Assembly: GCF_964355755.1 (NCBI RefSeq)
Contig: NC_092671.1
Coordinates: 38,767,304 to 38,831,303, forward strand
Length of the DNA stretch: 64,000 nt
Direction: 5' to 3'
DNA from: Antedon mediterranea
Taxonomy: Eukaryota > Echinodermata > Crinoidea > Comatulida > Antedonidae
In this document: positions 1 through 64,000 of the stretch, piece by piece
How positions within the stretch are numbered: the first letter of the stretch is position 1
How the letters are laid out: each line of letters opens with the position of its first letter
Notes under the pieces: generated by a model
Databases searched by the model: none
What the model was told of the DNA's origin: nothing
What the model saw: only the letters and a program-made list of their open reading frames with translations
Translations under genes and position numbers: made by a program

Positions 1-497
1 CATCATTATCATCATCATTATCATCATCATTTATCATCATCATTTATCATCATCATCATTCATCATCATCATCATTCATCATCATCATCATTCATCATCA
101 TCATCATCTATCATCACTCATCATCATCTATCATCATCATTTATCATCCTCATCATTATTTATCATCATCAACATCATTATCATCATTCATCATCAACAT
201 CATTATTATCATTCATCATCAACATCATCATTCATCATCATCAACATCATTATCATCATATATCATCATCCATCATCATACATCATCATCATCATCATCA
301 TCATTTATCATCATCATCATCATCATTCATCATCATTCGTTATCATCAACATCATTATCATCTATCATCATCATCATCGTCATCATCATTCATCATCATC
401 ATTTTCATCTATCACCATTATCATCATCATTCATCATCATCATTCATCCTCATCCTTATCATCATCATCATCAGTTCATCATTATAATCATCATCGA
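1..497. repeat. CAT/ATC trinucleotide microsatellite
   Basis: Nearly pure runs of catcat/atcatc interrupted by single substitutions (cattat, catcaac), continuing from the left edge of the window to about position 497. It is a degenerate simple repeat with no gene evidence. Confidence 0.95.
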
Positions 498-1602
498 CAT
501 AACGCTTTCCGCTATTTGTTTTATTGTTATGTCACGGGCAGCATGGTTTTATATGTGTGACGGTTGTTTACATTTCCTTAACCCGATAACTTTCTAGGCC
601 ATTTCGATATTTTACCCTACATGCATTGCAATAATGTTTCTTTGCAAATACAGTATAATTTGTATCGGAATTGTGGACGACCGAATAGGAATATACAATC
701 ATATCAAAAGAACATGGTAAGTTGGATAAGGTGTAGCAAATTGCTTATTTATAGAGTACTATTGATTAGTAATTATAAGCACTAAACGTTGTCGCTAACT
801 ATTCGTATTAATGACGTCATTGTACAAAGATGTATTATATAGATACAACAATTAGTTACATTGGTGAATATTGAATTTAAACATGTAAGTCTGGCTGTCG
901 GTCGAACCATTCGTTTGAAATTCAATACAGGTACTCATTCAACTTAAGGCAATAGCTGTCAGTTTACTAGCTATCAATGACGGATGGAGGATTCCGACAG
1001 TTTTAAAGTAAACTTATATTTTATAACTAACGTGGACCGTCAAGCTTATTATGATTATCTGTTCCTACTTATTAATTTCAAGGTTAAATATTGATTGTTT
1101 TTGTGTGTTTGTTTTCAATAAAATTGTTCTGGTAGTAGGGGCCTAATGATTTAGGTACACAACGGTATGTTTTTCAAAATCTTAGATATCTTGTCCATTC
1201 ATGTCATGTGACCCGCCTGTAGAGCTGTGCCAGTTATGTCACCTGATAAGTGTGCTAGTCCAGTTAGCATAAAACAAATTTGTCGAGTAATAAAGTACTA
1301 TCAAGTAACCAAGTTTTATTTTTATTTCTGATATATAGGCCTATCTAGCTTTTTTTTTTACTACGGAAGTGAATAACTTGATTAAAACTACAAAATGGCC
1401 TATTGAACTTTTGTTTTGGGGAGCAATATCCTATTTTTAAGTTGAAAATGTGTCGACACTTTTGACAAATTTGATATATAAGAAGACACGGCTGTAATAC
1501 AACAACCTTTAGTTCATTTCTTTTGGAATCATGTTTTACTTTGTGTTGATCGACAGGAACATCATTAGGCCTAATTGTATTTTTATTTTTATGCAAAACT
1601 AA
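498..1602. other. No gene seen
   Basis: AT-rich non-coding DNA. Short open frames here show no recognisable domain, no splice context and no codon bias. I see no repeat beyond scattered aggcct motifs. Confidence 0.6.
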
Positions 1603-1858
1603 TATACGTTATGAAACACAAGTATACGTTATGAAACACAAGTATACGTTATGAAACACAAGTATACGTTATGAAACACAAGTATACGTTATGCAAAACA
1701 AGTATACGTTATGAAACACAAGTATACGTTATGCAAAACAAGTATACGTTATGAAACACAAGTATACGTTATGAAACACAAGTATAAGTTATGCAAAACT
1801 AATATACGTTATGAAATCAAATATACGTTATGCAACACAAATATACGTTATGCAATAC
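1603..1858. repeat. 20-bp minisatellite
   Basis: About 13 tandem copies of the unit tatacgttatgaaacacaag, with variants such as atgcaaaaca and a degenerating 3' end. Spacing is constant and there are no unique spacers, so this is a tandem repeat rather than a CRISPR array. Confidence 0.95.
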
Positions 1859-2436
1859 ATTTGTCCTATGAGTGAACTAACAATATCCGGGCAGTTTTGA
1901 TATCAGGATACTTTAAGATACAATTCAGACTAATTACACTTAAAAGATAATGTACAATCCGCTATCTGTACGGCCAAGGTTAGTATAAAAAATATCAAAG
2001 TTTGTTCATACTTAAAGCACCTAGTCCTATCTTTAACATAAAAAAACATTAGTACTTGTAAATATCACAAGATCGATGATAGATATTTAGGCCTACCTGG
2101 CCAAAGTACAACCTCAATTTTAAGGCATTTAAAGGCATACAGAAAGGCATTTATAAGGCATATGCATTTTTGAAAAGCTCCCGTTTTTAGTCGATTGGAG
2201 CGCGACTCTACAGCTCACTATGTCGGTCGGTTGGTCGGTAAACACTAACTTGAGCACGCGACTGCAGCCATGCATATGGCCTTGTTAAATAAATCGGGCT
2301 ATTATGTAGTTTCTGTATGTAGACTTATTTGTAATTTTTAATTTGGAATTAAATATACTTAATTTACTATGAATATTCATGAATATTTAAATTTTAAAAG
2401 CGCCATCTACGACAATAGTTATATATTATTTATCAA
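1859..2436. other. Upstream region of HDC, nothing else identified
   Basis: AT-rich DNA between the minisatellite and the HDC promoter. A short run of ggcattta-like words (aaggcatttaaaggcat) lies near 2122-2165. No open reading frame with recognisable content. Confidence 0.5.
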
Positions 2437-2444
2437 TATAAAAA
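2437..2444 (+). promoter_or_regulatory. TATA-like element upstream of HDC
   Basis: The word TATAAAAA lies about 113 bases before the HDC start codon. If used, transcription would begin near 2465-2475 and give a 5' leader of roughly 85 bases. This rests on the motif and position only. Confidence 0.35.
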
Positions 2445-2556
2445 CTGGAACGTGTATTCCTTTTTGTGCTGAAACACTTGAGGGTTGTGTGTGATTATTG
2501 TCGTCTGCTTCGGAGTCAGAAGATAGAAGGGAGAAAAAGAAACACAAAAAAACCGG

Positions 2557-5500
2557 ATGGACGCTGAGGAATATAGAGAACGAGGTATACTTCTAATTAT
2601 AGACCAACGTAATAAAAACAGAGTAGTATATAAGATAGGTCAAAAGTACATCTAAAGCCTGATATTTTATGTTATATTAGATCATGGCAAGGTTGTTTTT
2701 CAAGTGTTCGTTTAGTTAGCACCAACTTGTTTGCTTTTCTGTGAATAGAGATAGGCCTACACAGGTCATAATGTTTGTCTAGGACCCACCTGTAAATCCT
2801 GTATACATTGTCCACACGTACGTAGACAGCCAGAGAGCTTGTTTTTATATTTTATTTAATCACTGTTTTAAATATTATTAACTTAATAACTCAGTAAGGA
2901 TCTTTGTTATTATATATTTAATGTACTTCCACAATCCGACTTGCATCAGCGTTGGTGCAAATTGATGTTTTAACACTTTGACTGCCAGAGGTTTTTCCAG
3001 TTAGAAACTGCCACCGCCAGCGTTTTGTAGCCCAATTCGATGTTTTTATTAAGCTGATTGAAACTATGTGTGTGATCTGATTCATATGTAACTTAGACTA
3101 AAATAAATAAATAATTAAACATTTTAGCTTTACAATGGTACCAAGAACGATTTTCGCAATATGTAGATCGTAATAGTAAAATAATAGTAACCCACTTTTT
3201 GAGTTTTTCGTAGTTTCGCGCAAGATAATATGTTAGGTTGGTTTTGTGGAAGATGCTATTGCTAATTTTCTGGTGCAAATTTTGTTTTCTCTTTTTGTTT
3301 TGTGTATGGATGTACTATCTACTATATAACTTTACGTGATTTAAAGCTTACCATATTGAAAACAAACAATGTGTCCTGGTTGATTGATGTTTTTCTTGTC
3401 AAACCTTCCTCATGTTGAATATTTTTACTATGATATAACATTAAAAGTTGGCAAAAAAAAAAGGAATATCGTCTTGAAAGTTAGGTATGGAATAAGTACG
3501 GATTGTTTATGTGTAAGTTTAAACCCAAAAATATAAGATACTTACAGAAAATTATACAATTAATAATATATTTTGACATTTAGTTGATGTTGTTCTTGCC
3601 TCTGTACAAAGTAAACAACACCATTTATGACAGATCTTTACCTAACTAATGTATTAATTAATAACAGTATTTAACTTAAACTATGATCATAATAATATGT
3701 ATCATATAATATAAATTAAAACTGCCTTTATATTCAATTGTGTTTACAGCTAAATGAATAACCTTTAAATACCAATGTACAGCTGCTTATAGGAACTTGA
3801 CTTTTTTCCACAAAGGACAAAACAATAGTAATTGTTTATTACATTTAATAAAAATACTATAATATAAAATTAATATCGAATAATGCATAAGAATTGGAGC
3901 GATGTATTACAGTATGTCAATTCATCATAGCAAAATGTCAAGGCCCAAGGTTCAATATTTTATCAATTTTTTTCCAATGAAAAATGTTTTTTTATGAACA
4001 AGGCGTCTAAAAATAGATTTTCCTGTAATATTAATATGTATGTTAGTGAATCGACCAACACTGATTTGCTATAATCGAGTTTTGCCAGCCGATATGATTG
4101 CGTTGAACTTGAGACTTGGGTATAGCCAAGAGACAAGAAAAGTTCCAAATGTACACTACACGTGTAGTATTAATACGTGGTACGTTTGTGAACATTACAT
4201 TAATATGTAATTACCATGTATAGAAACTGCTAGCAATCCTGTGTACCAGTTGATGATTTCATCTATCTGATAATGATCATTGGGCTGTTTTTAATCTTCA
4301 CTTTGGTGTAGTTTATCGAACTTTAATTATACGCTAAATATACCATTAGGCTTTTGGAAAATCGTGGATCACTTTTAATGAACCTGCGTGTCAGAGTTCA
4401 TTCTTTTCATTTTACATACATTATAGCGTATGCTTTAAAACCCTTTATAATATCTTCCTAAGATAAAAATATAGAACAGTATCGTATAGTGGGAACTAAT
4501 GTTATTAAATCTACGTTTCGCGGTACATCTGAGATAGATGAGGTAGGTATCCAAAGCGGAGATTTGTCCAAAAGCTTTTTTATTCTATGTCAGAATTAAA
4601 CATAATTTATATGTAGATGCTTTACCATCCTGGGTGTATTTTTTTCTCTTCAATTGTATGCTCAGAAAAACAGCGATTTTGATTTGATGCAGTATAGGTA
4701 TACTTGGACTGGGCTACTGGTAATAATCCTTTTTAGGCCTACCGTGCCAATTTTAAATTTGTAGCAGTACTCGAACTGTGGTGCAGGCTCACACTCCGAT
4801 TGGTCTTTATACCCAATCATCGGCTGTTTTTGTTTTCGTGATGTCACTAACGAGATAATCGTAACTATTGGTTGATATTGACCACAAGGAAATATTCAAT
4901 TTCACGTTAAGTTTGTTGAGGGTTAAAAAATTCAAAGCAAGTTGTTTGATGACAAGCAATAAGCAAGCAATATTAACAGAGAATTGGATGTTTTATGAAG
5001 GATTACAATTAAACCCCAGACAAATACGCTAACCACTGCCACCGTTTTCGAATTTTCCTTTCAATATTGTTAGTCAATAGCCCTTTCTTTCCTTTCCCAT
5101 CACAACGACAATTATACTATACGACTACGAATTGTACAAGCAATTTGTATGTGTATGTATTTTTAATGGTAAACTATGAATAAAATATATCGAATAATCA
5201 AATTTATTTACATTGAATTAGCTAACGCAAAATATATTTCTATTATAATGTAAATTTAGTTATTTGTCATAATCTATTGAACTAAACACTACATTTATAT
5301 TGTTTAAGTTTATGAGCGTTTGTAATATTTAAGTTTAAACTGAGGATGGTATTGATCGTCCATTACCAAATGGCCGTATGTTAGTACCAGTGTTATCATT
5401 ACAAGATTGTTGTTAGACAGTTTGTTAACACTTAAAATTAATCAATATACATATTTATGCCCCGACATTTGTCAACTATTACTACCTTTGTGGCGGCCAT

Positions 5501-8500
5501 CTTCATTTCCTTTTTATTGATTTCAAAGGTTTTTCAAACGGCGTTATGTGAGAAAGGCGCCTAGAACAATATCTCGCGGTACATGGACATCAAAGTCACA
5601 GTGGTGTTATTCATCAACTAGTTGTTATTTGATAGAATTAGGCCTATGTGTTAAAAGATAGATGCATTCATTCTTCATCCGTTCACGGGGGCGTTCATTG
5701 CAAAATCAAATATTTGGCTTTCCACTTTGTGAGTTGCTCCTCGTAAAAGGACTGGGACTTGGGTGACGAGTCAAACATTCAAAACATGTTTTCATTTGTT
5801 CACATCAAAAGATTAATTAATCATTTATTATCATGTGGTCTTTGCATTTCAATTCAATTCCAAGTTTTTTATTCAATAAAGCTAAAATTTACATTGTAGC
5901 AAAATGCTAAATTGTGTAAAAATTTTTGCACATATAAAAAAAAAGTTATCACATAAAATGGACATCTTATATTAAAATGGAATTGGATATAAAGTACATA
6001 ATATGAAAATGAGAAAGACATTGAAAAATCAAAGAAATTTCACAGTAAGACGGTACTTATATATTTCACCCTTAATTTCTTAACATAATTTCTAGGAACC
6101 CAATCAAAGGTTCTGATTGGTCCGTGTAAATAGGTAGGCCTAAAGATATCAATTAAAGTAAACAGTATGAAAGTGACTGATGTATTGCTTTATTGTTTAT
6201 TGTAGTAAATGTATTTTGTATAATTGTAAGGCAAAGAGATGGTGGATTATATTTACTATTCTAAATTTCTTAAAATGATTTCTGTGAGCCTGATCAATTC
6301 TTATTGGTCCGTGTAAACAGGTAATGATATCAATAAGTAAACAGTATGAAAAATGAAATTACCAAACACAAACAAATACGTTTAATGTCATATCTGTTTA
6401 TTATATGTTTATTTATATACGTGGTGTACCGCAAACTTTATATCAACATTTGATTTCGCCATTCAAACCTTTCAACAATATATCTGTTTATTGTAATAAA
6501 TTAATTTTGTATAATTTTAAGGCAAAGAGATGGTGGATTATATTTACGAATATCTAACTACCATCCGACAACGTAAAGTCATACCAAACGTAGCGCCTGG
6601 CTACATGAGGAAAATTATCGCCGATAAACCGCCACAGAAAGGGGAAAATTGGGAAGAAATATTTCAAGATATCGAACGGGTCATTATGCCAGGGGTAGGT
6701 GTACATTTTTTATTATTAAAGGACAAGTACTTAAGTATCAATATTGTATTGTATGTCTGTGAGACTAATGCTAGGTAGTAAGTACTACCCATTTACTTGA
6801 CCGAGTTTTAGTCCGTATGCTATAGCAACGAAGAATCTATACGTGAATTTGTGACGTCAATGTTTTTTGTCTACAAATTAAATCAATCTGAATGTCTAAA
6901 TTTTAATATCTAAATAATTTTTTTGGACGATGAAAACATATTTTAAAACAGTTATAAAGTAGTCAAGCTAATTTATTATTAGTTACCTGTCTCAAAAATA
7001 AATTATTTGTTCAATAAATATTTCGCTGACATTATTCTTAAGAAATTTCTTCAACTAGACATTCTGTTAAATGCAGAAGTTTCATTTAGATATATAGTAA
7101 ATGTATTATAGCATTTAATGAGAACTTGTGTATACAGTACAATTATGTACATCCGGGTACTTTTCATACAAAAACATATAAGTGCAACACTCGCATCAAA
7201 TACACCGTTGGTGCTTATGGTATTCCAATAAAAGTTGGACGAAAAAGATGATGTAATTGAATTTTATCATGGTAGTATTTAAAATATTAACCTAGGCCTA
7301 TTATGTCCACAGGTGGTACACTGGCAAAGTCCTCATATGCACGCCTACTTCCCGGCCTTGAATTCCTTTCCGTCCCTTCTTGGAGACATGCTTTCTGATG
7401 CTATCAATTGCTTAGGATTCACCTGGGTAAGAGACAATTAATTTGATGTATTTAGTTGGCCATCCGGATGATACAACCAATATGACGTATAAAAAACAGC
7501 ACGTGCGTTACTCTTACACCGTTATTACGTCACATAAGATTGCTTTATTTGGGTGGCCATCCAGCACGTGCGTACGGTATCTGTTACAGCGTTATTACGT
7601 CACTAATTTGGTTCCCACTAGAGATGTAACAACGACGTAACGTCAGGGGTTTGACCAATCACAAGTGATGGATTTATTTGTCAACTTGTTTGCGTTGCGT
7701 CTACGTCCTTGTGTTGCGTCCTATTGGGAACCAAGCTTTAAAGCGTTATTACGTCAAATACGTTACCGTATCTCGCAGTATAAGTTTCGTATAAGATGCT
7801 ACCGGGATTTCAACGTAAATTAATACCAAATGTCTTTGGAGAGTAACACCAAATTTAGACACACATTTTAAGTTATACCATAATATTGTTAAACATAATC
7901 ATGCTTTTAGTATAGAAGAACTACGGCAATATATTTGTTATCACTGATTGAAGATCTTAACCTGCAGTTGACATTTTGTCATGTGAATTTAAACAAATTT
8001 CTCTGACTGTGTTTGATCATGATATTAAATTACGAAAGGCAGCAGTTAAAACACAAACTGTCAATGTAAAGATTGCAAATACTTCAATTTCAAACTTAAG
8101 AGCATTTTAAAATAGATCAGTATTTCTTTCATTAAGTAATTGAGTTTTATAGTTTGACATCAATCTCCACTTACAATTAACTGCATGCTTTGCTTTCGAT
8201 GATTATCCAATTTAGGCTTCTAGCCCAGCATGCACCGAACTTGAAATGAATGTTATGGACTGGTTAGGTGAGTCATACGAATATTATATACTTTGCTAAT
8301 GCTGTGTTCTACCTTGTGTGTGATTGATACATACTTCATGTAAAATCACTGACTTATTTTAAAGATATATACCGTATTGTTGTTGAATATGTCATTTTAA
8401 TGTCATATAATAGTTATTCACTTTGACCAGAAACTATTTACTGTACCTAAAAAAATGTAATTTAAAGGAAAAAATACTTAAATTGTCTGTCAGAGAATGA

Positions 8501-11500
8501 GTTTTTAGTTTATTTTTCTTTTTATAAGTGAAATGATTTTTTTTTTCTACAGAAGTGAATAACTGCACAATAACCTATTCAAATACAACAATACATCTTT
8601 AAATAATAATAATAAATAATAAAATAAATGATAAAGTCTTTATCTGAGCACTTTATTACCAAATGTGTGAATCGTTAAGTTATTTACATTTGATTTTAGA
8701 GTTTTTACATCACTACAAAGTATTTATTGAGAAATAAAGAAGTTAAATAACCTAATTTTAAGCATAATTTTCAAATTCTTCATTATTATCGTCATTTTAT
8801 TCCATTATTTATTGTACATTTTTAAAAACTAAATTTATAATTCTGTTAATTTTATCTGCATTTGACATTCGAATGAAATTAAGTGAAAATATAATATTGT
8901 ACACATTAGGAGAACTTATTGGACTACCAGCTCATTTTCTTCACAAGACATCGGGTTCTTTCGGAGGAGGTGTTATACAGGTAACTAACTCGTCTCGATC
9001 ACATCTGACTTAATTTTTCTACTGTTGGAAACAACATTCTTTGTCAAAAGTGAATAGAGCTAAAACCTTATACAGAGTGAGCCAACTGACATATTAGTAT
9101 CCTGGTTTTGCTCCCTATTTTTCTTTTAAATTTAATTTAAATTTTTCCTTCTCCTTTTATCATTCTTTCCTCCTTTTCGTAAGTTCATACATTTCATTAA
9201 TATAATTTAATTCTTCATTTCTTCATTTGTTAAGATAACATACATTACAATAAAACTTGAAAAGTTAAACAATATTGGCACTTCAGAAAACATTTGTTTA
9301 TAATTTTAGGGAACATTGAGCGAATCTACTTTCGTCGCAATGTTAGCAGCTCGAGCAAGTGCTATTAAAAAGGCACGTCAGCTAATACCAGAATTCGAAG
9401 ATATGGAAGAGGCGGTGATCTGTTCCCGGCTTGTTGCTTACTGCTCTGATCAGGTATAGTGAATTTAAAAGTATTGCACAGGATTTTTTTTACATTATAC
9501 TTGACTTTAGTATTTTATCCCGAGGCTACTTTTAAAATAATAATTATTTAATGTATTAAAAGCGCGACAAATTACGATTTAAAACAAAGAAAAAGTTTTG
9601 TCTGACAGACAATTTTAAGTATTTTTTGCTTTCAATTACATTTTTCCGGGTAAAATAATTGTTTAAATCCAGTTTTTGGTCAAAGTGAATAACTATTAGT
9701 ATGTGACATTAAAATGACACATTCAAGAAAAAAGTTGTTTAGGGGTGGGGGGATATCTGAAGCTACTAATTATCAGCAGAATAGGCGTTAGAAAGCTAAT
9801 ATTTTGGCGTCATAATGCGTTATAACAGCTAGATACACGTATTACGCACTTCAGGCCCATTCATCGATGGAAAAGGACGCCCTGTTGACGATGGTGAAGC
9901 TACGGAGCCTAGAAACCGACGACAATCTGAGTCTGCGCGGTCCGACATTACAAAAAGCAATAGACGAGGACCGCAGCAAAGGACTCATTCCTTTCTTTGT
10001 AAGTATAACACTTTTAAAAGAATTTGTTTGCAATGACGTAGGCTATCATCTAAAGCTCTCTCTACACTATCAAACTTTATGTGACACACAAATGTGATGT
10101 ACCCATATATGGCCATGATTATATCATATCACTATCATATTTTGGCATGCCACTAAACCATATTTGGGCACATCAGACCTGTTTTTGTAAAATATACCAT
10201 TTTTACGTCATTTTTTTTCAAATCCATTAGATCTGTGCTACTCTTGGTACTACTGGTGCATGTGCTTTCGACAATCTGGAGGAGATGGGAAAAATATGTA
10301 AGTAACAAGCAGACGATTTCTGTATTATTCTTATACTCATTTAAATCAATTGACCACTTTGCTCACCTATTGCACTGCTACATTCTGTTCTGTTACAGTT
10401 GGTCTGAAAGTGGACGACAAAGTTGCCTAATCGATTCTTCTATTTGTATAGAGAATGCATAGCTCATTTGTAAGCACAACTAATGGTTTCTTTTGCATAA
10501 GAAAGACTGGCAAAACGTTGAACATAAACATTTTGAAAATCACGTATCTAAAACTCTGTCTACACACTATCAAACCAGTTTGACAACAAAATGTGCCCAA
10601 ATGTGGTAGTAATATACCCAAATATGGTAGTGATATGACCTCATCATGTGCCATATATGGGAACATCACAATTTTTGTCACATAAAGTTTGATAGTGTAG
10701 ACAGAACTTAAAACGACGCATTATTAATGTTTCAATCTGTTGCAGGTTCAGATGAAGATATTTGGCTTCACACAGATGCTGCGTATGCTGGCACGGCGTT
10801 CATCTGCCCTGAGTACCAACACCTTATGAAGGGTGTTGAGCATGCGCAGAGCTTCGCTTTTAATCCTAGTAAATGGATGATGGTGAATTTTGACTGCACT
10901 GCAATGTGGTAAATATACGTTTTTATAAATAATCTCCAACCGGTTTGGGTGACAAGGTTGTTTTTTTTTACAGTGTATTACTTCTTTTCAAAATGCAAAT
11001 CTTCTACAGCATGTAACTACATGAAACAAACAGGACTACATAGCTTCATAGTTTTAGTAATGTTTTAATTAAATTTTAAATCGCTTCCACACTGTGATGA
11101 TGTATGAACATCATAAACATCTTTTAAGTATAACGCATAGTTTTAAAAGTTACTTCTTCTTTTAAGGGTGTTGTGCTCAGAAACAACTTCTTCTAGAAAA
11201 ATAGAATGATGTTATTTATATAAATGGAAGGACAAACAGCCTATCTAAATTGCTCTTTTGAGGAATGAATGATAAAAATGTTATTTAAATGTCGAATAAA
11301 GACTAGTAAAGGTAGAGTTGCGGTACACCACATTTTGCCAAAAGGAAATAAATTAAAGAATTTCTCGATGTTTGGTTGTTTTTGCTACAACATTCTTCTG
11401 GAGAAATATTTATTATCTTCGCGGTATAGAGAAAAGAAAAAAAGAATAACAATAAATAATGTTCACAGTGGAATTTATTAACATGGAAAATAAAACTAAA

Positions 11501-14500
11501 GCGTGGTTCCCACTAGCGACGCAACACAAGGACGTAACGCAACACAAGTGAATTGACCAATCACAAGCGATGGCTTATTCGCTTGTGATTGCTAACTGTC
11601 TATAAATTCGCTTGTCATTGGTTAAAACGCTTGCGTTGCGTTTACGACCTTGCGTTACGTTCTAGTGGGAACCAAGCTTTAAGCTCTATCTACTTTTTGT
11701 CAAACTAGTTTGATAGTGTAGACAGAGCTTTAAGCATTAATGTTTCTATTGAATAAGTGACTCGTCGTACTTTACGGTTCATCTGCAGTTTACTTTTGCC
11801 CTCAGTGCAGATGTAGACCTTTCCACCAAATTATATTTTAATGAATATATTTAACAAGTTGCAGCTGCATATTACAACATTATCTTAAAATTAACATACG
11901 TCTCTTTAAAAATTATGATTTATCGGAAATACACCGACACAGAAGATTACATATGCACTCAGACCCTGACTACATCATAATAAACTTTACATATTTTTAT
12001 TGATTTATAAATATATACTAATAATAAACAAACCGCCAAAATCAAAATATTTGTTTAATGTCGGATAATGTAATATTCAAATCAGACAGATAATAATAAA
12101 GAGTAACATTATATAATAGTATATCTTGTAATGATTGATGAATATGAAATTAGAGTGCGAAGTAAACAGCTTAAAATTTATGGAAATATGTTAATATTGG
12201 CCCACTGGATTGAATGAAAACAGGAAAGAGGACAAACCACCCTTAATCCTTATATAGGCCTATAAATGATAAATAGATAGCAAAAGATACCAAAACGGAA
12301 GTAGTATTTATATAACATATGGACATAATGGAATTTTCCATAAACCTGTCCTAATTTACCGATAATATGGTAAAAAAACGTGCCTGGACATTTCAAAGGA
12401 AACGAGAGAGTTTAACCTTTTATAGGACACCTTTAATTTAGCAGACAATAAAGTGCAGTGAAATATAACAGTATTGTTAGGTTTTGATTATTATATAAAG
12501 TCTACACTATCAAACTAGTTTTACAAAAAAGTGTGATGTACGTACCTACCAAATAATGTAGTGATATGACATCATCATGTTCATATGTGGAAACATCACA
12601 TAATGTTTGATAGTGTATACAGAGCTTAAGATCAATCTGTCATTGTGTTTCAAAGTCAACTTAGTTTAACAGCTTTACATAGAAGTACATTTAAGTTAAG
12701 TTTCAAAATTGTTCCAATGCGTTAGCTGTCTGACAGCAGGTAAACAATACTCCATTAGTAGTTATGGATCGTTAACAGCTAAATACAGTTATTGAATTAT
12801 ACATAAAATACATATTGTACATTTAACGACAAGGCAATTACTGTAGATTGAGGGAACAATTTTAGATTCCTTGCTAAGTGTAGACTAATGATACACTACA
12901 TAATATTGCAACAAACACTTTAGACTCATTCTAGTAAATTGAAAGTCACCAATATTTTGTCGTTATTAAATTAGCTTATTTTATCGTCGCCCAGTGCATC
13001 GTGCCTTGTGCACACTGTTCGATTTTATTGCCGCCCAGTGCACACTGTTCTAATTTTTTGTCGCCCAGTGCACATTGTTCTATTTATCGTCGCCCAGTGC
13101 ACATTGTTCTATTTTATCGTCGCCCAGTGCAAGTTGTTCTCCAGCTGTAGAATAATAATACGTTCTCTTCCGGAAGAGATTCAAGCAAAGAATATAGATA
13201 AGATAATGTATTAATAAATATACGGATATCCATCAGTTTAAGATCAAAGGTTCCATGTCGCGGATTTTTAATTTCCGGAGGTTTCATGAACAATGTAATA
13301 ATTCAAATTAAAAAATTGCATATTTTATTAATATTACTAACTACTTAAAATTACGGTCGTGAGAAAGTGAACTTTACCTAGTCCGCTTTCGATGAAATTA
13401 AACTATAAATGTTCAGTAATATAATCCTCGACGCAGACATGTCAATAAAACAAACAAACTGCGCATACGATTTATACGTTTTGTTGTTGATCCTGATCAA
13501 AAAATGTAACAGTTAATTCGCAGCGTTCTATAGAGGGCCGCGGTTAGTTAGAGACATGGTATTCAAAGAGCGTGTTTGTTTGATTGGCAGCAGAAGTGCA
13601 TTGGTTTGATGTCACCGTTGATACGTATAAGTTACAAATACGATCATTTTTTTAAATCATATCGAACTCCAGACATCTATGAATTCATTGGAAAGTTATA
13701 TTTGTTTGTTTGTTTACAGGGTTAGTGACAGCAGACTTCTCCACAATACCTTCTGTGTAAACCCACTATACCTGCAACACGACAATGAGGGCGACTCAGT
13801 CGACTACATGGTAACTCATTTTATTAACAATTAATTTCGCGAATTCGAAAGTTGCATAGTACCAACATTTTAGTCAATTTCCATTAAAGACTTCAACAAC
13901 ATAAAAATTTGAATAAAATCAAAATTGGAATTGGGCATTTTGTATAACAGGTTTAATAAAGTTATTCACTTTTGCAAAAAATTAAACAATAAAACAGTAA
14001 ACGGTTAATTATCATGATGGTCTAATAAGTATTATTACAATGGTCTATTTAATATCTTTTTAAACAAATTTTGAAAACATTGACAGCATTGGCAGATTCC
14101 ACTTAGTCGACGGTTCAGGTCCATAAAGTTATGGTTTGTGATGCGTTCGTTTGGAATTGAAGGCCTACAGGAACATATTCGAAAGGTAAACACTTTTCAA
14201 CTGTTACATAGTTTGTCGTCAGACTTTGTGGTTTGCCGCCACCAATCTTTACCGTACTTTCTTGTTTTTTGGGGTTTTTTTTGGTGTAAAGAGATTTGTG
14301 ATTTAACACAAAGTATAAATGGTGTGATACTAAAGGTTAAATTATAAATGATATTAATAAGGGGAAAAACAGAAAATGATGAAAACAATTTGAAAATGTT
14401 TAGAAATTATATAGATATAACGTACATTTACCTAATCTGAATTAAATTCTCATATTCTAACTTATTTTGTTTTTATGATAGGGTGTAAAACTTGCCAAAT

Positions 14501-15782
14501 TCTTTGAAGATCTTGTAAGACAAGATTGCAACTTTGTTTTGGCTGCTAAGAGAGTGTTGGGGCTAGTTGTCATTCGATTAAAGGTAGGTTATTCAACGGC
14601 TACAACAGCATTTACATAATTCGAAAATAAACTTGATAATGATGATAATTATTTCGAGCTAAATATCTGAATGTGGTTAAGCCATTAAAAAGCTTTTCCG
14701 ATTTCCGGCCATTTACGAAAAAGTTCGGTCTTGTTGATTCACTATATGGGGAAGTTGTATATGTGCGCCCTCACTCAATTTCTCTAACAGTTAACTGAGT
14801 CGTTTCTAGGTCCAGATCGAATTGAAGCTCTCCTTCTAATATCTAGAAGTCGATGTTTACACCCAATAATAAAATAACCCACAACTAAACTAACACTACT
14901 AAACCAAAGAACTTATAACACAAGAATCTCCTGTTATTCAATTTGCATTCAAAACAAAGTATCGGAAGTACAGGGTTAAAAGGTCAAACTGGGCGACGCC
15001 ATTTCACAGCATGGAGCAGCTCCCCTCCAAACTAGGAAGTCAATTACTCTACCCCCTAGAGTATTAGCAGATCCCCTCTATGATTTTGACTTTCTAATTT
15101 GATGCGGGCGCCCTACTCCATGGCTCACAATGGCGCCACCCATTAGCTCTATTCTATCCCACAATGCCTTTCGAAATTGTTACGCGCTTCGGACGAACAG
15201 GAGATTCTTGTGTTATAAGTTCTTTGACTAAACCCATAGGAGTCTTGTGAATTGACGGCAGAACTTCTGCGCAGGCTCAACAACTCTGGCAAGTTATACG
15301 CCGTCCCTGCTTCGGTCAAAGGTCGATATGTAATTAGATTTACCGTTACGTCACAATATACCGAAGAATCTGACATCGTTAAAGATTGGCAGTTCATACG
15401 AACCACAGCACGCGAACTCTTGATGGAGAAGAGTATAGAATACATCACTTCTGGAACTAGTGACATCAAAATTGTGATAGATTCCACGACGACAGAGAAG
15501 CAACAACCAATCATGCCAACAATAGAGTTTTCAAGAGGTCTTTGCATGTCAGATGATTCTGATATTGATTCTGATTTCTCAGAAATGTCAGATATCATGG
15601 GAGATGACTTCAAAAACCTCGCAGAAGGAAAATGCGGTGAAATTAAACACTTAGGCTTAAGCTTAAGTCCAAAGAAGATTAAAAATAAAAAGAAGTTCGT
15701 CAGCAAAGGTCGAATGGGGTCAACGGCTCAGGCAAACGGAAACAACTACACTGGTGTTGTCAACATTTGCCACCATTTGTAA
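2557..15782 (+). CDS. HDC: Histidine decarboxylase (PLP-dependent group II decarboxylase)
   Basis: Converts L-histidine to histamine in the cytosol. Thirteen coding exons: 2557-2584, 6522-6694, 7313-7426, 8216-8267, 8910-8980, 9310-9453, 9855-9998, 10231-10297, 10746-10908, 13720-13810, 14087-14185, 14482-14583, 15240-15782. Every junction is GT-AG and in phase, giving 596 aa. The start [17 protein letters not shown] matches the family N-terminus. The PLP-stacking His is 196 (AHSSMEK), DAAYAGTAF holds Asp275, and the PLP lysine is 307 (FNPSKWMM). Ser356 in [10 protein letters not shown] is the residue that separates histidine decarboxylases from DOPA decarboxylases, which have Gly there. A tail of about 120 residues follows the catalytic core, with an acidic Ser/Asp stretch and a basic KKIKNKKK patch; human HDC also has a (longer) tail. 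Introns 7, 8 and 9 carry MITEs, and intron 12 carries one just before the acceptor. No clear poly(A) signal was identified downstream. Confidence 0.95.
6059..6549 (+). repeat. Imperfect tandem duplication including the exon 2 splice acceptor of HDC
   Basis: Bases 6191-6258 repeat 6481-6549 at an offset of about 291, including the acceptor and the first 27 or so bases of exon 2 (gcaaagagatggtggattat). The intervening block with attggtccgtgtaaa and cagtatgaaa (6059-6175) is also repeated at about 6249-6350. The upstream copy keeps the AG at 6229-6230 but runs into a stop after about 28 codons. Confidence 0.85.
7609..7740. mobile_element. MITE, GGTTCCCACTAG family, in HDC intron 3
   Basis: Starts ttggttcccacta and ends attgggaaccaagcttta, the inverse. 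Internal acgtaacg / gcgttgcgt words are also inverted. It is a short non-autonomous element with no coding capacity. The sequence just upstream (7498-7600) has a duplicated agcacgtgcgt...cgttattacgtcac block. Confidence 0.8.
10050..10195. mobile_element. MITE, AAGCTCTGTCTACAC family, right end lost
   Basis: Begins taaagctctctctacactatcaaac and carries the internal catatatggccatg...ccatatttgggcac core, but no matching right terminus is present. Lies in HDC intron 7. Confidence 0.8.
10549..10711. mobile_element. MITE, AAGCTCTGTCTACAC family, HDC intron 8
   Basis: Complete copy: left arm aactctgtctacacactatc, right arm gatagtgtagacagaactt. Contains two internal copies of the caaatatggtagtgatat unit. 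Ends about 35 bases before exon 9. Confidence 0.85.
11501..11680. mobile_element. MITE, GGTTCCCACTAG family, HDC intron 9
   Basis: The best-preserved copy of this family: left gcgtggttcccactagcgac, right tctagtgggaaccaagcttt. Internal arms gaccaatcacaagcgatgg and cgcttgtcattggtt are also inverted, so most of the element folds back on itself. Confidence 0.88.
11681..11733. mobile_element. Minimal 53-bp copy of the AAGCTCTGTCTACAC family
   Basis: Only the two ends remain (aagctctatctac ... caaactagtttgatagtgtagacagagctt). It abuts the preceding element with a shared ctttaagct junction, so the two families sit end to end. Confidence 0.8.
12500..12629. mobile_element. MITE, AAGCTCTGTCTACAC family, HDC intron 9
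   Basis: Left arm aagtctacactatcaaactag, right arm gatagtgtatacagagctt. The internal core is shortened, with one caaataatgtagtgatatg unit. Confidence 0.85.
12984..13142. repeat. ~30-bp minisatellite in HDC intron 9
   Basis: Five imperfect copies of a unit around tcgtcgcccagtgcacattg followed by ttctatttta. It gives a spurious open frame rich in HTVLFYCRPV-like repeats. Confidence 0.9.
13285..13640 (+). repeat. Dispersed repeat shared with 20525-20910
   Basis: Shares long near-identical blocks with the right half of the inverted-repeat transposon at 19640-20912: aaaattgcatattttattaa, ctaactacttaaaatta, cgacgcagacatgtcaata, gcagcgtt...agagggccgcggttag, gtgtttgtttgattggcagc. Similarity stops near the terminal repeat, so this is a truncated or decayed copy. 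Confidence 0.85.
14905..15226. mobile_element. MITE with perfect 31-bp terminal inverted repeats, HDC intron 12
   Basis: Arms 14905-14935 and 15196-15226 are perfect inverted repeats (outer end caaagaacttataacac). The flanks duplicate actaaac at 14898-14904 and 15227-15233, extendable to 8 bases (actaaacc). CA...TG ends with a 7-8 bp duplication fit the hAT superfamily. No coding capacity. The right end lies only 12 bases before the AG of the last HDC intron. Confidence 0.9.
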
Positions 15783-16136
15783 AACATACAATGGTGTTGT
15801 GAGCGTGCGTAGATAGATTTCAGTAACATTATGGTGCGCATTCTACGTTTCAGTAATTTATGTATTTCTATAGTTGTGGTCCTAATTGTTCGTTAAAATA
15901 TTAAATACGATATTTATTTCAATAACAAAACGATGCAATATACTAAAATATGTATCTAAAATAATAGTATTCTTCTATATAATGGTAGCGTATATTTGTA
16001 CTTGTTCTAGGTCTACTAGGAAAATGTTCTAAATAAGTACAAAATGAAACTCCATTTTTAGTTTGGAAATGCATTTTTGTACCAAATACGTATTGATCGT
16101 AGATTGTTATTAGATATTATAATTATTATGTTGTTT

Positions 16137-16261
16137 AAGCTTGGTTCCCACTAGGATGCAAGCGCGCGCAATGCAAGCCATTCATGACGTGAGCTGTCGC
16201 GTGTTATTGGTCAACTCACTTGCGTTTGTTGCGTTGCGTTTCCTTGTGGGAAAAAAACTTT
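16137..16261. mobile_element. MITE, GGTTCCCACTAG family, decayed
   Basis: Left end aagcttggttcccactagga is intact; the right end has decayed to ccttgtgggaaaaaaactt. Sits 355 bases after the HDC stop and may be part of its 3' UTR. Confidence 0.75.
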
Positions 16262-16735
16262 ACGTATAACGGTAATTTACTTATAAAATTGGCATAATGG
16301 TGCCTTTTCTTAACAATCTGGTTCTACGAGACTATTGGCTGCATAGTTGTACTGTATTGTGTCTTTTTAATTTAATAATCAATCGTTATTGTTTATTCTT
16401 TATCAACGACAAATTTAATTTCAAATTTGAATCTTAATTATATTTATATACAACCTGTTTTTTAATTTACCAGTGGCATTTAGCCTAACATACGTTATTG
16501 CATACGTATTTGCATATTAAATGATATACCGCAACGAAACGCACAAACCAACAACAGCATCGCTTATGAGATAATATGTTGATGATAAATTACCTCTTAT
16601 TTAGTGACAAACAGGACCGTTTGTGGTCGTCACAATAACGTATTCGCATAGTCCATACGAACTAAAGACTTCAGTTCATCTGCGTTTACACGGTTTCTTT
16701 TGACCTACTCCGTCACTGCAAACTATATACCGCTA

Positions 16736-16891
16736 AACTTCGCTTTCCACTTGGACGCAACACAATGACATAAGCGCAACTCTAGTACAGTAATTTGACC
16801 ATGGATGGCTCATCCACTGACGCTTGTGATTGGTCAATCGCCTGAGTTGCGCGTACGACGTTGCGTGTTGCGTCCAAGTAGAAACCATCTT
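16736..16891. mobile_element. MITE, GGTTCCCACTAG family, divergent copy
   Basis: Ends ctttccacttggacgcaac and gcgtccaagtagaaacc are inverted to each other and follow the family's plan (gaccat..tggctc...cttgtgattggtcaa), with several substitutions. Confidence 0.6.
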
Positions 16892-17599
16892 AACCAATGA
16901 ATTCAGCAGCATTGTTTTAGTGTTTTATATTTCATATTTTATTGAACTGAAATTTAAAATAAATATTGGTACACATTTATGATTGAATGATTTTAGAGTA
17001 CTAGCAACTAGAATGTGATTGAAGTGTTTTGGATTAAATAATGTTTTTTTACCTACTTTGTCGAATAAATACGTCTAGTATCGATGATTGATAATTATAC
17101 ATAAATAAATAAATAAGTTATTTAAGAATATTTGAAAAATGTGAATGACAAACAATGTCAGGATTTAAATAAATATAAATCATTTATGGCTCTTAACAAA
17201 CTTAATGTCTTCAGGCCCGGCGTCAAATTTGATTTTCATACTTTGCAAAACTGAGTTGCGATAACGTTACGAAAAGAAATAAACTTCATTACTTTATTTT
17301 AATCAGAATTAATACGAAAATGTCTGCAATAAACCAGTATTTTAAACTCGTTCATGTGAAAACTATTTATTTTAAAGTCAAAATGTAGGATTACTGGGAA
17401 ACTATCGTTCGTCTTCTGTAGAAATAGAGATTTTCTCATATCTATTGAACTAAACTATCTGCTATCCCTGCCGATTCCCGGTACCGGTACTGTGTCTAAA
17501 TTTGTCAAATTGCAAGTATTGCAAGTATTATAGTCCATAACTACACCTAACCCTAATCTACAGGCATCAGAGTGATGAGATACTTTATATTATTAAGCC

Positions 17600-17935
17600 T
17601 ACTGATTGACCCATCTAGCATCTAGCATTTTAGAAAATCTAGCATAATCTGGCATCATTTGAAAAACCCAATTCTGCAGCTTATTTACCACGATCTAGCA
17701 TTTTTTCTAGCACATTTTCTAAAAAATCTAGCATAATTTTTGCTCAATCTAGTTACCCAAGCTAGCATAATTTGGCCGAAAACCTGAGTCGTCCCCCCCC
17801 CCCCCGCCCCAACCTTTTTTTTTTTTTGCTTCCCACTTTTGTGGTATATAAAACATATACATGCACCGCCCTCTGATAAATTGTTTATGTGCAATTGTGC
17901 CTAGCATAATCTAACATAATCTTGTGCTGCCACCT
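17600..17935. repeat. ctagcataat-rich tract with polyC and polyT
   Basis: About a dozen irregular copies of (a)tctagcataat/ctagcattt between 17616 and 17918, with a long C run followed by a T run around 17795-17828. It is low-complexity rather than a clean tandem array. Confidence 0.75.
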
Positions 17936-17950
17936 ATATATATGCAAAAT

Positions 17951-17956
17951 TTTATT
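17951..17956 (-). promoter_or_regulatory. Candidate poly(A) signal of GT31 gene 1
   Basis: AATAAA on the minus strand, about 105 bases after the stop codon at 18061-18063. Confidence 0.5.
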
Positions 17957-18060
17957 TTCATCGCTGGCTACAATGTAATGATACCAACTACTATACAAAT
18001 ATTGTCATACACTGAGATACACAACACTAGAACTCGGGTGTTACTATAACACTAATGCTA

Positions 18061-19464
18061 TTATTTTCCTTTACAGAAATTTATTTCTTGGTGCCACCCA
18101 TCAACTATAAATTTCACCCTATTCTCGTCGAGCTCACGTCCAACATAAAATGTAAAATATTTTTGAATTTCACAAATCTTATGCCATATATTTTCTCCTT
18201 GTAATTTTACGATATACCCTTTACTGTGAACATTGGTAATGTTCAGTTTTTTTAATATAAGTCCCACGTAAGCATCTTCCCACGGTAGGAAACGTACAAA
18301 TGGTGACGTGTATAAAACCTTAGTTGTGACGTCAGTGGACATAAGATATGACGGACCGACAACATAAGGAGCAAACGTTGCTTCTGGGTAATCTTCTTCT
18401 GAAATAAACCACTTGGAATATTTTTTTCTACTTGGTTGCAAAGATGACTGAACATGGCCCTCTACGAAGCCGGTCGTTGGAGACGCAACTAAGTGAGGAA
18501 CCAGCGAAAGGTAGTTGACAATGATATCGCTATCGACTTTGAGCACGAACGTTGCTTCTGGACAAAAGTCTCGAACCCATTGGAAACCTAGTAAAGTCTT
18601 GAGAGTTAGATTCTTATATGTATCTAGGAAGTTTCCTTGCACGATATCTCCAAATTTCTCCGATTCCCTCTGAGTGCGGCGTTGCAGAACTTTATTTTCT
18701 GTTTTTCCGAGTAGAAAGATATGTTGAATACGTTTATTTTTAACAACATTTGCTTTCCCCCAATATTGTCGAACAATTCGTCGGTACCTTTCTTCTGTAT
18801 GTTGGTTAAAAATCATCGTTAAAATAAAAACTTTGCGATCGCCATCACAGGCATATTTATTAGGTATTATATAAGATATGTTAAAATCATTGACTTCATG
18901 AGATGTATACATCGGTTTTGTCTTAGTTATTTTTATTTTGTTATCTTTTCGTCTTATGACGTATACATCACGTGCCACACCTGGTTCATTTGATCTGATT
19001 TTTACAATTGAATCTTCCTTTAAACCTTTAGCAGTTTCTTTTAGTAATCGTTCGATACGTTCTGCAGCGTCCTCTGCCGTTTGGTTGTATTTTACCTGAC
19101 CTGCTTTAATGATAAAAATAGGATCTTCATTTTCGTGAACTTCGTTTTCTTTTTTGTTAGTTAAATCGACGCCATTTTGACGGTTTTCAATTTCTTCAAA
19201 TCTGTCAAAGTGAGGTTTCCATTGTTTAAGCATTCTATCTACGTCTTCAACATTATCTTGTTGGATTCGATGTGCACCTGTGGCCACAGATACAGATTCA
19301 GGTTGCCATGTGCCAAATGTCAAAGTGTCAATTTTGCCGTTTCTACGGTAGAAATTACGTCTTTCTGTTTTGGGTTCTTGTAATCGTTTTACGAAGGTTA
19401 TACATATCGTCAATATGATTAACAAAATAATAAACTTTAAATTTCTCAACAGTTTTCTTTTCAT
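18061..19464 (-). CDS. GT31 glycosyltransferase (beta-1,3-galactosyltransferase-like), gene 1
   Basis: A Golgi type II membrane enzyme that would transfer Gal, GlcNAc or GalNAc in beta-1,3 linkage; the exact sugar cannot be told from sequence. Single coding exon, 467 aa. A short basic N-terminus precedes a signal anchor at residues 11-25 (FIILLIILTICITFV), then a charged stem of about 160 residues, then the catalytic domain. Family landmarks: RRIVRQYWG, IFLLGK, FGDIVQGNFLDTYKNLTLKT with a sequon, a DxD-type metal site in VLKVDSDIIVN, the YVVGPSYLMS loop and FLPWEDAYVG. The DxD reads DSD rather than the more usual DDD. A splice acceptor (ctttatacag) lies about 31 bases before the ATG on the minus strand, so a 5' UTR exon is expected upstream. 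Closest relatives are the two genes that follow at 24268 and 27571. Confidence 0.9.
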   Translation of the reverse strand: MKRKLLRNLKFIILLIILTICITFVKRLQEPKTERRNFYRRNGKIDTLTFGTWQPESVSVATGAHRIQQDNVEDVDRMLKQWKPHFDRFEEIENRQNGVDLTNKKENEVHENEDPIFIIKAGQVKYNQTAEDAAERIERLLKETAKGLKEDSIVKIRSNEPGVARDVYVIRRKDNKIKITKTKPMYTSHEVNDFNISYIIPNKYACDGDRKVFILTMIFNQHTEERYRRIVRQYWGKANVVKNKRIQHIFLLGKTENKVLQRRTQRESEKFGDIVQGNFLDTYKNLTLKTLLGFQWVRDFCPEATFVLKVDSDIIVNYLSLVPHLVASPTTGFVEGHVQSSLQPSRKKYSKWFISEEDYPEATFAPYVVGPSYLMSTDVTTKVLYTSPFVRFLPWEDAYVGLILKKLNITNVHSKGYIVKLQGENIWHKICEIQKYFTFYVGRELDENRVKFIVDGWHQEINFCKGK

Positions 19465-19639
19465 AATGATGGTTAAAGAATCAGAATACTGAACCTGTAT
19501 AAAGAAAAATAAACACGATTAGTATGATTTACATAAGAGAAGAGAAGAGGAGGTTTGATGGGGTGGTCTCTCTTGACAAACTATAGAACAACTAAACCGC
19601 GAGAGTCGAGTAGTACGATCACCAAATGTTATGCTTGAT

Positions 19640-20912
19640 CATGGATTAAAGAATAGAAGGATATGCATCGACGTGAGATCAAGGGTTCCTTGACTCTCGC
19701 CGACAGACTGCGGACCGCCCACAATGTTACAGTTTAATTAACCGCATGGTAACAACGAAACGGTCGCGTGCCTAATATATTGTTTACTGCACATGTGCAA
19801 CGACATTTAACCTTGTTGGCTACGCTTCTTTCGCGCGTTCTTTGGTTGCATGATGTTTGTAGATGGTCAACTATTGACTATGTTGGTTTCTGCCGTGATT
19901 GATCTACGCTAATGATTTTTTTATGATGATTAAAGTAGCATTTTATGACCTGTAGTAGCCCTACATCTGAGACAATAACTATTAGTTGTCTCATTTGTTG
20001 TAAAATTACAAGAATGCTAGCCTAGCTAGGCCTTGTACTAACTAGGCTAAACTGGGCTAGTAAACCCTATGATTTGCCGACATTGATACTGCCTAGGTAG
20101 GCCTAGGCTAATCTTAAATACTCACCGTTGTCTTACTTCTTGTGTGAATAATAATAGGTAGGCCTACTTCGTTTGTTCGTGATCAAGTTTGCCCTGCGTG
20201 TACTTTTCAAAACGACCGCTAGGTAACGAATCGCAACTATACATAGCCAGCCAATCCCGGATCAGGGATCGCTGTTTTCATTCAATTAGGCCCGGTGATG
20301 TGGATGACATAACCACTAGCCAATCACCAGGCACTACAGTTTAAATATAATCACATCGATAATTAAGGAGATTTATGAAGAAACCACTGCTTAGCCATAT
20401 ATTAAAAAACACGATTGGTGTATGTCTGAACACCGGCCACGCTAACAACATACATGGTCAAATGCATAATTTAATATTCTATAGATTAACGCAATTTTTA
20501 ATGACAGAAGATGGCAGGCAAATAATGATAATTCAAATATAAAAATTGCATATTTTATTAATATTACCAACTACTTAAAATTACCAGTCGTAAGAAAGTG
20601 AACTTTTCGTAGTCCGATTGTGATGAAACTAAAACAGAATTATTCAGCAATATATGTTTGTTATCAATTAATCATCGACGCAGACATGTCAATAGAACAT
20701 TCAGACTGCGCATACGATTTCTACATGGTTACGTTTTGGTCTCAAAAAATGTAACAGTTGATTCGCAGCGTTTTACAGAGGGCCGCGGTTAGAGACACGG
20801 AGTTCAATGAACGTGTTTGTTTGATTGGCAGCAGTGCTTTAGTATAGGCAAGCGCGTTGTAAAATCGTTTGATGTCACCGTCGATGCATATCCTTCTATT
20901 CTTTAATCCATG
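19640..20912. mobile_element. 1.27-kb transposon with perfect 34-bp terminal inverted repeats
   Basis: The left end catggattaaagaatagaag (19640 onward) is perfectly repeated in inverse orientation at 20879-20912. Flanks share gcttgat (19633-19639 and 20913-20919), consistent with a 7-8 bp target duplication. CA...TG ends suggest a hAT-type non-autonomous element. No transposase frame is visible inside. Its right half recurs at 13285-13640. It lies just upstream of GT31 gene 1. Confidence 0.85.
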
Positions 20913-20940
20913 GCTTGATTGATCATATCACGTAGGCCTT

Positions 20941-21112
20941 AAGCCTTGTCTACACTATCAAACTTTATGGGACAGAAAATGTGATGTGCCCATATATTAT
21001 TATGGACATGATGATGTCATATCACTACCATATTCAGGCATATCACTACCATATTTGAGCGCGTCAAACTTTTTGTTTGTCAAACTAGTGTAGACAGAGC
21101 TTTATATAATAA
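20941..21112. mobile_element. MITE, AAGCTCTGTCTACAC family
   Basis: Left end aagccttgtctacactatcaaac; right end caaactagtgtagacagagcttta, with the gatagt word of the right arm deleted. Follows the preceding transposon after about 30 bases. Confidence 0.85.
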
Positions 21113-21918
21113 CATGAATGGTGTAATGGTCGATCTATGAAGTAGTTTACAATCAATGTTGTTCATCAGAAAATGTATGTGTGTGAAAAAGCAGTTTATG
21201 CCGCTATACGCCCCTTCTCGCTCATAGGCCTATCAATGTCAGTAATCATTAAGGATGTTTTTTGTTCAATCATCTATTCATTTCACAACAAATCCATGAT
21301 CTATATGAAATCAGTGCAACTTTTGTGATGTTTGAGATTAACTATATATCATATGATAAAGTAAATCTAAGCAATTGTTTATGCCGCTAACTGACATTGA
21401 TAGGCCTCCTCCCACTCAACCAATGTTTGGTTTAATTATCTATTCACTTGACAACAAATATATAATCTATATGAAATAATTAAAACGCGTTTATGATTAC
21501 TAATAATTAAAAAAAAAACAACTTACAAAATCGAGTCATAACTTAACTATCATTTCTCAGCGAACTAAAACCGTCCTATGAAACTCGCCACTCCATTACT
21601 AGCATAACTAGCATACAACTTATTGATTAGGCTACTCTATTGAGTATGGCGGACACGTTACAAAACAATTATAGGTGTAATACTCTTTTCTAAATCTCAA
21701 TTCTATAGTATTTTTGTTATTATTGCACAAAATCGATCAATTGTTTTTCCACATGACTGCGCATGGATTGTAACCCAGTGTTTGAATACTCCATTTTTGG
21801 GGGGAAAAAAATAATGCAGAAAATTGTAACTTAAACGTACACATAGGCTAAACGTAATTTATTTTCTCAAATTGTTATTTTTTTCGCTGCGTTGACTAGT
21901 AAGGAGCCAAGATTTTTA
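21113..21918. other. No gene seen
   Basis: AT-rich spacer. A loosely repeated phrase (cagtttatgccgct..cctatcaatgtcag at about 21191 and gcaattgtttatgccgctaactg at about 21371) suggests an old duplication. Confidence 0.5.
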
Positions 21919-22437
21919 GCTGTCGATTAGTGGGAACCAAGCTTTATCAGTCGACTAGTGGGAACCAAGCTTTAGCAGTCGACTAGTGGGAACCAAGCTT
22001 TAGCAGTCGACTAGTGGGAACCAAGCTTTAGCAGTCGACTAGTGGAAACCAAGCTTTAGCAGTCGACTAGTGGGAACCAAGCTTTAGCAGTCGACTAGTG
22101 GGAACCAAGCTTTATCAGTCGACTAGTGGGAACCAAGCTTTAGCAGTCGACTAGTGGGAACCAAGCTTTAGCAGTCGACTAGTGGAAACCAAGCTTTACC
22201 CGTCGACTAGTGGGAACCAAGCTTTATAACTATCGACTAGTGGGAAGCAGGGTTTAGCTATAGACAAGTGGGAACCAACATTTAGCTTAGACTAGTGGGA
22301 ACCAAGCTTTAGCTGTTTTCGCTTTGTCGATTAGTGGGAACCGAGCTTTAACTGTTTTCGCTTTGTCGATTAGTGGGAACCAAGCTTTAGCTGTCAACTA
22401 GTGGGAACCAAGCTTTAGCTGTCGACTAGTGGGAAGA
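21919..22437. repeat. 28-bp satellite built from the end of a MITE
   Basis: About 18 tandem copies of tagtgggaaccaagcttta plus gcagtcgac (28 bases), nearly identical in the centre and degenerate towards the right, where gctgttttcgctttgtcg inserts appear. The conserved 20 bases are the right terminus of the GGTTCCCACTAG MITE family found elsewhere in the window. Confidence 0.95.
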
Positions 22438-22979
22438 TTATATATTTATAAAATTATTTTAAAATTGCAATTGTTGAACAATCATATTGCCATTTTCCCC
22501 AGATGTCCTTGTTTTTATTATCTTAGCCCTTTAGTAATAACATTTCTATTATCATTGACGCCATATTGATTAACACAACAATCCTTGTTCACAAGTCATG
22601 ATAGGCAAATCCCTTTATTGATTTCATTTAGTTTTTATAATACAAATAAACTTAAACTAAAAGTTAATGAAAGTAGGCACAAAAATGCACATACAATCTG
22701 TATATGTATGTTTTGGTTTTATTTAATTTTGGACTTTTCCATTTATGTGATCACTTTCATTTGTGTGTTCCTAAAAGTCTTTTATTTCCGAAATAGATAG
22801 ATACAATAGATGCAGTTAGTAAGTAGTGTTTATTTTATAAATATAATGCTAATTTCCTTTAATTATTTATCTGATAATTTTTATTTTATTTCAGTGAATT
22901 TCCCTCCCTATAAATTTTCATCTACCTAAAATAAAAATGGAATAATCCCAAGCGCAAACGTAGTAACGTAAAGGTTTTA

Positions 22980-23855
22980 TTTTTTTTTATATTTTTTTTT
23001 ATTTCATCATCACCCTACAGTGACCAAACGTCACCATTAACAGGGTTGAAAGTCGTAAAATATAACATATTATATACAAGCAAAAATCAATAGATAACAA
23101 GACAACATTTAAATATTACTGACATTAGACAAAACCTTGTGACGGAAACAAGCAAGGGAATCAAAAAAAATATCAACAGATCCATCAATTTTACATAGTG
23201 AGTGGTATAACTTAGGCAAACGATTATCAAAACCATTTTTAGTAATATTTACCCTCCCTCTTGATATAGAAAATAAAGCAGGATTACGCAATTGATATTG
23301 TGGAACAGAAATAGGAAAGTACACTTCAAAATTACCATGGAAAATTGAGTTCACAGCCTTAAAAAGAAAAATTAAATCAAATAACTTACGCCTACCCGCT
23401 AAATTAATAAGAACGTCTTTGCTAATAGAACCAAATTTACGCACATAAAATCGACAAAACTTGTTCTGTACACTTTGTAATCTAGAAGACTGGGCAAGAG
23501 AAATAGAGTTAAAAATAACACTGCAGAATTCAAGATTCGACCTAACTAAAGATTTGTATAAAATAACTAATGCCTTTTTATCGTTAATATGTCTGCAATG
23601 TCTCCAAAGAAAACCCAAAAGTCTATTGCATTTAGAGACTATAAAATCAATATGTTTACAGAAGGTTAATGAACTATCTAAAAAAATACCAAGGTCTTTG
23701 TGAACAGAGACTCTTTCAAGTATAATATTCTTAATATAAAAGTCAAAATAGATGGTTTTTTTCTTAAGAGTAAAAGCCATTATCAATTTAGAGGGCGCAA
23801 TTATATTAGTACCGAAGCTAATAGAATTGTAATGACCTTGAAACTGAATTAGCAT
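22980..23855 (-). mobile_element. 5'-truncated non-LTR retrotransposon (LINE), C-terminal RT region
   Basis: A 248-codon open frame (23109-23855, minus) reads as the C-terminal part of a LINE reverse transcriptase plus the region after it: VSVHKDLGIFLDSSLTF, then KCNRLLGFLWRH, LYKSLVRSNLEFCSVIF, LQSVQNKFCRF and an RGR..ITKNGFDNRLPKLYHSL-like end. The catalytic YxDD part, endonuclease and ORF1 are missing, so it is dead on arrival. An A-rich tail on the minus strand at about 22980-23010 marks the 3' end. It lies between GT31 genes 1 and 2. Confidence 0.85.
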
Positions 23856-24267
23856 GTGACAACTCGTATGTCTTATTCTATTTTAGGAACTTTCGTTATC
23901 AACATAAAGATTTGTTGAGCACTTTTTGTAAATTATTCGAATAGAAAACGTTAACAACGCAAGCTTTTTCGATAGAACAATCTCAACGCTCAAAATACTC
24001 CGTTAAATACCGTGAGTACGGTATACTAAACGGAAAAACTATACTCAACTGTAAAACTCTCAATCGGAATACGACAGTTATCACCATCAATATAAAATTA
24101 CTATGATAAGAAAGACTTTAAAAAAAAAAGTATTTTAATAATATACAGTAAAATGCATTAAGTCCCGTAAACTAATGTGTGTTGGAAGAGAAGAACTATG
24201 GTATTAATGTATTAGGCACAGTCTATATGATTTACATGGATCAGCATGATGTTGAATACACATAATG

Positions 24268-25587
24268 TTAGTGTAGGCCTAAGTAACTACAGAAGTTCTC
24301 TTTCATGCGCCACGCACTAACAATAGATTTTATCCTTGCGTCACTAATTCTACGTTCTACGAGAAATGTAAAATGCTTTCGTATTTGACATATACGACTC
24401 ATTACACCTATATTCTCTATACTGTACATATAGCTGTTACTGTGTTTTATTTCTATCTTTAACTTATATAGTATTAACCCCACGTAAACGTCTTCCCATG
24501 GCATAAAACGAACAAATGGCGCTGTCTGTAAAATGTTTGTGCTGACGTCAGACGACATGAGGTATGACGGTCCTGCAGCGTACGGCGCGTATGTTGACTC
24601 CGGGTACAATTCTTCAGGCGTATACCAACGTCTATACTTGTTCCGTACTGGTTGCGCAGACGTGTGATGCCCTTCGACGAACGAAGCGGTCGGAGATTCA
24701 ACGAGATGAGGTACCAACGAACGGTAGTTGACAAGTATATCACTGTCGATCTTCAACACAAATGTTGTATTTTGACAGAAATCTCGGATCCACTGAAATC
24801 CGAACAAAGTTTTTAAAGTTAGATTGAGATACGAATCTTCAAAATTTCCTTGCACAATATCTCCAAATATCTGCGATTCTTTTTCAGTTTCTTGTTGACG
24901 AGTTTCATTTCGTATTTTTCCCAGAAGAAAAATATGCTGAATTCGTTTACCATTCACAACTTTTTCTTGCCCCCAATATTCGCGAAGAATACGCCGCCAT
25001 TTTGTCTCTTTATGTTGAACTAAGACCATTGTTAAAATAAATACTTTATCGCCATTACAAGCATTTTTGTTTGCTATAATATAAGATACGTTGTAATTAT
25101 TAACTGGCTTGTCTGAGTATATTGGGATTGTCTTGGTAATTTTGACTCCTTTACCAACGCGCCGTATTATGTAAACATGGTTTTTGCTCCTTTTAATTCT
25201 AACACCGCTTTCTTTGAAATGTTCCACTTCTTGCAGTAAATTGTCAAATACTTCAAATGTGTCATTTTCTGTGATTTGTTTATTATTGAAATGTAGACTG
25301 CTTCGATTGTTGTTGGTGTTCTCTACTATGTTAACATGTTCAAGTTCGTTTCGTTCTAATTGTAGTCCTACTTCCCTGACAACTTCTTTATGCATTTTAA
25401 ACGTGGAACCATTAGAAGCTGCAAGTTCTGAACTGTTAGAATTATCCATGTTAGGTAATTTTCTACCAGTCCAGTCAACTTTCTTTTTATATAAATATTT
25501 CTCGTTCAGTCTCAGTAATTCTGTTATAGTGAATGTTAATATTACTAGTAAAACGATGTATTTCGAGTGTCGAAACAACTTTCTCAT
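24268..25587 (-). CDS. GT31 glycosyltransferase (beta-1,3-galactosyltransferase-like), gene 2
   Basis: Intact 439-aa paralogue of gene 1 in one coding exon. A signal anchor follows MRKLFRHSKY (IVLLVILTFTITELL), then a stem of about 140 residues with several sequons (NSS, NGS, NRS), then the GT31 domain: WRRILREYWGQE, IFLLGKIRNE, FGDIVQGNFEDSYLNLTLKT, VLKIDSDILVN (DSD metal site), APYAAGPSYLMS and RFMPWEDVYVG. The acceptor ttgttttacag on the minus strand about 47 bases upstream of the ATG indicates a non-coding first exon. Expected to sit in the Golgi and extend glycoprotein or glycolipid chains; donor and acceptor are unknown. The catalytic domain is very close to that of gene 3, so these two arose from the more recent duplication. 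Confidence 0.9.
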   Translation of the reverse strand: MRKLFRHSKYIVLLVILTFTITELLRLNEKYLYKKKVDWTGRKLPNMDNSNSSELAASNGSTFKMHKEVVREVGLQLERNELEHVNIVENTNNNRSSLHFNNKQITENDTFEVFDNLLQEVEHFKESGVRIKRSKNHVYIIRRVGKGVKITKTIPIYSDKPVNNYNVSYIIANKNACNGDKVFILTMVLVQHKETKWRRILREYWGQEKVVNGKRIQHIFLLGKIRNETRQQETEKESQIFGDIVQGNFEDSYLNLTLKTLFGFQWIRDFCQNTTFVLKIDSDILVNYRSLVPHLVESPTASFVEGHHTSAQPVRNKYRRWYTPEELYPESTYAPYAAGPSYLMSSDVSTNILQTAPFVRFMPWEDVYVGLILYKLKIEIKHSNSYMYSIENIGVMSRICQIRKHFTFLVERRISDARIKSIVSAWRMKENFCSYLGLH

Positions 25588-25675
25588 TTTAGATTTGCGT
25601 TTAAATAATTATCTATCTTTTAAAATTCAGTGACATCTGTAAAACAAGAAAATATACCTCCTTATAATTAATGTG

Positions 25676-25833
25676 TAAAACTCTACACTATCAAACTAGT
25701 TTGAAAAGTGTGACGTACCCAAATATGGTAGTGATATGCTAAAATATGGTAGTGATGTGACATCATAATGTCTATATATGGGCACATCACACTTTTTATC
25801 ACATAAAGTTCGATAGTGTAGACAAGGCTTTAA
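25676..25833. mobile_element. MITE, AAGCTCTGTCTACAC family
   Basis: Left arm trimmed to aactctacactatcaaactag, right arm gatagtgtagacaaggcttta. Two internal caaatatggtagtgat units. Begins about 90 bases upstream of the GT31 gene 2 start codon. Confidence 0.88.
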
Positions 25834-26531
25834 AATAACTCTATAACAACCGATATTCTTTTTCCATTTTATTTATGATTTATGACCCTCTTCGGGTATG
25901 AGATTTACAATTGAAAAGATACATTAAAGAGAACATTAACAAAACTCCTTATAAAACATTAAGGAGAAAATATATAATGAATAAATGCCGGAATAGAAGG
26001 AACGCACGTTATTGAACGCAGATAACACAATATAAAACGCAAATGTTCAGTTACGCGTTGTTCCCACTATTGCTCTGGATCGGAACGGACACATTTAAAT
26101 AAAAAGAACGATAAGCTAATTGTCCGGCCGCCGTTAACACATCAAATCTAAGTGAACTACATTACAATACTTAAATCTCATACCTCATGGTAACGTTCTT
26201 CTTAACCTTCGAGTTTACATCTCAAGTATAAAGTCAACCTATTTTCTGCAGTACTGGTACCAAATAAACAATTACTTCAATAATAAATACCTATTGAAAT
26301 GTATTGCCACGTTAGTTGGACATGACCTTAAAGCTATTGATCCTAATTAATAGCCGTTGAAACAATTGTCACGTTAATCACATATGACCATATTTATTGA
26401 TCGAAATTAATTTAGTTAAGAGAAATATTTTACAAAAACAATTTTAGGTGAAATCTCTTTGTATACGGATATGTTATTATAGTTGATCATGTCACTAAAA
26501 TCTATAGAATATCAATGCTACGTGCTAGGGT
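25834..26531. other. No gene seen
   Basis: Spacer upstream of GT31 gene 2. It may contain that gene's promoter and first untranslated exon, but nothing locates them. Confidence 0.5.
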
Positions 26532-26540
26532 TTCCGGACC

Positions 26541-26877
26541 GCGATATTTCTTTTCGTACATAAGTTGGGGACCCCTCGTGAAACGTCAGAAAATAAACAT
26601 GAATATTCATTAGTCATATATCCATAAGGTCTGACGTAAGAATTGAGCTAACTACAATTCGCTAATGCAAACGATTTCTGTCGAGCCGTCTGTGTAGTCG
26701 AGTGGATACGACTATGGAGTTTACATGTCGATGTATGGGATTCGAATCACATGAGCTACTTCTTTTACTTTATAGTGAGGAGAGATTATTTAGAGGCTTA
26801 GATTTAGTTATATTTAGGAAGTAGTTCGGCTATCTTTCACATGGCGTCCCCAACTTATGTACGAAAAAAAAAATCGC
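26541..26877. mobile_element. 337-bp MITE with 9-bp target-site duplication and an internal tRNA-like segment
   Basis: Terminal repeats gcgat...ttcgtacataagttgggga and the inverse tccccaacttatgtacgaa...atcgc. The flanks are perfect 9-bp repeats ttccggacc (26532-26540 and 26878-26886), as made by Mutator-like transposases. Inside, 26690-26760 resembles a tRNA-type pol III promoter (tagtcgagtggatacgac then gggattcgaatcac). Confidence 0.85.
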
Positions 26878-27142
26878 TTCCGGACCAGTGTGCTCTGGTA
26901 GAACCATGTTGACCAGTGAAACATTGAGTGTGTTTTCTTTTTCGTTGTTGACATATTTAGATAGAATTTACATAGAACAATCGTAGACCATATGCCAGCC
27001 ACTAAATGTATACAGAGTTAGGCATATGACAACATTTTCAACAACAACTCAGTGATGTATTGCTGATATTACTAAATAATGTGGAACAGTCTAATCATAA
27101 AATCTAGTAAATATAGAAGGCATGTAAACAACCGAATTAGGG

Positions 27143-27272
27143 TTAAGTTCCCACTTTAATGCAAACGCAAGAACGAATTATTTGGACCAATCACGACGCG
27201 ATGGCTCATTCGCGAACTGTCGCTTGTGATTGGTCAACCCTCTTTGCGTTGCATACAAGTGGAAAGTTCTTC
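27143..27272. mobile_element. MITE, GGTTCCCACTAG family, divergent
   Basis: Ends agttcccactttaatgc and gcatacaagtggaaagttct, with the internal gaccaatcacgacgcgatggc / cgcttgtgattggtcaa fold-back. Confidence 0.7.
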
Positions 27273-27570
27273 TGAGAATTTGCATGTATTTTTTGTCAGA
27301 TAGACAAAACATATTGTGATTGTGTCCAGGCGTAGGCCAGTAGCGTAACGTAGATACCCGAGGCCTCTGGTTTAGGAACCGTAGTGGCCCTCCCAACGCG
27401 GAGGCCTCGGGCTATTTTAGCCTTTTTCGACATATTTTAATGCCAATTTTCCTCTGGGCACTGTTCAGGGGCCCCATGAGCTCAGGGGCCCCTGGGTTTA
27501 GCCAGTGAGCGCTCATAGCCGTTACGCCACTGGCGTAGGCATATGCCTTAAAGGTGACTAACGTAAGTTA

Positions 27571-29124
27571 TTAAGATGGACCGCATACATCCTTTTCCAT
27601 CTTCCACGTACTGATAATAGTCTTCAGATGGTCCTTACTAATATCACGTTTTACAAGAAATGTAAAATGCTTTCGAACTTTACAAATTGACATTTCACTT
27701 TTTTCTGTTAACTTATATATATAACTGTTACTGTGTTTTATTTTTATATGTCGAGTTAATCTATTCAGTATTAGTCCTATATAAACATCTTCCCAGGGCA
27801 TAAAACGAACAAATGGCGCTGTTTTTAAAATGTTTGTGCTGACGTCAGACGACATTAGGTATGACGATCCAATAACATACGGCGCGTAGCTTGGCTCGGG
27901 GAACAATTCTTCCGGTGTGTACCACTTACTAGTGTTGTGTCGAAATGGTAGCGTAGAAACTATTTTACGACCTTCGACGAACGAAGTGGTCGGAGATTCA
28001 ACGAGATGAGGTACCAACGAACGGTAGTTGACGAGTATATCGCTGTCGATCTTCAACACAAATGTTGTATTTTGACAGAAATCTCGGATCCACTGAAATC
28101 CAAACAAAGTTTTTAAAGTTAGATTGAGATACGAATCTTCAAATTTTCCTTGCACAATATCCCCAAATATTTGCGATTCTTTATCAGTTTCCTTTTGACG
28201 AGTTTCATTTCTTATTTTTCCCAGGAGAAAGATATGCTGAATTCGTTTACCATTCACGACTGTATCTTGTCCCCAATATTCACGAAGAATACGCCGCCAT
28301 TTTGTCTCTTTATGTTGAACTAAGACCATTGTTAAAATAAATACTTTATCGCCATTACAAGCATTTTTGTTTGCTATAATATAAGATACATTGTAATTAT
28401 TAACTGGCTTGTCTGAGTATAATGGGATTGTTTTTGTAATTTTTGACCCATTGACCTGACGTCTTATTATGTACTAGTTCCGGTCATTTCTGCCGCGTCT
28501 AACTCTCACCGTGTTTTCTTTGAAACGTTCCATTAATCGAACTATGTCATCAAAATTTTCAGGTAAAGTTTTTTTGTTTTCTGTGATCGTTTTACTTTTT
28601 TTAATTTCTTTATTTTCTGAGATTGCTTTATTGTCTGTGATCGCTTTATTCTCTGTGATCGTTTTATTTTCCGAGATCGCTTTATTGTCTGTGATCGCTT
28701 TATTTTTTGTGCTCGCTTTATTTTTTGTGATCGCTTTATTTTTTGTGATCGCTTTATTCTCTGTGATCGTTTTATTTTCCGAGATCGCTTTATTGTCTGT
28801 GATCGCTTTATTTTTTGTGATCGTTTTAGTGGTGTTTACGTCTACATTATTGCTTCGCGTGGTGTTAATGTTTGATACATTAATGCCATTTACTTCATTT
28901 TGTTCCAAATCCCTCACAACTTCTTTATGAATCTGGAACGTGAAATCACCAGGCAGTTCTAAACTGTTAAAATTGCTTTCAAACACGTCGGATATTTTAT
29001 TCAAATTTCTACTTCTGTCGAATTTCTGTTCTTGTTTCTCGTTTAGTACCAGCATTGTTTCTATTAATAATTTGAATATAACCAAAACAATAAGGTATTT
29101 CGAGTATCGAATTATTTTTCTCAT
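27571..29124 (-). pseudogene. GT31 glycosyltransferase gene 3, interrupted by one in-frame stop
   Basis: Paralogue of gene 2, 518 codons in a single frame from the ATG at 29124 to the stop at 27571-27573, but a TAG at 28474-28476 splits it into 216 and 300 codons. The stop falls at the stem/catalytic-domain boundary, where gene 2 reads KNHVYIIRR and this copy reads NDRN, stop, YIIRR. Everything downstream (WRRILREYWGQD, IFLLGKIRNE, VLKIDSDILVN, RFMPWEDVYIG) is intact and close to gene 2. The N-terminus keeps the signal anchor (YLIVLVIFKLLIETMLVL). The stem has expanded into about 14 copies of a six-residue repeat (consensus ITxNKA), several containing an NKT sequon. A recent pseudogene, a polymorphic null allele, stop readthrough or an assembly error are all possible. 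Confidence 0.8.
28560..28830 (-). repeat. In-frame 18-bp coding repeat in the stem of GT31 gene 3
   Basis: Encodes ITKNKA/ITDNKA/ISENKT/ITENKA hexapeptides. A higher-order unit of three hexapeptides (ITDNKA, ISENKT, ITENKA) recurs, showing slippage-driven expansion. The equivalent stem in gene 2 has no such repeat. Confidence 0.92.
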
Positions 29125-29331
29125 TTTGAATTTTAGGGCTTTCAGTCAAATGTCACGCCAAGGAGTCCATTGCAAAGATCGTGTCTGAAAAAACAAATGC
29201 GTTAAATTATGATCCAAAGATGAGATCGACTAACCTTAGAAATTCCTATCTTCACACCGCAATGCTGCTATCACATGAAAACATTTTCATGAAACTCGTT
29301 CACAATTATGGCAAGTTCTTCTAAAGCTCTG

Positions 29332-29492
29332 TCTACACTATCAAACTAGGTGTGATGTGCCCAAATATGGTAGTGATGTGCCCAAATATGGTAGTGATGT
29401 GCCCAAATATGGTAGTGATATGACATCATCATGTCCATGGGTACATCACATTTTTTTTTCACATAAGGTTTGATAGTGTATACAGTGCTTTA
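29332..29492. mobile_element. MITE, AAGCTCTGTCTACAC family, with three internal units
   Basis: Left ctaaagctctgtctacac, right tgatagtgtatacagtgctttag. The core has three consecutive gatgtgcccaaatatggtagt units, showing internal expansion. Confidence 0.9.
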
Positions 29493-29548
29493 GAGTCTGT
29501 AATGTTAGCAAAATAAAATAAGCCTACAATATGTAAAATACCAATATT

Positions 29549-29700
29549 TAAGCTTGGTTCCCACTAGGGCGTAACGCAAGGAAGGAAGTTTAAGCACAAC
29601 GCATGGATGTTAAGATTGGTTCTCACTAGGACGTAACGCAAGGACGTAAGCGCAACGCAAGCGAGCTGACCAATGACAAGCGACAGTTCAAATAATCCAT
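29549..29700. mobile_element. MITE, GGTTCCCACTAG family, nested or duplicated left ends
   Basis: Two left termini in a row: aagcttggttcccactaggg at 29551 and gattggttctcactaggacg about 65 bases later, both followed by cgtaacgcaagg. The right end is missing. Confidence 0.8.
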
Positions 29701-31014
29701 CGTGTCTGGTTCGTCAAATTACTTATTATTATCACGTAACAACACGTGTACAGTCATCAGTAAGTGCGCGCGAACCACACAGGCACACATTTCAAATGAA
29801 TGCTCTATATCAAAATGAAGTATTGACAGTACTTACCAAAAAAATACCGTGACTTAATAAAAAATCTCTTTATGATACTAACGTAATAGACATTACATAA
29901 TTAGGAATGATAGCGACGTTTAATATTGTATGCTTGGAGCAAATGAGACTTTTACACAAACATAAAGGTGCAATCTTTTGGAGCTGTTGTTATGATTATT
30001 GATTTGTGTAAAGTGTTATTTGTGTAGTGTAGTGTAGACAGAGCTAAACAACAGAGCTACACTGCAATGCGTATATATTTAACTCTCTTTTTGCTTCTTT
30101 ACACGGTTGATGACGCCGAATAGGTTGTTACTTTTTTTCGTTGTCACTGAGGTAACGTTTACCTACCATAGAAATGGAATAATCCCAAGCGCAACTTGCT
30201 TGCTTGCTAGAGGGCGCAAACAAAACTTTTAGCCACCTACTTACTATAGTCTCGCTAACCTTCGTTTTTTAGTACACCAGGCCACCATTTACTGATTTCA
30301 GTTGACATATGCATTTTGTTTTTGTGTGAGACCAATTTATTACATACATGATGTTTCCCTACTTTTTTCATCTTACTTTACATGCTCTCTCCCTCTCTCT
30401 AAACCTAAAACGATTTAGTGTAGGTTCGAATTCTAATTTAAATACAACTGCAATCGGATGCTACGTTAGGAAGAACTGCCATTGTGTAGGACTGTAGGAA
30501 AAATTGTTTCTATCTCTTTTTCTGTCAATTATCATTTGTTCTTTTTTATGGTTCAGCTTAAATTATTGGTGTGAATACGTTTCAAAATGCTCTCTTTTGT
30601 TTCTTATTCTTTTTCATTTTTAGCCCAATAGTAGTCTTTAATCTAGTATACAATTACCTGTATGTTTAATCAACATTTATTTCAGTTTGTTGTTATTGTT
30701 CTAAATAAACTGCACTGTTGACATCAGCGGTGCGGAGAATGACATTGCGAATTTTTCAAAGATAATTTGGTTGGTAAACGCCCTCTCTCTATTGTTATCA
30801 ATTCTCACATGATCGTCGCGTGTGGCATGTGCGTGGATGTTGTCATTAGGTTTCCAGTCGGTGTCGATAATTGTGTCAAAAAGGGCCAAAACAAATTAAT
30901 TAGGCCTAGGTAATAATATCCGTAATAACTTATAAGTTAAGAGAATTTGTAGCTATACATGATAAGCGTACTTACTAGATACTAGATATTTTAGATCGTA
31001 AACTAAAGTGTTCG
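29701..31014. other. Spacer between the GT31 cluster and SLC11A
   Basis: No gene supported. A stray right terminus of the AAGCTCTGTCTACAC family (gtagtgtagacagagct) lies at about 30026-30045. A 23-bp word (aaatggaataatcccaagcg, then caa) at about 30173 also occurs at about 22934. Confidence 0.5.
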
Positions 31015-31450
31015 ATGTAGGCTAGGCCTAGCAGTAGTCTATACTAGCCTAGTACTACTAATCTGAGTACTAAACTACTATATAGGCCCTAGTACTAGCC
31101 TACCTCTAGCTAGGCTAGAAGTAGTAGGCTACTAGCCTAGGCCTAGTAGTAGGCCCTAGCCTAGTAGGTAGTAGGCCTCTAGTGTAGAGGCCTAGCTAGC
31201 TAGTAGGGCTATCTATGGCCTAGCGATAGATACTATATAGGCTATTTAGTATTATTATTAGGCCTAGAGAGAGCATAATATAGGCCTATTATGCCCTAGT
31301 CGCCGTAGTACTACTACTAGACTAGATTCATGGAGTAAAGAATAAGAATAATATTCTTTACTCCATGACTAGATTATAATCTTTTGTTAGGCTAGGCCTA
31401 GTGCTACTCTACTGCACACTAGGCCTACATTGTTAAATAGATAGGTAAGT
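31015..31450. repeat. TAGGCCTA/CTAGCC-rich tract
   Basis: Dense irregular repetition of taggcctag, ctagcctag and ctactagta words, lacking a fixed period. Similar shorter tracts occur at about 20020-20110, 43735-43900 and 48480-48640. Confidence 0.85.
31329..31367. mobile_element. 39-bp palindromic micro-element with perfect 8-bp target duplication
   Basis: Arms catggagtaaagaata and tattctttactccatg enclose only 7 bases. Both sides carry actagatt (31321-31328 and 31368-31375). The arm resembles the terminal repeat of the transposon at 19640-20912 (catggattaaagaatag). Confidence 0.8.
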
Positions 31451-31677
31451 GGAGGATTTAAGATTCATTAATTGCAGCATGGGATGGTTATTCTTCTGAT
31501 TGATCAATGATGGCGGTACAATTTTCAAATTCTTTGTTGATCCAGCATGACGCAATTTCAACAAGGACTGAAAAATACATGTTCAAAAATACATAGCAAT
31601 TTATAATAATTAAAAAATACAAAAACAACCACCAATTGTTTTTTTTAATTGTTTCTTTAAACTTTCTTTAGTTCGAC

Positions 31678-39155
<7,478 letters not shown>

Positions 39156-39230
39156 TTCAACTTTAAAACATTCTCAGAATACTGACGTCAAACTGTATGC
39201 AATACAATACACATCTTTAAAACAAGACTA

Positions 39231-39391
39231 AAGCTCTGTCTACACTATCTAGTTTGACAAAAAAAGTGTGATGTGCCCAAATATGGTAGTGATATGCCCA
39301 AATATGGTAGTGATATGACTTCATCATGTCTATATATGGGCACATCACATTTTTTTGTCACATAAAGTTTGATAGTGTTGACAGAGCTTAA
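39231..39391. mobile_element. MITE, AAGCTCTGTCTACAC family, in the 3' flank of SLC11A
   Basis: Left aagctctgtctacactatct, right tgatagtgttgacagagctta. Starts 76 bases after the stop codon, so it is probably transcribed in the 3' UTR. Confidence 0.9.
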
Positions 39392-39829
39392 TGGTGAAAT
39401 ATTCAGATCAAATTCTACACGCACACAAACATGCTAACTATTAAGTATTGAGCATTCATTTGTTTTAACAAAATTTAAAAGCCAAAATAATAATCAATAT
39501 ACCAAATATGTTATATATATTATATATAAAACCAAGCAAAATAATCAAAACTTTGAAAATATAGAAAAAAGTTTGTTTGTAGATTCTAAAAATAAACGAG
39601 GTAGACTAATTAATTAATGAATCATGTTCAATTAATATTTTATTCATTATTATTCATCACTGCCGCCAGGTATAAAAATACAAGAACATGTATTCAACAA
39701 AAATAATTACATAAAATAACAAAGATATGTTAACAATACTTGGACATCAAGTTCAATTGCCTCAATTAGAATGTGGTAACTTTGAAGTGCTATCTTTAAA
39801 TTAATATAATTTCTATTATAATTTTATTA

Positions 39830-40206
39830 CCGTATTTATTTGAATAAACGCCCCACTTAGGATAAATGCCTCGCTCGATTTAAACATCTTAAGAACATTA
39901 TTTGGAGTAAACACCCCATTTATGCATTTCCTTGATTATTTGCCTCACCGGCTAGGCTAGGCTGACATGCATGTATGTACAATATTGTGTTACACACTTC
40001 TATTTGTAGTAGAATTCATTGATTGACATGATCTACAATTTACCAAGTATTTTGATACAATTTGTACTGTGTTTCATCACTCCTCGATATCAATTGTGTT
40101 ATATTTTTTTCATATATAGGGGTATTTATTTAATTATACAAAATAAACAGCTCCCTAAAACTTCCTGAACAATAATCGCCCCAGAGCATTTATCGAATAA
40201 ATACGG
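39830..40206. mobile_element. 377-bp MITE, CCGTATTTATT ends, TA target
   Basis: Left ccgtatttatttgaataaac and right inverse gcatttatcgaataaatacgg, with TA on each side (39828-39829, 40207-40208). A TA target and short diverged terminal repeats fit Tc1/mariner-like elements. Confidence 0.75.
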
Positions 40207-40722
40207 TATTTAAAAAAGAAAATTTTAAGGTTAATTTAAATTTATATGAATTGGGTATATTTAATTCCACTTACTTGGTTCAAATGTTTTTTCTACTTTA
40301 CATAAAAGATAAATGTTTTATAAATACAGTGTATTAAATTAAATCTATTTTACTGTGCAATGCAAATGTCTGGTAGAGAGCCAACAATTTGTTAGCTAAA
40401 ACAGACGCCTTTTAAGTTTAATAAATGTAAATTATTTTTTTAAAGAATATTTATACAAAAACTATATTTGCATGGCTAGGACGTCTTCGGTGTATTTTTG
40501 TATTCAGGGATAATTCCATATTTGGGATATTTTTTTTGTCATTTGATTGAAATTGAAGAAAGTACTTAATAAGTTGGTCCAGTATGTGTAAATAATTTTA
40601 TTATCAAAAGTAAACAAAATCTACTACTAGTACTAAACACCTATATTACATTTGATTTATTTGGGTGAACACCGATATCGAAAATAAAGAACATGCAAAA
40701 AAGTTTTTTTAAGTTATGTTCT

Positions 40723-40728
40723 TTTATT
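40723..40728 (-). promoter_or_regulatory. Candidate poly(A) signal of HSPBAP1
   Basis: AATAAA on the minus strand, 35 bases after the HSPBAP1 stop codon. Confidence 0.6.
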
Positions 40729-40762
40729 TTTTGTTAAAATAATTAATCTTAATTCATATTTC

Positions 40763-43450
40763 TTATAGCTTATTTAATAATAACTTGGATATTTCACTAA
40801 TAATCTTTGGATGTGTCACGCATTGTAAAATCGTCTTTACATCGACATTCTGTTCGTTATTATGTCCAGCAATGTCCATTACTTCCTGCTTGATGTCTTT
40901 GGACATTTGACGTGGCACAATTTCTGCAATTACGCCGATCTCTCTGAAAAAATTCATACAATGTTTATTACTGGAGGCAGTATATCTTTTTGTCTTTACC
41001 TCCGAAACATCGCCTTCATCACTATGGATCAGTTTTCTTTTACGATGGCATTTTGCAGATTGGTCATCTTCTAATGACCGTCCAACAGCAGGGTTGTCCA
41101 TTGCATGACATCTTTGAGAGTAGCCAACATCTGTATTTTCAGAATCTTCATGTAATATCCTTTTTACCTTTGTCTTCTTAATATTGTTCATTATTTCGTT
41201 TATGTATTCCAAGTTGACATCCATTGAAACAATACTCTAGACAATGGAAAAACAAATTGTATTATTGAAGTGGAATGGAGTTGTGGCTTGGTGGTTATGA
41301 TGCTTGGCTGCCAATTCATGGGTTCAAGTCCTGTCATGTCAGGATTTTTTCTAATGACGATTTACAACTCCACTTCCATAGACTTGTAATAAGACTTTGT
41401 TTATGTACAGCATCTTGTGTATATGTTTGTCTTGTGAACAGGATTGCCACCTTTAAGAAGGATAGTGAATGAATTCGTTTATGGTTATCCTTGGCAATTT
41501 GTATAAATATATAACAAATAAACAAACGTATTATAAAATTGAATGCAAACTAAATATAAAAACAGAATTTGCATGTGCTATAAACAGCCATTTTGAATCA
41601 TGCTGGAAGACATGGTATTCAGTTTTCATCTATAGTGAAATGTAAATTAAGAACATTGGCATTTGTTGCATATTTTTTGCCCATTATATATACACAAAAC
41701 AAAAACACTCAAAACATGTCTTTTTAATCAAAACATATTTACAATTACAATATTTACGACGTTATATTTTACTACCTCTGTGGGATTAAGCCAGTCTCCA
41801 CTTTCTTGATCATTTTTTTCATAAAACCTGCTAAACACTGCCCTCGTGATGGCTTCTTGTAAACGACATTCATCGTCAACAGGCTTTAAAAAAAATATTC
41901 AGAAACACAATTTACAAAAGTGATTAATAGTGAAAATAATAAACCAAATATTGTTACTTACTAAGTTCATCCAGCAGTTGACACTAACACTCGTTTCTAA
42001 GGACTCTACGTAATGCCACCAATGGTGCGGGACAACCAGGATGTCACCCGGCTGAAGCGTCACGATATACGGTGTCGCTGACTGGAATAACGAGTGTTTC
42101 ACAAGGTCAGGGTTCATGATGTTGACTTCGCTAAAAACACTTGATTCTTCATACGGTATCCGTGTTGGGTATAGGAACTCGGTTTGATCCGGTGAGAACA
42201 GATACCATTTCTTTCTAGATAAAAAAAATTGAAAAAATGTACAATGTACACCTGTATTATGTAAATATGTGGTATTACAGAAAACTGACTAGTGTTATTT
42301 GTTGTACTCCTTTTTGTTATGTGCATTGTTTTGATGAGATGAATAAAGAGATTGATTGATTACATGAAGATTTAAGGAATTGTGATTCGTAGACGGCAAT
42401 TTTGTTAACGCACTTTCCAACTACTTGCAGCACCAAGTTGCAACCATACGAATCGTAATGACATGGTGTGTTGGCGCCCTCACTACCGATCCAGAGGGTG
42501 CTATCATAACCATCACGACCCTCAAATCCAAGAGTTGACCAACAAACCTCCTGTAAAGTAGAATATTTAAAAAGTAAACACTTTTTATTTGGAACAAATT
42601 TTGAGAATTAGGTACAATACCAATGATTTACAATTGTCTATACCATTTACAATCAACAAGCATATTAGTACTAGGCCTTTATAGTTCAATTATTTTTAGA
42701 TTATTTAACTATTATTTAGTTTTACTTTCAAAATATCTTGGTTTTCTGAAAACATCTCAGCCATATACTTATAATCAGCATAACACCAGTAGATCTCTGG
42801 GTTGTATTTCATCAGTGGATTGTCATCCCGCGATGTTTTGTTTGTTTGGTTTTGAGAGGACGATGGTGCTGATGCAGCACTTTCAGTCGATTCGCACCAT
42901 TCCATCAAGTTTGTCATGGTTGCCATTTCATATACGCATTCACCTTCCCATTGTGCTGTAAGAAGAACAAGAACATAAATTGGTTAAAATTAAACAGGAA
43001 ATGCGCAACATGTTCAACGAGTACACCGACTTTAAAAAATTTGAGAGAACCAGACTCGAGTCATACCAAATATCTGCAAATTCGTTATGTGTTGATACTG
43101 TTAGTGCACCCATTTGCCTTAACTGCTATCTCTGTTATTTGGTGGAGAGATACCTTTTTAGTTTTTTAAATCAAATAAAAGTGAAACTCCCTTAATTGGG
43201 TCCCCTGTGATTGTGAATATAAATTATAGATAGATATAGTGTCACTCTCAGTTTTAGTACCTTTATCTTTGTACCCTATTCTAATTTTGATCAACTTTTC
43301 TTTTAAAGACTCGCAAAACTTATGTAATCCCCATTTTGAGCAGGGCCAGTTTTTGGCACAGTCTTTTAAAACTACCGGGCTTTCTACATTCTCCTCAAGA
43401 AGAAATTTTGCAACACATCTCAACCTTGTAACTTCTTCCTCCACTTCCAT
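40763..43450 (-). CDS. HSPBAP1: HSPB1-associated protein 1 (JmjC-domain protein)
   Basis: Member of the JmjC 2-oxoglutarate/Fe(II) oxygenase-like family; the human protein binds the small heat-shock protein HSPB1, and its substrate is unsettled. Six exons in transcript order: 43261-43450, 42726-42955, 42414-42550, 41962-42214, 41776-41883, 40763-41236, all GT-AG and in phase, 463 aa. Conserved blocks include WCYADYKYMAEMF, STLWIGSEGANTPCHYDSYG with the iron ligands His171 and Asp173, KKKWYLFSPD, FLYPTRIPYEESSVF, and PHHWWHYVES with the probable third ligand His253. The C-terminus DVKTILQCVTHPKIISEI aligns with the end of human HSPBAP1. Exon 2 has a Ser/Gln/Asn-rich insert (SAASAPSSSQNQTNK) before the YADYKY block. 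It starts 150 bases from NDUFA8 on the opposite strand. Intron 5 carries a SINE. Confidence 0.93.
41270..41526 (+). mobile_element. tRNA-derived SINE in HSPBAP1 intron 5
   Basis: The A-box-like tggcttggtggttatgatg and B-box ggttcaagtcc lie at tRNA-like spacing, followed by a body ending atataacaaataaacaaac. The head alone does not make a proper cloverleaf. Confidence 0.65.
42230..42360 (+). mobile_element. Possible retroposon 3' end in HSPBAP1 intron 3
   Basis: The stretch ending tgaataaagagattgattga has a terminal attg repeat typical of LINE or SINE tails. No coding part is visible. Confidence 0.35.
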
Positions 43451-43600
43451 GTTTTGTCTACGTTTTTGTTGACAATCTCGTTTTGTTGAGCGCCCTCAAG
43501 CAATCCTGGGAATTTTTTAGAGGGCGCTTTTTTGGTCTGTCGATCGAAAAACTGGCCTAAAAAATTGTTCTTAAAAAATTGCATTAGTTTAGCGTTTATA
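43451..43600. promoter_or_regulatory. Bidirectional promoter between HSPBAP1 and NDUFA8
   Basis: Only 150 bases separate the two start codons. The interval contains the inverted pair agcgccctc (43489-43497) and gagggcgct (43520-43528), the most GC-rich part of the interval, and no TATA box. A shared TATA-less promoter is inferred from geometry. Confidence 0.75.
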
Positions 43601-45707
43601 ATGTCTACCCCAAATATTATTCATTTACCAAGTGATGAAGATTTAGATGTTCCAGTTGTGCCATTAACGTCGTCCGCTTTAAAAGCAGGAGCTCACCATT
43701 ATGCTCGCTATTGTGACAAACAAAATAAGGTAGGCTAGGGCTCACTCAAACTCACCGTGCCGTGGTGGTGTGACTCGACCGGCCTGAATCCGGCCTAGGC
43801 TTGGCTAGTAGGTAGAGCAGCCTAGGCTGTGAGGGTTAGACCTACAAGTCTGAAAAATAAGAGGCTAGTAACCCTCTAGCTAGATCAGGTTAGGTAGAGG
43901 CCAGTAGGCCTGTCACGATAAATATGGTCCGGGGCCAAAATCGGTCCGGCCGGACCAGTTTTGGCTCTAAAATTGTGGCCAAAAGCAGTCCGCCACTGCC
44001 AAAATCGGCCGGGCTTTTCTTCTGTCGATTTTAATTGAATTACTAGGCCTATGATGCTGTTGTTTATGGCTAGAAAAATATCCCATGATATATATTAGTA
44101 AGTTATCTTGTCGGATAAATACTATAGTATAAAATAAATGTATTTTATCTAAAAACATGACTTAGGTGTTCACTCATATTTCGGCCTGCCACACACTCAC
44201 ACGAACGGGTATGAGACGCTGATATTGCCAGCTAGATTTTATTTATGATTGAGGCCTTTTTCCTTCTTCAGCCTAATCAATATTGGATAATTGTTTTATA
44301 ATAATTGTATTGAATTGATATATTGATTGATTAACCATAAATAATTAATAAATTAAATTGTTTTTAACATCATGGGGAAACGAAGATGTTAAAAAAGAAC
44401 AAAATGGATTAAAAACAGGCAGAGATACATATTGTATACAAGAAGCCTAACAATTAGTACTAATTATTGATGAGTTACTACTAATAATGATAATAAAAAA
44501 AACAGGCTTAATTTATAATAATAAAATAACAAATAAAACCCCGTAGTTTTCAATATAATGACTAATCATGGCCTTTTTTTAATATACATTATGACTCATT
44601 TTGCGCACCATATATTTGTAAGACCGGACCATATTTGGCGGCCAAAAACAGTCCTACTGCCCGGACAGATTTTATCCAGGTCGGACCAATTTTGGCCGCC
44701 GGACAGGTTTTGGCAGCCATAAATGGTCCCCCGGACTGATTTTGGTGTGACAGGCCCAAGTAAGGCCCTCCCCTGAGTTAGTCCATTATTTTATTGTTTA
44801 TTTATAATAGCCTGTCTACTAGGCTAGGCCTTTATATAGGCCTAGGTTTATTTTATAGCCTAGAATAGGTAAATTGATAAATTTATAATTATTTTAGTTT
44901 ATATCATCTATAAATAAAGTATAATAAATATAATAATAATAATAAATAGACCATGCATGGCATGCCGATAGAAAAATCACACAATGCATCCTCCATGTTT
45001 TTACAATTTTTGTTTCAGGAGTTCAAATTATGTAAAGCAGAAGAAATGGATCCCCGCAAATGCTTGAATGAAGGCAAGGATGTGACAGTGTGCGCTTTTG
45101 ACTTCTTCCAACAGTTAAGGAAACATTGCAATGATTCGTTCACAGAATACTGGACGTGTCTTGACTACAGACAACAAAAACTTTACAAGTATGTTGAACT
45201 TTAATTTTGCTGCTTGAATATCTAGGCCTATATCTTTTTTTCAAGATTATTATAGGCTTAATTATAATGTATATATAATTTATTAATAATAATATTTTCT
45301 TCTTTATTAATACAATATTTGATCATTTACTAATAATAATGTCATTTGCTGTTTCTTTCAGATGTCGTCAAAAGCAAGCTGAGTTTGATAAATGTGTATT
45401 AGATGAACTTGGCTGGATTCGACCTAAGCTTGGGGAAATAAACACGGTTAGTTTGTGCTACATTTGTAAATGTTTTCACTTCAGTAAACATTCGCATGAA
45501 TATACGGGTTATGTGAAATGGTTAATCTGTACGAGTTGACTAATTCTAATTTATATTTACGCTGTTTTATAGGTAACAGTTCACAAGACCGATCGTCCAC
45601 TGCCTGTCCGTACGTTACGGCCAAAACCAGAACCCACCCCTGAAATTGAGATACCAGATAACCTACCTCCTTCAAAGCTTGGCTCCAAGTTTTTCTTCTT
45701 TTGGTAG
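43601..45707 (+). CDS. NDUFA8: NADH dehydrogenase (complex I) accessory subunit NDUFA8
   Basis: Accessory subunit on the intermembrane-space side of mitochondrial complex I, imported and oxidised by the MIA40 pathway. Four exons: 43601-43729, 45019-45188, 45362-45446, 45573-45707, all GT-AG and in phase, 172 aa, the same length as the human protein. All four CX9C motifs are present: [33 protein letters not shown] and [11 protein letters not shown]. Other landmarks are [23 protein letters not shown] and the terminal GSKFFFFW. There is no cleavable presequence, as expected for this family. The ATG at 43601 was chosen because it aligns with the family start. Intron 1 contains a transposon of about 850 bp. 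An AATAAA at 45905-45910 follows the stop by about 200 bases. Confidence 0.97.
43907..44755. mobile_element. 849-bp non-autonomous element with GGCCTGTCAC ends, NDUFA8 intron 1
   Basis: Left ggcctgtcacgataaatatg, right ggtgtgacaggcc. Next to both ends are repeated ggtccggnnggaccanttttgg phrases in mixed orientation. The interior is AT-rich without coding sequence. Flanks resemble each other (ccagta / caagta) but not perfectly. Confidence 0.7.
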
Positions 45708-45904
45708 AGTTCTTGAAACTAATCCATTTGAATAGAACTTTATATTAGAAGTAAGCCGATGTTTATTAAAAAAAGCAGAGGAAATGTTACTGCAGTGATG
45801 GAATGTTACTGCAGTGATCGAAAAAGTGTTTTCCAGAATAATAGATGATTTATTAAATGAAATATTTCAACAACTTAATTATAGAATTGGATTTTTGAAC
45901 ATCA

Positions 45905-45910
45905 AATAAA
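45905..45910 (+). promoter_or_regulatory. Candidate poly(A) signal of NDUFA8
   Basis: AATAAA 198 bases after the NDUFA8 stop. A minus-strand AATAAA for the convergent SPO16 gene lies only 60 bases further (45970-45975). Confidence 0.55.
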
Positions 45911-46124
45911 ACAAAATGTTTGTGTGCAGGAGAGAATGTAAAATGTATTACAGAAGAACTATTGCATACTTTATTCAACTTACCTAACTATTGTGCCAAT
46001 TGCCCTAAACAATCATATTGAATGATTTAACAGTAATAAAGTGAGTTAAGTTGATGAAATGTTTGATTATTGTATTCCTTGGGGTTTTTTTCCAATGAGA
46101 ATACAGTACATACAACAATAACAA

Positions 46125-48769
46125 TTATGTTTCTGCACTAAAGAAATTTACAATTTTCTCGGCTGTTTCTGATGCTAGACTTGTATGATCCAGCAGTTGT
46201 TGTTTTGTAGCATTCACAATGTTTAAAAGACTACCGCAACCTTGCTGTAGAACAAAGCACTGTGAGCAGACAGTTAAGAACAAATACATAATATGTGTTT
46301 ACTCTATACTATTTTAATGTTTTATGTTCCGCTCAATCTGCCGGCTCTTTATTATGTATGGAATATACGTACATCAGTTGTACATAGAAGAAAAAATACG
46401 ATTGCTGTACGTATAACTAGGCGCTAAAAAAGGATATGATGATCCGTGAGACCAATGGCCGAGAGGCTTCTCAATATCATTGCATCATCTACGTGTCTCG
46501 TAGCAAGCGTATCTAACCTCTGTTTAAAAATTCCTGATGCATGCTTTCCTTTGGCCTGCAAGAATGCCATTGTTTGCCTTTTTAATAACATTTTAAGTTA
46601 CACTCTTTCTTGTTGAAGAGAGGTGTACTAATAAAGTAATACTTACTAAACCTGGCTGTATGCTAACTAACCTTTGCAATCATGGCCATTATTTTAGCTG
46701 TTTCACTATCACTATGTGAGGGTAGTATCTTCATCTTACTAGCAAAAACACTGGAAAGACAAAGTTCAAATATTTTTCAAGAAATCGCGAAATGCAATAT
46801 ATGTGCATATGATATGTTATAAATAACTGGTTACAAACACTCTATAAGATGATGATAACGCAATATATGCGCATATATTGCAATATTATCACATGATAAT
46901 TGCATTTTAAAAAGTGGATATTTTGGCCATTTAAAAAAAAAATTCCTGTACTATATAGCAAGGGATTTTTTTTCGGAAAATGGCCAAATTTCGACCTTTT
47001 TATTTTTCGACATAAATGGTTACTATACGTCTATAAGATGATTATAACGCAATATATGCGCATATATAGCAATATTATTGCATAATAACACTATTTTAAA
47101 AAGTGCTTATTTTGCCAATTTTTTGAAAAAATCCCTGTACTATTAGTAAGGGATTTTTTTGGAAAATGGCCAAATTTCAACCTTTTTATTTTTCGACAAA
47201 AATGGTTACTATACGTCTATAAGATGATTATAACGCAATATATGCGCATATATAGCAATATTATTGCATAATAACACTATTTTAAAAAGTAGATATTTTG
47301 GCCATTTTCGAACAAAATCCCTGTACTATAGTACAGGGATTTTTTCCAAAAATGACCAAATTTCGACCATTTTATTTTTCGAAATAAATAGTTGCAAACA
47401 CTCTATAAGATGACGATAACGCAATATTATTATTATTATATTATATATGCACATATATTGCAATATTATCGCATAAGTGGATTTTTTTTATATTACAGGG
47501 GTAATTAGTGGTTGTGCACATTACTATACCTTTAAACTTACCTGTTTTGTAAGGCAAACATGATAGACAATTCCCTCTGTTCATGCAGAGCAGATGACAG
47601 AATTAAGTAGCAGTTCTGATGACCACTTTGTAATTGCTTCAGCCTGTTAACAAAAACAAAACAAATATTAGTTCCAGCTCTTATCTCTTCAACGCATTGC
47701 CATATGATTGAGCAAATGCAACATCTGTGAAAGTTTTTGAAGCAAAAGTATTGATCAAATAAGGACTTTAATACCATTCTGGGCTACAAGGCATAATTCT
47801 GACTGTGGGTCACAAGAGGCAAATTAGCCTATGTAATATATACCCACACCCAACAAGCTTTTCCCTGCCCTTCCTCTGTTGATCTCCAGTCTCCAGTGTT
47901 CCGGCTCTGTTCAAGCCACTGGGTTGTCAAAGGCCACAGCCATGATATCAGTAGGTCAAAGGTCATGTCACCAACTTACACCAGTAATTAACTAAACCTG
48001 AATGGGTCTTTATGTTTAACTAATTTTCATTTGTGTAAAAGGTGTTATTGCTCTTGATTGCAGATTGCACACATTTATTTTCTCCGCTAAACAAAATCTC
48101 ACCTGCCAATCATCTGAAGTAAAAGGTCAACCTGTTGACCTGAATTAGGCTGTTGAGTGATAGTGCTGGCATCATCAGCTCTTATAAGTAAAAATGTGAC
48201 AGTTGAAAGTGGAAAGATGCAAGTATCCTTGGGTGTACTTTCTGAAACTTCAAATAAGAAATTCAATGTTGGTAAAATAATTTACCAACACAATCAACTC
48301 TCTATTATTTCTTACCATTAAAAACACCAATTAACCAGACATATAGCATAGGCAGCCCAAGCAAGGGAAAGCCTCCTCCTCTCTAACCATGTCCTAAACT
48401 AAGGCCTAACAGATACAAATGGTCAATAAATGCCTTTCATCATCATTCCAATATGGCTAGTTAGTTGTACTAGGTAGTGTTTAGGCCTAGGCTAGCCTAT
48501 AAAAGATCATAAGTAGGGACTCATTTTATCCGCTAGGCTACATACAGTAGGGCCTAAACTCTCTAGAAGTAGGCCTAGCCCTAGGTAGGCTAGAGGCTAG
48601 GCCTAGGCCTAGTACATCATTAGAGTTATTCTAGTATAGTAGACCTAGCCTAGCCTATTCATTCTATTTACTTACGTCTCACTTTATACTGTTTTTGTAA
48701 ACACCTAAAGATATCACAGTCAGCTAGGCTAGTATTGATAATAACAGGGTCAATGCTATGTTTTGCCAT
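46125..48769 (-). CDS. SPO16: SPO16 (C1orf146) meiotic crossover factor, XPF-like partner of SHOC1
   Basis: In mammals SPO16 pairs with SHOC1/ZIP2 in an XPF-ERCC1-like complex that stabilises meiotic recombination intermediates. Five exons in transcript order: 48676-48769, 48103-48241, 47542-47643, 46672-46750, 46125-46244, all GT-AG and in phase, 177 aa (human 180). It starts MAKHSIDPVIINTSLADCD. Diagnostic blocks against human SPO16 are IFPLSTVTFLLI (human IFSLSGVAFLLM), NCYLILSSALHEQRELSIMF (human [20 protein letters not shown]), and KMKILPSHSDSETAKIMAMI followed by AK (human [22 protein letters not shown]). The C-terminal TAEKIVNFFSAET would be the helix-hairpin region, more divergent. 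The assignment is by recall of the human sequence without a search. A structured satellite fills intron 3, and three CCAAT boxes lie upstream. The gene converges on NDUFA8. Confidence 0.82.
46820..47480. repeat. ~186-bp tandem repeat rich in palindromes, SPO16 intron 3
   Basis: Nearly four units starting tggttacaaacactctataa / tggttactatacgtctataa near 46829, 47019, 47203 and 47389. Each unit has two dyads: a 22-base perfect palindrome centred on tatgcgcata, and a ccctgtactatagtacaggg-type hairpin before a T run. Confidence 0.9.
48480..48640. repeat. TAGGCCTA-rich tract in SPO16 intron 1
   Basis: Clustered taggcctag, gctaggcct and ctagcctag words without a fixed period, like 31015-31450. Confidence 0.8.
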
Positions 48770-48878
48770 TTGTTGTAAATTTGTTCTATGCTAGGCCTAG
48801 CCTAGGTAGGTTTGTATGAGGAGAGGTTTGAAGGCCAGCTCGTTAGTAGGCCAGCTAGCTGTGGCAGTCCGACCGTTT

Positions 48879-48964
48879 CACGTGGTACCATTACTCTGAT
48901 TGGTTAAAATAGTTAGACCTACGGTGTCATTTGATTGGTTAGAATTTTGGGCCTCTCTGATTGG
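48879..48964 (-). promoter_or_regulatory. SPO16 upstream region with three CCAAT boxes and an E-box
   Basis: On the minus strand, CCAAT occurs at 48960-48964, 48934-48938 and 48899-48903, each in an extended ATTGGTT/ATTGGTC context. A palindromic CACGTG is at 48879-48884, about 110 bases before the ATG. Spacing and orientation suit an NF-Y-driven TATA-less promoter. Confidence 0.6.
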
Positions 48965-49480
48965 TCAAATGTTAGAAAAGAAGGCGGAGTTAAAAAAATG
49001 AAAAACTATTTAGTGACTTTGACGTTATTTCAATTAAAGGTAATACCAATGATTTATCATAATTTAAATCAGCATTTTACAATTGAATTTCCACCTAATA
49101 TTTATTCATACTATATATACATAATATATTTTATTTGTTTCTAAAATAAAATCAATTTTGTATATTCGTGTTTTTAAAATAGTCTTAATACATACAGGTA
49201 TATAACAATTTAGTACATTTACTAAATAAATATAAACAAATATTGCTTCATGTAGCATTCAATAACATCCTTTTAAATGCAGTTTTTCAGATTACAATTA
49301 ATTTTATATTGAGGTAAAAGACAAACACAAACTAAACTTTTAATCAATTTAGTGAAATTGATGTCTAACAATGCCTAACTTAAACTATGGGTGTGATACT
49401 TACAGAAGATAATGATGATCTTCTATAATATTATGATCCAAATGAAAATATTTCAAGATGTGTGTGACTATTTTGCTTTC

Positions 49481-49664
49481 AAGCTCTGTCTACACTATCA
49501 AACTAGTTTGACAAAAAAAGGTGTGATGACACCAAATATGGTAGTGATATTCACAAATATTGTAGTTGTATGACATCATCATGTCCATATAGGGGCACAT
49601 CACATTTTTTGTCAAACTAGTTTGACAGTGTCACATAAAGGTTTATCGTGTAGACAGAGCTTTA
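49481..49664. mobile_element. MITE, AAGCTCTGTCTACAC family
   Basis: Left aagctctgtctacactatca, right tcgtgtagacagagctttac. The right arm contains an extra caaactagtttgacagtgtc block, so the terminal region is partly duplicated. Confidence 0.88.
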
Positions 49665-49936
49665 CACACAAGATTTTAAAAAAGCCTTTTAATTCAAACC
49701 AATATAAAAAAATGGTTAAAATAACAAAATAATAAATTAAAGAAGGAAAATTAAACCTTCACAATCACTGACCTAACCATAATGTAAGTAACTCGCCAAC
49801 TGCAGGCACACAAGGTATTTCCATTTAAAATAAAATATATTGAAAACGAGGAACAAAATGGATGGAGGACGAACGGAGAAAACAACAATAGCGCTTATGG
49901 CTTAGGTTACACTTTTTCAACAATATGCTTCTCCCC

Positions 49937-50063
49937 TAAAGCTCTGTCTACACTATCAAACTATTTTGACAAAAATAGTGTGATGTGCCCAAATATGGTA
50001 GTGATATGACATGTCCATATATGGGCACATCACATAAAGTTTGATAGTGTAGACAGAGCTTAA
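49937..50063. mobile_element. MITE, AAGCTCTGTCTACAC family, compact copy
   Basis: Left taaagctctgtctacactat, right gatagtgtagacagagcttaa. One internal unit only; 127 bases in all. Confidence 0.9.
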
Positions 50064-50114
50064 GGGTATCCTCATATGTCAGTACTGTTAACTACAGCAC
50101 TACTCCTTCTGTCC

Positions 50115-50305
50115 ACGACAGTAACCCCCTACTTATCTCGAAAGATGTAATAGGTTCTGTAAAGTACACAGCATTCCGTGTATACTGGACCTACGGTTTA
50201 TAGTTCTAATCTGAAAAGACTTGTTCTACCACCAGAACCATGGAGCGGGTGAGCCTCAAACCCGTGCCATAAGGATTATGATTACAATGTCTTAACGCCA
50301 GTGTT
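50115..50305 (-). mobile_element. tRNA-derived SINE, minus-strand copy
   Basis: Read on the minus strand it has a tRNA-like head (ggcgttaagacattg ... gggtttgaggctcac), then ctccatggttctggtggtag and the ctataaaccgtaggtcca body, as in the copy at 57450. The A box is damaged. Confidence 0.8.
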
Positions 50306-51375
50306 TTATTATAGGGCCACGCTTAGACCAATAGAATATTAATACGAACCAACAAACAAACCTACTGAACCATGACATTACAGTATTGAATATTGTTTAA
50401 AAGTTTGCATGGCGTATAAACACTAGTAAAGCTAAGCTTGTGGTACACAATAGAAAATAAAGTTGAATACTTTACTAGTATTATTGTTACTATATCTTGA
50501 CAAGACACAGTACTGTACAATGGCATAAGTAACGGTGGGGAATATGATGGGTTAAAAAATAATGTTTTCTATGTCAAGTTAGTTACTGGATTTTTAAAGT
50601 TTACAAAAAGGCCAATGGCAAGCAAGTAACTTATGGTAATCTAGTTGGTGGGTATTCTTTAGTAGAATTTATCACGTATTATCAATATCTATAATATACA
50701 CTCTAATGTTATAAATATGCTGTATTTAAACTAGATACAGACATGAATTTACTTTACTTAGATATTCAGAATAAGCATTTTGCAGGACATTCTTCTACAA
50801 TCTTGAATTATCAATAGAATTAAAAATAATCATGTATTACACTTAAACATTAATATAATTTTATAAACATATTTGCATTCTATGTGCTCAAACAACATAC
50901 TTAAAATCTGGATTATACTTACAACAATTCAAAACAATTAAAACAATAAAATATATATATATATATTTATACCATAAGGTATTTAATTAATTTATAAACA
51001 TGGCTTACAATCTTACACAAATAATGTAGTAAGATTATAAGCTTATGTCTTAAACCGAGAACAATATTTGTATTTCTTTCTAGAACTGGTGAGACTGTTT
51101 CTGTTAATCAAGAATCATTGTTTGATCGGACACTGAACTATTTTGCTCAAGATCGATGGACTTCTTTTTTCAAACACTGGTAACTAAGAGCCTCAAGAAG
51201 AACATAATCATTGATTGTTCGGACAGTGCAATTTTTTCTGAAGGTTGATGGCTTCTTTTTTCAGACAATGACACTGGTTAAGGAGAGCCTCAAGAAAAAC
51301 AGATGTACACTTCATCCTCAATACACAAATTGAATAGAGCAACAATAAAAACAACAACTGTATTGATACAACTGA

Positions 51376-54300
51376 TCAGTTCCAATCATTAGTTCTGTCA
51401 ACAGTATGTATATCATCTCTAATGGAAGCAATATCATCTTCAAATGATAAAATACCTCCGACAATTTCTACACCTCCTTCATCACTAAATTCATCCACAT
51501 CTACTGGTTGACCGTCATTATCGTCTCTAACCAATCCATTGTCATCAAAACACGAATTTGAATTTTGATTGGAATTAAAACTCATCTGATCGTCCGTATT
51601 CGATGACGCGTAAGCAACTAGATCGTTCTCGCTTGTGGTGGTGCTATTTTCTATCGATGTTTCGCGAGATTCGTCCTCATGTCGCACGGAATTCGTTCTG
51701 GGTGTTGGTCCTCCGTAATGATTTTCATTTATGCTTATTTCCCTATCGTCATCATCTGCGAGGCCTTGTGAAAATTTCAGGGTACCATTTAAAATGTCTT
51801 TAACCTGTAAATAGAAGAAATGTAATACTCAAAAAGTTTGAATTGTGCTAGTATCAAGCACATTCGAATGTGAAATTTGTACCCAAATTTGAAAAATATA
51901 ACAATGTAAATATTACCTACCTGTTTAAGACCAGCAATTGACAACAACAGGTCATCTTCTGTGCCATCTTTGTCATGTTTAAGTAGTTCCTCTTGCATTT
52001 GCACTACAAATGATAAATATTACCAATAATCATAGATAAGATCAACATGGAAAATAAGAATGGCAAATGTTAATTGAAAACATTTATAAAATACACGATA
52101 AATACTTGAAAATAAAAGAAAAAAATTTGCATTGTATTCGAGTTCTACACAAGAACATTCTTGTCAGATAAAAAAAAATTGATTTGCTAATAAAGAAATG
52201 ATTATTACTCGTTAAAAACTTACTTAAGTGAGCCTCCATCTTGGTTGCGCAATATCTACGTAGCGCCTGCATGTCATTTAATCGTCCTTGAAGGTGTCGT
52301 ACTTCCTGCTCCAGTTGATTATAATCCTGTAGGTCAAAGTTCAAATGAAATAATATTGTTTAATTAATCAATCGTTATTTTTCTTCATAAAACAGATAAA
52401 GATTGAGGACATAAAAAAGCCTGAAAATGAAGATCTGGGTCATAGTATTCTAATGTGTTTATACAGATGCCTTTAAAGCCCTGCCTACATTATCAAACTA
52501 GTTTGTCAAAAAAACAAATGTGCTTAAATATGGTATTGATATGCCCAAACATCATCATGTCCATATATAGGCACATTAAATGTGATAGTGTAGATTGATA
52601 GAGCTTAGAGTATGGTCATTATATCCAATACAAGATGTTTGGCAACTACATTGTATTACATAACATACTCACATCCTGAGAGTTGTTCTTCTTGTTCTTA
52701 GTTTTCAATGGTGGTGTGGACTTAGCCACAGGTGCAGGGCTCTCATCAACTGGTGTTCCGTCAGGAGTGAGTGTGCTCATTTGCGTCGGAGCACGGCTAA
52801 CAACTGCTCCTCCTTTTGAAGATGCAGTTTTAGCAGAGGGCAGCGGTCTGACAGTGACCGATATGCCATCAGATGCTCCACCGAGTGGGTGAGGTGAGGT
52901 GGTGCCTGAATTAGTGTAGATAAAAACAATTTTAAAAAAACAATTGCTATATGAGAAAGTTTAAACAGGGTGTTAAAATAATTTAGCAACTCCTTGGTTT
53001 CAATAAGGATCTTGAATAATGCAATCTGTGCCAACCACACACCTTCCCTGGACCCCACAACCCTCCCTGGCCCCTACAACCTTCCCTGGCCCCACCAACC
53101 CTCCCTGGCCCTAACAACCCTCCATGGTCCCCACAACCCTCTCTGTCACCACAACCCACCCTGACAACCCACACCCATCCCTGACCCCCACGCTCTTCCG
53201 TGACCCCAAACCACTCCCTGACCCCCACACCTCTCCCACAATAATACTCTACTTTTTAGTAAGTGTAATATGTTTACCTTCAGAGATGTCTGATGGGTCA
53301 CTGGTGGACTTCGGTACTTTCTTCTCGCCCACCCTGCCTTTAGCTGTTATACGTTTTAAACTATTAAAACCTGACGTCACAACAGCTGTTGTCTTATTTT
53401 TGATATTTTGAATCTGTCTTGAATTCTGGTTCCCTGCACGACTTGAAGTTTGAAGATTTGAAAGCATTTGAAACTGGTAGTTGGCTGGCCTTGCATATTT
53501 CTGAAAATGATGATAGTCAATCAATAACAAGGAATGTAAGAAAGAATAAATTGAAAAATAAATAAAAATAATTTAAAACTCACTGATGGATCGCGAAGAT
53601 GTAATGCTTTGTTGATCAGAAAATGTACGTCTCCGATTGGTGGAAACCTCATTAATAACGTCATACATTTAGCATAATCACTGGAAATTACTATAAAAAA
53701 TACAAAATAAATATGAATGAACAAAACTCATGAAAGAACACATACTGTTTGTGAACAAGATATTTGGGAGCTTTCGTTTTGCAATGACAGACATCATGCT
53801 AGTTCATTGTGCGCATGTGTAGATGAGTAGGATTGATGGTTTCTATGTCCAGACGAATGATGACACATTGATTGACCTTTTTACTATTTTCTACAAATTT
53901 TATTTATCACAAAAAAAAATGAAATCACATTTACTGTATTACACCTTATTATTCATGTCATTAATTCTGAAAAAAAAAAAGGTTAAAATTGAAAAAATTA
54001 AAATTAAAATTGAATACTCACATAATTCTCGTACGAGCACCAACATAGCTACAAATATATAATCAACTAAATCTAATGTTGCACTATCACTAAAAATGGC
54101 ATCCCATAATACTAACAGGTCTTGAAGTATAACCTCACGTCCAAAGAGTAACCGTACCCACCGTCTACCAAATAAAATAAATAAATATGTTAATATATTC
54201 CAAGAAGTTCAAAAAAGTTAATTTCTTTGTTGGAAAGAAATGTTTAGGTCTTAAATCATAGGCAGCTATGAAGGGCCGAGCTATGAAGGGCCAAGCTATG

Positions 54301-57300
54301 AAAGGCCGAGCTATGAAGGGCCAAGCTATGAAGGGTCAAGCTATGTAGGATCAAGCTATGAAGGACCAAGCTATGAGCGGTCAAGCTATGATGGGTAAAG
54401 CTATGAACGGTCAAGCTATGTAGGGTCAATCTACGAAGGGTCAAGCTACGAAGGGCCAAGCTACGAAGGGCCAAGCTACAAAGGTCCAAGCTACAAAGGG
54501 CCAAGCTACGAAGGGCCGAGCTACGAAGGGCCGAGCTACGAAGGGTCGAGCTACGAAGGGTCGAGCTACGAAGGGTCGAGCTACGAAGGGTCGAGCTACG
54601 AAGGGTCAAGCTATGAAGGGTCAAGCTACGAAGGGCCAAGCTACGAAGGGCCAAGCTACGAAGGGCCAAGCTACGAAGGGTCCAGCTACGAAGGGTCCAG
54701 CTACGAAGGGTCGAGCTACGAAGGGTCGAGCTATGAAGGGTCGAGCTATGAAGGGTCGAGCTATGAAGGGTCAAGCTATGAAGGGTCAAGCTATGAAGGG
54801 TCAAGCTATGAAGGGTCAAGCTATGAAAGGTCAAGCTATAAAGGGTCCAGCTATGAAGTATCAAGTAAGCAAGTTATATATATTGTTTAAATATGTATAT
54901 ATCTGGTATTATGAAAAGCTTCATTAAATGAAATTTACTGCTTCCACTAAATTTTTTCCAATATATACAGTACATTTTTTGAAGTTTTTTGTACACTATA
55001 TCATCAAAAAGCTAATATAAATATAGATCATGTTCCAAATATGAGCACTGTTTCAATAATTTGACAGTATGATTTATATATAATTTACACAGTCCTACAC
55101 AACACAATTGATTTTTATATATAAATTATATACTTTATTTTATATTATTAAATCTAAATGCAAATTACTGAAAAAATGACAATGCTGTGGGTATCAGTGG
55201 CTGGATCTCAATGGAGATACAAAATAAAATAAGCACTGAAAAAATGACAATGCTGTGGGTATCAGTGGCTGGATCTCAATGGAGATACAAAATAAAAGCA
55301 AAAAGCTAAATCAAAGCGAGAAGTAAAACAGCCAGAAAAGTTAGCAGAGCTTTCGGGCAACACTAGCCCTTCATCAGTGCAAGTGCAGTGCTTTATTTTA
55401 TATTATATTATTTTACTTACATGCCATATATCTGAGGTTTAATATCAAGTCGATTTAGATGTTGATACAACTGTACATCTTGGCCCTTAAGGATCACTTC
55501 CTGTATTCTTGTTAAACGTAGAACAATAGGGGTTGACGGTGCATACTCTTCAGGTGTTTTGAAAAGTGGCTTGTCAAACTTGTCCCTAGCTAGAAATTTT
55601 CTATAATCTTCTCGTCCATGGCGATAACATGGCTCCATTGTTTCCATTAATTGTGTAAACATACAACTGAAATAAAAAAGTATATTTTATACATTTTTTA
55701 AACATTTTTTTTCTCGTCTTTTCTTTTAATAATCAATAATTAAACATTCTGCTGACCAATGGCAATATTATTCTGCTGACCAATGGCAATATTATTCTGC
55801 TGACCAATGCTAATCATTATTCTGCTGACCAATGCCAATATTATTCTGCTGACCAATGTCAATCATTATTCTGCAGACCAATGGCAATCATTATTCTGCT
55901 GACCAATGGCAATATTATGCTGCTGACCAATGTCAATCATTATTCTGCTGACCAATGTCGATCATTGTTCTGCTGACCAGTGTCGATCATTATTCTGCTG
56001 ACCAATGCTGATCATTAATTACTTACTATGCATCATGTTCTAAGTAAGTTGGATCTAATACTTCAGTGACGTAATCACTATAAGAAAAAAAAAACTGGTT
56101 ATCTAACAACAATAATATCACATATTTTTTATTTATATTATAAAATTTTATTTGTGTAAATATTAGTGAGTTATGCAAAGAAATAACAGAATTTGAAAAA
56201 TGTAAAATCAATCAATGGTTAACAATTTCATTAAAAAAAATATAAATCTTGTTTATTGTATAATTTGTTAATTGATGATTAGTATTATTTTGCCAGCGGA
56301 TTGTCAATGTCTGTCACTTGTCCTAACAAACATACTGTACATTCTCTGTAAAACATTTTCATATTATGTCATCTAATTGGAACAACAGAATGAGAAATGC
56401 TCACTATACACTAATACACTATACCTACCAGTATTTCTATTTAAACAAATTTCTGTTTAGCTCTGTCTACACTATCACACTAGTTTGATAAAAAAAAAAG
56501 TGTGATGTACCCAAATATGGTAGTGATATCACCAAATATGGTAGTTATATGACATCATCCTGTCCATATATAGGAACATCACATTTTGTCACATAAAGTT
56601 TGATAGTGTAGCTTTACATAAATGATTACATCACACATCAAACTGAGCTATATTTTGAACTACAATTTATAATACTCTTATACCTTATACCTTATACCTA
56701 TCTATTATAGTTTATAGGAGGACCTATTTCTGCTACAAAGAAGTACACACCAATCGTAAATTTTAGTATATTTTGTGAACTGAACTTGTACAGTTTTATA
56801 GATTTAACACCCTCTAGTAAACAACACTACAAACATACATGTCACACAAAATATTCTTTATAACAACCCACACTGAAAATTACTATCAAATTATAAAATG
56901 GATGTTGTGAGATTTTAGATAGAAAAGTAATCAGACAAATAGGGTTAGTAGTTGAAAAATAAGAAATATTTGTAGTAAATAAATGTAAAAAATCGATAGA
57001 AAATGTAAGGCATGAGCTATATTAATATCATGCATATTGTAAACTTTCAACAGAATTATTACCTAGTATTTTATTTAATAGTAGATAATTAAGACTATGG
57101 TCGAACCCTAGGGACTCAGGGAATACTTTCCTGTGAACAAAATGAGGGCAATATATTTATTAAAGCTCTGTCTACACTAAAAAACTTTATGTGAAGAAGA
57201 AATGTGATGTGTCCATTGACATGATGATGTCATATCACTACCAAATTTGGGCACATTACACCTATTTGTCAAACTAATTAGATAGTGTAGACAGAGCTTA

Positions 57301-60300
57301 ACTCTACGGACAAGTCCTACTCAGTTGAAACCCTTAATCAGGGACACCCCTCTTAAGGGACATCTTTTTGGGGTCCCAATAGTGTTTCTACTGTAATATG
57401 TATTAAGGAAAGGAATATATAAACACATGTATGTTTAATGACAGAAAGGTTGTGAGTGAGTGGCTGAGCGGTTAAGACAGTGGAACCGTAATTACGTAGC
57501 CATAACATCGGCAGGGGTTCGAGGCTCATTCACTCCATGGTTCTGGTGGTAGAACAAGTATTCTCGGATAAGGACTATAAACCGTAGGTCCACCAGTGTA
57601 CACATCTAGCTCGTGTGCACTTTAAAGAACCTAGTACATCTTTCGAGACGAGTAGGGGGTTACCCCGGTGTACTAGTACATCACAGCCACTGATCACCAA
57701 CTGGGCCCTCTGGGAGACCAGTCTTTGACTGAAGAGGTTACCCAGCATAAATATATATTTCAATCAATTCTTTGGTTTGAAATTATAATTTACACCACAC
57801 ATGTTTGAAGGAAAATTTAAATTTGTGATGACATATGACCTAGTTATATTGTGTTTTTTTGTGACAATTGGTTGTGTTTCATTAATCGATTCCTGGAAAC
57901 AATTGGGGAGATTCTACTGGACGATGAACAAATGACCAATATGTGCAAATAAAAAACGCCATAACATTTTGCAACCCCCAAAATAATGAATAGTATCTAA
58001 TCTATAGAATCCATGGATATAGCTCATGCCTTTTATGAATTATGAAATAAAACCAAAACAATAAAATCAGTGATACAAATAAAACAAAATAGATGTTAAG
58101 CGAACCTTTTGGAATAGCCAGACACTCTGTAAACAAATTAATTACACATTGATCAATGATAACATCTTTAACTTGATTACAATGACAAATTATTAATTCA
58201 TTTTGTTAAAGCTCTGTCTACACTATCAAACTTGGTGAAAAAAAATGTGATGAATGGACATGATGATGTCATACCACCACCATATTTGGGCCCATCACAC
58301 TTTTTTTGTAAAACTAGTTTGATAATGTAGACAGAGCTTTAAGTAGGTATCATAGATAGATAGTAAGATTTCATATGATAACAATAATATCAGATGTATG
58401 TTACAACAAATGTACAAATGAATGATAGATGAAATTAATATTATTCCAGGAATACTATACTGATGATGAGCCTATTTAACATATAAAAGTCAGAGTTCAA
58501 AGTTCACTTACAGTTGTGATTCAATTTCTTGAGCATGTATAAAGGCTTGGTGGTCACAATGCAGCACAAATATCATTGGAGCTAATAGTTCATGCATGCC
58601 CTGTTAAAAAAAGAAATAGAATCATTTTACAATAAAAAAAATCAATATCATTTGTACCTACAGCTCTGTATACACTATCAAACTTTATGTGAAAAAAAAA
58701 TGTGATTTGCTCATATATGGACATGATGATGTCATATCACTACCATATTTAAGCATATCACTACCATATATGGCATATCACTATCATATTTGGGCATGTA
58801 TCACTATAATATTTGAGCATATCACTACCATATTTAAGCATATCACTACCATATTTGGGCACATCACACTTTTTTTTTGTCAAACTAGTTTGATAGTATA
58901 CACAGAGCTTTCGTTATACTACCGTTTTGATTGTACGATCAATTGGGAAAACACCTGACAACAAATAATAAATATAATAAGTCACCTGTTTATATGAAAT
59001 GCTCTGATGTTCCCTTGCGTAGCAGAATAGCATGTCGATCATCATGGTGCGCACATCTTCCGATTGAAAGAACTGAATTTCGGGAAATGTCCTCGTCACA
59101 TCTTGTTTTATCATTTGACGTAGTTCCGTATCTTCAAAGTATTTATTCCAAAGGCTCTGCAAATGAAACAAGTAAGATTACTAATAATAAAAACAATTTT
59201 AAGATTATGAGTCAGGCTAAGCAATAACAATATTTACATTTTTCTTTTCTTTCCCAACAATATTTTACGGGGGTGGTACAATCAGCCAAAGCTGATCATT
59301 AGGGCACTCACAAAAATACAAACAAATTTACATAATTTAAAAAAATATAAACGTTTACAAATACAAGCATATTTGTCATTTTGATGTATTTGTGGTTTGA
59401 CGTCTCTACAGCCAACAAATGTAAATTATATAACTCTGCTAATTCCAAAAATTAATTAAATAAAGTTTATTTGTAAATGAATAAAGCCTTGTCTACACTA
59501 TCAATCTTGATGTGACAAAAAAATTTGATGTGCCCATATATGGACATAATGATGTAATATCACTATTATCACTACCATATTTGGGAATACAACTATCATA
59601 TTTGGGCAAAGTGGACACAGTGGACACAGTTTGATAGTGTACACAGAGCTTAAGAGATACTCACATCTTTTTCTTGTGATAATGGATGATGTAAAACTGG
59701 ATCCGGCGAGACGCTAAACTTGTCCTTGTTGCGTGGGTTTGTAATATGCTTCTCTCGTAACTCTTCATATTTTGCACGCCATTTGCGTACCGTTGCTAAC
59801 CATTGCGACTTGTCATTAGGGAGACATTCAAGATAAGTCTAGAAGAAATGTTATGATAGTTAGTATAAACTAGATTTGGAGTAGTATAAAGCTCTGTCTA
59901 TACTAGTTAGTTTGACAAAGAAACTGTGATGTGCCCAAATATGGTAGTGATATGACTTCATCATGTCCATATATGGGCACATCACATTTGTCACATAAAA
60001 TTTGATGTGTAGACAGAGCTTTAGTTGCAATGTTTTCAAACTCATTGTCAGACATTTGAAAACAATACTGACTTTCTATACAGTACCTTGTAGTATAAAT
60101 AAAACAAATACAAAACTGAGAATGAAACTTATATTTTACTAAGACAATCAATTAATTTTGGGCCAAGGTTTCTAATTTCACTTGGCTCTAAGTTCAAATA
60201 AGATTATATCTTCAGATTGTGTGTGAAAGCATTTTTATGTTTCACCATTCAAATGTTGTTCTATCATACTTTCCATTCTGATTTAAAAAACAAATTATGA

Positions 60301-61576
60301 CAACTTTGTAAAGTTATAATGTGTATTTTAATGGAAACATTATATCTCTGCCAGTTTTATTTTTAATCTATTCAGTAGTTATTTTTAAGCATAAATGAAC
60401 ATCAAAACAGTAGTTAAGATTGTTTATTAGTATTTATATTTCAGTATAATCTATTGTAGTTAAGATTTTTGTTTGTGAACTTTTTGTTTTTATACACGGC
60501 CTTGCAGAAAAACAACTGCTAGTTGAGCCAAGTTTTCAAGTTTAAATAAAGCATATTATTATTATTATTATAGAAATTATATGAACGGAAATTGATAGAT
60601 CACGCAACTTGCTGTGGATAGGACATCTGTATTCATTAAAGTTCAATGCTAGACTACAACACATGCAATGATATTTGTACATATCTAGCTGGAAGCTACA
60701 GCATAAAACATTGATCATTTTAACTATGTAATCTGGTTGTTAGTGATACAGTTTGACATTATCAGTATGAAATTATCATTGACAATAAGAACTAAATACA
60801 TCGCATCGTTTCTATCTAGTTATTGTGGAGAACACACATGCCTAGAAGCTATTCTTAAATAAGTCATAAGTACACTACAATATCTGCACTCATCAATGCA
60901 CTGGCTTTGCTAGTACTTCCATGCTAATAAAATCAGTATTAAAAAGACTTTTTTATTTTTATATGTATATATTTTTTTTTGCCGTGAATGTACTTGTCAC
61001 CTTGAAAGTGTTTTCAATGTGAAAGTTTCATATTGTTTAAATAAACACTTTTAAAGATAGTTTGTCATTGCCAACAAAAATAAATAAATACACTACACAT
61101 ATCATAATCTAAAGTGTATATTATATTTTTATAACCTATATTTATTCGTAATAATGTATTTTATCATCACGTTATTTATCATTTCTACTGTATGTATTTA
61201 TTGGAATTTAAGAGGGCTCCTGAATATCAACCGGCATTAATTTGTCCAGCTGGATAGGTTACCGTTTATAAATAAAGTTGAAATAAATAACTACATAGGA
61301 TTAAAATTGATTGTCTTGTTTGAATAATCCTGGTTAATGGACAAATGTGCTATTTCCGAATATCCTATTATGTTTTAACACTGCAGCCCATCCCTATTCA
61401 GGGGATACCACCTTAATAGGCTAATTGGTGATTAATATTGACTAGCACTTTCAATACAAACACTTACCTTCCAACATACACTTCTAAACCGACTGCTTCT
61501 CAATCGCCCCCGGACTCCCTCGCATCGTATCACCCTTAAATAATCATCACGTTCAAATAACCACTGCCACTCTTCT
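51376..61576 (-). CDS. TBC1D5: TBC1 domain family member 5 (Rab GAP), N-terminus missing
   Basis: Rab7 GTPase-activating protein that binds retromer and, in mammals, switches between retromer and LC3/ATG9 autophagy membranes. Thirteen exons in transcript order: 61468-61576, 59665-59838, 58986-59156, 58512-58600, 56027-56077, 55421-55666, 54022-54164, 53584-53690, 53278-53500, 52673-52905, 52224-52326, 51921-52003, 51376-51804. All are GT-AG and in phase, 719 aa. The TBC domain has the catalytic Arg (IKQDVTR, IxxDxxR) and Gln (YKQGMHELLAP, YxQ) fingers, then LEHDAYCMFTQLMET, IYGIRWVRLLFGRE and PPIGDVHFLINKALHLRDP. A LIR-like WQWL in EEWQWLFERDDYL matches human WEEL. The coiled coil LQGRLNDMQALRRYCATKME leads to DDLLLSIAGLKQVKDILNGT and an acidic tail. 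The first exon begins inside a codon, so upstream exons lie further right or beyond the window. Confidence 0.93.
52474..52607. mobile_element. MITE, AAGCTCTGTCTACAC family, TBC1D5 intron
   Basis: Left taaagccctgcctacattat, right gtgatagtgtagattgatagagctta, where a gattgata insertion interrupts the right arm. Confidence 0.8.
53040..53240. repeat. CCCTCCCTGGCCCC minisatellite in a TBC1D5 intron
   Basis: About 12 imperfect copies of a 15-18 base unit (ccctccctggcccctacaa) between the exons at 52673-52905 and 53278-53500. GC-rich against an AT-rich background. Confidence 0.88.
54262..54862. repeat. 15-bp minisatellite in a TBC1D5 intron
   Basis: About 40 copies of gaagggtcaagctat with variants ggccaagctac and ggtcgagctac, grouped in blocks of like variants. 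Because the unit is a multiple of three, several frames stay open for 100-200 codons on both strands, but these are artefacts. Confidence 0.95.
55170..55400. repeat. Tandem duplication and possible retroposon fragment
   Basis: A block of about 60 bases (actgaaaaaatgacaatgct ... ggagatacaaaataaa) occurs twice in a row at about 55168 and 55235. It is followed by gagctttcgggcaacactag and cccttcatcagtgca, a phrase with the look of a dispersed repeat end. Confidence 0.75.
55746..56016. repeat. ~24-bp minisatellite next to a TBC1D5 splice donor
   Basis: About 12 copies of attattctgctgaccaatg plus gcaat/tcaatc. The array ends about 10 bases from the donor of the exon at 56027-56077. Confidence 0.92.
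56458..56616. mobile_element. MITE, AAGCTCTGTCTACAC family, TBC1D5 intron
   Basis: Left tagctctgtctacactatc; the right arm lacks agacagag (gatagtgtagcttta). Two internal caaatatggtagt units. Confidence 0.85.
57161..57301. mobile_element. MITE, AAGCTCTGTCTACAC family, TBC1D5 intron
   Basis: Left taaagctctgtctacactaa, right agatagtgtagacagagctta. Its core is in the reverse orientation relative to most copies (ccaaatttgggcacatt). Confidence 0.88.
57450..57765 (+). mobile_element. tRNA-derived SINE, fullest copy
   Basis: Head: A box tggctgagcggttaagac and B box ggttcgaggctc about 45 bases apart, resembling a Ser/Leu-type tRNA. Body: ctccatggttctggtggtag, ctataaaccgtaggtccacc, gtgtgcactttaaagaacct, gagggttacc-like text to about 57765. 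Non-coding; would need a LINE partner to move. Confidence 0.85.
58206..58343. mobile_element. MITE, AAGCTCTGTCTACAC family, TBC1D5 intron
   Basis: Left ttaaagctctgtctacacta, right gataatgtagacagagctttaa; TTAA-like bases at both ends. Confidence 0.9.
58660..58911. mobile_element. MITE, AAGCTCTGTCTACAC family, long copy with expanded core
   Basis: Left cagctctgtatacactatca, right gatagtatacacagagctt. The core holds six successive ccatatttnggcatatcacta units, making it the longest copy (about 250 bases). Confidence 0.9.
59482..59653. mobile_element. MITE, AAGCTCTGTCTACAC family, next to a TBC1D5 exon
   Basis: Left taaagccttgtctacactat, right gatagtgtacacagagcttaa. A duplicated gtggacaca precedes the right arm. 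It ends 12 bases from the donor of the exon at 59665-59838. Confidence 0.88.
59886..60024. mobile_element. MITE, AAGCTCTGTCTACAC family, TBC1D5 intron
   Basis: Left taaagctctgtctatactag, right tttgatgtgtagacagagcttta. About 50 bases upstream (in transcript sense) of the exon ending at 59838. Confidence 0.88.
60025..61467 (-). other. TBC1D5 intron, no gene seen
   Basis: AT-rich intron between the exons at 59665-59838 and 61468-61576. Nothing recognisable beyond short homopolymer and att runs. Confidence 0.6.
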
Positions 61577-61675
61577 CTGAAAGATATCAAGAAGGTAATA
61601 TTAATAGAGTTTTTTGAAAATTTATGAATTATTAAATATTCCTTGACTAAGTTTTCAAAATAATGTTGGTAAAAA

Positions 61676-62290
61676 TAAGATAAGATAAGATAAGATAAGA
61701 TAACTTTTATTGATCCTCAAAAAGGAAATTCATTGCTCGTCATAATAACAAAGAAAACACTATAAAAACAAATATAGCATAAAACCATTCATATAAAAAC
61801 ATCTAAAAAATTACAATATAAAATTATCTTCTTGACTTCCTGTTGTACTGGATGATACCGGAGGGAATAAAGGATTTAGCAAATCGATTTGTTTTCACAC
61901 TGAGGAGCCTCAATCTACCACTTGGATTAAGTTGGTCTATGATCACTTTGTGGAGAGGATGAGAGGCATCCGACTCAATGCGTTCGAAATCTTTCTGGAG
62001 GTGTTCTAGGTGCACATCGGTAAAGGAAGGCAGTTCCAGACCAATCATTTTACCAGCCCGACGGATGAAAGTTTCAAGGCGTCCTTTATTCCCTCCGGTA
62101 ACATTACCAGCCCAACAGGAGAGGCAATACGTCCAAACACTACATATAACGGATCTATAGAACGAAAGTAACATCAAATCACAGGAGTTAAATTTATATA
62201 AAGTTCTCATACAATACATTCTGGGACTTAATTTTTTGCTGATGAAGTCTATATCATCATAGATGATTGCTATGGAAATAAAAATCACAT
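61676..62290 (-). mobile_element. 5'-truncated LINE (CR1/L2/Rex-like) with TTATC tail
   Basis: A 154-codon minus-strand frame (61824-62288) matches the region after the RT domain of many animal LINEs: SFYRSVICSVWTYCLSCWAG, RLETFIRRAGKMIG, SHPLHKVIIDQLNPSGRLRL and KTNRFAKSFIPSGIIQYN. The 3' UTR contains ggatcaataaaagttatctt and ends in about five TTATC repeats at 61676-61702, the terminal repeat expected of this type. No catalytic RT core remains. Confidence 0.88.
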
Positions 62291-63900
62291 GACATATTCA
62301 GTTGTGAAAAAATAATCTGTTTGATGCGTGTTGAAATTTAAGAAACCATATATTTGACTCTCCCAATACCGAAAAAGCAGAAACTCTCTTAATACTAGAC
62401 TTTTCCCAAGGTTTTTTTTTTACACAAACAATTGAAATAAATAAACCCTTGATTGGTTCTCAATTTATTTTTAGCATTAAAAACACATTCCGAATATCAG
62501 ACAGAACTTAACCAGACATATGGTGAGCCCAAAGGTGTCCGGTATTGGGAGAGTTGACTGTATTATTCAGTTAACATGCGAAATACTGATTTTAGTACGA
62601 ATAACAAAACATGTAACAGTATGCAACAAATATCTTCAATCAATGAATGGTAATGGAAAAATTCTAAGAAACACACGTTATGTATAAAAGTTATGGCATA
62701 ACGACACATAAGATTACCCCGAGACAAAACAAATTAGCATGCATCACACCCGTTAAAACAGATTGCAGAAACGTGTCCATATTACGTGATAGTCATCACA
62801 TTTTTTCACAGCATATACATGTGGGATTACGAGAATTGACGGCGCAGATCGATTTAATTGTCAACATTATGATCTATGCAATTTGTAAGAACACATTTTG
62901 TATCTGGTTTGTAAAAATATTTGACATTACGGTATAAAAATGATTTGCAAACAAAATTTTTTAGCAAATCTTTTTTCTAATAGCAGTCAATATATTGTAA
63001 GAAATTGGATTTTAATGTTTACAATTTACACTATATTATACAATTACAACCTCTATTAAAACAAATCTTCAAAAAATAAGTCAGAATTTTACAATTTGTA
63101 ATGTAATAAATTAAAACTGTCTGTACTGTAGAGTGGAAGAAAATATCAAGAAAACACAGGAAGGCCAAAATAGACTCACTGTACATAAATATTCATTTAA
63201 ATGTTACTTTTAAAAACAACTTTTCTCTTTATTGTCAAATGTAATGTATTTAGAAAATATCAAGACATTTGTGAAATGGTTGTAGTTTATACAAAGAATA
63301 AAAATTGACTTACATTTTCTAATAAATATTTTTAATTTCTTTTTTTGATTTTTAATAAAAAATAATGTCCAAAAGTCAGTATGGATAAATTATTTTAATT
63401 ATGAATAAAAGTGCAAAGTAGTAAGAATAAGATATAGCATTGAAAAAAATATCTTACATAAAAAAAAATTAACATAGGTTAGAATGTGTCATTTATCGCA
63501 AACGAGGAATTTAAAACGTTTTAATTTCTCATTTCATCAAAAATGGAAATAATTCAAGAAGCCGTAGATAAATTATGGAAGAATTTTGTAAATATTGCAA
63601 ATGGTACTTAAGTTAATGTATTTCTTTGAATTGTAGCAATTGTACTCTCATCAATTTAGCATCCCATCCTTCAGCTATCCAAGTTAGCATATTTATTACC
63701 ATCTATATGATACATCTATATAATATGACTCCTATCCATCATCTCTTTTTCTATCCAATGAATTTCTAAGTTATTGAGAGCTTATGTGAGCACATTATCT
63801 TAAAAATCACTTATTTACTTATCAAACCCTTCGAAGGAATGACAGTTTTAATTTAAAAAATACAATTATTAGAATTTTAAAAGTACTATATTAAACTAAT
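62291..63900. other. No gene seen
   Basis: Probably TBC1D5 intron or 5' flank. I searched both strands for the missing N-terminal exon and found no convincing candidate. A run resembling a tandem-repeat phrase (ctctcccaatacc ... ggtattgggagag, about 62360 and 62540) forms a short inverted repeat. Confidence 0.5.
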
Positions 63901-63901
63901 A

Positions 63902-64000
63902 TTTAGCAAGTGAATGGCCGAGCGGTTAAGACAGTGCAACCGTAATTACGTAGCTATAACATCGGCAAGGGTTCGAGGCTCACAAGCTCCATGGTTCTGG
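63902..64000 (+). mobile_element. tRNA-derived SINE, cut by the window end
   Basis: Near-identical to the head of the copy at 57450: tggccgagcggttaagacag, accgtaattacgtagc, aacatcggc, ggttcgaggctca, ctccatggttctgg. The A box is closer to consensus here than in the other copies. Confidence 0.88.

Follow-up and report, generated by a model that had tools for sequence, protein, structure and literature searches.

The locus at 46125-48769 (minus strand) of the window, the 64-kb stretch of Antedon mediterranea DNA that was analysed, raises the question of whether five small exons there encode an orthologue of the meiotic protein SPO16 (C1orf146), as the initial annotation had proposed. Inspection of the sequence at the four intron junctions (48676/48241, 48103/47643, 47542/46750 and 46672/46244) showed that all of them are GT-AG. 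The exons measure 94, 139, 102, 79 and 120 nt, the last including the stop codon, and so agree with the range of 79-139 bases given earlier. Joined in phase as had been claimed, they give 534 nt that encode 177 amino acids followed by TAA, with no internal stop. Translation begins at an ATG at 48769-48767, and an in-frame TAG lies 8 codons 5′ of it, at 48793. The gene had also been described as hidden, a word that would fit any animal gene rich in introns and made of small exons.

The borders of the model were examined by combining other GT and AG sites lying up to 15 bases from the junctions, and 30 of the 3072 combinations stay open in frame. The 12 of these 30 variants that were listed differ at no place other than the junction of exons 1 and 2 and the margins of exons 4 and 5. 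The core of the protein is therefore firm, and a few residues near these places are uncertain. The least certain border is the exon 1 donor. A motif scan of the flanks found three CCAAT motifs 5′ of the start (48899-48964, minus strand; at 48964, 48938 and 48903), which could possibly mark the SPO16 promoter. The same scan placed the closest AATAAA 3′ of the stop at 45970-45975 (minus strand), a possible polyadenylation signal for the gene.

When the joined protein was searched against Pfam, residues 9-144 matched PF15162 (Protein SPO16 homolog) with an E-value of 1.3e-24 and a score of 87.1 bits, ahead of any other family and spanning 128 of the 162 profile positions. The only other Pfam family to match with an E-value up to 10 was HHH_2 (PF12826), weakly and at the C-terminus; on exon 5 alone (46125-46244, minus strand, with an AG border and the stop codon) it covers profile positions 23-58 at E = 0.0022, scoring 18.6 bits against a curated cut-off of 27. 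Likeness to mammalian SPO16/C1orf146 lies in the PF15162 match and in a putative helix-hairpin-helix-like C-terminus; some divergence in sequence would be expected of a non-vertebrate protein. The initial annotation had pointed to blocks shared with human SPO16, and we judged this likeness through the family profile alone. It had also called the protein divergent, but 87 bits stands 60 bits above the curated PF15162 cut-off of 27 bits, and the protein is for this reason not unusually divergent from the family as the profile models it.

Since exon chains can be picked by eye to suit a family, we also sought support independent of the splicing. The PF15162 match of the joined protein begins in exon 1 (48676-48769, minus strand), which runs from the ATG to a GT donor. 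Each of the next three exons, all on the minus strand with AG/GT borders, matches the profile when scanned singly, and the matches are collinear with the profile order: exon 2 (48103-48241) at positions 38-62 with E = 0.079, exon 3 (47542-47643) at positions 74-101 with E = 3.1e-6, and exon 4 (46672-46750) at positions 104-128 with E = 0.013. Exon 3 holds the most conserved block, LILSSALHEQRELSIMFALQN. Run against all six frames of the genome (18 contigs, 354 Mb), PF15162 found a single match, which was exon 3 of this gene (E = 2.1e-5).

These results bear directly on whether there is a gene here at all. Small exons joined by eye can yield open frames by chance, and the five exons might have been nothing more than such a chain. 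That reading is refuted by exon 3, which is found alone in a search of 354 Mb, and by the separate and ordered matches of exons 2-4. As a control, the protein was written backwards by hand, with one letter departing from the true reverse, and this sequence had no match to SPO16. That SPO16 here is a decayed copy, or one that is not expressed, is a different matter, in that the family would be right and the gene dead, but we consider this very improbable given that the five-exon frame is intact and its splice sites are canonical. No second PF15162 match was found in the genome, and a functional copy would therefore need to be absent from the assembly or to have been missed by the search.

Another non-catalytic partner of the ERCC1/XPF superfamily, such as ERCC1, FAAP24 or EME1, could in principle resemble SPO16 by chance. 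The fold family is shared, a C-terminal HHH_2 match is common to all of these proteins, and ERCC1 (Rad10, PF03834) has both superfamily and domain layout in common with the protein described here. On the other hand, the match to PF15162 at 1e-24 comes with no match to Rad10 or any other ERCC4-family profile in Pfam, and Rad10 searched against the protein gave nothing with an E-value up to 10. The genome also has its own ERCC1, as the Rad10 profile matches two exons of a separate gene on contig C1. A misread ERCC1 is thereby ruled out, and the wider reading of a superfamily relative is nearly refuted. We put the probability that the locus is a single-copy orthologue of SPO16 at about 95%. The identification made in the initial annotation holds up on the PF15162 match with no competing family, and on the finding that the genome also has SHOC1 and TEX11/ZIP4.

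The search for SHOC1 that had been suggested as a check was made with PF17825 (DUF5587), which we take to be the SHOC1 (C9orf84) family. A profile search of the genome with PF17825 gave matches at two places on contig C6, 1.7 kb apart. Six exons joined from this region encode 294 amino acids that match the SHOC1 family with an E-value of 2e-29, the best stretch being profile positions 918-1100 of 1449. The joining was done by eye, with the fourth exon made to begin at a nearby acceptor so that the frame is kept. In mouse SHOC1 the XPF-like and helix-hairpin-helix domains are residues 925-1156 (PMC6155065), and by this comparison the stretch matched on C6 falls within the part expected to bind SPO16. 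For the SPO22/ZIP4 (TEX11) profile, single exons match only weakly, but frames chained on contig C7 match the SPO22/ZIP4 domain with an E-value of 2.1e-19; this chain was also joined by eye and its borders are rough. A further weak SPO22 match, at 29.9 Mb on C6, was set aside, as the frames there resemble by eye the alpha subunit of prolyl 4-hydroxylase. The ZZS set is thus complete in this genome, with genes for SPO16, SHOC1 and TEX11/ZIP4 all present.

Neither ERK nor GD occurs anywhere in the 177 residues of the SPO16 protein, and it thus lacks the XPF-type nuclease active-site motif (GD...ERK). We predict that an ERCC1/XPF-like central domain lacking the nuclease motif precedes a helix-hairpin-helix region at the C-terminus. 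A search of solved structures by sequence, with E-values up to 10, found no match to the protein, yeast Spo16 included, and in this it differs at the sequence level from the yeast protein, whose complex with Zip2 has been solved (PDB 6BZG, cited in PMC11377751). The likeness to yeast Spo16 lies instead in the predicted role as the ERCC1-like member of a ZZS complex, in a genome that also carries Zip2/SHOC1 and Zip4/TEX11 genes. Arabidopsis PTD, a partner of SHOC1, presumably has the same role as SPO16 here (PMC6155065).

In the yeast complex, which prefers branched DNA and has no nuclease activity, Zip2 holds Spo16 through its C-terminal XPF-like domain and Zip4 through its N-terminus (PMC6155065; PMC13245411). 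Mouse SHOC1-SPO16, along with MSH4-MSH5, stabilises early recombination intermediates (PMC13245411). Reasoning from the yeast Zip2-Spo16 and mouse SHOC1-SPO16 complexes, we would expect the Antedon mediterranea protein to pair with SHOC1 in the latter's XPF-like C-terminal half, and the heterodimer to bind and stabilise D-loops and other branched recombination intermediates. Together with TEX11/ZIP4 it would then favour class I crossovers, with SPO16 presumably expressed in the germ line. On this analogy the protein would most likely serve SHOC1 as a nuclease-dead, ERCC1-like partner and stabilise branched intermediates of crossover formation. A 2026 study found no interaction between human SHOC1 and C1orf146 in assays that detected one for the mouse pair (PMC13245411), and the SHOC1-SPO16 interaction is therefore not to be assumed in a new species. 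This same difference between human and mouse is why interface prediction matters, and having SPO16, SHOC1 and TEX11 together from a non-vertebrate is useful for it.

The initial annotation had further suggested that the locus widens the range over which the SHOC1-SPO16 module is known. This is not supported, as the pair is already documented in yeast, plants and mammals (PMC6155065; PMC13245411), and an echinoderm SPO16 is for that reason to be expected. What we describe is most likely an ordinary single-copy SPO16, the expected gene for an echinoderm. Two tektin exons of this genome score much higher against the tektins of 8snb, a sea urchin sperm axoneme, than against those of mammals (175 versus 136 bits and 295 versus 157 bits), which fits an echinoderm or near relative. 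A COX1 search of the assembly yielded no mitochondrial sequence. In sea urchins and sea stars, SPO16 homologues already appear under that name in pipeline annotation. No paper on invertebrate SPO16 was found in the literature searched, which is weak evidence given that the main SPO16 papers lie outside that scope. We think it doubtful that SPO16, SHOC1 and TEX11 make up the first documented complete ZZS set in an echinoderm-like genome. If they do, the set could be used to ask which components of the crossover module were already present in the deuterostome ancestor, though as an extra data point and not a new mechanism. SPO16 is a small meiotic protein that annotation easily overlooks, and the locus also supplies a clean model of its gene.

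The genes beside SPO16 were also examined. NDUFA8, a complex I subunit, lies tail-to-tail with it on the plus strand (45000-45710), and its joined exons match mammalian NDUFA8 with an E-value of 2.9e-48. Beyond this, on the minus strand at 41899-43495, is a JmjC/cupin-8 gene (Cupin_8, E = 1.3e-22) whose closest solved structures are FIH and JMJD5, and which is possibly HSPBAP1. Neither gene is known to be a neighbour of human C1orf146, and synteny accordingly gives no support to the SPO16 assignment.

Several repeats were observed in and around these genes. Rfam families gave no match within the 64-kb window. Intron 3 of SPO16 contains a tandem array (46841-47427) of a 186-bp unit in 3.1 copies with 87% matches and an internal palindrome-like stretch. 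A pair of short elements at 49481-50077, with the inverted ends AAGCTCTGTCTACACTATCAAACT, resembles a miniature inverted-repeat transposon, and a comparable end is also present within an intron of SHOC1 on C6. Beside the SHOC1 exons (C6:6429874-6431349) a 126-bp unit is repeated in tandem about 11 times, with an open frame of 492 amino acids. A short-unit tandem repeat at 54256-54927 has three frames open, with LHSLT, SYEGS and KGQAT repeats, and is probably non-coding. Farther off in the window, at 18061-29145, stands a tandem family of genes resembling beta-1,3-galactosyltransferases, whose frames are long and unbroken, and a frame adjoining one of these copies (28474-29145) is rich in KNKAIT/ENKTIT repeat units.
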